Shown piece by piece: positions 1-64,000 of a stretch of 64,000 nt of DNA. The stretch's first letter is position 1; each line of letters opens with the position of its first letter. Position numbers and translations under genes: made by a program. The stretch covers positions 11,061,001 through 11,125,000 of the forward strand of contig NC_083516.1 in the NCBI RefSeq assembly GCF_032362555.1, written 5' to 3'. Below the pieces are notes generated by a model. It made no database searches and was not told the origin of the DNA. It saw nothing but the letters and a program-made list of their open reading frames with translations. The DNA is from Amyelois transitella (taxonomy: Eukaryota > Arthropoda > Insecta > Lepidoptera > Pyralidae).

Positions 1-112
1 GTTATCAAGATAACATAACCAGAAGCATTCTTTTCACATAAATACTTTTAAGGTTGATTTAAATAAATGACAATGAATTAAATAAACATTGAGAACATAC
101 TCAATATCGTAG

Positions 113-170
113 GAAGTGGAAAGATGTAGTCATTATCTACCCCTCCAGGAATGAGGCATAATTTAATGTT
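113..170 (+). mobile_element. LINE 3'-end fragment (decayed)
   Basis: Matches the last coding and tail stretch of the LINE best seen at 15287-15601 (GGAAGTGGAAAGATGTAGTC, then a CTACCCCTCC-like block). The (TATG) tail is decayed. Confidence 0.6.
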
Positions 171-760
171 TATATTTTAACGTACTTAATGTTAAGGTAA
201 ACGAGATTGTGGCGAAATCTATAAGCTACAAATCACAAAAAAATATCACGCGACGATATCAGTCAAAAACAGCAAAAAACCTAAATCGCGCAAGCAAAGA
301 TTTCATGGATTGGAGCATAAATACAACCTCCGACTCAACATCGTCTGTCGCGTGGTTCCCCAGGCATAACACCTAGCCTGGCGGAAGATCTTCCCTTTGG
401 TGGCGGTCGAGCCGAATCATCGCTCCCGCTACATTAACAAAATAAAGAATTCAGAACATTATCAAACGGCACTGCATTAAAACGATTGATGACTAAGATA
501 AAAGTTAATGATAATAACATTTCTTTACATGGACAATTAAATCAAATTATCACTTAATCAACTGGAAAATTTTGAATGAAAATGTATATTTTTATCAATT
601 CTACAAATATTAAGTAATACGCTATCTTTTACGTTCCTTCCCATTGTGTCGGTTTATGCAGATTTTGTTTAAACCGACTGACTTGACTACAGGTTGACTG
701 CCTAGTTGTTATAAAATATAACATTATTTATCACACTGATCTTAAATTCATAAAGTGGGT

Positions 761-930
761 CACGTCCTGGCAAAGGGTCAGGTCAAGAGTACCCGAAACC
801 GCCGAGCTCGCATGAAGAGAGTTATGAATGCGGATGAAGCGAAGGAAGTAAGAAAAGATCGTGGCAAGCGGGAAGATGTAGTCTGTGCCTACCTTTTTGG
901 GGAAAAAACGTAATTTCATGAATGTATGTA
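761..930 (+). mobile_element. LINE 3'-end fragment
   Basis: Same LINE as at 15287-15601: begins near GTCCTGGCAAAGGGTCAGG, contains ACCCGAAACCGCCGAGCT and GTTATGAATGCGGATGAAGC, ends in ATGTATGTA. 5'-truncated and no longer open. Confidence 0.8.
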
Positions 931-1095
931 ACTAAAATAGGTTTCTCCTTTGATCTGGCTTTGATTGGCTGAGTAAAGATTGTACACAAAGCGACACCCA
1001 TCTTACCTCTGCAACCTTTGCAAGCGAACTTAAGACATATGTATGTATGTATCGTGGTTACACATCTAGTTGCCTGAATGTTGCTGTAACAGAAA
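930..1095 (-). repeat. Decayed piece of the tRNA-derived SINE seen at 16085-16395
   Basis: Shares AAGCGAC.CCATCT.ACCTC..., AACCTTTGCA and AGTTGCCTGAAT blocks with the copy at 16085-16395. The tRNA head is missing, and a short (TATG)n run sits inside. Confidence 0.5.
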
Positions 1096-1110
1096 CCCTT
1101 ACCAATATGA

Positions 1111-1152
1111 TAGATAGATAGATAGATAGATAGATACATACATAGATAGATA
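1111..1152. repeat. GATA microsatellite
   Basis: Perfect GATA repeats, then GATACATACATAGATAGATA. Immediately followed by CTCTTTATTGCACCATAAG, typical of an antisense LINE 3' end in moths, so this is probably the tail repeat of that element. Confidence 0.75.
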
Positions 1153-1863
1153 AAACTCTTTATTGCACCATAAGAGTAAAACATACAAAACAACACAAAG
1201 CAACACAAAGCAGATATAAAATAATATGATTGGGAATTGGAAAAAATCATCGCAGCGAAACCGCGCTTCTGGTTATAAAATAATTATTTGCACACATATT
1301 TCGCGAGTGTTTCTTTTTTAACAAAAAGGGGATATAAATATCGATCCAATAAAAAAACAGGAATAAAAAGTTAAACATATATTCAATCACACAAATAATA
1401 AGTAATATACTATTAATTATTGTATACTCATGTTTAAATTAATTACAATTGTAGAATTGATGAATGAAAACAGAATGTATTTAATAAAAATTATCACAGT
1501 CTTAAATAATAAATAGTATGAGTAAAAGTACAGTGACAAATATAACAATCTGACATTTATCTAACTGCCCACAAATTTTCTTTAAATTCATATTAATTTC
1601 ACAAGTTCGCAGACTTAATAAAAACATTTTATACTAAGAACTTACTTATGCTACCAAATTACGTTGGAGGTAACTATTAATAATTTAATAATCTATTTAC
1701 TTTTATAAATAAACAATAATTAAAATTAAATACTAGATAGGTATATATTTATATTTTAGACCTTCTCTAAAAATATAAAACAACAGATTCGAGTATTTGG
1801 TTAACGTTGACGACATTCAACTATTTCTTAGACTATAATTAATTGTGACTATAGTTGACTTGA

Positions 1864-4800
1864 CTATAGTGAGGTTTTGTAAATGTCGTGTTCTCTCTCA
1901 ACTCTCGCTTGACTTAAATCAACTTTAGCAGGTGCAGGCCTTTTCTTTCCTGAAAGAAGAAATGTAAAATATTAATCAACTAAATTTAAGTGTCGTAGAT
2001 TGATATTATTTTAAAGTATCAATAAGTATAAGTCCGTCATCTTTTTTCCTAATTTAAGAAGACCAAATTGACAAAAAAATCATGTTACTATATCATGCCA
2101 CGAAAGATTAAACGTGTATGTGAAACATAGGTCACGATCCTTTATGGAAATTTACAAGGTAGTAAAGACTCAAGCAAAGGTCTCGGCAACTAATAGTTTT
2201 GTAGAATATGTGAGAGTTGTAAAAAGCTATAAATTTTAAGTTAAAATAATTATAAATTTATTTTCTAGAATAGAAATTAAGTAATTAAATTACCTCCTCC
2301 AGTGAGGAACTTCTGTATGGTGGAGAAGGGCGCGTCGATGGTGATGCACAACACGAAGGCGGCCAGGAATGTCAGCGTGAACTCCGCCATGAACCGATAA
2401 ATCTGTAGAGTATAATAATTTATTACTATTCTTAGTTATAGTACTATGATGATGAAAAAATGTAGGCCGCTTTAATGGCCGGGCTAATGAGTTATTCTTG
2501 TTAATTCATTATGCTAATCCAAACGTACAAAAGAAAACTTGATGACTGACTAACAAATAAACGCAAAGACCAAATTTGAAATTTGAAAGGCCTGTAGATT
2601 CTTCAAAAATTGTCTTTTAGTACGAGAGCATTTTGCAAACCTGAATATCTGAGACATTGGGCTTTGATTACACTGCAGAGTATAAAGATATAATATATGT
2701 GTGTTATTTGAGACTAAGTTGTATTTATATACATGAATAGACTACTCACCGTTTCGCCATTGGTGAAGTAATGGGTCTTCAGCCAACTGCTGTTCACGAT
2801 CATAATGAGGGGGAGATGGATGAGATACATGGCGTAGGACAGACGTGCTGGTAGTTTCCACATTTTCAGAGATAACACCCAGTTGATTGGACCTAGAGAG
2901 ATGAACAGTGTTTAATATTTGCATTCATATCCAAAACATATGACGTCCTAAATTCTGTTTAAACTATCTGTCCATTACGCAATTACGGATCGGTTTTGAT
3001 CGAAAATTCAACATATATGTAAAGAGTGACTCGACCATAAGCCATTTGGACAATTGTAAAATCTTTTATGGTTGTTATGGTCAAATCGGCCAAATTCAGC
3101 TCATGGTCGCACCTTTAAAAATTTACATTTTATATCGTTGACAATATCTTTAAATGTGATCACAGCTAATTTTGTTCAGAAATTCCCAATAACAGCCCAC
3201 AGTGGAAATAAGCATTTTCTTTCTTCTCACCTCCATGTCCCTGGACACAAGCAAAGATAAGCCACCCGAGCGCGCAGGCCCAGATGGCTCTCATGTAGGC
3301 GTTGAGGAAATTGTCGAACATCTGAGCATCGTGGTCGAGCTGCATGACTGGGTAGATGGTGAAGATGCAGAAGAACATCATCGCGAAGGATAAAGCCCAG
3401 AGGAGAATTACGTTTATCTGAAACAAAAGAGAGATAAGTTTATTTTAAAATTTTATTCATTCAAATTTGTGGTATAGGTAAATAATAGGTACATTCATAT
3501 CAAGTGTTTTACCCTTAGGTCAAAGCCGAGAATCTCGATAACAAATAAAGTATTGCTCAGTAGGATGATTATTTATTTATGAACACAAAATTATATACAG
3601 GGGCATTTAACATAGAAATTGTAAAAAGGTGCTACTTATTTCAATAGAAAACTCTTCTCGTAGACCCGATATTAATGGAATTTAGATTGAGAAAATCGTA
3701 ATGACATGTTGCTAATCCGTCGCCTAAATGAAGAAATGTCCTTAATTCATAAGAAGAAAGGTGGACAAGATTTACAAGAAAAAGTCAATATTACTGATCA
3801 ATGAATGTGAAAACAGGTTACAAGAACATTTAAATATTAAGTTATAATATTAAATATTTCAAATTACAAATTGGACATTGAAATACTAACCTTGGCGATC
3901 CTAATCTTCTTGTCCCTCCACAAGTGCAGCATGTAACCATAAACCATGCCGATGAAGAAAGGTGGGGCTCTGGTTAACGTGTTGATGTAGTAATAGCGAA
4001 TGTAGTCGTTGAATTCCATGATGCGGCTGTAATGATAATTAATCATTAGGACAGGGATAGGTAATATACAGGATAACTTGGGATTCTTTTTTAGGCGATG
4101 GACTAGCAACTTGTCTCTAATTGAATCTCAATTGTATCATCAAGCCAAAAAACTGAACGTAGGCTACGTCAACAGTCCGTTCAAGAATTTTGGATCGGGA
4201 TATAGACTGTATGTATGTATCAGTTGGATAGAATATACGAAAAAATCTAAATATATAAAAGCGGCCAGAAAAGGAATGATTTGATAACCAACCGAAAAAT
4301 TTTTATTCCTTTTCAATTCATTTGCATGCTTTTTCAAGACCCTGATCTATCAATCCTATTTCTGAAAATGCATTAATCATTCCATGCTATGATGAGCACA
4401 CGTGTGAAGATTTGATATTTTGCATTTTATGACGAACCACATGCTAAATGTCAAATCTTTAGACAGCAAGTAGTAATCATTTTAATAGAGTGGAGTTGAT
4501 TATTAAAGAAAAGAGTATAAATACTAAAGAATCGGACTGTAAAGAAGACAAAAAGAACAAAATTATGAATTAAAATACTGAAACTACTTACCCAGGATGT
4601 ACAAGAGCAGCGGAAAAGTTGTAAATAAAACTGTAGAGAGAAGAGGAGACGAGCGACAGTAGGAGTATGAAGGTAAGAGCTATCCAGGCATATCTTTTTG
4701 ACCCGAACATCCAAACCATGATGAAAGGACACACTATGTATAGTTGCATGTCCACAGATAGATACCAGGTATGGGCCAGGCACTGAAACAAAAAGAATAC

Positions 4801-7800
4801 TTAGTTGTTATATAATACTCGTACTTTACATCAGTCATGAGTTAGTATCTAGTAACACAAGTCTCGAACTTACTTCGAGGCTAACTCAATCTGTCCCGTG
4901 TATGGATACTAATTTTTAAAGTAAAAAAAATTGTAAATCTTATTGTTTGTTTATAATTTACTACATTTTAAATATTAACAGTGAAATAAAGGTCAGGTAT
5001 CTCCTGAGGCCACTGTACCACGGACGAAGCCGTGGAGGGCCGTTAGTTATGAGGTGTAGGAAGCATAAATGTAGGAAAAGTATCAGACACTGTTGTATTA
5101 AATAAACAAAGGTAATATAGTGATATGTGATGCTTCGTTATAAAGATTTATTGACCGATAAAGAATGGATACTATGGGAAGGCATTCTACGAGTAGCTAA
5201 GCTAAACAAGTAGCTAAGAGTAGCACTAGCTAAGCGCCCTGGGTTTTTATGAGTATCCATATTTGCATCATTTTATATACATACATACATACATAGAGTC
5301 ACGTCTATATCCCTAGCGGGGTAGACAGAGCCAACAGTCTTAAAAAGACTGAATGGCCACGTTCAGCTATTTGGCTTAACGATAGAATTGAGATTCAACA
5401 AGTGACAGGTTGCTAGCCCATCGCCTAAAAAAGAATCCCAAGTTTGTAAGCCTATCCCTTAGTCGCCTTTTACGACATCCATGGGAAAGAGATGGAGTGG
5501 TCCTATTCTTTTTTGTATTGGTACCGGGAACAACACGGCATCATTTTACATTTACTATTAAATACCTAAGTACTAAAATAAGAGTTCATTTTGATTTTTT
5601 TATATATGTGTTTCTACTCTTATTATATGAATTAACTAAAATGAAGAGCTATCGGATGATTCTAAAATAGCTCCTTTAACGTTTGGTTTTGATAAGATAA
5701 ATTAAATTTAAATTCACGTGTACGAATGTCATGATCCACCTATATATATATCTCAATCAAAAAGTCACATATAACGTATATGTGTTTAAGATAACGCAAG
5801 ATGCGGTAGCAGTACGCTATAAACCATTTATCAGGTTGACACAACCAGCGATGTCGAGATCACTGCAAACAATGGGTGAGGTGCTAGTGAGAGATTCACA
5901 AATACTGGAAATACTGCGGAATATCTTAGGTTTGTATTTAGAGTTGTAATTCTTAAACGAATTGTCTCACTATTGTTAGTAGTACTTAATTAGTAGTTAA
6001 TTATTTTTAGATCAATGTTATTAATTGTTCAGCTAACATCTTTAAAAGTTGCATATTTGTATGTTTAAGAATATTGTCACATCACTTAAATTCTATAAAA
6101 GAAACATTAATTTACTGAGATATCAACGCATAGTCGATATGCACTCAGAAAACCCTCTTTCCAAAATTTCAAACAGGAACTAAATCCGTCCACAACTTTC
6201 CGAGTTTATTGCATACATACAAAAAGAGAAAGTACATTTTACAGGCCTTTTAGTTAGTAGGCGATGGGCTAGCATCCTGTCAATATTTGAATCTCAATTC
6301 CATCATGAAGCCATACAGCTGAACGAGGCCTTTAAGTCTTTTCGAGACTGCTCTGTCTATCTCGCAAGGGATATACACGTGACTATATGTATGTTATCAA
6401 TAATACTTACAAGTTGCAATGTATTGACGTAATTTTGCACGTGCAAGAGTGCCGACCACCAATATTGACGGCAGTTCTCTGCAGCCTGAGCCGTGTTCTG
6501 CCAGAAAGGTCCATCAGACACGTGGTTCAGGAACGAAGCCTGGAGAAGAACGACGGTGGCCAGGAGAGGGAACATCCGCAGCAGGCGGTTCATGTAGAAG
6601 AGGTGAATGCTTCGAATGAAACGACCTGGAAATATTAAATTTGATTTATCTCTGTACATCTTTTAAAACGTGTCTTCTGAATATTTTCGAGACTGTTGGC
6701 TATGCCAACTCCATGAAAGATGATAGACTACTGTACATGATTACATAACTTCACATCAGTTGAGGCAATAATTACAAAAAAGATTTCTTTCTTCCTCCTG
6801 GCTAAAGTCCCTTACCCTCCCTGTGCAAAAGAGACTAACTAAGTAAGAATATACCGATTTCAAGTTGTAAGAATATCTAAGCCAGCTAGCGAAATATTTA
6901 ACATGGCGAAAATTAAAAAGTTCCTTGAACTCCTTTACACAAGTAGTTTTCTGGAGACTTCAATTAGATTTATTTTTCAACACACATACGTTTCTCTTTT
7001 ATGGGTCAGACAAAACTAAAATCAACAATTTGCTACTAGCTTAATGGTTCAATGATGGTAGCGAAAAATCCTCTCTAAAAAATAAAGATTTTTTTTTAAG
7101 ATACATCAACTTATTGCGTGATCGTCGAGTGAACACCTCGCGAGCTTGTTCATTATCAATCTAAATAAAAATAAATCTTCATTATCTTTCCCAATTTTTA
7201 ATAATCATTCAATGAGTGGAAAATAAATTAACTTATCTAGTAGTACATACTGAGTTCTACTTCTCTGATGGCATTTGTGACGTAATTATCAATTAATCTA
7301 GATCTAATTACTGCTGTATTATCTCATTAAATGCGTGTTAATCTCAAATAACATTGATCGATTCATCGCAATCTGCACCGGGAATTACCTATTAATTATT
7401 AATAATAATTTTGATTCATTGCAATAATTGTTATGTTTGCTCATGTGCTTTGTTGATGAAAATATAATTTGTGTAAGATTCTAGAAAAAGGTTCTAGAAA
7501 AAGGTAAGCTCAAACGTACCATAAACTGACCAATTTACACGAAGATACTTATGAATGTAAAGAAAAACAATGCAGAGATCGTGGCAAGCGGCAAGATCGC
7601 TTAAATAAATTTCAACTCTGCCGTCCCTTCTGGGAATGAGGAATGATTTTCAGTATGTATGTTACCTTACCTCTACTGATCTTCCCGACGGTGGTGTAAA
7701 CAACAAGGATGCCGCTGAGCAAGAAGAAAGTGTCGACTGTGATTGGAGCAGAATTCACCCAGGTGCTGGAGAACTGACGCAACCACTGCAAATATAAAGA

Positions 7801-10800
7801 CAGATTAATTATATTTAAGGTTTATCTTAATTTATTATATTTTTAGGATTTCGATTTGAATATGTCCTTATTAATATCCTTATTAACTTAATTCTCTGGT
7901 GATTTAAACTTTAAAAGTATGGCATTTACTTGGAAAATGTCTCCTCGAAAAACCGATTTGAAATAAGTACTTTCAACTGCAATGTTTTAACAAAACGTAT
8001 CACAGTAGAAATAGTTATATAGTGTAAAACTGAAAATACTCGATTTCGAAGTTCGCATAAAATATCTTAAGTGTAAAGTATATTTTGAGGTCTTTATTTA
8101 TCATTCCGTCCTACTCCTTCAAATAAAGCTAAATCACATATTGCACTTACAAGCAGTGTGTCAGGAGCGTTATGTAGAAATCCTAACAAGGTCATTGCAA
8201 ACGTGTGTCCAACCACGACCCATGCCATAGATATAGCTCTGATGCCGTCCACGCACTCCAGCGCACCAGGAGGCGAGTTGAAGGTGAGGAAACGACGAGT
8301 GTTGGTGTAAACGGAGAAGCAGCAGTAGAGGGGGTTGGGTGCTAGCAAAAAGAGATTGACAGTTTAAGGTTAATTATATTAATTATAAAAATAAGATGGT
8401 GCAAATTTATGTCAGATCTTTGAGCAATATATATTGATGAAATTAACTTTATTAGTTATTGTTAGTTCTAGTAAAATTAAACAAAAATTTACTGCTTATT
8501 GACAGCGCCAGCTTATTTCTCAGAACTTATAAGGTATGGACACGCAACGATATGTATTGACCAAGTTCGACCCTTTTGCACTAGATGGCATTGTTATGAA
8601 TTTACCAATAAGCATTTTTATACGTTATATGTATTTCCGATTCCGATCCGATTTAATAAGATTCTGTAAAATATATGGAATTTCACTTACCCCTCTCATA
8701 CCCGAAGACACAGATGAGATCATAAATGGTGCTTATGATCAACAAACATCCAATGGCGCCAAAAATTGCACTAGAAAGACAAACATGAATATAAAGGACC
8801 ATAATTATTTTATTTTTATAAAAATAATTTAAAATGTATATAATAATCGTGAAATATATTTAAAATTGCAAAATTGCTTAGCTTAGGATTGGGTTATATA
8901 TTGTATAATGTAAATCTACGCTGTGAAACAATATTACCTGAAAACTATATACTTACAAAGCAGTGTAGTCAGCTGGTGAGAAGGGCTTATCATTTGGTAG
9001 ACGGCAATAGTATTCATCATAAGTAAAGTTTAAGAATATCAGCCTCTGTTGTATGAAGTCTACGGCTTGTCTTGTTCGACACACTTTTGGAATGCAAAAT
9101 GCTAGTGTTCCTCCAAGTTGAGCCATCAATAGGGGGAATATTCTATAAAAAAATAAATTATCGGTAAGATAGCGTGGCAAATAATAAGTGCCTTTTTTAA
9201 CGGCGTAGCGCTGCCCACCATGACAATAATTATAAATGTGCTACATGCTCGCCGTTGAAAAATGCGAAATGGCTCTTGATGAAAACATAAGCGTAGGTGC
9301 GAATAAATAAATAAATAATAATAATACTTCAAGATGCTATAAAGAGAACAGTCATTAAAATATATTCGAAGTTTAAACTTAAATAATATCCAGTTTGAAG
9401 ATTTTTACAATGTCACAGTTTTTGCGAAATATTATTTTATCAAGATAAAATTCGTGGCATTGAATTAAAAATTATCAAGGAATCGATTATTGTTGTAGAC
9501 ATTATCATCATTGCTATTTTTAATCAAGAGTCACGAAGCTTAGTAACAAATTTGTATATTTGGAGTGGATAACGCCGATGGTTATAAAAATTGATTTATT
9601 TATTGACTTGATAACTTATTGGGCTACTACAATACTTTCATTTTACAGACGTGGAATGTATTGTTGTTCAAACTTAATGTTTGACTAATAATAGTTTATC
9701 ACTGACAGATTTTGAAATAATACAAATACTACCAGTTACATTTTTATAAATAGTTTAAAGAATTATTTAATAAATTTTAAAGGCAATTTCGTCTTTTTTG
9801 TTTGTCAGTTAAAGTAAAAAATCATACCTTGATTCAGCTTTATTGTTCTTCGCCTCCTGTCCTTGGTCGACACTGGCCAACATCCGCGATATCTTTTGCA
9901 ACTTCATTATTTCTTCTAAATTCGCTAAATCTTCACCATCAGGTGACGGCCACTCTGGTACTTCGGGCCAAGTTATATTCTCTGGCCACGTTATATTCAA
10001 ATCAGGGAATTCGGGCCATTCTGGAATCTGTATTGGTATTTTGTCCAAATGCATTATTACCGTGCAGTATTTCCCTTTGATTTCCATTTCTGATTCTGTC
10101 TCGTCGATCGCGAGACATTGGTAATAATCTCCGAGATCATTTATATTACCAGATAGTATTCCTGATGGAACTTTGGCGCTGGCATCTAGGACTGTAACAA
10201 ATGAATTATGAACTGCCAGTGTCTATATTTCTAGACAAGTACTATCTGCGAACACTCAAAAGTAAAATGATATGATGTATCTCTTTGATAGGTATGTAAC
10301 ATCGTTGTCTTCATCGTCACTTACCATCAGGTGAGATGGAAGACAAATTTCTAACGCAATATTGAATAAAAAAAATATTTATTGTGAGTCATACTATCAG
10401 AATCAATTATGCGATCATTTTCCTAGATAACAATTATGTCAAAAATCACATTGTTGATAAGCTATCGCCGCAAATATAGCGTGCATTGATGCGTCACTGA
10501 TCAGGGCACCTGTTTGATTTAATCTTAGCATTTTTATTTGTTGATGGTCATAATGTAGGGTTTAGCTATTTATAATAATAAAAATATGTAACATATTTCG
10601 ATATGCTAATAAAATCTGGATATAAGGGGTTTTATTACTCCCAGTATCTCTCACTCATTTATTTTAAATAAGAGGAAAGCACGTTTTACATATTTCATTT
10701 TTACGAAATTGTTAATGTCTCAAAAACTAATTAACTGATTATGATGCCCTACGAACTTTAAAATAATATTGACCAATACTACTTTTTACTTTAAATTTCA

Positions 10801-11615
10801 CCAAAATAAGACTAACGGTTCGATAGTTATTGCGTTACAAACATACATACAAAAGTATGTATTTTCGCCACAATTTGATTGGTAGGTACAATACACATTT
10901 TTTGATTACTCTTAATATTTTTGTACAAGGAAAACAAAAAAGCATTAAGCAAGATTACTAGAGAAATCCTATTGCTACTATTTATATGGTTTCTTAATAT
11001 TAGCTTTGAAATATAAAATGACATTTTAATAACCATCACATTGATTCACAATAATAGCTAGACTTGTTTCTGGAACGTATGGAAGAATTTTTAAAAAGTT
11101 ATATGTAATATAAATTTTTTTTTAAATCAAACTATTTATTTAAAATTTAATTACAAAAGTTATATTGTAATACTTAAATGGGATGTCTGTCGGAGGTCCA
11201 CAACAAAAACACATGCTGAATAACGTCTTGCTGATTACAACAATGCAATCAGGCTCTATGGAAGTCTCCAAAAGTGCTGACATGCACTAAATTAGTTATA
11301 TATACTTAGTATTTAGGGATTTACATAGGATACTCTAGCAGAGGGTGATTGCATGACTAGCTAATAAATATCGCACAACGTAAACAGTAGTTGAAAAATC
11401 CTTTTACTTTTACGAACAAACTACATAAACGTTCCTTAATAACAATAAAACTGTAACTTACACCGCAGTCCGAGAGAATTGTTGCCCAAATAGTCCAGCT
11501 GTTGCGTACATTGCTGGTCATCGATCACGCCCTCGTACAGTTCCGTGTCGAAGGCATCCCTGTAAGCGTTCGCGGCACAGACGAACACACAGAACAACAA
11601 TATTCTGAAATCCAT
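1864..11615 (-). CDS. Nose resistant to fluoxetine protein 6-like (NRF domain + acyltransferase 3), 13 exons, 718 aa
   Basis: Exons in transcript order: 11615-11462, 10191-9828, 9142-8957, 8770-8691, 8341-8151, 7785-7671, 6625-6411, 4782-4592, 4026-3891, 3417-3231, 2892-2750, 2402-2294, 1949-1864. All introns are GT-AG and phases agree (2157 nt, TAG stop at 1864-1866). The start chosen is MDFRILLF, because a hydrophobic signal peptide follows at once; an in-frame upstream ATG would place charged residues before it. Residues about 50-75 carry the NRF motif (LDASAKVPSGILSGN, DYYQCLAI). A Trp-Pro-rich stretch follows in exon 2, then a cysteine-containing extracellular region. The multipass acyltransferase-3 domain starts near residue 290, with VDGIRAISMAWVVVGHT, DTFFLLSG, WYLSVDMQLY and RLSYAMYLIHLP. 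Length and domain order fit insect nrf-6-like proteins, inferred to be multipass membrane proteins acylating or transporting small hydrophobic compounds; the substrate is unknown. Confidence in the family is high; single exon edges are unverified. Confidence 0.93.
4066..4222 (+). repeat. Family A SINE-like fragment, degenerate
   Basis: Central and 3' part of family A (GGATTCTTTTTTAGGCGATG, ...AATCTCAATT..., ending TGTATGTATG) in an intron of the NRF-6-like gene. 5'-truncated and diverged. Confidence 0.7.
4832..4905 (+). repeat. 3' fragment of the tRNA-derived SINE seen at 30527-30776
   Basis: Carries GAGTTAGTATCTAGTAACAC, AAGTCTCGAACTTACTTCGA and GGCTAACTCAATC, identical in order to the tail of the SINEs at 30527-30776 and 36230-36455. 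The tRNA head is absent. Confidence 0.7.
5277..5540 (-). mobile_element. Family A SINE-like element, full length
   Basis: Full-length copy, antisense on the given strand, from (CATA)n to CACGGCA. Flanked by a 13 bp near-perfect direct repeat, GCATCATTTTATA at 5264-5276 and GCATCATTTTACA at 5538-5550, read as a target-site duplication. Lies in an intron of the NRF-6-like gene. Confidence 0.85.
6255..6394 (+). repeat. Family A fragment, 5'-truncated
   Basis: Starts at GTAGGCGATGGGCTAGC and runs to the TATATGTATG tail, ending close to exon 7 of the NRF-6-like gene. Confidence 0.75.
7565..7668 (+). repeat. LINE 3'-end scrap
   Basis: GCAGAGATCGTGGCAAGCGG, then a diverged C-rich block and ATGTATG: the terminal part of the same LINE as at 15287-15601. 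Confidence 0.55.
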
Positions 11616-11668
11616 TGTGCTCTGAACAGAAAGTGAAGCGATTCTGCGGTGCGTTGGTGAACACACGG

Positions 11669-11674
11669 TTTATA
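11669..11674 (-). promoter_or_regulatory. Possible TATA box of the NRF-6-like gene
   Basis: On the minus strand a TATAAA lies about 54 bp upstream of the chosen ATG. A TTCACT stretch about 35 bp further on (near 11636) could serve as initiator. The spacing is right for an RNA polymerase II core promoter with a short leader, but there is no expression evidence. Confidence 0.4.
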
Positions 11675-11747
11675 TGTTGGAATTAAATTGATAAGCCGCT
11701 AAGTGATTTAGGGTTCTTGGATTAATTACTGATGTGAAACATCTTTT

Positions 11748-12008
11748 GTGCCGTGTCGTTTCCGGCACCATTAGAAAACAAAGAATAGTAACACTCCATC
11801 TCTTTCCCATGGATGCCGTAAAAGGCGGCTTAGGGATAGGCTCACAAAGTTGGGATTCTTTTTTAGGCGATGGGCTAGCAACCTGTCACTAGTTGAATCT
11901 CAATTCTATCGTTAAGCCAAATAGGTGAACGTGGCCATTCAGTCTTTTCAAGACTGTTGGCTCTGTCTACCCCGCAAGGGATATAGACGTGACCATATGT
12001 ATGTATGT
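11748..12008 (+). mobile_element. Family A SINE-like element with perfect 16 bp TSD
   Basis: Starts GTGCCGTGT, ends ATGTATGTAT, 261 bp. Flanked by ATGTGAAACATCTTTT at 11732-11747 and 12009-12024, a perfect 16 bp duplication. It sits immediately upstream of the NRF-6-like promoter region. Confidence 0.9.
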
Positions 12009-12033
12009 ATGTGAAACATCTTTTTCACGTTTA

Positions 12034-12155
12034 CATACATAGAGTGGCTTGAAGATGGAATTGAGATTCAAATAGTGATATGTTATTAGCTTTCCGCATC
12101 TCTTCCAAGAATCCCAAGTTTGTTAGCCTATTCCTAAGTCGCCGTTTTAGAAATG
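12034..12155 (-). repeat. Family A fragment, degenerate
   Basis: TACATACATAGAGTGGCTTG, then GAATTGAGATTCAAATAGTG and AGAATCCCAAGTTTG, with an internal deletion relative to intact copies. Confidence 0.65.
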
Positions 12156-12590
12156 GTCCTATACTTAATTCTAATTATATGTTTAAGTAATTTGTTTAAA
12201 AAGTCAGCCAAAAAATAATGATTCTGTATGATCGGTTTAGCGTATCAGCCAAGTAGTATCCAGCTAAATTCTAAATCTAAAGCGTCAAAATACCTATTAA
12301 GAATCGAATACATACATATAATAACGTCTAACACTTGCGTATCGTATCGTATCTCATCTGGAATGTTCTCATTCTCAAGTGCTGGGAACCACATGAGAAT
12401 CTTGTGTAAATAAAATTTAATACGGAACCAATATCACTCAAAAAATTGTCAATCGAATATAAACATTGCGTTGTACGGTGGAAATAATCAGAAGCGATAA
12501 GTTAATTGTTAGATGTTATCTCAGAATACTATCTAAATACAATTTGCACTCAGAATCAGGTTATGAACAAACACAGGGAACACTAGAAGA

Positions 12591-12846
12591 TACATACATA
12601 TAATCACGTCTATATCCCTTGCGGGGTAGACAGAGCTAACAATCTCGAAAAGACTGATAGGCCACGTTCAGCTGTTTGGCTTTATAATGGAATTGAGATT
12701 CAAATAGTGAGAGGTTGCTAGCCCATCGCCTAAAAGAAGAATCCCAAGTTGATAAGCCTATCCCTTAGTCGCGTTGTACGACATCCATTGGAACGAGATG
12801 GAGTGGTCCTACTCTTCTTTTTTTTGGTGCCGGGAACCACACGGCA
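12591..12846 (-). mobile_element. Family A SINE-like element, full length
   Basis: From TACATACATA to CCACACGGCA. An AACACAGGGAACACT block occurs just before it (12570-12584) and again 16 bp after it (about 12865-12879). This suggests a TSD with a few extra bases kept at the 5' end of the element. Confidence 0.8.
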
Positions 12847-12891
12847 CTGAAACCACTGAGAAAAACACAGGGAACACTGAAAAAAAGAAAT

Positions 12892-13052
12892 CCTGGCAAT
12901 GGGTCAGGTCAAGTGTATCCAAAACCGCCGAGCGTGCATGAAGAGAGTTATGAATGTGGATGATGTGCGAAGGAAGTATGCAGAGATCGTGGCAAGTGGA
13001 AAGAATTAGTCTGTGCCTACCCCTCCGGGTAAAAGGCGTGATTTTATGTATT
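12892..13052 (+). mobile_element. LINE 3'-end fragment
   Basis: CCTGGCAATGGGTCAGGTCA through ACCGCCGAGC and GTGCCTACCCCTCCGGG to GTGATTTTATGTAT. A one-base shift in GATGATGTGCGAAGG breaks the frame. Confidence 0.8.
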
Positions 13053-14505
13053 TACAAGGAACAACGTAATTAATTTGATGAATGACGGTGTTTTGATAGA
13101 TAGATAATTCATTTATTTGATTCATTTTGTCATATTTTGATACAAAAAAACTTCATCAATCAATGATAAGGATATAATTAAAATATTTAAATAAGGTATA
13201 AATCACGACTTAATTAATGCCTCATGAGGAAGATAGAGACAATAATCATATGGTTAAAAAACCAAGACTTATTTTATGAAATTCAAAATGTGTGTAGGAT
13301 CTGTCAATATAATTTTTAAGTTCAGCATCAAAAACGGTTAAGTTTAATTTTGGAGATTGTATTCACAATTTTGGTAAACTGTATAATTTTCTCAAGGTCT
13401 AATTTGCGAACGACTAGTAATAAAAAAGTCGAATCGGATAAGTTTCTTACAACTTTCTCTCTCTCTTTTCATCAGATTAGTTTAGCTTTAGCGACATTGT
13501 GCAGTTTTTGTGACGGATGAAAATGTTTAACTTGCGTCAGGATAATGGCCTGATCGAAAATTCTTAATTCTTGCTGGTAGCATGTGAAACCTTCCACAGC
13601 CACAGCCTTAAGAATTTTCACATCGTCAGCATAGAAAAAAAGTTTAATTTAATATAATTTTACTGTGTTTACAAGTAAACGTTTTATAACGATTTCAATA
13701 TGTTAATGAAATTAAACAGATTAAATACAACAAATATTTTCCTTTTTTTTACATTAGTTTCAATCAGGTTATTAGGTTAAGTTTATTTCAATAACTTTTT
13801 TAATTTATGATTATACCTATTGCTAGTTATGCAAAATTAAAATAAATATTGCAAATAATGAAATATCTCTTGCTTATCTTCAGACACATTAATCATGATT
13901 CATATGTTTTATCTTTCACTCATTCGCAGTACACACAATAATCAACAAATTATTTTATTATAAATCCATTGATATATCCGGATTATAACGTATGAGTTAT
14001 CATTTTTCTCGCAAACTGATTTCTCCATTCAGTATAATACGTCACCATTTATCTAGAATTAGGTAGGTAGGTAAAATTTTGCATGTGTTCGTGAAATAGA
14101 ACAGTTTTGTTTTCGAAATAGGATACAAGATGTCGCTTGTTGACGCTGACATAATTAAGTGTAATTATATCTACTGCCGCTTCCAAAGCGCATGTGTTGA
14201 ACAAGCGCCAAAACAAACTACTCTGCATTTCCAATTTTAAAATTGGCGCGAACGTGCGTCGTCATAAACAAACATTTTGCCTTTTTCATTCAAACTTGAC
14301 AGTATTTAACTCAAAAAAGTAACAAATATTTTAATACATAAAACGAACAATAAATATGTACAACCTAAAATTATGCTTACAAAAGAAAACTGAAGTGAGC
14401 GCGTCGCAAACAGGTAACTTATATATTTTTTGATGACTTTTTTATAAATAAAGTTTAAATAAATTCATTATCTGCTTAGGTATCTGCAAAAATTTCTAAA
14501 ACTTC

Positions 14506-14750
14506 TTTTTTGTATTGGTGCCGGGAACCACATACCAATACAAAAAAATAGGACCACTCCATCTCTTTCCCATGGATATCGTAAAAGGCGACTAAGGGAT
14601 AGGCTTACAAACTTGGGATTCTTTTTTAAGGCGATGGCTAGCAACCTGTCACTATTTGAATCTCAATTCTATCATTAAGCTTCATAGCTGAACGTGGTCA
14701 TTCAGTTTTTTTAAGACTGTTGGCTCTGTCTATATATGTATGTATGTAAT
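14506..14750 (+). mobile_element. Family A element with inverted 5' tip
   Basis: The forward copy starts at TACCAATACAAAAAA. The missing first ~20 bases lie just before it in inverted orientation (ATTGGTGCCGGGAACCACA), making 14 bp arms 14506-14519 / 14534-14547. Ends TATGTATGTA. Confidence 0.75.
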
Positions 14751-15087
14751 AACTTCTTAATGAGAACAGGGAACAGCAGTTACCATAAAAATGATTAAAC
14801 ATTAAAAATGAGAATGATATCAGTGCAACGGTGTGGTATTAATCTTTGTTGATGACAAGGCAAAACTTATCGTGCGCGCCCTTTAGACTTGGGGCTAAGG
14901 TGCAATTAAAAAAATATATATTTTTTGTTTTTTTCGAAAAATATAAGTTTCTGTTCAAAGTCGACAAAGATTGTGATTTTTTTTAATTGATGTTTTTTTT
15001 GTTACGTACTTTTTGATACTGATATTATGTGCTAAATTGTTCAATTTATAAATATTTTTTTTATACGCAATATATAATAATGGTAGG

Positions 15088-15264
15088 TATAGGCTTACAA
15101 ACTTGGGATTCTTTTTTAGGCGACAGGCTAGCAACCTGTCACTATTTGAATCTCAATTCTATCATTAAGCCAAATAGCTGAGCGTGGCCTTTCGGTCTTT
15201 TCAAGACTGTTGGCTCTGTCTACCCCGTAAGGGATATAGACGTGATGATATGTATGTATGTATA
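15088..15264 (+). repeat. Family A fragment, 5'-truncated
   Basis: Begins GGCTTACAAACTTGGGATTC, ends ATATGTATGTATG. Immediately precedes the LINE copy at 15287. Confidence 0.8.
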
Positions 15265-15286
15265 ATAATGGCTTTCAGTTAGGTTA

Positions 15287-15601
15287 CAGGAATAGAAAAG
15301 GGTATGTTAAGATGGTTCGGTCATGTGGAGAGGATGAATGAAAGCAGGTTGACTAAGCAGATATACAAGGAGAGTGTGGAGGGAAAGGTCGGAGTGGGAA
15401 GACCTAGACGAACGTATCTTGATCAAATTAAGGACGTCCTGGTAAAGGGTCAGGTCAAAAGTACCCGAAACCGCCGAGCTTGTATGAAGAGAGTTATGAA
15501 TGTGGACGAAGCGAAAGAAGTATGCAGAGATCGTGGCAAGTGGAAAGAGGTAGTCTCTGCCTACCCCTCCGGGAAAGAGGCGTGATTTTATGTATGTATG
15601 T
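15287..15601 (+). mobile_element. 5'-truncated LINE copy with open C-terminal frame and 10 bp TSD
   Basis: An uninterrupted frame 15304-15585 encodes the C-terminal tail of a non-LTR retrotransposon polyprotein: LRWFGHVERMNESRLTKQIY, GVGRPRRTYLDQIK, a region rich in Arg/Lys, and KWKEVVSAYPSGKEA with a stop before (TATG)n. Flanked by AGTTAGGTTA at 15277-15286 and 15602-15611, read as a TSD. No endonuclease or reverse transcriptase part is present, so it is a dead copy. This is the reference for the other LINE pieces in the window; the clade was not determined. Confidence 0.85.
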
Positions 15602-16084
15602 AGTTAGGTTAAGAAACCATTTTTTTCCTGATTGGGCAAGGCAGGGTTTTACGTCAAAGATTAAGATGTATTTATTTTTATCATTACATATCCGTCTATA
15701 ATAAGAACATGCTTACTCATAATAATGAATTAACGTAATTGTTTATCAAATGGAAATGATTCACTTTTGTACTGGCATGTATCCATTATATGTAGTTCCT
15801 GATTAAACAGTAAACATTTAACACTTATGTAATATTTTACAAATATTATAAAACAAATCTTTTGATAGTTTAAAGGATAAAAATTATGTAGAAAAAAATA
15901 TATTATTTAAGTATGCAAGAGTAAGTGATGTGTTTTTTAAGGGTTCGAACTTACTTATACGTTTACAAAGCTTTCATTTTTAGCATTAAGCCTTGATGTT
16001 TGACTCGGATCTGTCTTTTCCATGATGAATTAAAATAGAATAGGTATAAAGAAATTAATTTCATGCCTTGCTTCTTATACCCCC

Positions 16085-16395
16085 TGGCTTTAGTCCCGGT
16101 TGCATCCTCTCCACTTTGCCCTTGTCTATGAATCCTGGGTTAAGTGAATCTGGTTTTTACACGAAGCGACTACCATCTGACCTCCGAAACCTTTGCAGGT
16201 AAACCTAACCTGTATTGGATCGATCATGGATACACCATCACCAACAGATATCCAGTTGCCTGAATATGCGGTTTCCTCTATGATGTTTTCCCTCACCATA
16301 GTATGCAAACTCATGTTGGGATTCGAACCTGTGCCTTTTTGCGCCACGCGCATTTTTAACCGGACACCTTATCGATTGGACCACCGACGCTCTAA
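16085..16395 (-). mobile_element. tRNA-derived SINE (second type)
   Basis: On the minus strand it starts with a tRNA-like head: an A-box-like TGGTCCAATCGATAAGG and a perfect B-box GGTTCGAATCC at about 16320-16330. A ~240 bp unrelated body follows. A relative without head lies at about 930-1095. Not a functional tRNA: the acceptor stem does not close. Confidence 0.75.
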
Positions 16396-17079
16396 ACGAT
16401 TTCATGCCTTGCACCGATCGTTACTAAATCACTAACAAAAAGTGTGTTCCCACAATCATGCAAATTTACGGACATCAAATTACGAACACATTACTTTCCT
16501 TACAAAGAGAATTTAATATTTCTTTCAGTTCACACTAAAAGATTATGAATGCATGCAGCAGCGTCTAAGCTAAGTACAGAACTATAAAATTTCATTAATA
16601 TATAGGCAATATTAACATAATTTTATATCTGTACTTATTTTTTAATTATTAATCGACCACACCCAATCGACTCACATTTAAAAAAAAACAAAAGTATCTG
16701 CCCACTTGGTCCAGAGATGATAACAATTAATTATAAAAGTTATTATGAAACCCTTTCTGCAAAATGTCAAGTCTGACAAGTGGTGTTTTTCAAAACATTT
16801 CAGCCAAAAGTATCTCCTCCATTAAAGGTTTTCAAAGTAGAAAATGAAATGAATCAAGAACAATTTAGGATTAGAATATTGAAAGATAATTGTGCAATTT
16901 ACTGCAGGTCACGTCAAATTGCACGTACTGACAGTCATTTGGCAGTGAAAACTGTTTAAAACTCCAGTGTATACTGGACCTTCAATGAGAGTGAGAAGGT
17001 TTTAAGGCTTTTAGCTCCACCAATTTATTTATATGGTTTGCCAACAATTGCTACGTTATATATATTGAATAAATAAATC

Positions 17080-18370
17080 ATGAAGAAAAACGCTGATTTA
17101 AAATTCAGAAATTTCCATGAAACTTTCAAATATTGTGCATTTGGGATGGCTGTCGCGAATATTTACCCGAACAGAAATAATATTAGAATAAGAGGATCCA
17201 TATTCCTTTCCATTGTAATATTTTGTATCTTTCAAATATTTTGGTTTTTAACGTATACCGTTAGTTGTTTGATGAAACTGGATATCTTCAACTTCGCAAG
17301 AAATGTCACATTATTGGTTATAGTTCTTTTATTTTTCTTCAAAAGTATATATGCGATTAAATATACAGAATATTACGCATCTATTATAGACACTATAAAT
17401 AATGATTATATAAAAGCCAATAATATGGATTATGAATATCAAGAAATATACACAACCTATCTTAAGAAGAGCAAAACCGTTGAAATCATTTGGCTAGTCA
17501 TACCAATCATTCTCAGCTCACAATTCCCAATATATCCAGCAATTGTGATGATCATTGAAAATCTGACGCTCGCTTATCCCAAGAAATACATGGTTCATGA
17601 AATGGATATGATGTTCATTGAAGACATACAATACACGAGCCCGTTTTTTGAAATTTACTTTGCATATAATATAACCCAGTGTATATTTCTGTCAGCAATT
17701 TTCATAGGTTTTGACGGATCATTCTGTATTGCCACAAATCATCTATGTTTGAAGTTGAAATTAATGACACATAAAGTTCATAGAGCATTCGTTGATTCAA
17801 AAAACGAACGTGAATTAAAGATGAAATTACGAGAAGCAACATTGGACCATGAAGAAACTCTTCAATTCTTTGCTAGTCTATCAGATTTTTTTGGAATGTG
17901 GCTTCTTATCTTATTTCTGGTAGCGTCAATTGGAGTAACTTTCAATTTATTTCAGATTTATATTTTGCATGAAATACATCCAAAATATGCAATTTTTCTG
18001 CTTGTCTCTATTCTTCACATTTTGTTACCTTGTGTGTATGCAAGTAACGTAACAAAGGTAATTTTTAGTCATAATTGTTTTCACTAATTTTGGACTTTGC
18101 CTCAGGTAATCTAAAAAAGATTTAAGCAAAGTTATGAAATATGTGATACATTTTTATTTAAAGGTTTCCAATGAAACAGCCCGGGAGTTGTACTGCGTGC
18201 CGTGGGAATCCTGCTCTAACCACTCGATCACCAAGCACCTCATCTTCATGATAGCGAGGTCACAGCAGCCCATGATCTTCACTGGGAAAGGGCTTGTCAA
18301 GTACAACATGCAATTATTTATCTCTATGATGCAATCTGCTTATTCATTCTATACTCTAATCACGAGTTAA
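17080..18370 (+). CDS. Odorant receptor (7tm_6 family), copy 1, 2 exons, 394 aa
   Basis: Exon 1 is 17080-18057 (326 codons) and exon 2 is 18164-18370 (68 codons plus TAA), separated by a 106 bp GT-AG phase-0 intron after CVYASNVTK. The protein is a ligand-gated ion channel subunit of the insect olfactory receptor type, expected to pair with Orco in sensory neuron dendrites; the ligand is unknown. Seven hydrophobic segments are visible. The second exon holds the diagnostic C-terminus: LYCVPWESC, the PM pair before GKGLVKYN, and the closing SAYSFYTLITS. The long second extracellular part contains DIQYTSPFFEIYFAYN. It is very similar to the next gene downstream on the same strand, indicating tandem duplication. 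A single intron is unusually few for a moth OR. No frameshift or internal stop is seen, so it looks functional. Confidence 0.93.
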
Positions 18371-19299
18371 TTGATAATTTAATAGTATTTATTGGTGAAA
18401 CTCATTTAGTAACAGTTAAAGATGTACCTCTATTTGTGTGAATTAAATTAGTTTTACCGATTAGTTTTTGTTTTTCATTTCCCGATTGCGATCTAATCAT
18501 TTTTAAGTACAACTTCCTTGTACCTCATTTTAATATTTGGTTTCTAGAATCAGATTTTCACAACAAATTTTATGCAAAAGAATTGATCTAATTAAAGTTT
18601 TCAACTAACCTAGACATAAATGTAAGAATGTGACTCGAAGACGGACAAATACCTTATAAATACGTTTTTCGTTTCTCATACATTTTATCTCTGTTTACTA
18701 AGTAGCTCGTAGTTCGAGTATGTATTAATCACATTTAGATCTCGACTAGTCTTTACCATCAGGATCAGTAAGAACTAAAAAAGGTCGAACTGAAAATTAA
18801 GATTATTTCTTTCTCAGACAGTGGTGTAATTAATTTTTTTTTTTTTGTATTCGAAATTCTTCTCACTTCGCTGTGGCTCCCCATGCCACCCTCACCAAAC
18901 TTAACATTAAAAAAAAATCACGTTATATTTTCAGTAGCAAACATACAAAATTACAACAGTTAAAATAAATAGATTTCTTAAACTTAACTATTATGTACAA
19001 ACCCCCTCGTGATTGGTCAGGTTTTTAAATCATGTAAGTCTATTATTTTCTATAGTGAAGGCACTTATAGTAGAAAATTAAAAGACTCAAGAATAATTTC
19101 ACAAAAATCTTTGATGTAATTTCTGCGTTTAGCTGTAATGGTCTGCAACCTGAACAGAAAATCGTGTGGAACCTAGGCATTGCATTTCAATGAAAGTTGG
19201 AAGAGCTTTTTACCTTTACATAATTCCAGCTTCATAAAATAAAAGATTCTTAAAATCATTTCAAATCTTTTACATTTCAAACAAATATTACTTTCAATT
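18371..19299. other. Spacer between the two odorant receptors
   Basis: AT-rich, with a poly-T run at about 18833-18846 and no gene. A stretch before each ATG (about 16975-17030 and 19175-19225) has some shared words (CAATGA-A/G-AGT, then GAAG and a run before TTTT), compatible with duplication of upstream DNA, but the resemblance is weak. Confidence 0.45.
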
Positions 19300-20885
19300 A
19301 TGGAAAAAAGCTCTCAAAAGATCACTCCGAAATTTCAAAATTTTACCGAAACTTTCAAATTTTGTGCTTTTGGTATGGCACTCGCTAATGTTTATCCGAA
19401 TAGCAATAATATCCGCGAGAGACTTTTTATCGTGGTATGTATCGTGATGTTTTGTGGTGTGCAACTATTCTGGTTTTCCTCGTATACAGTCAATTGTTTG
19501 TTGAACCTGGACATATTCAATTTATCAAGGAACATCACTCTATGGGTTATTGTTTTACTGTATTTCTTCAAAACGTTGTATGCAATAAAATATACCGAAT
19601 TTTATGCATCAATTTTGGAAACTATTAGCAATGATAATCTAAAAGCCAATAATATGGAAGAGGATTATCAACAAATTTACGAAACCTACCTTAAGAAAAG
19701 TAAAACTGGAGAAATGGTTTGGCTGTTTTTGCCAATAATTCTCAGCTCACAATTCCCAATAATTCCTGCGATCATGATGATTATGGAAAATTTTAAAAGC
19801 GACTCTCCAGAAAAGATTATGGTCCATGAAATGGACATGGTATACGTTGAAGACATTCAATACACAAGCCCATTTTTCGAAATTTACTTTGCGTACAATA
19901 TAACACAGTGCATATTTCTGTCACCGATCTTCACAGGCTTTGATGGATCATTCTGTATTGCTGCAAATCATTTATGTTTGAAGTTGAAATTGATGGCATA
20001 CAAAGTTCGTAGGGCATTTGTGAATTCCAATAATTCAGTTCAATTGAAGATGAAAATTCGTGAAGCAATAATAGACCATCAAGAAGCTCTTAAATTTTAC
20101 AAAACTCTGTCAGAATTTTTTGGACCTTGGCTTCTAGTTTTGTTTCTAGTTGCATCTCTCTCAGTTTCTTTTAGTTTGTACCAGATACGAGTAAATATTA
20201 TGATGCATGAGATAAATCCGAAGTATGTGATATTTATGGCCAGCTGTGTGATCCATATTTATGTTCCATGTGTATATGCTAGCAACGTGACAAAGGTGAG
20301 GCTACAAGTCTTTAGTTCAAAAAAATTAAGGTGTTTCTGAATCATGGTACCATTTCTGATAACGTATGCGTGAACACACATGGTAAAGCATATATCTACT
20401 TAATACGGACAAATTGAGAAATTGCGTTATTTTTGAAGTCAGTTAAAAACTATTTCTAGTTGTCCAGCTAAATATATCTTTCAGGGCTTGCGATTATTTT
20501 GTTGTGATATCACCAATTTGCGTGTTCACAAGTCACACCCTCCGCGACTATGTTTTGGAGCCTGGGGCCACTTATAGGATAAACTAAAGATAATAAAATT
20601 CATTTATTTCAGAAAAAAGAGTTCATTAAGATGTGATTTGCTTGTCTTATATAATCAAAAAATGTTAAACTATTTTAGGTCGCTGATGAGGTAGCCTTGG
20701 ATTTATACTGCGTGCCGTGGGAATCCTGCCCCAACCACAGAATCGCTAAGCTTCTCATCATCATGATAGCCAGGTCACAGCAGTCCATGATATTCTGCGG
20801 GAAAGGGCTGGTCAACTACAACATGGGTTTGTTCATCTCTCTGATGCAGTCCGCTTATTCGTTTTATACTCTTATCACGAGTTAA
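19300..20885 (+). CDS. Odorant receptor (7tm_6 family), copy 2, 2 exons, 400 aa
   Basis: Exon 1 is 19300-20295 (332 codons) and exon 2 is 20679-20885 (68 codons plus TAA), with a 383 bp phase-0 intron at exactly the same place as in copy 1. By eye roughly two thirds of residues are identical to copy 1, with blocks such as EDIQYTSPFFEIYFAYN and ANHLCLKLKLMA almost unchanged. Two 3-residue insertions account for the extra six residues: one at the N-terminus, the other after SLYQIR. The C-terminal exon is VADEVALDLYCVPW...SAYSFYTLITS. In exon 2 the usual PM pair of the family is SM here (QQSMIFCGKGL). The gene appears intact. The role is inferred from the family: odour detection together with Orco. 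No specific moth OR number can be assigned. Confidence 0.93.
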
Positions 20886-21201
20886 TCATTGATATTTGAT
20901 ATTACCATGCTAACACAAGTATAACTTAATATTCATTAATTAATTTTAAAATTTTAAGCACTTGCATTTCTTAATTTACTATTCTAACTTTGTCTGGTAA
21001 CTTGTATAATAACATTAGCTCAAGGTAACGTTTTATGAGCGTTATGAAACTATAACTAATGTTATTTCAAAATACAATTTACCGATATTTACAATTTATT
21101 TAATTCTCTCCCGTGCAATTATGTATCTCGAAGTTCTTGGGAGAGATTGCATAATGCGGCACGTTTTTGGTGCATCACCTTACTGTTATTATGCCAATTA
21201 C

Positions 21202-21207
21202 AATAAA
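21202..21207 (+). terminator. Candidate poly(A) signal of odorant receptor copy 2
   Basis: AATAAA 317 bp after the OR copy 2 stop codon; no closer canonical signal was noticed. Position only; unverified. Confidence 0.35.
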
Positions 21208-21316
21208 TATTAAATAATTATATTTTACTGGATCCAATTTTTATTAATTAATTGAGTTTGCCATTAAAAACAACAGCAGTTTGATAAAAATAACTGAAAG
21301 TAAAACAAAATAATAA

Positions 21317-21388
21317 GTAACGTTACAGAGATTAGTAACTTTACAGAGATTAGTAACTTTACAGAGATTAGTAACTTTACAGAGATTT
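21317..21388. repeat. 18 bp tandem repeat, 4 units
   Basis: Four consecutive units of GTAACTTTACAGAGATTA (the first has CG for CT, the last ends TTT). The antisense frame reads as repeated NLCKVT but lacks any other coding sign. Confidence 0.9.
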
Positions 21389-21478
21389 TCGGCTAAAGCG
21401 ACCACTGAACATTCAATTATTCCCATTCAGATTGTTTGTCCATCAAGAGAAAGGCTTTTGATATGGATGGATACACAA

Positions 21479-21675
21479 TCCTACTACTATTATAAAGGCG
21501 AAAGTTTGTATGGATGTTTGTTACTCTTTCACGCAAAAACTACTGAACCGATTACCATGAAATTTGGTATGTAGGTAGCTGAAGACCCAGAATAACACAT
21601 AGGCTACTTTTTATCCCAGAGTTCCCGCGGGATTGATAGGGTTTCCATGCGGACGAAGTCGCGGGCGGCCTCTAG
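21479..21675 (+). mobile_element. Non-autonomous Helitron (Lep1-like), 197 bp
   Basis: Starts TC after an A, ends CTAG before a T: insertion between A and T as Helitrons do. The 5' part reads TCCTACTACTATTATAAAGG, the inner part has TTTGTTACTCTTTCACGCAA, and the 3' part GCGGACGAAGTCGCGGGC gives a small hairpin before CTAG. This matches the widespread lepidopteran Lep1/Helitron-like pattern as known from the literature. No coding capacity. Confidence 0.8.
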
Positions 21676-22126
21676 TATCAAAATAATAGTCTCTCTTCTC
21701 CGATACATACAATTTGGCAATTTTTAAGGCAAAAGTGAATAGGACCTTGCACACACCACCTCATCTTGCTTACCATCAAGAAGATATAGGTTGCACTCAA
21801 ATTATTATTTAAAAAAATAGTCACGTAAAGCTTAAAAGCTTAAAGCTCCAAGCCCATTTGTTGTACGTCTGAGAGCTACTGAGCCATAAAACCCTGGTAA
21901 GTGATAACTTCAAAGCAAACCGTCCCTGGAGGCTACTGTTCCGGATCAATAGTTAAGACAAAAGATATCCGATCTTTTGTTGCACTACTAAGGAATTGCT
22001 GCAGATATAGCTATGAGTTGAAGATAATATATATCTCAAGATATAACGAAAAAACTGTCCACTGCGAAGCTTATATTAGGAAGATTGTGTAGGTTTCTTT
22101 TTATTTACACCAAGGTTTACACAAAT

Positions 22127-22376
22127 GCCGTGTGATTCCCGGCACCAACAGAAAAAAGAATAGGAACACTCTATCTCTTTCCCATGGATATCGTAACAGG
22201 CGACTAAGGGGTAGTCTTATAAACTTGGGATTTTTTTTAGGCGATGGGCTAGCAACCTGTCGCTATTTGAATCTCAATTCTATCAATAAGCCAAATAGCT
22301 GAACGTGGCCTATCAGAGTCTTTCCAAGACTGTTGGCTCTGTCTTCCCCGCAAGGGATATAGACGTGATTATATTA
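22127..22376 (+). mobile_element. Family A SINE-like element
   Basis: Starts GCCGTGTGATTCCCGGCACC, ends GACGTGATTATAT. Nearly full length; the (TATG) tail is decayed. Confidence 0.85.
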
Positions 22377-24059
22377 ATTTATGTATACACAAACTAAGAC
22401 GTTTCAAAATAAACTGCGAGATTGTATAAAGGTATAAGTTTATACTGTTTGCTTTTGACGATCAGCAACAAATTCTCATCAGACTGAACTTGACAACAGC
22501 CAATCCTCGGGCCGCTCTCAGATAAGGCCAGGAGAATGGGGAATAACGCCTGGCTGAAATATTCAACATATTTGTATTTTTGGCATATTATCCTTAAAAT
22601 ATTTGTGCTCCAGCTGTGCCCGGGCCTTACTTTATCAGCTCCATTTTTCTGATACACGTCGGAGAGTCTTTGTGGACATTTTGTTTTTGTTACAACGCCG
22701 AAGTACGACGATAAATCGGCTCACTTTAATGGCGGAGTATTATAAATTCTGCTTTGAAGTACTGATGCTGATTGACTCGCCTGTGGAATCGTCTGAACTT
22801 ATATATCAATATAATTTGTTAATAGCGTATGATGAATGTGATTACAAGCTTTAAGGAGATGGATGAGTTGTCGCTTATAATGTAACATTGACAATGTTTT
22901 AGCTTATGTCAGTTTGTTATCGTCTGATTAAGCATATAGTCAATATCTTGAACACGTGTTTAAAGATTACTTATATCAAACAACCGCATGATTGCCAGGT
23001 AGAAAAAAGGAGTTTAAACGTTATAATATGATGGGAATGTTTTCTATTCACACACACACATACACATACATACAAAAATCATGCATCTTCCTCAAGGTTG
23101 TCGGCAGAGCCTTAAGAAATAAGTATTATTAACAAAAGTCTTCAACTGTGTGAAGGTAATCAAATTTGTTGTTCCTCCAGAATAAGCCACTTGGCTGTAA
23201 ACATTGCTTTACATAATCAAAGTCCTATTTATTTACTGATTTCTAATTTAGATAACGTTGATTATGTTCTAGTTTATCCGCGAGTTGGATCCGTGCTTCA
23301 CATAATAGTTACTGAAGCTAATCCTGTTACCGAGAATGCTCGTGAAATTTGTAAAATGGAACTTTGTTTCAAAGATGGTAACAAAAAGTGCCTGGAAGAA
23401 GTTGTGATCTTGTTTCCAGTCCGGAGCTTGGGTCATATGGGTATTTTCACAAACAAATTTTTACTTTTTGTACTCCTGGCGATCTTGAGACGAGCTCGAG
23501 GCGATCCTGGATTGGATAAGTAAGGTGTTTTTACGATGTGACTTACGTCTAGGGGAATCTCAACGAAATCATCGATAAAAAAATATTAGTACCTACAATT
23601 ATTTTTGAGTAATAACGAATATTGAGTGAGTTTAATTTCTATGAAAAAAATACATTAATTAATCATAGACGTAGAAAAAAAGGCGGACGTAGTGTTGTTT
23701 GAATAAAAGTGAAGCATTGTAATGGCGAAACAAGTAACATTACCACAATTAATATTAATAGTTTCTTAGCTTTCCCCTCTTTGTCCGGACGGTAATTCGA
23801 AAATTTAGTCTCAACTCAGATTATTTATTATGGAAATAACAAGCGTCAGTATCTTTATGGCTTAATTTAATTCAGCGGATGTTCCGAGTGCTGCGGGAAA
23901 AACGCCATCTTGTTTTGTTATTTTTTTTTAAAATTTACATCCCTGGCTTAGGTAATGTTCTATAAAGCGGAGACAAAATTAGCTAATTTTCGGAGCAAAT
24001 ATAAAAGGAAATGGTATATTTTTTATTGTTACTTTGAACCATTAAAGGCGTGTAATAAT

Positions 24060-24220
24060 ACTTAAAACCCTCTTTTAGAAGATAGGCCAGTGACTTGTCA
24101 TTATTTTCCATACCTGATAGCATAACAGCCTTTAAGCCATACAGCTGAACGTGGCTTATGAGACTTTTGGCTCTGCCTGCCCCGTAAGGAATAAAGACGT
24201 GATTATTTGTATGTATGGGC
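24060..24220 (+). repeat. Family A fragment, strongly diverged
   Basis: TTTTAGAAGATAGGCCAGTG, AAGCCATACAGCTGAACGTG and GACGTGATTATTTGTATG keep the family order. Confidence 0.6.
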
Positions 24221-24221
24221 G

Positions 24222-24385
24222 GATAAATGGAAAGATCAAGTCAAGGGTGCCCTTATACGACGAGCTTGTATGTGTAACGAATGTTACCTAATGACGTTGA
24301 AATAGTACTCGTATGCACGGATCGTGGCAAGAGAAACAGATGTAGTCTCTGTCTAGCCCTCTGGAAAAGAAGTGTATTTTTACAA
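24222..24385 (+). repeat. LINE 3'-end fragment, diverged
   Basis: AAGATCAAGTCAAGGGTGCC, GATCGTGGCAAGAGAAACAG and GTAGTCTCTGTCTAGCCCTC follow the order of the copy at 15287-15601. Confidence 0.6.
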
Positions 24386-24535
24386 TCGTAAGTGTGGACT
24401 TAGTTTCTTGGTATTTTGTTTTTCGGTAGTTATCAAAAAAGCTTAATCTTTTAAATGACTTCCATATTTTTAGTACAATAACTTCAAAGTTTTCAATATG
24501 AGAAAATAAGTTGAAAATTTGTTTTGGTCAATGAG

Positions 24536-24601
24536 AATTTACTGAAGAATTAAATTTTCTGATTGGGTTTCCAACCAGAAAATTTAATTCTTCAGTAAAT
24601 T
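24536..24601. repeat. Near-perfect palindrome, 31 bp arms
   Basis: 26 bp perfect arms (24536-24561 and 24576-24601, core GAAGAATTAAATTTTCTG and its complement). They extend by four more pairs after one mismatch and leave a 4 nt GTTT loop. Not part of any recognised repeat here. Confidence 0.9.
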
Positions 24602-24807
24602 ACACAATTAATGCTCCGTTGAAAAAGCTTTACCCAAACTGTAAATTTATAAATCGCCAGTGATCACTATTACCTATATATTTCAATAACAAGGCATAAT
24701 GGAATTGAATATATTAACAGCTGAGTGGACTATTAATTTCATTCAATGACGTACTAAAAAAACGTCCGCTACTACGCCCATATCTATACCAGATTGTATT
24801 TAGGAGT

Positions 24808-24916
24808 GCCGTGTGGTCACCGGCACAAATAGGAAAAAAATAGGACCACTCCATCTCTTTCTTCTGTTAGCTCTGTCTACCCCGCAAGGGATATAGACGT
24901 GATTATATGAATGTAC
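24808..24916 (+). repeat. Family A copy with large internal deletion
   Basis: 5' end (GCCGTGTGG to CCATCTCTTTC) joined directly to the 3' end (TTAGCTCTGTCTACCCCGC ... GTGATTATATG). Confidence 0.8.
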
Positions 24917-25116
24917 ATATGTTTTTTTAGGGACTACTAATTTTTATTATTAAAAGTTTTAATTGTTACTGACAGAGAGACCCATGATTTTACACAAAAA
25001 TAAAAAATCTCAAATGAAAAACGGTAGAGTAATGAAATATAATAAAGATATAATTTCAGGCATGAGCATTGTTTAAGTGAAAGTATAATAATGTAGTTTT
25101 TGACAGTTAGTGACAA

Positions 25117-25291
25117 GGACAGGCTTATGAACTTGAGAGTCTTCTTTTAGGCGATGTACTAGCAAACTGGCACTATTTGAATCTCAATTCTATCATTAAG
25201 CCAAACAGATGAACGTGGCCTATCAGTCTTTTCAAGATTGTTGTCTCGGTCTACCCCGCATGGGATACAGACGTGATTATATGTATGTATC
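25117..25291 (+). repeat. Family A fragment, 5'-truncated
   Basis: From GGACAGGCTTATGAACTTG to TATATGTATGTAT. Confidence 0.8.
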
Positions 25292-25785
25292 TAGATAAAT
25301 AAAATACTTTTCAAAGCAAAAAGTAACGAATGAAATCCAATACCAAGTTACATCTGCTATCATTAGTCGGCATTAAAATAAAACCGCAAGAACCGACCGT
25401 TGAAGAGAAAAAGAAATTAAACGATTGTGAGGAGGAATAGTGAAATAATTTCACTCCGGTCGCACGACGGATGGCCCGCATTTTTTAAAACAACGGGTTG
25501 GACGTTGGTCATTTGTAAAGGCATCAGCTCGAGTCATAAGCGTTAGCGATTAAATAGAATACATTTTATTTTACGTATCCAGTGAGGAGACGATGCATCC
25601 GAAATTCAAGCCAGGAGTATGTAGTAGAATTAATTTTATTTGCTTTCAATGAGGTACGTTATCCATACATAAAATAAAACTGTAACTGAACTTTGTCTGT
25701 ACATTGAAGATAATTAAGAAAAAAAAATTATAAGAGGTCTTTTTAGGGTCAATAGAAGCCAAAACAATTTTTATTTTTTTATTTT

Positions 25786-25960
25786 TGTTCGTCAGTCCGT
25801 CAGTCTGTATGTTTGTACGCGCATCACGCAAAATCTACCGAACCGATCTGAACGAAATTCGGCACAGATATAGTTAGTACAGGTTACTACTGGATTAGAA
25901 TATAGGCTACTTTTTATGCTGAAGTTCTATCCCAAGGGGATGAAATAGGCGGTGCAAGTT
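25786..25960 (+). repeat. Helitron- or RTE-like repeat piece
   Basis: Contains CACGCAAAATCTACCGAACC, ATAGGCTACTTTTTATGC and GTTCTATCCCAAGGGGATG, common in moth Lep1-like elements. Ends were not found. Confidence 0.5.
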
Positions 25961-26361
25961 TGTATGGAACTTCGTCATTTCTGAATCGATATAAAAAGCT
26001 ATAAATAATTATTTATTATGATGATTAAAAAAAATAGCATTTGATTTAATTCATTATGCTTTGTTTATTGATTTAGTTCCCGTGGTTTAGATATTTAACT
26101 TTTGACCACCCGATACGAGATGGCGCCTCATGAGAATTTAAGAAATAACACGAATGTTAGAAAGTATCTAATAACTTACGCCATCGCCCAATTTACGACC
26201 GAGGAGAATAAAAAATAAGAGCAATGCTATTCGATTCTCAGCGATCGGGGGTTTATCGCGTGATGACTGGCGCCATTTTTTAAGTAATCTTGAGACATTT
26301 AACTTTTTACTAAGATAATTACATTTACACTAAGGGAAAATAAATACTAAAATCTGTCTCC

Positions 26362-26552
26362 ATATAGTCACGTCTAAATGCCTTGCGGGGTAAACGCCGA
26401 CAGCCTCGAATAGACTGAAAGGCCACGTTCAGCTGTATGGCTTCATAACGGAATTGAGATTCAAATAGTGACAGGTTGCTATCCATTGTCTACAAAAGGA
26501 ATCCCAAGTTTATAAACCTATTCCTTAGTCGACTTTTACGATATCCATAGTG
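26362..26552 (-). repeat. Family A copy, 5' end missing
   Basis: TAGTCACGTCTAAATGCCTT through GAATTGAGATTCAAATAGTG to TACGATATCCATAG. Confidence 0.75.
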
Positions 26553-26658
26553 AAGATTTTGATAAGTTTAACATTGTAATATTACAAGATTGGTAAATTC
26601 AGTCTGATTGCGCTGTAATTCTTAAAATAATATCGATAGGTTGGACACATCTAAAGGT

Positions 26659-26815
26659 TTATATAGATAGATATTTAGACTCCTTATTGCACAACACGAG
26701 TAAAACATGCAAAACAGACAGAGATGGTACAAAGGTGGACTTATTGCTCATGCAATCTCTTCGAGTCGACATTTGGGTGGAAGGAAACCAAAAAGCAGAT
26801 TGAAGTTTCAATTAC
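26659..26815 (-). repeat. Antisense LINE 3'-end-like stretch
   Basis: GATA-type run, then CTCCTTATTGCACAACACG and AAAGGTGGACTTATTGCTC. The same type of 3' end is seen near 1150 and at 42770-42970. Confidence 0.5.
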
Positions 26816-27198
26816 CAATCTAAGAACAAATTTTACCAGCAACATTTTCTCAACACAATATCTTTGGACTTAAATTAAACTTGACATTGTCAAAATGGTT
26901 ACACAATGATACCAATGTTAGAAGATAACGGCCCACAACAATTAGCTTTTACACAATTGTAATTTATATGTTTGTCCCGAAAAACTCGTAAACTTTACTG
27001 CGTGTAGTTACTTCGTTTGACGGCCATTTTAAAACCGGCACGTGTCCATCTTTTATGACTCCTGTTATAGGATACTTAAGGATGACTTCTATAGTAAATG
27101 CGGCGTTATATACATGTAGTATTTGTAAATATATGTTATTTCAATAAAATCTCATATAACTTTATCAACATAAAGTAGTACTATTTCCAAATCTTTTA

Positions 27199-27425
27199 TA
27201 CATACATACATAATGGTCACGTCTATATCCCTTGCGGGGTAGACAGAGCCAATAGTCTTGAAAAGACTGAATGGCCACGTTCAGCTATTTGGCTTAATGA
27301 TAGAATTGAGATTCAACTATTTGTCACTATTGACAGGTTGCTAATCCATCGCCTAAAAAAGAATCCCCAGTTTGTAAGCATATCCCTTTTCGCCTTTTAC
27401 GACATCCACAGGAAAGATGGAGTAA
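27199..27425 (-). repeat. Family A copy, 5' end missing
   Basis: CATACATACATAATGGTCAC through CCTTGCGGGGTAGACAGAGC to CGACATCCACAGG. Confidence 0.8.
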
Positions 27426-28353
27426 AATCTAAAAAGTATGTCAATAATCAAAAAACAAAAATTGTGTAAAATAATATTAAGGTTATAAAACTTTTACACG
27501 CTTTGGTTACCTCACTATTTGGCAGACTATCCAACTACAATATCTCACGATCTCTGCAGTCCAGAGTATAAATCAGCCTTGCTAACATCGGCGACCAATA
27601 AGTTATGAAACTATTGAACTCAGCTTGCATACGAATAAGTTCGGTGCATTATTCACTTAATTTCAAGCTATTTGCCTTTGTGGTGCAGTGGTGGAATGCT
27701 TGCCTCTGATTTAAAAGGGAACAGGTTCAATCCGCAGATTAAGATGAAAATAAATAATATTTTCAGATTGAACTGACTAAGAAAGATGTTTATAACTATG
27801 TTAGTGGTATCGTAAAGTTAGTATTCCATAACCAAAATAAAAAAAATACATAGTGTATTGTGCATAAATTTTTGTTTTTATGATAATCCTGAAGCCATAA
27901 ATTAGCGAAAAATCATTTAGTGACGACAAAGAAAATTACTTAAGTTACCCTATAATTTGACAATTTAAATTTCCCTTTTAGTGGCGCGATACTTAATAAT
28001 CCAATGCCATAACGCTACAATATATAGCTTGCATAAAAAGAATGATGAACTAGCTAAGTTAAGTTTTCCAAACTTACGTAGGAAAGTTTTTTTTTTTAAA
28101 GTAAATAATTAATCACGATCTACGATTTAAGAATCACTGAAAAAGTTATAGGAGTATTATCATTTAAAAAAAAAAGGAATACCTTGGTCAAAAAAAATAT
28201 TACTTAGCCTACTTAATCAAGGGAAGAACATCTCATAACGCAAAACGTCTCATATATTGCGGCCTTTCGAAATAACGGTTAAAGTGTCAGAATAAAAAGG
28301 TTTACCCAGGGCAGTGCCGATTCAATTCCTACACACACGTTTGTGTTTATTAT

Positions 28354-28551
28354 GCCGTGTGGTTCCCGGCACCAATAGAAAAAATAATAGGACCACTACA
28401 TCTCTTTCCCTACTAGCAACCTGTCAATTTGTATGATTCTTAATTATATCAGTAAGCCAAACAGCTGAACGTGGCCTATCAGTATTTTCAAGACTGTTGG
28501 CTCTTTCTACCCCGCAAGGGATAAAGACGTGATTATATGTATGTATGTACG
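28354..28551 (+). repeat. Family A copy with internal deletion
   Basis: Starts GCCGTGTGGTTCCCGGCACC, jumps from CATCTCTTTCCC to TACTAGCAACCTGTC, ends ATGTATGTATGTA. Confidence 0.85.
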
Positions 28552-29240
28552 ATTGTGTATAACTCTCCTGCTCTTATGAGTTAGCAACCTTACACTATCA
28601 GGATTCTATGTTATAATTGTTAATATTGTGTAAGAATTTAATGTATAAGTTGCTTTGTCTATCGCATTGGTTTTTATGACTGTAATGATAGGATAAGTTT
28701 TGATGAAATAAATAAATAATATCATGAAGCTCTTCTTCGAAGAATAATCTTTGACTTTTGTTACTCTCGGCTGTTCTCTCTAAACGTTATAAGGCAGTAT
28801 GCGTATGTGTGTAACTCCCCTAATAATCTTAGTCGAACTCGTATCCACTACACACTGAAGTGGCTTCGCTTATGCGCTTACACTGATCATTCAAAAGCGA
28901 AATGCCTATCTAGACGTACGAAACGATCCTATTATATGGCGGACAATAGGTTTGCATTCAGACAATGGCTGTACCAAGTGACCTGATAAGTTAAGCCTGC
29001 AATCGACCACAGAATGCCTGAGCTGATTGTCGTGTACCTGGAATGTTTTTGAGGTTTGAAATTTACTACACTATGACAGGTTTTATAGTTAAATTCTGTG
29101 TAATATTAGGTTTGGTTATCTATACTCTGTTCTGATTCTACAAAGGATTTACCAAAATCCCACTGGAGAATTATACTTCTTTGCGCGTCTGACTTTATTT
29201 TAGGATTTGTAAATATCACAGCCGTGCCGTGACCGCTAAT

Positions 29241-29494
29241 GCCGTGTGGTTCCCGGCACCAATAGAAAAAAGAATAGGACCACTACTTTCCCATGGATGT
29301 CGTAAAAGGCGACTTAGGGATATGCTTACAAACTTGTTATTCTTTTTTAGGCGATGGGCTAGCAACCTGTCACTATTTGAATCTCAATTCTATCATTAAG
29401 GAAAATAACTAAACGTGGCCATTCCGTCTTTTCAAGACTGTTGACTCTGTCTACCCCGCAAGGGATATAGACGTGACCATATGTATGTATGTAT
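29241..29494 (+). mobile_element. Family A SINE-like element, near full length
   Basis: Starts GCCGTGTGGTTCCCGGCACC, ends CATATGTATGTATGTAT, with a short deletion after GGACCACT. Confidence 0.88.
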
Positions 29495-29724
29495 TAACAA
29501 TACAAACCCGCACATTTCCTAACAATACATTATCTTAGTAAATTTATTGTTGTTAAAATTCCGAGCGCATGCCATGTCAGCAATTTGCACTGCTCCAGCC
29601 TAGTGTTATGCAAATTGGGCTTATTTCGTGCATATGAGGCAAAGCCAAGTCCTACTGCTATTTGAACTATGGTTACTAGCTTTTGACTACACGAAATTAT
29701 CTTAAACCAATCAGGGAATGCCTA

Positions 29725-29990
29725 GATGACTTGGTCATGTTGAGAGAATTAATAAAAATGTACCTAGTAAATATAAAATGCGTGTGTAAAAGGAAATTCA
29801 GATGAACGTATCTTGAACGAATCGGACTTTCTGGTAAAATGTCTTATTAAGAGAGGAGAATAACGATTTTGTTAATAAATTATGAATTTGGGTGATGCAA
29901 TAGAAGAATGCAGGGATCGTAGCAAGTGTGAAGATGTAGTCTCTGCCTACCCTTCCGAGAAATAGACGGGATTATAAATGTATGTCAAAG
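29725..29990 (+). repeat. LINE 3'-end fragment, diverged
   Basis: GACTTGGTCATGTTGAGAGA (the WFGHVER region), ATCTTGAACGAATCGGACTT, GTAGTCTCTGCCTACCCTTC. Frame destroyed. Confidence 0.65.
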
Positions 29991-30050
29991 TGTGACTGTA
30001 TATCACGTCTTTAAACTATATCTACTTAATCAATAATTGAATAATAATTA

Positions 30051-30190
30051 CTAGCAACCTGTCACTATTTGAATCTCAATTCTATCATTAAGCCAAATAG
30101 CTGAACGTGGCCATTCAGTCTTTCCTAGACTGTTGGCTCTGTCTACCCCGTAAGGGATAAAGATGTGACCATATGTATGTATGTATGTAT
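30051..30190 (+). mobile_element. 5'-truncated family A copy with 12 bp TSD
   Basis: From CTAGCAACCTGTCACTATTT to (TATG)n. GAATAATAATTA occurs at 30039-30050 and 30191-30202, so the truncation arose at integration, as in target-primed reverse transcription. Confidence 0.88.
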
Positions 30191-30505
30191 GAATAATAAT
30201 TATTAGTACTGAAAAGGACAACTTAGTTTCGAGAGCAACGCTCATGGTAACTAAATCCCCATGAAATTTCCCCTTTGAATTATACCGGTCCGGTTTGGAT
30301 GGTGCATTAAAAACTCTCGACAGCTAATAAATCACGTTTTGGTCCATTCATTTCTGGGAAATCGCGATATTTCCTAAACTAACCATCACGATAAAGCTCC
30401 TGGATTTCTCATGGACGTGTGGTGCAAGTCATGAGAAAAATAATTGTTATGATTATTTTTGCACGCATCTTTGTATGTGTTGCCAATCGCCCAGCTTGTA
30501 TGCAA

Positions 30506-30850
30506 ATAGTTGAATGTGGATGAAGTATGCAGACGGCCTCTGTGGCGCAGCGGTAGTACGCTTGTCTGTGACACCGAAGGTCCCGGGTTCGAATCCTGGC
30601 CAGGGCATGATGAGAAAAGAACTTGTTCTGATTGGCCTGGGTCTTGGATGTTTATCTATATGAGTATTTATTATAAAATATAGTATCGTTGAGTTAGTAT
30701 CTCGTAACACAAGTCTCGAACTTACTTCGAGGCTAAATCAATCGGTGTAATTTGTCCAAAAAAATAAATAAATAAAGAGATCGTAGAAAGTGGAAAAATG
30801 TAGTCTCTTTACTAGCCTAACCCTCCGGGAAAGAACAGTGATTTTATCTG
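30506..30850 (+). mobile_element. LINE 3' fragment split by a tRNA-SINE
   Basis: Left part ends GTGGATGAAGTATGCA at about 30530. The right part resumes GAGATCGTAGAAAGTGG at about 30777 and runs to GTGATTTTAT. Together they restore the order of the copy at 15287-15601, with the SINE in between. Confidence 0.75.
30531..30776 (+). mobile_element. tRNA-derived SINE (first type), nested in a LINE fragment
   Basis: Starts GACGGCCTCTGTGGCGCAGC. A-box TGGCGCAGCGGTAGTACGC and B-box GGTTCGAATCC, then a body with TTATCTATATGAGTATTTAT, AACACAAGTCTCGAACTTAC and an (AATA)n tail. The same family is at 36230-36455, 58803-59017 (minus) and, headless, at 4832-4905. Confidence 0.88.
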
Positions 30851-31558
30851 TGTTTGTTTTTAATTGTTTTATATTTACCTTATACTCTTTAATATACAAT
30901 GCTGTGTAAAAAATAATTCTGTAAATGCAATTACGTGTTGATATAAAACAGGAATTTTATGTTATTATCCCTACGATTAAATAATTTTCTTTAAAAAAAC
31001 ATTTATTTTCGTAAACGGATGTAACTTTTGATATCTAAATATTAAGCAAGAAATTCCAGAGTGATAGATAATAACCTGTCTGATTCACTGCATAAGTAAG
31101 TCACACGGATCAAGGTTAAAAATTATCATAACAAAGCAATGATTAATTTTCGTACGAAAGTTATAAAAAAATCCTTACTCATTGAAATAATTACATAATT
31201 TGCTAAGTAAATTTTCTTGTTAATAATTTTTTTCCACACTATTACACCACACATTACCATACTTACCACAATACCGCACATTATTATATGCGAAATTTCG
31301 CAGAAATCGATTCAGTGGTTTAACTTTGAAGGGTTTACAAAAAACTTTCTTTGCAAATTGTATAAGGGTGTTTTTAAGCCTTACATATTCCTCATCTTTG
31401 TTACCACCTATTTCCCTTCTAATGTAGACCACGCGTTCACTCGTCTGCAAACGCTTACAGAAACGAACTACGAGTAACTTATATTTTCACATTTTTCATA
31501 CGAGCCAAAATGAACATTTGAATAAATTTTTATCAAGCTTAGAAAATATCAAAAACTT

Positions 31559-31813
31559 ACATACATATAATCACGTCTATATCCCTTGCGGGGTAGACAG
31601 AGCCTACAGTCTTGTAAAGATTGATAGGCCACGTTCAGCTATTTGGCTTTAAGATAGGATTGAGATTCAAATAGTGACAGGTTGCTAGCCCATCGCCTAA
31701 AAGAAGAATCCCAAGTTTATAAGCCTACTCCTTAGTCGCCTTTTACGACATCCATGGGAAAGAGATGGAGTGGTCCTATTCTTTTATGTATTGGTGCCGG
31801 GAACCACGCGGCA
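31559..31813 (-). mobile_element. Family A SINE-like element, full length
   Basis: ACATACATATAATCACGTCT to GGAACCACGCGGCAC; close to the consensus of the other copies. Confidence 0.88.
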
Positions 31814-32084
31814 CAAAAACTTTTTGCCATTTATTATTTTTTCTTCATCTTCATTCCGTGTTCTCTATTGCACCCTCGTATTTGGGACCTTGGGTCCGCT
31901 TTTCGACAGCTACCTTGATATTTTGTCCAGTCTGCAGTAATTAATTAATTTAGAATATTTAGTTCCTGAGCACAAATTTATTTTTTCGCTATTTTTCAAA
32001 ATTCACTTTTTGAAAGAACCAAGGTTATGTTTTTTTAATTAAATACGTAGTAAAATGAAACACAAGGGTACTTTAAATATTTAA

Positions 32085-32090
32085 TTTATT
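32085..32090 (-). terminator. Candidate poly(A) signal of transporter A
   Basis: AATAAA on the minus strand, 116 bp beyond the proposed terminal exon stop. It gives mild support to the gene ending near 32.2 kb rather than at 32.9 kb. Confidence 0.35.
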
Positions 32091-32205
32091 ACTATATTAA
32101 CCTAAAAGAAACTAAGAACTTACTTTATATTGCTTTACTTTGTAAAATTTGGTAAATCATTGTCAGTCAGCTACATTAACTTAGCGTCAATTGATTAATC
32201 TGATG

Positions 32206-35200
32206 TCATACAGCTTTCTCCATTTTGATATCTGAAAAATCAACAGAAACCTTATCAAATTCATTGTTTAATAATTTATTATGCATTATATTAAATTCTT
32301 TCAGACGTTTTGTCGATTTTGTTTATAAATCTGCACAAAACTTATCAAGTTTTAATTCCCAACGGAGGAGACATAGTCGACATTAGCTTTGTAAACATTT
32401 AATTATCCAGATTTATCGCAATTTCTAATGGAAATTATTCCCTTACGAACAACTAGAAGTGAATAAGTTGTGATAATAATTCGAGAATTTCTATTAGGCT
32501 GGGCTTTGCTGAATAATCTGAATTACAAAGCGACTGGCATTATTGGATTCCCCCCTAATCCCCTAACAATGGAAGGGAAGCGTCTGACAGGTGAAATCAC
32601 AGCGAAAGGCTCCAAATAAAGGATTATAATCGGTTTATTTACATAGAAGTAATTTTATATAATAAGTTATTAAAGTAGTTTTGTGCCGTGTGGTTCTCGG
32701 CACTTTAGGAGAGGACCACTCCTTTTCTTTTGCATTGATGTCGTAAAAGGTGACTAAAGGATGGTCTGCAAAACGTTGGGATTCTTTTAGGCGCTTGGCT
32801 AGCAACTATTTGGATCTGAATAAAACATTTAGCGTTACAGATAGACGTGGCCTTTGCGATAATGTTGGCTCAGTCTAACCCGTAAGAGTTTAAGACGAGA
32901 TTACTCGTATATGTGTTGGTGAAACTCACCGCTTTCATTCGTGTTGGGTTCAGTTCTCGGTTCGTTCCATTTCTGCTTCTCACTGGAGCCGAATATCACG
33001 TAAATAGTGTTGCAAATTACGTAGATTGTGGACGCCACGAAAAACACCGTGCGCCATTCCTTGGGATCAGTCTGAAAAAAAATGTCTTATTTATTTATAC
33101 TTAACTAGCTTTTACCCGCGGCTTCGCCTGCGTGGCATTCCATAGAAACAGTTTTTTCTCCATATTAGATTGGGATAATTGGATGAGCTTTTTGTTGTGA
33201 GAGTATAAAATAAGTTCAATGTGTTTCTAAAAGAGACATTATAAAAAGCAAATTGAGAATTATTATAGTACGCTGCTATACACAACATTGTTTGTTCTTC
33301 CATTTGGTGCCAAAGTAAATAAATTTTGTGGACTGGATATACGCGAACAGGCTACATATAGCTGCCCATGGGAAGAACATGGCTTTTCCAGATTCACTCC
33401 CGTTACTTAAATCTCAGCAATTATTATCTTATCTATTTGATTGGGATTTTCCAAATACAATCTGTATAGTACAATAGGTGGACTTAATGGTAATAGCATT
33501 ATCTTATAGTAGACTATTAGATAATGCTATTATTATTCATTGGATTAAGCCTTAAGTACGGCTATGAGCAAAGAAACTGTGTACCTTTTTGGTTTTACCC
33601 GCAACTTCGCCCGCGCGAAGAATTCTTTTTAAATAAGAAGAATGGTTGTCGTCAGAAAATATAAAGAGAAGATAAGAATGTTCACCTCGTCTTCCAATAT
33701 AACTCCAGCAACCAAAGGAGCTATGAGCGACACGATGTTGGCGATGCAGTTGGTGATGCCCATCAGAGTGCTGGCGAAGTTTGGAGACATGTCGATGTGG
33801 ACTAGCTGAAAGTATACGCGAAATATTTCAAAAAGAAAACTTGTGCCGTGTGGTTCCCGACACCATTACAAAAAAGAATAGGACCACTCCATCTCTTTCC
33901 CATGGATGTAGTAAAAGGAGACTAAGGGATAGGCTTATAAACTTGGGATTCCTCGTTTAGGCGATGGGCTAGCAACCTGGCACTATTTGAATCTCAATTC
34001 TATCATTAAGCCTGATATGAAATAGCTGAACGTGGCCATTCAGTCTTTTCAAGACTGTTGGCTCTGTCTACCCCGCAAGGGATGTAGACGTGATTATATG
34101 CATGTATGTAGAAAATTTGCCAACGCACAAATGTCTATGACGATCTTTGTAAACGTCACTTTCACTTTTGCACTATTAATAAATTTTACGAGGGGTAGAC
34201 AGAGTCAACAATCTTGAAGAGGCTGATAGGCCACGTTCGGCTGTCTGGCTTAATGATAGAAATAAGATTCAAAGGTTATAGGGAAGGGAATAGTGACAGG
34301 TTGCTAGCACATCGCCTTAAAGAACTTTAAGTATCTGTGTTATTATCAAAATTATTTTGTTTTTTTTTCAGGCTAATGTGCTGTACTGTTAATATTAATA
34401 CAAACTTAACCGTATTTATACAAAAAAAAAGAATTGATTTTTTTTACTACATGGAACAAATTGTAAGACTAAGATACTTTCTATAAAACCATCGAAATTA
34501 TTTAAATGTTTGTGCAAACTTGGTACAGTACAGAGGAATCTTACACGTCTTAATTATAAGAATATACTTAAAGTCTTCCATACAGAAGAACTCATAACGA
34601 CTACGAAAAAGTCTTACTTACCAAATAACCCGTATAATGGAAAGCATTTAGACAATTGGTCAGGGTAAGCAGGGAGACAGCCACGGTGACGTCAGCAGGG
34701 GAATACGACAGGATTATCAGGACTATGGCTGGTCCGTACTGACCTGGAGACAAATCATCGCACTATAACATGGTAGCCATGAAGTTTATTGAGGGGAATC
34801 ATCATGAGATAACATATTATTATGTGCCGTGTGGCTCCCGGCACCAATACAAAAAAGAATAGGACCACTCTATCTCTTTCCCATGGTTGTCGTAAAAGGC
34901 GACTAAGGGATATTCTTACAAACTTGGGATTCTTTTTTAGGCGATGGGCCAGCAACCTGTCACTAGTTGAATCTCAATTCTATCGTTAAGCCAAATAGCT
35001 GAACGTGGCCATTCAGTCTTTTCAAGACTGTTGGCTCTGTCTACCCCGCAAGAGATCTATATTCCTTATATACGTCTATACGTGACCATATGTATGTATG
35101 TATAAAATATTAGACAGCCTAAAGGTTGAGGTCAGACCTCCTGACGCTTCGTGTTAAAATTTGACTAACTCAATCCAGGCTCATGGTAGAAGGTGCACTC

Positions 35201-38200
35201 TCAGGCCCCTCTCCAGATAGGTGAGAATGTAACCAGTGACTAAAGCTTCAACATTGGTCTTAAGGAGTTTTTAGCAAAGTAGATGTTCCCCTATATAAGG
35301 TTTAAATCTTATTCACGAACTAAGAAAAAACTAGTTTAGAGTCAATTCATCATTTAGTCGCTTTTTGTGACAAATGAAGGAAAAATTTTCTTCTAGAAAT
35401 TACAAGTCTTGATGGATGAAATGGGTTAAAGAAAACATATAACGTACTGAGCTAGGAAATGAAATTATATGTTCGTAATTTAATTGTCAACAAATGAATT
35501 AATAGATTAAATTCAGCTTACTGATTGAGTTGCTGATCTTCCTCGAAGTAGTGATACTCAGCCATTTCTTCTTCAGCACGAAGTCGGAGGTGAATCCCAG
35601 AGGGAAGCTCATCAAGTACATGCCGAGGTAAGGCAAAGCTGACATCACTCCGTTCTAAAAATTTGTAAAGGTAATAAGTTTTACTTTTGCCCCAGGAGTT
35701 TACACGTGGTTTATCAAATGTCAAGTCATGATTATAGAGTTTATATATAATCATGACTCGGCAGTTGATAAATCAGGCGATTACATGAAGCGAGTTCTGA
35801 CTGACCATTGCTTGCCAAGAGAAAAATTACTTTTACTTATAAAAATATTATAATCTGTGTATAAACTTGGGATTCTTCTTGCAGGTTGCGATGGGCTAGC
35901 AACCTGTCACTTTTTGACTCTCAATTCCATCAGTAAGCCAGTCAGCTGAACGTGGCCTTTCAGTATTTGGAGACTGTTGGCTCTGGCTACCCCGCAAAGA
36001 ATTGTATTGATTGATTTGGTTGTATGCATGTAGGTACCAGTTTGTATGTATCTGAGTCGACTTTTACTTTATTCACGGGAAACTGATAAGTCTCTTAAGT
36101 TCTCTTTTAACATAAGCATTTGATTTTACCTAGCCTTGTGTTTTTATTCCGTTTTATAACTTCTTCGCTAACTTATACCGCCTTTTTATGTGGCATCGGC
36201 ATTGAAGGTAACAAATTACAATCATTTGACGGCCTCTGTGGTGCAGCGGTAGTACGCTTGCCTGTGACACCGGAGGTCTCAGGTTCGAATCCCGGCCAGG
36301 GTAGGATGAGAAAAGATTTTTTTTTATTGGCCTGGGTCTTGGACTTTCATCTATATAAGTATTTATTATGAAATATAGTATCGTTGAGTTAGTATCACGT
36401 AACACAAGTCTCGAACTTACTTCGAGGCTAACTCAATCCGTGTAATTTGTTCCGTATATATTTATTTATTATTTCACAAATGTCCCATTATAACTTTAAA
36501 AATAAAATTATTATTACTGATTTGATGTCGACTCCAAGAACTCTGTTCATATACGAAGGTATTTCGGTCATGAGAGTCCAGAATCCCCAGTTGTGTCCGC
36601 AGTGGGTGATCAGGAGAGACAGGAACGGCAACGATGTGAAAATGGATTTCCAGGGCGTTTTTAATTTCTGAAACAAACAATGAATTTTAATATAATGACA
36701 TAATAGAATTATCTTTTATACAACTCGACCGTCCATGAACTATGTACTGGTCAGGTTTGCATACATGTAATGATAAGTATCTGCTATTTTGATTTCAATT
36801 TGATTTTCACTTTTAAAAGTGCATTGCAAAGAACAGTTTAAAGAACAGATAAATTGTGCGTCAAAATTTCCTGAATGTTGCTGTCAGACGAAGAGTAAAT
36901 CTTAAAATTTATGCATTGTTTTAAAGTAAAATATTTAGTACATACATACATACATGTAATCACGTTGATATCCATTGCGGGGTAAACAGAGCCAACAGTT
37001 TTGAAATTACTCATAGGCCACGTTCAGCTGTTTGGCTTAATTATAGAATTGAGATTCATATAGTGACAAGTTGCTCGCCCGTCGCCTAAAAGAAGAATCC
37101 CAAGTTTAAAAGCCTTCCCCTTAGTTGCCTTATACGATATCCATGGGAAAAAGATTGAGTGCTCCAATCCTTTTTCTATTAGAACCGGAAACCACACGGC
37201 AAAAATATTTAGTAAAAATAATCAGTCGTGTGAAAAGTTTAGCTACACTTCAGCGAACTCCAGTTATTATAAGCATACCTTCTGCACCCCGACTTGCCCT
37301 AGCGAATTTTCAATATACGCCTTCTCCTCCACGCTGATGATCTTCGAGGTCTTCGGCGTGGATGACCCTATGAACATGTAGAGGACAGTCCACACGGCCC
37401 CCAGACTGCCCATGGTGTAGAAGATGGCCGGCCACCCCCAGTAGTCTGCTATGTAGCCAGATATTATGAGCTGTAGTGCTGTGCCGAGCTGACCTCCTGT
37501 CACAGAAAATACACACATACATATGGTCACGTCTATATCCCATGCGGGTAAACAGAGCCTCGCCGGTTTCGGGTACTCTATATACACCGGGTATAGTATA
37601 TACTATCTTAGTTTTTGTAAAAACTTGTAATTTACTATAAATACCATAATCTGTTTAAATATTGATTGTTTAATTACATACATACATATGGTCACGTCTA
37701 TATCCCTTGTGGGGTAGACAGAGCCAACAGTCTTGAAGACTAAATGGCCACGTTCAGCTATTTGGCATAATGATAGAATTGAGATTGAAATAGTGACAGG
37801 TTGCTAGCCCATCGCCTAAAAGAAGAATCCCAAGTTTATAAGCCTATCCCTTAGTCGCCTTTTACGCCGTGTGGTTCCCGGCATTAATACAAAAAAGAAT
37901 AGGACCACTCCATCTCTTTCCCTTGGATGTCACAGAAAATTGATAAGTATTCAATTATTCTCTCGTCCACATTCTATTCTAAGTTTGGATAATTATGAAG
38001 TTGACGTTGTTGAAGAGAATGCTGCAGTGCAGTTTGTTACCGCTTCTTCTGCACTGACGCCTTGGAAGCGGCAGTAAACTTAGTTTTAAGTAATTTATTT
38101 TACGTCAACCAATGTTGTTAAACCATACGTTTTGACAATTATTAAGCGATATGAAGTATCCTATAATAATGAATAAAACACAATTTTGAATTTTGAATAA

Positions 38201-41200
38201 TTTAAGCATTTAAGGTTTGAAATCTTTCTGCCTTGCCTTTAGTTAAAGACAAAAAATGAAATATCACATACTACAAATGTGTATATATTTGTGATGAACG
38301 TTGTCGCTTCATCACTTATAAACTTTGAAACTTTGAAGTTGGCTAAAGATAGCAATAAAACTACTTTGCATGTTGTGAAAACAAAAACATTGATTTTGCC
38401 GTTAGCAGCTTATATATTTACATACATACATACATACATATTGTCACGTCTATATCCCTTGCGGGGTAGACAGAGCCAACAGTCTTGAAAAGACTGAATG
38501 GCCACGTTCAGCTATTTGGCTTTATGATAGAATTGAGATTCAAATAGTGACAGGTTGCTAGCCCATCGCCTAAAAAAGAATCCCAATTTTGTAAGCCTAT
38601 CCCTTATATATTTACTGCAGATATATTTCTGCTATTATGTTTCTTAACATAATTTCTTAACATAACATATTTTGCTATATAAAGAACTCACCCGAGTACA
38701 CTAACGTCCCAAGTCGACTCTTCTCTTCCAACGGCACCCATTTTCCAATCACGTTGTGTACTGATGGAAACAGCAGTCCTTGAGACAGACCTTGGACCAC
38801 TCTGCAGGCACAAACCAACTTCCAGCCGCCCTTGAGAGATATATGTATATATTTTAATAACCACAAATTGAACAGTGCCGTGTGGTTCCCGACACCAGTA
38901 CAAAAATTAACAGTACCACTGCATCACTTTCCTATGGATGTCTTAAAAAGCGACTAAGGGATAAGCTTACAAACTTGGTATTCTTTTTTTAGGCGATGGG
39001 CTAGCAAACTGTCACTATTTGAATCTCAATTCTATCTTAAAGCCAAATAGCTGAGGGTGGCCTATCAGTCTTTTCAAGACTGTTGGCTCTGTCTACCCCA
39101 CAAGAGATATAGACGTGACCATATGTATGTATGTATGTAATTGAACAATCAATATTCAAACAGATTATGGTTTGATATTTATAGTAAATTACAAGTTTTA
39201 CAAAAAACAAGATAGTATATACTATACCCGGTGTATATAGAATACCCGAAACCGCCGAGCTTGCACGAAGAGAGTTATGAATGTGGATGAAGCGAAGGAA
39301 GTATGCAAAGGTCGTGGCAAGTGGAAAGGTGTAGTCTCTGCCTACCTCTCCGGGAAAAGGCGTGATTTTATGTATGTATGTATGTTTATACTATAACTTG
39401 CTTATTATTTAAGAACCTGAAAACCATGCACACAAATTCATATTACATACATTTGACCCACGCCGTAGTAAATGTACGATAAGATTCTCTGTCTAAGGAT
39501 TTAGGATACTGTTGTCCCGTTGACCTTTTATTGGAACGTCAAAGCTTTGATCCAAGGTAGGTTACACGTTAATTTTAAACTTTGAATATTACTGGAGCCA
39601 AACCATATTAACATAATTTACTATATGATCAAACAAATATGACAAATTATAATTAAAATAAGACACATTGCTATTATAATTGAAGAGGCGTTATGATGTT
39701 TATGTTAGGATCTTTGAAAGACGGACCGGAAAAAGTGATAATATCTACCGACATACATACACCCACAAACAAACCTTTCGGACGAAATTCAGCCGAAGAA
39801 CATACAAAGAACACACTGCCTATAAATACCATCTGTTTGAATAGGATAATTTCCAAGTCAATCTATCATATAATAAATATAAGATTATAAAATAAAGAAG
39901 AATAGCTTATTTTGCCTAAAACTTCACTTCCAGTGGCAATTACAAAAAAAGTTTCTAAATGTATTGTCTTAATGTCAAATTTTGAAAATTGTTAAGGATT
40001 TTTGAATAGTTACGAACAGATTTACATACATATAATCTAGTCGTTATCCCTAACGGGGTGCGCAGAGCCAGTCGTCTTTAAGAGACTGAAAGGCCACGAG
40101 ATTCAAATAGTGACAGGTTGAAACTCGTCGCTTAAAAGAGAACTCCCAAGTTTAATACTCGTAACGTTATCCTTGATTGACTTGTAAAATCCCCACGGTA
40201 AGAGACACAGCTGGTATTTTTTTTTCGCTACCACCAATGAAAGTTTGTATGGACAAAAATATTCCTTCTTCACAACTGGTTGCGAAACAAGATTCCTTCT
40301 TCACAACTGATTGCGAAGAGTTTATAAAGAATACTTACAAAATGAGCCCCAATTGGCAGCAAGAGAGAAGCCGCCGAGTTGATACCAATGCACAACACAA
40401 TGAGAATCTTGCTGCCGAACCTCGCAGCCAGCTCGCCTCCGGGGATTTGAAGGATGACGTAGCCCCAGAAGAAGGATGACAGGATGACACTCTGAGTTTG
40501 GACGCTCCAGTCGAATGACTGTAAATAAATTGTTTGACTATTTCATTTCGAAATAAAATTCAATAATTTTAAAGGCAAATTTGTCTTGTGCAGCTTTTAA
40601 ATATAGTCACGTCTATATCCCTTGCGGTGAAGACAGAGCCGACAGTCTTGGCAAAACTAAAAGGCGTTCAGCTCTATGTATGTTTTTAGAATGGAATTAA
40701 GATTGAAATAGTGACAGACTGCTAGCCCATCGCTTACAAGTGGAATCCCAATATTATAAGCCTATACCAAAATATACCAGGTATATACGAGGATTCAATA
40801 TAAGTTAGGTTTCCCTGCAAATATTGCGGAGGTCAGACGGGAATCACATCATTTAAACCTCACTTTTTGTAATTTAACGCAGTCATACAATATCTTACAT
40901 TGCACGAACCATAAGCACATTGAAAACATCCCGGCGGAAGGTCATTTCAAGAGTACCCTAAATTTGGCCTATCAGTCTTTTCAAGACTGTTGGTTCTGTC
41001 TACGTCGCAAGGGATATAGTCGTGATTATTATATGCGTATGTATTTATTTCTCTGTATCTCCCTGGGAAATAAACGTCGTTATAAATGTGACTCCTTTTA
41101 TGGCCAAATAGCTGTAAAGGAACTCCAATTGTGTATTCATGACCTTCTGTCTGTCTGTATGTTATTGCCATTTTATTCGAAGAAAATGTGTACTTTGATA

Positions 41201-44200
41201 ACGAAAGGTAGTGTAATTAATGAGTCACAACAAAATTATACACTACGATTTTGAATTAATTTTGCTTACATTACTTAAGTTATCGTGTTACTATTACGTG
41301 AATCCGTTTGATATGTATAGTATATTATATTGGATAAAACAATCCCTACTTGACTGTTAAGATAACTAATAATCCGCACGACAATAATAAAATACTCGAC
41401 ATTCCTTACGGCACCTGTTTATATTTACTGTTGGTAAAGTCAGCAAAAATTGTACATAATACGAAAACGAGCGATTTTTTTTCCAATTTGTACGTTTATT
41501 TTTTAGAAATCGGCGTTTTCGAGTGCTTTACATCTATTTTCGAGTATTTCATTAATGTTAATGCTGTTCATATTATACAGACAATAAATGTGCACGTGGT
41601 CACCGTGACCGCGACGGATCATTGTAAAAAATTCGAAATTCATACATACATACATACATATGGTCACGTCTATATCCCTTGCGGGGAAGACAGAGCCAAC
41701 AGTCTTGAAAAGACTGAATGGCCACATTCAGCTATTTGGCTTAATGATAGAATTGAGATTCAAATAGTGACAGGTTGCTAGCCATCGCCTAAAAAAGAAT
41801 CCCAAGTTTGTAAGCCTATCCCTTAGTCGCCTTTAACGACATCCATGGGAAAGAGATGGAGTGGTCCTATTCTTTTTTGTATTGGTGCCGGGAACCACAC
41901 GGCAATTCGAAATGCTCGAGATAAAAGAAAGGTACGTTACGTGCGCGTTTAATACCTCCATTATTTATAAATAGTCAGTTATAATCAGTTACCTAATAAA
42001 AATGTTTTAGTAAGGACAGGTAGGTATCCTAATTTGGAAAACCAAACTATACGCATTAAGAGATCATACTGTCATTGAACCGTTTGTATTCTTAACGATC
42101 ATGAGAGAACAGTTTCAAATTGTTATGATCACCAAATTCATCATTCATTTCGTGTAAATAAAAACATACATACATATGGTCACGTCTACATCCCTTGCGG
42201 GGTAGACAGCGCCAACAGTCTTGAAAAGATTTAGCAAATAAACAAAAATATATTACCTATAGACCAGCGGACAGTTTCAATAAGATAAATTATCTCAACA
42301 ACTACGTGGTCTGATAATACACTCTATCTAAGATATCTCACTGTATACTGATAAGAGAGGATTATCTGCTCATTCTTATCGCAGCATCAATGATTTGACA
42401 CGTGCTATCGGGCAGAAATCAGTGACGTTTTCAATTGTTACAACGTGATATACAAGTTTACAGTATTCTGAAGTGGTGAATAAGTTACCAATTTTCCAAT
42501 TTCTTGCTTGAGAATTATGGAAATATCTAAATGTTTTTATCTTATATCATGCCTCTACGTCTACTCATCAGACTTACATTTGTATAAATTTATTTTATGC
42601 TTCCTTTTTAAAGGTAATTGCTAAAGACATATCAGGTTCGAAAGGTCAGGTCAAGAGTACCCTATACCTTGCGTGAAACTATTGATGAAACCGGATGAAG
42701 CAAAAGATTGGCAAGACTAAATATGTGGTCTCCGAAGTTCTCCTCCGAGTGATGTATGTAATTATGATATTCAATTCAAAATCTTTATTGCATCATAAAG
42801 TCATACTTATGCATGTGAACTTTTATATGTAAGTGTATTAAGTAATCTATTATTCATATTTATATTATTATTTCGTTTACAGCTATCGCACCACCCGTAC
42901 ATCCATCTCAGTTTGGTCCAAAGGTTTGACTGGCAGAGAATGCCTTAATAAGTCCACCTGAGATACATTTTACGTGCATAAAGTTTAAATAAATACATCA
43001 GTTGAATTACAGTTACATACATACATAAAATCACGCCTTTTTCCCGGAGGGGTAGGCAGAGACTACCTCTTTCCACTTGCCACGATCTCTGCATACTTCC
43101 TTCGCTTCATCCACATTCATAACTCTCTTCATGCAAGCTCAGCGGTTTCGGGTACTTTTGACCTGACCCTTTACCAGGACGTCCTGAATTAAAGTTACTG
43201 TTTATAAATAGGTACAATATGAACCCTGTTGGGCATCGCAATTTTAAAATAATATAGGATGATAGGATAAAGAACAAACCTTACATTGTCATTACTGGCG
43301 TCGGTCATGGCGACGATGGCCATGCTCATGTTGACCCTCATGCTGAAGGCGATCAGCATGGCGAGGAACAGCATCACGGCTTGAAGGTGCCGCACGCCTA
43401 GCATGGACTCTGAAATATTGATTTTGTCTTAAATCATTTCAGGGTGTTTGATGTAAATTTTTCTGATTAATACTTACATATAAACACTTTACCTTACGGG
43501 ATAAACAGAGCCGACAGTTTAGCAAAGAATGAAAGGCCACGTTTAGCTGTATGGCTTAACGATAGAAATGAGATTCGAATAGTGACAGATTGCTAACCAA
43601 TCAACTTCAAGAAGAATCCTAAGTTTATTAGCCTATCCTTTTACGACATTCATGTAAAAGAGATCAAGTGGTCCTATTCTTAACTGCCGGTAACCACACG
43701 GCACATACCATCTGCCTTATGGTGTGAAGAAAAGGTGGCTCCATTGATATGGTGTACGCTTTGCGGAGCCCTTTTCTAGAAGGAGCTATCGAGCTCCTGG
43801 AAAAGGGGGTAGTGATATAGAAACAAAAAGATACCTACTCAAGAAATCTTAAAGGAGGAGGGAGAAGAAAGGAAGCTTTGTTAGAGCCCTTAAATGATTC
43901 GGCGACGATAATCGGAAGGTTGCAGAGATCCCATTACAAAGTCTCGAGAACCATACGACACGCAATGCAAATAAAGGTGTGAAAAAAAATACATTAAAAT
44001 TAAAGAGTAATAAAAATGGCACGAAAATAATATTTATAACTGCACGCCATCGCAATGCCATAGAAGCAAAGGCGCCGCTGTTTAAACAAAAAGTTAATTT
44101 GAACAAAATAAATACTAATTAGGAATACAATTTGCTGCGGAGTTTAGTTAGATTTATAGCTTGGCATTGCAGACTGCGTACAGTGCATTCATCGTGTCTA

Positions 44201-46469
44201 CAGATTAGAGAAAAAGGAGATATAAACAAAATTATATAGAAAATAGTATGCAAGGAATGGCTTGATGACGTGAACATAACTTATGTATAACTACTATATC
44301 TGCTACTGTTTCCAAAACGCAAGCGTAGAAGAAGCGGTGGAACAAACAAACTACAATTAATTATATTTATATACATATAAAACTCTTCCATAACTGAGTG
44401 CAGTCACTCAGTTACGATACAAGTATTTACAATATTAGATCCTAATAAAATTATTAGTAACAGGGTATAAAAAGTTATCGCCACATCTCCTTTTTCGACT
44501 CTTAGCAACAAATTAATGATAGTTCGTGGCAAAGTAAATAGGTACTTTGCTCTTTTTTACTTTCTTTAAACGTTTAAACTATAATTTAAAGAGAATTAAT
44601 GTGGTAGTACGTATTTAACTTCAAATTGAACTACCTTTTCTTTACAGCTCTGACCGTGTTAATTTATTAAAAAAAATCTTAGCCCTTTACTCTTGTTCGT
44701 TTCTATAAAAAGAGAAGCTTTCATTTATCGCGATTGCTATAGCTTAATTTTGTCAAAACAATTTATTATATTTTTTATAACTCAAAAACAAGCTTATACA
44801 TCAAACCAGGGAAAATATTGTAAGGCAAAATAAAAAAGAAAACAAATAAAAATACTACGTCTTTACCCCTTACGGGGTAGGCAAAGCTAACAATCGCACA
44901 AAGGTAGGAATGCCACGTTCAGCGATACGGTTTTTGATGATGATTGTGTCTAAGAAAGGACGTTTAATACATAAATAATATACAATTGAAGCATTACAAT
45001 AAAACAAATTGTACAACAAACAATACTATATATAAAAAAATGTATAACATAAACAAGGCCATGCTGTCATTGAGCGTCGTTTCATTGCGGATTGACGATT
45101 TTAAACACATTTTCCTTATCAGTGAGTGATAGGATGTTATTTGTACCGCGGTATTGAAAATCCGCACTTCCATCCGGTACAAATGGATTCCATTACAAGT
45201 TATAGAGTTTAAATACTTAATCATGCTAGGAAAGGTAATCAGTGTGTAGTAATATTCTCTCGTCTACATTTCTATTCTAAGTTTGGATAATTGTGCCGTG
45301 TGGTTCCCGGCACCAACAGAAAAAAGAATAGGACCACTCCATCTCTCTCCCATGGATGTCGTAAAAGGCGACTAAGGGGTATGCTTATAAACTTGGGATT
45401 CTTCTTTTAGGCGATGGGCTAGCAACCTGTCACTAATTGAACCTAAATTCTATCATTAATGATATGTTTGGATAATTGTGAAGTTGACGTGGTTGAAAAA
45501 AATGCTGCAGTGTAGTTTGTTACCGCTTCTTCTGCACTGACGCTTTGGAACTGGCAGTAAACTTAGTTTTAAGTAATGTATTTGACTCTAGTACATGTAT
45601 GTAGTAAAGCAACGGTTCAAGGGGAAATGCGCAAAGATGAGAGAAAGGTGTATTGTATATAAAGAAATTTCGTCAATGAAACTTTGAAAAGAAAATTGAG
45701 AGTGATCTGGGGTGTTTAATAGTATGTATATAATTTCTTTTCAAATTGATCCACACATTGGGACTCGTATTTACATTATTAGGAAAAACATGGATGATTG
45801 CATAATTTCATAGTATTTATTTTTCCAGCGTGATCATGACTTATAAACTCTATAGCCGTAAGTATTTGAACCAGTTTATTTGTTAATTACGTCTTGCTGG
45901 TATATCGTTCTTTGCTTACAACTATAAAAACTGTCACTTTTAACGCTCTGTTGTCTGTTATACACCAGAACATCAAAAAAAATTACAGATTTTTCGTTTT
46001 GTTAACTACTTATCGCGTCAGATTGAAAAAAAAATGTATTTTTATAAAACATGGAATCCATTATTTGTATGGAAAATTATTAGATTTATTTTTAATAAGT
46101 AGTATCGGAAAACAGAATAGGACCACTCCATCTCTTTTCCATGGATGTCGTAAAAGGCAACTAAGGGATAGGATTACAAAGTTGGGATTCTTTTTAAGGC
46201 GATGGGCTAGCAACCTGTCACTATTTGAATCTCAATTCTATCATTAAGCCAAAAATCTGAACGTGGCCATTCAGTCTTTTCAAGATTTTTGGCTCTGTCT
46301 ACCCCGCAAGGGATATAGACGTGACCATATGTATGTATGTTTTATAAATAGGTTGAATGTAAAACCACATAAAATTAGGAGAACAACTGAAAATAATTAA
46401 TATCGTCAAAATAACGCAAAACTTACTTGGTTTTGTAACTTCACTAACAGCATCTAATTTGGCACTCAT
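32206..46469 (-). CDS. SLC17-like MFS transporter A (putative inorganic phosphate cotransporter), 11 exons, 465 aa
   Basis: Exons in transcript order: 46469-46427, 43409-43285, 40518-40339, 38830-38692, 37496-37279, 36667-36518, 35654-35522, 34743-34622, 33805-33686, 33071-32930, and a short terminal exon 32231-32206. Phases join without a break (1398 nt). Family marks: MLGVRHLQAVMLF then MRVNMSMAIVAM in TM1; SFFWGYVILQIPGGELA with RFGSK in TM2 and the following loop; RVVQGLSQGLLFPSVHN with KWVPLEEKSRL in TM4-5; HCGHNWGFWTLMTEIPSYM in TM7; SPNFASTLMGITN in the C-terminal half. This is the anion:cation symporter / SLC17 group; insect members are usually annotated as inorganic phosphate cotransporters or sialin-like, and the real substrate is unknown. 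The terminal exon (DIKMEKAV then TGA) is inferred from a strong acceptor (TTTTTCAG) and phase; reading through the last donor would instead stop at about 32908. Introns hold many family A repeats. Confidence 0.88.
32680..32908 (+). repeat. Family A copy, degenerate
   Basis: GCCGTGTGGTTCTCGGCACT through GGATTCTTTTAGGCGCTTGG to AAGACGAGATTACTCGTAT. Lies just downstream of exon 10 of transporter A, within its last intron if the short terminal exon is right. Confidence 0.7.
33102..33420 (-). repeat. RTE/Helitron-type 3' end, antisense
   Basis: Begins ACTAGCTTTTACCCGCGGCT, whose complement (GCCGCGGGTAAAAGCTAGT) is the typical end of several lepidopteran non-autonomous elements. The inner body was not classified. 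Confidence 0.45.
33491..33532. repeat. 42 bp palindrome
   Basis: Arms TAATAGCATTATCT (33491-33504) and AGATAATGCTATTA (33519-33532). The centre pairs further (ATAGT-AG-ACTAT) with one T/T mismatch. Inside a transporter A intron. Confidence 0.85.
33845..34110 (+). mobile_element. Family A SINE-like element, full length
   Basis: GCCGTGTGGTTCCCGACACC to ATGCATGTATGTA, about 40 bp from exon 9 of transporter A. A second piece in the opposite direction follows at 34190-34320 (GGGGTAGACAGAGTCAACAA ...). Confidence 0.85.
34826..35103 (+). mobile_element. Family A SINE-like element, full length with tail insertion
   Basis: GCCGTGTGGCTCCCGGCACC to CATATGTATGTATGTA. About 16 extra bases (CTATATTCCTTATATA) sit within the GATATAGACGTGA block. 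Confidence 0.85.
35710..35772. repeat. Imperfect palindrome
   Basis: Inner arms AGTCATGATTATA (35724-35736) / TATAATCATGACT (35746-35758). Outer arms TTTATCAA (35710-35717) / TTGATAAA (35765-35772). Confidence 0.75.
35855..36045 (+). repeat. Family A fragment, diverged
   Basis: AAACTTGGGATTCTTCTTGC, GATGGGCTAGCAACCTGTCA, CTGAACGTGGCCTTTCAGTA; ends near TGTATGCATGTAGGTA. Confidence 0.7.
36230..36455 (+). mobile_element. tRNA-derived SINE (first type)
   Basis: GACGGCCTCTGTGGTGCAGC, B-box AGGTTCGAATCCC, tail ACAAGTCTCGAACTTACTTC then TGTAATTTGTTCC. In an intron of transporter A. Confidence 0.88.
36939..37201 (-). mobile_element. Family A SINE-like element, full length
   Basis: TACATACATACATGTAATCA to AACCACACGGCA. 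Confidence 0.85.
37511..37927 (-). mobile_element. Composite family A insertion with 13 bp TSD, 5' inversion and transduced flank
   Basis: TGTCACAGAAAAT lies at 37498-37510 and 37928-37940. In minus-strand order the insert is: the first ~62 bp of family A inverted (37927-37866), the rest of family A direct from GTAAAAGGCG (37865-about 37675), about 105 bp of non-SINE DNA, a few bases of LINE (TACCCGAAACCGG), and a second family A tail (GGGATATAGACGTGACC, TATG). The 105 bp and LINE bases recur at 39140-39255 in the same relation to a family A copy. The inner copy of the TSD contains the polypyrimidine tract and the A of the splice acceptor of exon 5 of transporter A. Confidence 0.75.
37941..38220 (+). 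repeat. LINE 3'-end-like repeat
   Basis: CTAAGTTTGGATAATTATG, GCAGTGCAGTTTGTTACCGC, TTCTGCACTGACGCC, then ATGAATAAAACACAATTTTG with a TTTTGAA-type tail. A second copy, interrupted by a family A insertion, is at about 45237-45590. Pieces in the other orientation lie near 14165-14225 and 44318-44350. Confidence 0.6.
38418..38609 (-). repeat. Family A copy, 5' end missing
   Basis: ACATACATACATACATACAT to GTAAGCCTATCCCTTATA. Confidence 0.85.
38877..39137 (+). mobile_element. Family A SINE-like element, full length
   Basis: GCCGTGTGGTTCCCGACACC to ATGTATGTATGTATGT, 47 bp from exon 4 of transporter A. Followed by the 105 bp segment (39140-39235) and LINE piece (39236-39388) that recur inverted at 37511-37675. 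Confidence 0.88.
39236..39388 (+). mobile_element. LINE 3'-end fragment
   Basis: ATACCCGAAACCGCCGAGCT to GCGTGATTTTATGTATGTAT. Confidence 0.82.
40022..40205 (-). repeat. Family A fragment, diverged
   Basis: TTACATACATATAATCTAGT, GGGGTGCGCAGAGCCAG, GAGATTCAAATAGTGACAGG. Followed at about 40259-40318 by a local ~31 bp tandem duplication containing TTCCTTCTTCACAACTG. Confidence 0.65.
40600..40770 (-). repeat. Family A fragment, diverged
   Basis: ATATAGTCACGTCTATATCC, AGACAGAGCCGACAGTCTTG, AATAGTGACAGACTGCTAGC. Confidence 0.65.
40962..41045 (+). repeat. Short family A tail
   Basis: TTTGGCCTATCAGTCTTTTC to GTGATTATTATATGCGTATG, joined to a LINE scrap (AGGTCATTTCAAGAGTACCC). Confidence 0.65.
41640..41903 (-). 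mobile_element. Family A SINE-like element, full length with perfect 10 bp TSD
   Basis: AATTCGAAAT at 41630-41639 and 41904-41913 brackets a 264 bp copy from (CATA)n to CCACACGGC. A good reference for element ends. Confidence 0.92.
42163..42235 (-). repeat. Short family A tail, antisense
   Basis: AACATACATACATATGGTCA to CCAACAGTCTTGAAAAGA; 5'-truncated. Confidence 0.75.
42640..42755 (+). repeat. LINE 3'-end scrap, diverged
   Basis: AAGGTCAGGTCAAGAGTACC and GGATGAAGCAAAAGATTGG keep LINE order; the end is shortened. Confidence 0.55.
42770..42975 (-). repeat. Antisense 3' end of another LINE
   Basis: Minus strand reads CCAGTCAAACCTTTGGACCA, GAGATGGATGTACGGGTGG and ends CAATAAAGATTTTGAATTG, a common pattern of moth LINE 3' ends. 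Confidence 0.55.
43013..43187 (-). mobile_element. LINE 3'-end fragment
   Basis: Close match, antisense, to 15420-15600: TACATACATACATAAAATCA, GGAGGGGTAGGCAGAGACTA, TTTACCAGGACGTCCTG. Confidence 0.85.
43474..43710 (-). repeat. Family A copy, diverged
   Basis: TTACGGGATAAACAGAGCCG through AGATTCGAATAGTGACAG to GGTAACCACACGGCAC. Confidence 0.7.
44848..44945 (-). repeat. Short family A tail, diverged
   Basis: CTACGTCTTTACCCCTTACG, GGCAAAGCTAACAATCGC, GCCACGTTCAGCGATACGG. Confidence 0.6.
45296..45465 (+). mobile_element. 3'-truncated family A copy with 15 bp TSD inside another repeat
   Basis: GTTTGGATAATTGTG at 45281-45295 and 45466-45480. The element starts CCGTGTGGTTCCCGGC and stops after TCTATCATTAATGATAT, lacking its last ~100 bp and the (TATG)n tail. 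The uninterrupted site survives at about 37980-38000 (AAGTTTGGATAATTATGAAG). Confidence 0.85.
46107..46341 (+). repeat. Family A copy, 5' tip missing
   Basis: TCGGAAAACAGAATAGGACC to CATATGTATGTATGT, ending about 80 bp from exon 1 of transporter A. Confidence 0.82.
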
Positions 46470-46609
46470 TTTGGTAAATTAAAATTAAATATAAAGCCAA
46501 TTATAGAATAACTAGTTTGTTTTTATTTTTTTTTGTTAAAATAATCTATTATCTATCAAAATAATTATCAACTCATTGTAACTAAATAAAAATAAAAAAA
46601 AAAGATACT

Positions 46610-46690
46610 TCTTTTTTTAAATTTAAAATATACGTCGCAGCGCCGTCGCGCGCTCTTGCGCAGGTGAACTGAAACTGTAGAAGAATCCAA
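46610..46690 (-). promoter_or_regulatory. GC-rich patch upstream of transporter A, possible promoter element
   Basis: In otherwise AT-rich DNA, 46635-46665 is strongly GC-rich, with several CGCG/GCGC steps. On the minus strand it reads TGCGCAAGAGCGCGC, loosely like an NRF-1 type site, and is followed by TATATTTTAAAT at about 46622-46633. It lies about 150-190 bp upstream of the ATG at 46469. A promoter or 5' leader role is inference only. Confidence 0.3.
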
Positions 46691-48474
46691 GGCTGCTAAG
46701 TTATTGTGGTGAAGTACAATAGTTACAATTGTACTTGATATCTCGAACATGATTACATGCTTTGCTTATTTAGGTATCGATCTTCATTGATCGATAGTGG
46801 TGTAAATATTGAGGTTGTGATGTAATATTAGGATTCTGTGTAACATTGGGAACTCCTTCCTCATTTATATTCTTAATTTAAAAGTACGTAAGTTATTTTT
46901 TTTTTGCAGTTAACTGTTTTATGGTACTTATAATGACTGGCTGGTTATTAGCTGGTTATCTTTGAACGAACACCGAAATGACTTACATAGATAAACACTA
47001 CTAGGTAGCTACTTAGACTTATATCGCAATAAGTTTGAAGATTGAACTCGTAAACCTTGTAATTCAAAGTAAAGGCAACACAAAAAAATATTTAAATGTT
47101 TCATCATTTGGAATAGAACCACACCATATTTTCCTATTGGATGTCGTAAAAGGCGACTAAAAGAAACGTTACTTAAAAACTTGGAATTTTTCTTGTAATC
47201 GATGGGCTAGCAAACTGTCACTATTTAAATCTCACTTACATTACTAAGATTTACAGCTGAACGTGGCTTTTCAATCCATTCAAGGTGTTGTCTCTGTCTA
47301 CCCCTTAAGAGATATAGACATAATTATATGTATGTATGTTCTGTCGAAATGAATATTAATGAATAAACATGGCTTTTCAGACTATTCAAGACTTTTGACT
47401 CTGTCTGTCCCTTTAAAGATAGACGTGATTCTATGTACGTAGGTATATTCCGTCGAAATTAATGTACAATTCGATATTAATGTAAAATTCGACGGAACAC
47501 TCTGAGTTCTTTTAAAATTTTCATAACTTATCTCAGATGGTTTTATCACAAGATGGTGTGTATGAGAGCATGACAGGTGATTTTCAATTGTTGGTAGAAA
47601 TTGTATCTTGTAAACAAACTTATATACAGGTTGATTTTATATTCCTTGGCTGTTAAGTATAGTCCTTGTTCTTACTTAGAATGTAATTCAGGTCAATTAA
47701 TAAATACTTCGTTCTAATAAAAGTTTTTGAAATTGTAAAAACTTTGAATTCTCTAATACTTTTGTAAAACTATAATTTAAAATATAAATAAAATAAGGAT
47801 AATCCCAATATTTGGATACTAATAATATTATTACAAATTATACGAGTTTCAAGAGTTTCATAACCAATTTTCGGAGTAATACATACATACATATAATCAC
47901 GTCATCACAGAGCCTACAGTCTTGTAAAGACTGATAGGCCACGTTCAGCTATTTGGCTTTAGTGACAGGTTGCTAGCCCATCGCCTAAAAGTATAATCCC
48001 AAGTTTATAAGCCTACCCCTTTCGGAGTAAAGTAATGCTTTTTTTGAGTCTTTACATATAACGAGTACTTAAATTTCAAAAATGTCAATAATTTTCACAT
48101 CAACCTGTAAACTCACTTCAAAAGTATGAGTCTTGATACCTAGGGACAGCTGTCAAACACGTGTATTGTATCTCATTCGGTTGTATTTTTTATTCGATAT
48201 AGGTACCTAAGTACTAGATAGTTTATCTTTTTGTCATTTGAGTTGAGCAAACTGATACACAGAGCAGTAACTGAATAGTTTAGTAGAGAGTTAATAGTAG
48301 TTAGAGAGAGAATAGTAGTAAAAAGTTGATAGCGTTGTGGTTAGAGTAGCCACCGGCCATAAACCGTTTAGCTAGAAAATAGTAAATTAAGAAAACTTCA
48401 ACTGTTTCATCTCTTATATTTTCATAATTTTACTTGAATATAGATAACTAGTTACATGTTATGTGCCGTGTGGT

Positions 48475-48617
48475 TCCCGGCGTTAATACAGAATGAAACC
48501 ACTCCATCTCTTTGCCATGGTTGTCGTAAAAGGCGACTAAGGGATAGGCCGAAGATAAGAATCCTGGGTTTGTAAAACCCAGGATTCTTTTTTTTAGGCG
48601 ATGGGCTAGCAACCTGT
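48475..48617 (+). repeat. Family A fragment with internal hairpin
   Basis: GCCGTGTGGTTCCCGGCGTT to GGGCTAGCAACCTGT. The ACTTGGGATTC part is replaced by a perfect foldback with 15 bp arms (48557-48571 / 48575-48589, arm AAGAATCCTGGGTTT) and a 3 nt loop. The 3' half is missing. Confidence 0.8.
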
Positions 48618-48876
48618 GGACAACCGTTATCACTAAGGGGTATGAAAAATAGATGTTGGCCGATTCTCAGACCTACTTAATATGCTCACAAAATTTAATG
48701 AGAATCGGTCAAGCCGTTTCGGTGGAGTACGGGAATGAACATTGTGACACGAGAATTTTATATATAAGAAGATAGTTCTCTTATGATGTCGTTTACTTGC
48801 CAGAGTGTGTATGAAAAATTATTTACAAGGGAATTTAATCTAGGAAATTAAAACGCATTTGTGAAAAATATACCTA

Positions 48877-48882
48877 TTTAAT
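48877..48882 (-). terminator. Candidate variant poly(A) signal of transporter B
   Basis: ATTAAA on the minus strand about 47 bp after the stop codon; no canonical AATAAA was seen close by. Confidence 0.25.
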
Positions 48883-48928
48883 TGAAACTTAAATTATCTA
48901 ATTCAGTGCACAAGTGAGCTTTGCCGTT

Positions 48929-51900
48929 TTATGTGATGTGCGACTCCCCGTCTTGATGTAATTCTGAAAAAGGATAAAAATAACGTTAGGTGTATATTAG
49001 AAAATACAAAACTGGCGCAGTGCTTGAGAATTTTATGATATCCCGAAGTAATATAGGCTCCTTTTATCTGGCAATTTCCACGTTAACGGGAATATGAGAA
49101 TTGAATTTTAACGTAAGCAGTGCTACAAATCAGAGCTAATATTTTATAAAAGCCATGATTGGCATACATATATACATATGGTCACATCTATATCCCTTGT
49201 GAGACAGTGTAGTGTAGCAATTAAATGTATTCTATACTTCTATACTCATTATTTCACCTGAGCCAGATGAGGATGAAACTTCTTCGTCTTGTGCTGCTTG
49301 GATTGCGTCTTTCAGCGAGTTGAAGTTCCTGGCTGCGATTATTGTGCTCAACCTACGATTTCGCAAGCCGTCGGCAAATCTTTTTATCGCAATTTTTTCA
49401 TTTAATGGCTTTAAAATTTCATATTTATTCGAATTTCCTTCGGCTTGGGATATCGTTAGGTCATCCTGGCAGGGTCGCCATATACGGGATGTATTAGGAG
49501 GAGAATTAATACAAAGAAAGCTGAATAAAGACTGATCATTTATTGATGATTATTAAGATTAAATAGAGTTAAAATGAGGTTACACGTGTGGTACAATATA
49601 ATGAGTATAGAAGTATAGAATACATTTAATTGCTACACTACAACAGAGCCAACAGTCTTGAAAAGACTGATAGGCCACGCTCAGCTAGTTAGTAGCTAGT
49701 TATTCAAATAGTGACAGGTTGCTAGCCCATCGCCTTAAAAAAAGAATCCCAAGTTTGTAAGCCTATCTCTTAGTCGCCTTTTACGCCATCCACGGGAAAG
49801 AGATGGAGTGGTCCTATTCTTTTTTGTACTGGTGTCGGGAACCACACGGCAAAACCATGATTGACATTTGCATAAACGTTTATTTACATGTTCGAACATT
49901 TCGGGAGGAATTTTTGAAGTTGTTAACTCTAAAGTAAGACTTTAGAGTCTACCTTTAACATGTTGAAGAAAAATTATTTTTATTATATTTTTATGATAGC
50001 ATTAACAAATGTAATTAAAATACATATTTTTCCATTAGTAACTATTATAAAAATGAACATCAAAACATAATTAATCTCTCGTTTATTTTAGTGTTTATCA
50101 TCTATCGTAATTTATAACCTCCGGTAAAAATGAGGGTATTATAAAATATTATGCATATTTATACCTATGTCAATCAAAGGAGGTAAACGAAAGGACACAT
50201 TTTGGTAAACTTTTTTGAATCAACGTCCTTATTTGGCGAATTGGGAAACATTTATTATTAATTTTATCTGAATACTACAACTTATTTTTCGGGCAAAATT
50301 TTTGAATATTAACCAAGATATTTGTTTACCATAACAATTTTCCATTTTTAAGACTAAGTAGTCATAGTTCCCGTATGGGTTAGGTACCTGCAAAGGGTTG
50401 CATTCAGATGGGAGTCCATGTAAAAACCTTACTTATTCAATTTAAGATCGGGGTTTTCATGAGCTCATCTTCAAATGGATGAGGACTTAACCGGGACCAT
50501 CGCCAGATGAATATATAACATATATACTTTTATTTACTTATATTTATATAAAAGATCAAAAGGGATCAGCTTACAAACTTAGGATTCTTCTTTTAAGCGA
50601 TGGGCTAGCAACCTGTCACTATTTCAATCTCAATTCTATCACTAAGCCAAACAGCTGAACTTGGCCTTTCAGTCTTTTCAAGATTGTTGGATCTGTCTAC
50701 CACGCAAGGGATATAGACGTGATGATATGTACATACATATCATCACGTCTATATCCCTTGCGTGGTATACATATATACATATATATGTTGAAAGATTAAA
50801 AACCGTTTTAACGAAAGGAATTTATAAGGCAGTTCTGACTGTAAAAGTGGGACAGTGCCGGCCTCGTCAAACTTGCCAAGACCAAATTTCGAATTACTTG
50901 AAAAAGGGAGATGTTGGGAGTACCTGTAATCGTCGAATATTCATGAAAAGAATCATGAGTGTGGAGGAAGCGGGAGAGGTCTGTAAGGATCGTAGCAAGT
51001 GTAAATCCATAGTCTCTGCCTACCCCAAAGGGAAATAGGCGTAATGTTTTGTATGTATGTACAACCATTTACAAAAATTAGCACTGTTGGTTATCAGGAA
51101 TAGTAGTTGAATGTGTATTTTGTTTTGAGTGAGAATTCTGAGAACTTTTTGTAACAAGTTGAATGTGAATTTGCTTTGCAATTTCTCGTGGTACAATGAA
51201 GATTTATTGTATGATTGAACTACGGATATTTACCTTTCTCATTCCTTTCCTTTGGCTCATTCCACGGTTGTCTCTCACTGCTCCCGAAGATAACGAATAT
51301 GGTGTTAAAGACGACGTACACAGCTGACGACAGATAAAACACGTTCTGCCAGTCGGTCGCGTTCGTCTGAACATAAACACCGTTAAATTTAACAGCTCGG
51401 TTAAATCGACTGTGACACAGTTTTGTCACGATCGGTCTTGTGTTGTTTTTTATTTATTATTAGCTGTGCCCGCGATTTCGTCCGCGTGGAATAGTTATTT
51501 TGGGCATTATTGAAGCCCTCAAGGATGAATAATTTTCCCCGTTTTTTTTTTCAAATTTTCCATTATTTCTTTGCTTCTTATAGTTGCAACGTGATGTTAT
51601 ATAGCCTAAAGCCTTCCGATTAATGGTCTATTCAACGCAAAAATAATTTTTCAATTCGAACCAGTAGTTCCTGAGATTAGCGCGTTTAAACAAACAAACT
51701 CTTCAGCTTTATGATCCCAAACGTATGGAAGAATATTTATGACAAATCAGCAAGCAGTATGGTTCCCAGCACCAATAAAAAGAAGAAAAGAAATGGACCA
51801 CTCCATTGCGTTCCCATGGATGTCGTAAAAGGCAACTGAAAAAGGCTATAAACTTGGGATTCCTCATTTAGGCGATGGTCTAGCAACATGTCAGTGTTTG

Positions 51901-54900
51901 AATCTCAATTCTATCATTGAGCCGAGCAGCTGAGCGTGGCCTATCAATATTTTCAAGACTGTTGACTCTGCCTACTCTGCAAGGGATATTCCTTTCCATT
52001 TACCATGTTCCAATAAAAGAAATAGACTTTACCTCATCCTTGACGATCACTCCAGCGACCAAAGGCGCGATGATACCGACGATGTTGGCGAAGAAGTTGG
52101 TGATACCCATCAGAGTGCTGGCAAAATTTGGTGCCATGTCAATGTGGACCAACTGTGAACGAGTGGTATTCAGTTAGTGCTGGGTGGTTCCCGACGCTTA
52201 AGAATCACAACACTTTTAGGACCACTCTATTTCGTTCCCGTAGATGTCGTAGAAGGCGATTACGGAAAGGATAATAAACTTGAGATTCATCTTGTAGACG
52301 ATGGGCTAACGACATGTCAGTATTTGAATCTCAATTCATTTTGGGCTTTGACTTTTTTGAGTCTGTTGGCTATATCAACTTCCTTAGGGATAACATACGT
52401 ATAATCAAATTTTGCGGGGTAGTCAAAGCCAACAGTCTCGAAAATACTAATGACCATGTTCAGCTGTTTGGCTTAATGCTAGAATGGCGACATGTCGCTA
52501 GCCCATCGTCTACAAGAAGAAGTTTATAAATATCCATTTGTCGCCTTAAACGACATCTATGGGAAAGTGATGGGGTGGTCCAATTCTTTTTCTATTGGTG
52601 CCGGGAACTACAGCGCCAAAAGGATAAAACTATAAGGGATAAAGACGATTATATGTATGTATATATGTTAAAAATGCTAATTCCTTTAAAAGTTCATGAA
52701 ATATAACTATTTTACGCTACCTGAATCACAAAAATAAACTTACCAAATAGCCAGCGTAATGTCCGGAGTTCAACACCATGGTTAGCGTTAGAAGTGAAAC
52801 AGCGACTGTAGCGTTGGCTGGTGCATAGGTCAGAACCACTAATACGATAGCAGGACCATACATGCCTGCAATTTATAAATGACATATCTTAAATCAGCTC
52901 TTTATCACACTGACAAAATCCAAAATCGTGATTATAGAATTTTTGCCTGTAGGTCATAAAAACTTAAATATAACCCCTCTAAGAGGTAATTCTGTCAGTG
53001 AACTTTTATGGCGAACTAAGTCGCGGGCAACGACTAGTACTAAAAACTATAATGAGGAATACGACAAGAGAGATTTACCTCTAGCAACGGGGATCTGAGA
53101 TATACGAGTAGCACAGATATTGCTTCCATCATGAGAAGTTGATATGGCAATTATTTTAGTTGTTGCAAGTATCACTTAGAAATAAGATCATCCTCCTGGT
53201 TTACTCTATGAGTGGATAGCTGATTAAATATAAATAACAATAATCTTTAACTTTCCTGCCTGAAGCCATTGTAACGGCAATTGTTAGAACCTGTGTCTTT
53301 TCAATACATTTTGCGTCAGAAAAAACAAAAGACTCACCAATAGAGTTGCCTATTTTCCTTGACGCAGTAATGCTGAGCCATTTCTTCCTCAGAACGTAGT
53401 CAGACAACTGACCGACGAGGAAGCTCACGAGGAACATGGCGAAATACGGAGTGGCTGACATAAGACCATTCTGAAAATACATTACAATCAAGTTGTACTT
53501 ATAATAAATGATATCACAAGCGACATACAAGGCCAGACTTGTAATAGAAGTATTCTTTATTCTTTCTACTGGCGATAATTCCAGCTACATCCTTACCTGC
53601 CTAAAGAAGAGACCAGGGTTTTTTTTTTGACCTGGATTGGGTAAGTCAGATTTTCACCTGTAAAGGTTGCAGAGATCAGACAGGACAGGACAGGCGATGG
53701 AGAGATAGCCTTATAAACTTGGAATTCTTATTTTAGACGATGTGCTAGCAACCTGTTACTACTTGAATCTCATTTCTATCATTAAGCCATACAGCTGAAC
53801 ATGGCCTATTAGTCTTACCAAGACTGTTGGCTCTGTCTACCCCGCAAGGGATATAGACGTGACCATATGTATGTATGTATGTATGTGTATATAAGACAGG
53901 AGTTGCTTTGTATAAATGACCTACCTTACTCATTGGCCACTAATCCTCCTCTTCAAAATGATGAGAAAGTAACTGGGATTAACGTTTAGAAATAAAAACA
54001 AATCCTAATATAACTGAATAGAAACCGTCGCGTTGCATTTTACTATTTTTAAATACGCGCATGTATCATACCCTTATTTTATTCCGGACGTTTCGAATCA
54101 TGTTACAATGATCCGCGGTCATCGAGCTACTGAAAACCAAGAGGCTTCTACTGTACTGCTCCGACTGCGCGGCAGAATGTTCTTCTACTGCCAAGTTGTT
54201 AACACGCTAACTACAATACACACTAACAGGTCCGTATTCCGCAGCGCAGCCATATTACGCCGCATTTTAACCAACTTAGCAGCATGAGGTTGCGTTTTTG
54301 TAACATGATTCGATTCATCCCTTCAAATTAAAACTCGTGCATGAAAAAATACTTACAGACTTGATGTCAACGCCCAAGGCGTTGCTCATGTACGAAGGTG
54401 TCTCGGTCATGAGAGTCCAGAATCCCCAGTTCTGACCGCAGTGTGCTATGATAAGGGATATAAAAGGCACCGACGTAGCTATAGCCTTCCAAGGAGTCTT
54501 AAGTTTCTGAAAATTATGGTAAGATAGGTAATTAAATTGCAGTTATACAAAAAGACAGATTTTTTGGGTTGATAAAACTACCAAAGTTTAAGGGTATCAA
54601 CTGGCCATTACTTTTCATTCCCGAAAGTAAAAAGATTTTTTGGAATACTTTACATACATACATACTTACATATGGTCACGTCTATATTCCTTGTGGGGTA
54701 GACAGAGCCATCAGTCTTGAAAAGACTGTCGGCCACGTTCAGCTGTTTGGCTTAATGATAGAATTGAGATCTAAATAGAGACAGGTTGCTAGCCCATCGC
54801 CTAAAAAAAGAATCTGAAGTTAGTAAGCCTATCCCTTAGTCGCCCTTTACGACATCCATGGGAAAGAGATGGAGTGGTCCTATTCTTTTTTGTATTGGTG

Positions 54901-57900
54901 CCGGAAACCACGCGGACTTACCTTATTGGTAATATAAACAACCATTGATAGGACGGTCTTTTTTATAATCATAGTAAACACCACGCCTTGTGTCGGTCCC
55001 AAAACGAATACTACTGAACCGAACTTAAAAACCAATATGTATTTCACCAACCTTTTGCTCCCCAACATGGCCCAACGAATGTTCTATATACATCTTCTCT
55101 TCCGAGCTGATGATCTTCGAAGTTTGCGGAGAATTAGATCCGAGGAAGGCATAGACCACCGTCCATATGGCGCTGAGGACTCCGATGATGTAGAATATGA
55201 ACGGCCAGCCCCAGTACTCGGAGATGTAACCGGCTGCGAGAAGCTGTAAGGCTGTGCCTAGCTGGCTTCCTGGAATGAATTGAAATCCATATAAAACACG
55301 TTAAGATGACCAAAACAGACGAGTCTCCATGACAATATTGATGAATGTGGACGAAGCAAAAGTAAAATGCAATTTTCTAAATACTACAGATATTAAACGC
55401 ACACTTATAGTATCTTTATTTTACTGTATCGTCTTGCATCATGTTACACTGATCCCTGATGACTGACTACAGTAGCATACAGGGAAGCACTAAGAGAAGA
55501 ATTTTAAATATTTCATATGGCCTAATAGAAAAGTCAGAAAATTGGTAAACCTATCCCAGCAGCAGCTGCAACACATTACCTTGCTGGTTCGCTTGCTCAA
55601 CATGGTAGCATTAAAATCACCACACAAAATTCAACACAAACATAGCCATTTGGTAATAAATCTTTTATTCAAAATGCAGTGTAATAAATTTAACACATTT
55701 TGTATACCGAGGCATGTCAACGTGTCATCACATGATTCCACCAGGATTATAAACCTATTCTGTTGTCATTAAAATATTTCCGAATTAAAGCTTCAATTAT
55801 ACAAACCTGCATATACAAAGGTGCCCAATCGACTTTTCTCTTCCAATGGCACCCACTTTCCGATGAGATTGTGTGTGCAGGGGAAGAGAAACCCTTGGGA
55901 GACACCTTGCACCACTCGACAGGCACATACATATTGCCAGCCACCCTGGAAACAAATGCAAAATATCTGCAGAGGAACAATATTATGAAATCGTCTTAAA
56001 ATTTCATATACAAAGATGAATAAAAAGAAGCACATTAATCAGGTGTCATTTACTTGGGATCCGATTGGATTTCTGGAAAATTACATCTTTACCTAACCCA
56101 GCCAACAATTATTATTGATCTTCTCTTCTTTTAATTTTTGACAATAACGCTGTAGCATAGTATGCTGAGATCGTGGCAAGTGGAAAGAGGTAGTCGCTGC
56201 CTACCCCTCCGGGAAAGAGGCGTGATTTTATGTATGTATGTATGTACGCTGTAGCAAAAGGCATGTGTCAGGCTCGATCGCCACCAAAGAGATGATCTTC
56301 TGCCAGTCTTTTTGAAGTACCGCCGCTTATACGATGTTAAGTCGGATGTTTTATTTATGGTTCAACCATGTTCCCATGCGTGATTTAGAATATTCGCTAC
56401 TATTAACTGAAGGCGTAGCATACTTTACTGTTATTGGATGAAAGCGTGTGACGTAGAGATGTCTTCTTTGGTAACTTCTTACATAGTACGCAGCAAGAGG
56501 CAGCAACAACGACGCCACAGCATTGATCCCCAGGGATAGCATCAGCAGGATTTTGCTCCCGAACCTCGCAGCCAGCTCTCCCCCGGGAATCTGCAGCACG
56601 ACGTACCCCCAGAAGAAGGAGGAGAGTATGACGCTCTGGATCTGCAGACTCCAATCGAAGGACTGTAATGTGGAATTTTGACTTTTTAATTTCATTCTGA
56701 CGCATCTGATATACAAGAAGACCAGAGCGTCGATGGTCAAATCGGCAAGGAGCCCCGTTAAATTGCGTATGCGCAGAAGGTCACATTATTACTTTCATAA
56801 ACCGCTAAATAAAAGTGTCGGTAGTCTAACGGTAAAATTGAGTCTCTTAAATATTAATATACTAGCTTTTACCCGAAGGTACTCCTGTACGAATTAAGTA
56901 CACCCTTAAAAAAGCGACGAATTTAGCGACACCTACAAAAAGCTATGAATTTAGTGTCACTTACAAACTAATTAAGCACCACATTAAACACATCCTTTTG
57001 AATTACTCTATTAAAAAACTACATCAAAACTCATTGTATAGTTTTACAGATCTAAACATACATACATAGGGACAGGCACGGGAAGCGACTTTGCTTTATA
57101 CTAGTGATTGTATATTTCATCCCAAAGCGCTTTGGTAGTACGCGAAAAATATAGAATTTTTGACAAAATTGTTTTTATTATGAATTGATTCTAAGTATGT
57201 AAAATATTAGTTACATGCTACATTTAGTATGCCCGAATTAAGTGAAAATAAAAAGAGGAGACATAAGTAATAGTACTCTTCATATGTTTCTCTCTTACTT
57301 ACATCATTTGCCTTTGTGCATAAAAATATTATCCTGATAAATATCATCAATTTTGTCAATAATATTGTTGATTGATGATTGACAATGATTATATCAGTTT
57401 TCTGTCGGTAACTTCAGTAAACATATACTGATAAATTGATTATGCACCGAAAAAATACGTATGACATCAGTTATTTTCTTTGATACAAATTGTGATGATC
57501 CGATATTTATAACAATTTACTTTTATCAGTTTCCTGCACAGGTACATAATCATATTTTGTTCGGAAGTATTGGGTTTCCATCACTGGGCCGTCCGGCTGA
57601 CTGTAGTTATTGAGTTTTTTGGCTATCGGTGTTATCTACCCCGTAAAGAATAACGACGTGATAATTACTAAATATATAAATTTCGTAAAATGTAATACCT
57701 AGCTATAATTATATGTACCTATCGCAATTAATGTTTAAAAAATATATGTACCGGTAGAGTGCCGTGTGGTTCCGGCACCAATAAAAAAAAGAATAGGACC
57801 ACTCCATCTCGTTCCAATGGATGTCGAAAAAGGCGACTAAGGGATAGACTTATAAATTTGGGATTCTTCTTTTAGGCGATGGGCTAGCAACCTGTCACTA

Positions 57901-59727
57901 TTTGAATCTCAATTCCATCATAAAGCCAAACAGCTGAACGTGGCCTATCAGTCTTTTCAAGACTATTGGCTCTGTCACCCCGCAAGGGATATGGACGTGA
58001 TTATGTGTGTGTGTGTGTGTACCGGTAGAGTCGTATGACTTTGACCTAATATTCGACAACATTTATATTTTTGTATCATATTTCCGACGGTTTCAATTAT
58101 ATGTTTATATAAATAATTTAGACACATCACTATATAGGAATATAAGGAAGCTGTATATAAAAATATAAGTTACGTATATAGTTGTCATACACATATTTTT
58201 TGTCAAACTTTGGGCCAAAGTTTTACTTAGAACCGGGTGACATTAGCCCGCTCCTTTTTTTGTCCAGTAAAATTGTATGCTCTTGAATATAATTCAATTT
58301 TTGTCTTTTTCATTATGGGTCAATACTCGTTAACCCCAGTGTTTTTTTTTTATAACGTAATTCAGAAAGTCCTCATTGGGGCCTTGGTCCAATATAAATG
58401 CTTCTTGATTGGTGTGGAATACATCAACTATTCAATCACCGATATTCTCAAAGCCCTACTTAAAAATTTGGATAAAAAAGTGTATGGTAAGGATTCTTCG
58501 TTATTCTGTAATAAAAAATTCTGCGTCAGCATTATGAGGAATAATTTCTCATAATTGTTACCAGAGCAAAATACTTTAATAAAAATTAGTATAACAATAA
58601 AATGAGGCCTTACATTTTCACTGTTGTCATCGGTCATGGAAACTATAGCCATGCTCATGTTCACTCGCATACTGTACGAGATGAGCATGGCCAGAAACAG
58701 CATCAAAGCCTGAAGGTGCCTTACTCCCAGCAAAGCCTCTGTAAAAAAATCATTACAATAAATGTAAAGGTAATGCTTACATAAATAAATATAAACGGGA
58801 CAGATTACACAGATTGAGTTAGCCTCGAAGTAAGTTCAAGACTTGTGTTACAAGATACTAACTTAACGATACTATATTTTATAATAAATACTTATAAAGA
58901 TAAACCTCTAAGAGCCAAGCCAATCAGAGAAAATTCGTTTCTCATTTTGCCCTGGCTGAGATTTAACCCGGGACCTACTGTGTCACAGGCAAGTGAACTA
59001 CCGCTGCGCCACAGGGGCAGTTAGATGGTTTGGTACTGTGGAGAGAATGCATGAAAGCAGATTGACAAACATAATCTTACAAGGAGAGTGCGAAAGGCCT
59101 AGAAACGAACCATTATCAAAACGGGATTATCCTGGAAAAGATCAGGTCAAGAATACACTAATCCGACAAGCGTGTATGGAGAGAGTTATGAATATAAGCT
59201 TACGATGTAAATGAAGGGATTGTGGCAGGTGGAAATAAGACTCTTGTCCTGATCTTAACTAGGACGATCCCGTTTTAACTAAGGTACATTTGCCATTTGC
59301 ATTTCTCATTCCTACTCTCTCTCCAGGAAAAAGGTGTAATTTGAAGTTTATATAAAAAGGACATCAGACAGTAGGTGAATTTAAAATACAACTGCTGCTT
59401 GAGGGAAAGTACAATAACGTTATGTTGTTAACGTGTACTAAAGAATTCAACTAGACGAGAGTGTATCAAAAAACATCGAAGCAGTTTGGTCATTTTATGA
59501 TTAGTTTCAGAAAATTTTACTGAAAATGAGATAAAAACATCATTAACTTTATGATGAGAGATACAGTCCTGACCATATTGGTCTTAATATTTCAAATAAT
59601 GTGGACCCCAAGCCTGGAAGCATTATAGTCTAGGGTGCAACTGGGAATGCGCAAAGATGAAAGTCATTTCAAATTTGTACTTACTTGGCTTTTTTCCAAC
59701 TTCATCACTTTTCGATGCAGAACTCAT
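48929..59727 (-). CDS. SLC17-like MFS transporter B (putative inorganic phosphate cotransporter), 11 exons, 465 aa
   Basis: Exons in transcript order: 59727-59685, 58738-58614, 56662-56483, 55945-55807, 55269-55052, 54506-54357, 53470-53338, 52865-52744, 52152-52033, 51366-51234, 48963-48929. Exons 1-9 have the same lengths as in transporter A (43, 125, 180, 139, 218, 150, 133, 122, 120 nt). The last two differ slightly (133 and 35 nt), yet the total is again 1398 nt. Motifs: RVNMSMAIVSM in TM1, SFFWGYVVLQIPGGELA, VVQGVSQGFLFPCTHN, KWVPLEEKSRLGT, HCGQNWGFWTLMTETPSYM, APNFASTLMGITNFF. The terminal exon encodes a hydrophilic tail (ELHQDGESHIT) after a 2.3 kb intron. Donor 5 is GTTGGT, a weak but usable site. 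The gene is intact and lies head-to-tail with A and C. The substrate is unknown; the product is expected in the plasma or an organelle membrane. Confidence 0.9.
49157..49854 (-). mobile_element. Family A SINE-like element split by an LTR-type insertion
   Basis: The left part runs from the CATACATATATACATATGG tail to CCCTTGTGAGACAG (49207). The right part resumes ACAGAGCCAACAGTCTTG at 49643 and ends CCACACGGC. Outer flanks share CCATGATTG.CAT (about 49144-49156 and 49856-49868), a probable TSD for the SINE. Confidence 0.8.
49208..49642 (-). mobile_element. LTR-retrotransposon fragment with 45 bp perfect inverted ends
   Basis: 435 bp between ACAG at 49204-49207 and ACAG at 49643-49646 (4 bp TSD). 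Both ends read TGTAGTGTAGCAATTAAATG inward; the inverted match is perfect for 45 bp (49208-49252 / 49598-49642). On the minus strand an LTR-like AT-rich part is followed by TGGCGACCCTGCCAGGATG, like a gypsy-type primer-binding/leader region. An open stretch with gag-like residues follows (FADGLRNRRLSTIIAARNF, SLKDAIQAAQDEE). The right-hand LTR is replaced by an inverted copy of the first LTR's tip. No pol is present. Lies in the last intron of transporter B. Confidence 0.72.
50566..50767 (+). mobile_element. Family A fragment ending in a 34 bp perfect foldback
   Basis: GCTTACAAACTTAGGATTC to GACGTGATGATATGTA, then the same 3' end returns in inverse. Arms are 50698-50731 and 50734-50767 with a CA spacer. 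Confidence 0.88.
50795..51061 (+). mobile_element. LINE 3'-end fragment, divergent lineage, frame still open
   Basis: The frame to 51038 encodes GQCRPRQTCQDQISNYLKKG and a tail MSVEEAGEVCKDRSKCKSIV ... AYPKGK, parallel to the copy at 15287 but well diverged; ends TTTTGTATGTATGTA. Confidence 0.75.
51461..51722 (-). repeat. RTE-type non-autonomous repeat
   Basis: TTAGCTGTGCCCGCGATTTC at the left, TATATAGCCTAAAGCCTTCC inside, AACCAGTAGTTCCTGAGATT and GCGTTTAAACAAACAAACTC at the right: a common moth and arthropod RTE-derived pattern. Confidence 0.6.
51755..51990 (+). repeat. Family A copy, diverged
   Basis: GGTTCCCAGCACCAATAAAA through AACTTGGGATTCCTCATTTA to CTGCAAGGGATATTCC; the tail is lost just before exon 9 of transporter B. 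Confidence 0.7.
52178..52670. repeat. Two family A copies in opposite directions plus a tail scrap
   Basis: The forward diverged copy is 52178-52400. The antisense copy is about 52413-52618 (GCGGGGTAGTCAAAGCC to GTGCCGGGAACTAC). A tail scrap (GATTATATGTATGTATAT) ends near 52668. The opposed arrangement could fold in the transcript. Confidence 0.65.
53690..53887 (+). repeat. Family A fragment, 5'-truncated
   Basis: GATAGCCTTATAAACTTGG to (TATG)n; in an intron of transporter B. Confidence 0.8.
54651..54915 (-). mobile_element. Family A SINE-like element, full length
   Basis: TACATACATACATACTTACA to GCCGGAAACCACGCGG. Confidence 0.88.
56150..56251 (+). mobile_element. LINE 3'-end fragment
   Basis: GCATAGTATGCTGAGATCGT to GGCGTGATTTTATGTATGTA; heavily 5'-truncated, little diverged. 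Confidence 0.8.
57761..58018 (+). mobile_element. Family A SINE-like element, full length with 13 bp TSD
   Basis: GTACCGGTAGAGT at 57748-57760 and 58019-58031. Starts GCCGTGTGGTTCC; the tail has turned into (TG)n. Confidence 0.9.
58803..59017 (-). mobile_element. tRNA-derived SINE (first type)
   Basis: Minus-strand head CCCTGTGGCGCAGCGGTAG at the right end; body and tail as at 30531-30776. The B-box is altered (complement of TTTAACCCGGGAC). Directly abuts a LINE piece. Confidence 0.82.
59018..59220 (+). repeat. LINE 3'-end fragment, diverged
   Basis: TTAGATGGTTTGGTACTGTG, GAGAATGCATGAAAGCAG, AGATCAGGTCAAGAATACAC; ends before the tail. Confidence 0.7.
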
Positions 59728-61458
59728 TATTATCGTTCTAAACTATAATCATAACACACTGTCCAGACGTTCAGTCGTTTATGTTGTCACGAAGAGGTGT
59801 GTTCCTCAGACATTTATCCACTTTTGGATAATATATCAATACTTCTACTTTACAAATCTTAACTTTGTCAATCTTATCATCTTCAGTTTTATCTCAAGTA
59901 GTTTCTATATAAACACATCTGGGAAAATCATCAACTCTTTAGCCATGATCGCCATTTTATGTGAGATAATATTGATAATTTAGTGGGCATTCAAAGTTAT
60001 CTGGTAGGTACATCTGAATCTGTGGTCCAGCGGTCAAGGACAAAAACGGCAGGCTTAAAATTATGCGAGAAACTAAGCGAAATTTGTTTACAGTCTTCTC
60101 AGTTAATTGCAGGTTTTAAAGCCTGACATTACTTGAAGAAAATTATGGTTCCGTCCTTCGCAAACTAAACCTATTTTTAACTTCGATAATAACCAGTTTC
60201 CATTAATTATATATGTAACAAGCAAGGATTTTGTTTAAAAATACACAAATCAGTCACAGAAACACACATTAAAATATTTAACTAAATGTAAAACAACACA
60301 ATATGTTTCGTTTAAGGCTCTTGTTTTTAAATAAACTACAAAAAGTGGTTTTACTAAATTTGCAGACTATCCTGCCACTTCAGTAAGCTAGTGCGGTATA
60401 ACGAGTAGAAGACAATAAAAATCATAATTACAATAGCCTTTCTAACTCTTATTAAGGAAATTTTTTTTCCATTGTTCTGTAACAACGTTTATAAGAAAAT
60501 TGTTTAATATTTGTAGAGGTTGCAATTAGATTCAATGATATACATTTTTGTACTTTTGTAAAAGAAGATAAATAAATACAGAGGACTATGATTTTTTTGA
60601 GAAACGATTTGATCGCCTAATGTGCATCTCATTAAATGTAAAAGCTAGATTTAATTATCAATTCTATCATTATGCTAAACGTGGCCTCTTTCAGCAGCTT
60701 TCGTGGCAGTCTTTTCAAGATCAAGAGCTCTGTCTACCCCGAAAGGGATATAGACGTGACTCTAGATATGTATCTGAAAGCTTTCAGTATAGTGTATATG
60801 CATAGAATTCAAGGTTTAAAACTTTTCAAAGCATTATCTCTGCTGGATTTACGCATTAGTAACAAAACATAGCAACATTCGGGTTATTGATATCTTTTTA
60901 ATCTCATGCGCAGACGAGTACAAGTGAACTGTGACCAATCTCTACGAGAAAAATCTTATCAGAGATCTTTGACAAAGTGTACGTATAAAATGTCGTACCT
61001 AAAGATAATTATGAATTTTTGATACTTTAGGATATAGATACACTTTTAATAGAAAACTTTCACTAGGGTCTGATTTCGCAATCAGGGGGTCTGAAAAATT
61101 GTTGAGGGATATTGTAGCGTTTGTAATAAATGTCTGCATCAAAGAAGAGTTGGAAGGCTACTCATACCCTTTTTTGTGGCTAGCATTAGAATATAGTTTT
61201 ATGTAAGAAGAGGTTATTAAAAGACATTTATAAAAATCATGGAACAATTTATATATTATATTTTCTATGGCTTATGCTTATGTAGATACATTATAATCAC
61301 AAATTCATCTCATACGCATTACATCTTGACTCAAGTAAGCCGTTCAATATAACGTGTATAATTTCCACCAAATTTAAACTCATTTATTCACTTATAATCA
61401 ACATTATCCAGTCGAATTCGTCATTTAAAAAAGCTCTAAAATCTAACTGAATTCCATC
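59728..61458. other. Spacer between transporters B and C
   Basis: No gene seen. AT-rich; includes a short family A fragment at about 60655-60770 (CCCCGAAAGGGATATAGACG). The B promoter must lie near 59728-59900, but no clear core element was found. Confidence 0.5.
61383..61388 (-). terminator. Candidate poly(A) signal of transporter C
   Basis: AATAAA on the minus strand, 71 bp after the stop codon, at the usual spacing for a short 3' UTR. Confidence 0.45.
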
Positions 61459-63966
61459 TTAATCCTTTTGTTCTTTCTTCATCATAGCATCAGCTTCTTC
61501 ATTATCCTTTGCAGATTCAGGCTCGTTCCAATCAGCGAGTTCTGAAGTACCGAGTAGAAGGTAGACAGCGTTTGTGAAGAAGTACAAGCCACTGGATACG
61601 AAGAACACCCATCTCCACAAGTAAACGCTTGTCTGAAAAAGATTATATAAAAAAATTGTCAGACGTTTTTGATAGACTTATTATGTTCGAGATAAATACT
61701 AAGAAGTACTCGATTATTCAAGAAAACAACAAAATATAGTTACTTTGAATAACAGTTAGACTTAGAAAATTTGTTTTAATTCCTTTGTTTGTATAAAATA
61801 GCAATATAATTTATTCCTGATCAAGGATAGAAATTAGCAATACCATATTTTTCCTAGATACCAACTTACACAATATAGCTCTCGTTTTAAGAGTCGAATA
61901 TTGTTACATACCTAATTATTAAGAACTATTTGATTTTCAGTTAAATATAATCAACTTTTCATTCATTTATAATTAGTAGATACTTACAACATCGGTTAAG
62001 ATAATCCCAGCTACGATTGGAGCCAACACGCCGACGCCGTTGGACGAGAAGTTGCTGAGACTCATCATGGTCCCGGCGAAGTTAGGAGAGATGTCGATGT
62101 GGTTCACCTGGAAGTGTTCTTTTATCTTCATTATATTTTTCTAGTTTTTATATATATATCTTGGTTTTTATATAAAATATATAAAAGAGGACACTGAATG
62201 ACTGATTGACTGACAAAACAATGCACGAAATTAGGTATTTAGTTTTTTTACGCCTACGCGTGACTTAAAGAGACTTAAAGATCCAAAATTCACTGGCTTT
62301 TTCATTTTGCGCAGGTGAAGCCGGGCTTAATCTAGGGCTTCATCTGAGTATGAATGGGAGCGATGGTAAGGAAATATCTAGAATAACGTGATGAAATCGG
62401 GGCCGTTCTACCAAAAGGTTTGACCAGGTCAGGAGTAACATAATATGCCGCCTTGCAAGCATAATAAGAGTGATGAATGTAGATTGTGGATGGAGTCAAA
62501 AAAGCATGCAGGGATGGTGTCAAATGGGAAGATGTTGTCTCTATCTGCCCCTTGGAACATGGGTGCGATTATGTGTATTTGTATTTAGATGACGTTGTTC
62601 TTAATTGAGTTTACCTATATAATGATTCTTACCAAAAATCCATAATGAGATGCAATGTTCAGTCCACACATAATGACCATGATAGTTTCCACTACGTAGA
62701 TATTCTTGGGTGCAAACGCCAAAATAATAAGACCTACTGACGAGCTAATAGAACCTGAAAAAGAATTTATTATCGTAATAGCAATATCTTTTTGAAAAAA
62801 TCTTAGGCATCTTTAACCTGTTTATGGTTATTTGTAATCTTACCAATAGATTGAGCGAGCTTCCTCGCCAACGTGACTCCGATGTACTTCTTCACGATAA
62901 GCATGTCAAACAGCCAGCTGAAGAAGAAGTTCATGATGAACATCATGAGAAATGGAAGGGCGCTCAACATGCCATTCTGAAAGTTTATAATATAAGTTAT
63001 TAGTTTATTATATGTTAAAACAATTAAATCATCAATCACCTAATAGGTATATTTTTATCTTTATAGATTGACACAGAATGACAAATTGGCTGACCAGAGA
63101 TTTAGAAAATCATTATTCTGGTATCAGACCCGGTTGCGTACTGATCTCTCTGGTGAGATCAATGATTTGTAATTAATAGATATATTTTAAGTTTTATAAT
63201 TTTTAATCCAAAATATTTTTGTATCTAAAAATATATAAAAATATATTATTAGTTTACTAGAAAAAGTGAACTTATCTCATTGACGAAAAATAAATATACG
63301 TATTCAGTACATAAACGTCATAACAACTACGAGTACATACTCTGCAAATAATATTTTAATCTTTATTACTAACGTTACGTTGCTTCCACTGATGGAAAAC
63401 ATTATCATAACATAACACTGACATATTACTATCTACATACGTCCAATATGAACTGTGAAGTTACGACTCAATTACTTGGCCATGAGTAATTCAAATTGTT
63501 TATCGTTAACCCGTCTTATTAAAATTAAAATTAAAAATGTGTGGTATACATTTGTACACCTTTAAAGACTTAAGAATGAAATACATGTTTAGCGATTTAA
63601 AAAACCACGTAATATTCGTATTACCCATAAACATGTACAAATTACATCATCCTCTTTTTTTTAAATTAAAACCTTTTCTATTTGCGAAATAACCTTCCGC
63701 CTTTTTCAGAGCTCTCCCTCCAGACTGAAATATGTACACTAGTAACGTTAAGAAATATATCTAACTTTATATCAAAACTCCCATTTTTCATTGTGTAACT
63801 GGTCAATACACACCGCTTTAATGTTCACCCCCATGACCTTATCCATGTAGGCTGGGACCTCGGAATACAAGGTCAGCTGACCCCACGTGTTCCCGATGTG
63901 AGCTACCACGATGGCGTACAGTCCTCGGTGGCGGAGGAGGCGACTCCAAGGAACTTTGAGATGTTT
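61459..63966 (-). CDS. SLC17-like MFS transporter C, 3' half (5' end lies beyond the window)
   Basis: Visible exons in transcript order: 63966-63814 (153 nt), 62976-62844 (133), 62754-62633 (122), 62107-61988 (120), 61632-61459 (174, stop TAA). They correspond to exons 6-11 of transporters A and B: the three middle exons keep the lengths 133, 122 and 120. The first has one extra codon, and the terminal intron is absent, so the acidic/lysine-rich tail (WNEPESAKDNEEADAMMKKE) is in the same exon. Recognisable family parts: SALPFLMMFIMNFFFSW, ISPNFAGTMMSLSN, LAPIVAGIIL. The TM7 block is altered: HIGNTWGQLTLYSEVPAYM against HCGxNWGFWTLMTE in A and B. The N-terminal half, with the TM1-TM6 motifs, is not in the window. 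Donor after exon 6 is GTGTGT. Confidence 0.88.
62390..62590 (+). repeat. LINE 3'-end fragment, strongly diverged
   Basis: TTTGACCAGGTCAGGAGTAA, GTGATGAATGTAGATTGTGG, GGGAAGATGTTGTCTCTATC in LINE order, inside an intron of transporter C. Confidence 0.55.
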
Positions 63967-64000
63967 CTGAAATCATTTTAAAACATCTTTTGCTAACAAA

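Follow-up and report, generated by a model that had tools for sequence, protein, structure and literature searches.

A twin-primed SINE insertion beside a transporter splice acceptor in Amyelois transitella, with a probable local patch resembling 3' transduction

The DNA analyzed here is a window of 64,000 nucleotides from the moth Amyelois transitella (contig NC_083516.1, positions 11,061,001 to 11,125,000, forward strand), and all coordinates below are positions within this window. It is AT-rich, with a GC content of 0.31-0.40, and is densely populated by SINEs of about 263 bp with (ATGT)n tails (hereafter family A). The subject of this analysis is a 417-bp block that is located in an intron of an SLC17-like MFS transporter gene, beside one of the exons (Table 1). 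This exon and the preceding one join in frame, and the hand-read peptide of the two matches MFS_1 (E 9.6e-22) as well as vesicular glutamate transporter and sialin chains. The exon boundary is supported by similar exons at 55.0-55.95 kb, and both later exons begin with GA after AG. A second copy of the MFS gene, in the same orientation, was found at 53340-56693. Its exons resemble the ones at 35.5-40.5 kb; judged by this similarity, the transporter gene appears to be tandemly duplicated.

Table 1. Positions of the block, of the 39-kb locus and of related features in the window (nt, nucleotide of the family A SINE)
Feature	Position	Strand	Remarks
MFS (SLC17-like) exon whose acceptor adjoins the block	37279..37496	-	Boundaries read by hand; similar exon 55050-55272
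Inner target-site repeat	37498..37510	-	Minus strand ATTTTCTGTGACA; acceptor tract of exon 37279-37496; 37497 completes AG
Second (terminal) SINE 3' tail	37511..37559	-	SINE nt 209/210-258, ends (ATGT)n
Proposed 166-bp patch	37560..37725	-	Matches 39085-39258; contains SINE nt 209-263, 3' target repeat of the 39-kb SINE, intron DNA and LINE remnant ending CGA(G)
Forward SINE part	37726..37866	-	SINE nt 66/67-208
Inverted SINE 5' end	37866..37931	+	nt 1-66; last 4 bases TGTC common with target repeat
Outer target-site repeat	37928..37940	-	Followed by T, not G, hence no AG
Preceding MFS exon	38692..38830	-	Boundaries read by hand; similar exon 55812-55950; putative donor SINE starts 47 bp upstream
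Full-length family A SINE of the putative donor locus	38877..39139	+	Target repeat AATTGAACAGT / AATTGAACAAT, at 38866-38876 and directly after tail
Putative donor of the non-SINE part	39140..39258	+	Intron DNA between two insertions, then start of presumably RTE-like LINE remnant
5'-truncated, presumably RTE-like LINE 3' end	39240..39386	+	9-bp repeat TATACTATA at 39218 and 39387
Second 5'-inverted family A copy	14507..14742	+	Repeat AACTTCTT; TTCTT/AAGAA microhomology (5 nt)

The block (37511-37927) lies flush between perfect 13-bp direct repeats, the kind of target-site duplication (about 7-20 bp) that characterizes target-primed retro-insertion. The repeat, TGTCACAGAAAAT, was found only at 37498 and 37928 when both strands of the whole window were searched, so the bracketed block reported in a preliminary description of this DNA is real. 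Read in minus-strand order, the first part comprises the repeat, SINE nt 1-66 in inverted orientation, nt 67-208 and nt 209-263 (the first tail); about 100 bp of non-SINE DNA, about 20 nt of LINE (..GTACCCGAAACCGGCGAG), a second tail and the other repeat follow. Contrary to what had been described, the block does not end in LINE bases, since the LINE remnant of about 20 nt is succeeded by 49 nt of SINE (nt 209/210-258).

On the minus strand, the splice acceptor reads ATTTTCTGTGACA, then G, then the exon GAGGTCAGC. The inner repeat is indeed the acceptor tract of the exon, as had been recognized earlier, and together with position 37497 it forms ..CTGTGACAG. The earlier wording, according to which the insertion ends exactly at the acceptor and duplicated its tract, needs some revision: the tract was duplicated, the exactness is loose, and the duplication did not include the AG. 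After the outer repeat comes T instead of G, and thus no second AG or acceptor was made. The intron sequence that formerly lay upstream has been shifted away by 417 bp plus one repeat, and a SINE tail precedes the acceptor. At the similar MFS exons at 55 kb, the acceptor has no SINE directly before it. Two candidates for an empty site were rejected: the segment at 45253-45586 matches the flank beyond the outer repeat but is a dispersed repeat and not a gene copy, and for the MFS introns at 55 kb BLAST gave no match between introns.

The internal structure of the block is that of twin priming. SINE nt 1-66 is inverted and nt 67 onward continues in forward orientation, directly adjoining and with no base missing; base 37866 fits both parts. 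This bears out the earlier proposal that the 5' part of a family A element is inverted and the rest immediately adjoins it. The target repeat ends in GACA-3', which is complementary over 4 nt to UGUC at SINE nt 63-66, the position where the inversion stops, and the inverted copy begins just upstream of this UGUC, as would be expected if the target end had primed on the SINE RNA. The motif TGTC, which had been noticed before, is therefore common to the target repeat and to the SINE at the inversion stop, and supports primer microhomology. With both features of twin priming present, namely an inverted 5' part and a forward remainder of one element and microhomology at the end of the inversion, a twin-primed retro-insertion that used UGUC microhomology is well supported. 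The second 5'-inverted copy at 14507-14742 shows the same anatomy: its inverted 5' piece starts at the complementary AAGAA, and its forward part overlaps the inverted part. Among the papers listed by a literature search for twin priming in insect SINEs, none dealt with an insect SINE, judged by titles or the first part of abstracts.

From BLAST hits, 35 family A chains were assembled by hand, and 18 further chains, some of them long, were added later (53 in all; LINE tails were excluded from both counts). Near-flush direct repeats scoring at least 7 were found in 16 of the 35 chains (null: 23 of 1190 mismatched flank pairs) and in 18 of all 53 (null: 79/2756), and 5'-inverted copies accounted for 2/16 and 2/18 of these repeat-flanked chains, respectively. 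The 3' ~55 bp of family A match the 3' ~55 bp of a LINE at about 75-80%, a shared 3' end of the kind that marks a LINE-tailed SINE; this LINE partner, which we take to be RTE-like, has a reading frame ending in ...RDRGKWKEVVSAYPSGK. No match to a tRNA, 5S or 7SL head of family A was obtained with Rfam or ARAGORN. Separately, tRNA-His-like predictions were made at 30536-30607 and 36232-36303, the former barely above and the latter below the Rfam tRNA threshold; both lie inside a repeat that also occurs at 58781-59030, where no call was made.

Several other copies are unusual in structure. The SINE at 50560-50771 has a 3' tail followed by an inverted copy of that same tail, with the same private changes in both, and thus a snap-back-like hairpin tail. 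At 45295-45459, SINE nt 1-165 is 3'-truncated and has no tail, yet lies within a direct repeat of 15-18 bp, which suggests tail-less or internal priming; the dispersed repeat around it is also present at 37956-38103. The copies at 24808-24922 and 28354-28549 have internal deletions (about nt 56-203 and 58-124 absent, respectively), for which reverse-transcriptase jumps are a possible cause. The SINE at 12590-12845, with the direct repeat GTTCCCTGTGTTT, has about 16 extra bases between the repeat and its 5' end.

The non-SINE piece of the block, about 105 bp long (about 100 bp of it corresponding to 39140-39239), has one further occurrence in the window, at 39140-39258, next to the family A copy beside which it had been reported; a further match at 41306 covers 22 bp only. 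Exact scans of viral contigs, a collection that is a poor place for insect DNA, gave no match to a 28-mer of this piece or to a 27-mer of the SINE core. The 39-kb SINE has a target repeat of its own, AATTGAACA(G/A)T; thus, it inserted there in its own right, and the ~100 bp would be intron target DNA at that site. Since the block's version of the non-SINE piece starts with the 3' copy of this repeat, as AATTAAACAAT, the direction of transfer would be from 39 kb to 37.5 kb, and on these comparisons the 105-bp piece does seem to derive from the 39-kb locus. The repeat TATACTATA around the LINE remnant is weak, with 22 of 3000 random pieces matching equally well, and about 15 unexplained bases (39227-39241; CCCGGTGTATATAGA) separate this presumed LINE target repeat from the LINE start. 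The possibility that the 39-kb locus is one composite insertion was rejected, no outer repeat being seen by eye.

The preliminary description explained this shared piece by read-through transduction from 39 kb, in which the element body would come from the source locus together with its flank. We compared the block with the 39-kb SINE, counting as rare any change present in no more than two other aligned copies. The 39-kb SINE has 18 rare changes, and 17 of them are absent from the block; the sole common one, at nt 224, lies in the first tail. In SINE nt 1-196 the two differ at 28 of 193 sites, versus 1 of 63 in nt 197-263 (Fisher p 0.003). The flank alone differs at 6 of 114 sites, and nt 197-263 and flank together at 7 of 177 (p 0.0006 against 28/193, for a chosen break). 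The break at nt 197 was picked after inspection; when every break within the SINE was scanned and sites were shuffled, 252 of 5000 shuffles were as extreme (p ~0.05), and the best break was nt 190. A comparable contrast was found in none of the 78 pairs of the 13 near-full-length copies (a set that includes the 39-kb SINE and not the block), whose mean pairwise divergence was equal in nt 1-196 and the 3' region (0.115 and 0.114). In its 3' region, the copy at 11750-12012 differs from the block at 1/57 sites and is thus as close to it as the 39-kb SINE is. At nt 224, the first tail and the 39-kb SINE both have A, as does 1 of 26 other copies, whereas the second tail has G, and at nt 229 the block differs from the donor; the donor origin of the first tail is thus marked by a single shared rare change.

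Transduction would also have the insertion end in the 3' tail that lies beyond the source flank, here a LINE tail, and the block ends in a second SINE tail instead. Judged from these alignments, 3' transduction fails in its simple form, with the proviso that later overwriting of the source SINE could hide a match between the body and its source. The earlier interpretation is therefore partly upheld: the twin-primed retro-insertion is well supported, and the read-through transduction of the 39-kb SINE is not. An origin of the block's SINE body from another SINE of the window was rejected as well: the body has 7 rare changes, and each of the 32 aligned copies shares at most one of them. For the second tail, an origin by splicing of an extended transcript was discarded because no GT follows CGAG at 39 kb.

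Taking 37560-37725 out of the block leaves an uninterrupted twin-primed SINE: nt 1-208 then runs straight into nt 209-258, which the target repeat follows, and no base of the SINE is missing, give or take 1 nt of ambiguity. This 166-bp segment, aligned together with two adjoining bases (TT) that belong to the SINE, differs from 39085-39258 by 7 substitutions at 165 aligned sites and gaps of 4, 5 and 1; one of its joints is homologous, hence invisible, and the other shares one G. As expected of a local patch, it is closer to the nearby donor than the rest of the element is (p 0.0006 with the flank at the chosen break, and p ~0.05 within the SINE after the scan for a break). One joint lies at the 3' base (nt 208-212) of a hairpin predicted in the consensus SINE RNA (z -2.98). 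The hairpin has z -0.95 in the donor and z -1.81 in the block, and is thus weaker in both; a joint at the base of a hairpin fits either DNA repair or replication or copying by reverse transcriptase.

We consider it fairly probable that the block is a twin-primed SINE with a patch copied from a sister SINE and the flank beside it, which lie 1.4 kb away in inverted orientation, and more likely that the 105-bp piece was gained as such a short homology-guided patch than by transduction. The anatomy, the divergence contrast, the continuity of the SINE once the patch is taken out and the target repeat of the donor SINE are observed, whereas the order of events and the copying enzyme are inferred. 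A family A SINE RNA would have been reverse transcribed at a nick in the intron, with its sense on the minus strand. The other end of the break, with its terminal GACA-3', would have paired with UGUC at SINE nt 63-66 and primed a copy of the 5' end, hence the inversion. In the same step or a later one, the element would also have received a 166-nt patch from the inverted SINE-plus-flank locus 1.4 kb away, guided on one side by SINE/SINE homology and on the other by microhomology of about 1 nt, which would explain why the SINE tail is now present twice. As to the route of copying, a template switch in DNA repair or replication, either during insertion or following it, seems somewhat the better candidate, and a reverse-transcriptase excursion during insertion a slightly weaker one. 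The inverted sister SINE at a distance of 1.4 kb could have served as template for a reverse transcriptase that had stalled, and equally for a DNA strand that had stalled or broken, and this short distance, in the one window analyzed, would favour a local template. One particular version of the excursion, which we regard as improbable, is that the cDNA stalled at the hairpin base (nt 208-212), copied 166 nt of a local chromosomal strand and returned by SINE homology to the same RNA position. The template would possibly be the displaced flap of the nicked strand itself, since flap polarity and inverted orientation fit.

A tail-to-tail switch could also account for the precise joint at the (ATGT)n tail and for a SINE body unlike the one at 39 kb. 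In such a switch, a cDNA with 105 bp of 39-kb template would have re-annealed by its (ACAT)n end to the tail of another SINE RNA, so that the whole SINE of the block would come from elsewhere. Template switching of RTE-clade LINEs to U6 RNA has been reported, as have triple chimeras in other genomes (PMC4476161), and the contrast within the SINE stands at p ~0.05 after scan correction. However, such a switch would make the A at nt 224, the low 3' divergence and the clean nt 208/209 continuity coincidences, and we think it unlikely to have taken place. Read-through, with 39-kb SINE RNA extending through the 105 bp into the LINE and inserting at 37.5 kb, would explain why the joint between SINE and flank is the same at both places, the 3' copy of the 39-kb SINE's target repeat included, and why the LINE bases keep their order, provided that two extras are granted, a template switch for the last 49 nt and a later overwriting of one of the two SINEs. 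Against this, besides the missing rare changes and the terminal SINE tail, stand the extra conversion required across most of nt 1-196 and the low chance of an insertion 1.4 kb or less from its source in a large genome (an argument biased by the choice of one window), which make read-through less probable still. Even harder to maintain is a composite repeat family of greater length, in which SINE, 105 bp and second tail would form one unit and the block would be one member: the 105 bp is present in 2 copies in the 64 kb versus 53 family A chains, and at 39 kb the SINE's own target repeat puts the 105 bp outside the SINE.

In sum, the block is a genuine and well-preserved SINE insertion made by twin priming, to which a local patch that resembles 3' transduction was most likely added. 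Each step is of a known kind, and their combination is mechanistically instructive as a legible trace of the ways in which such an insertion can go awry. That an apparent transduction looks more like a short local patch is relevant wherever flanks are used to trace parent SINEs. The two inverted copies (2/16) hint at a possibly high frequency of 5' inversion among SINEs with RTE-type tails, unlike Alu, and it can be counted in any lepidopteran genome with family A. In addition, an insertion beside a splice acceptor can spare the acceptor sequence, which was left intact here because the target tract was duplicated.

Ectopic gene conversion and synthesis-dependent strand annealing can have one non-homologous end. 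The block would resemble ectopic gene conversion in that a local repeat copy acted as the donor, the flank was carried along and the other joint has microhomology, and may differ in that the copying fell within retrotransposition itself. With L1 twin priming it shares the inverted 5' end, the flush repeats and the 4-nt microhomology between target and internal RNA, whereas the block is a SINE and its LINE partner is likely of RTE type. Among the 5'-inverted L1 copies of human and chimpanzee, about 70% have 2-5 bp of microhomology at the 5' joint, and 5' inversion was recorded in 1 of 5554 Alu and 4 of 477 SVA (PMC2912911), compared with 2/16 or 2/18 here, these being small numbers from one window. 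Lepidopteran SINE/LINE pairs with RTE-like 3' tails have been described, namely PxSE5/PxLINE1.1 (with ATGT tails) and HaSE1/HaRTE1 (PMC8010984 and PMC3272025). In these pairs, too, SINE and LINE have a related 3' end, and family A also has an (ATGT)n tail; the likeness noted here is one of 3' end and tail, and as a difference, no tRNA- or 5S-type head was found on family A. Finally, LINE template-switch products and triple chimeras likewise contain pieces of different origin inside one pair of target repeats (PMC4476161 and PMC13174262), whereas the extra piece of the block matches a locus 1.4 kb off, has the same SINE tail on both sides and is joined homologously at one end.
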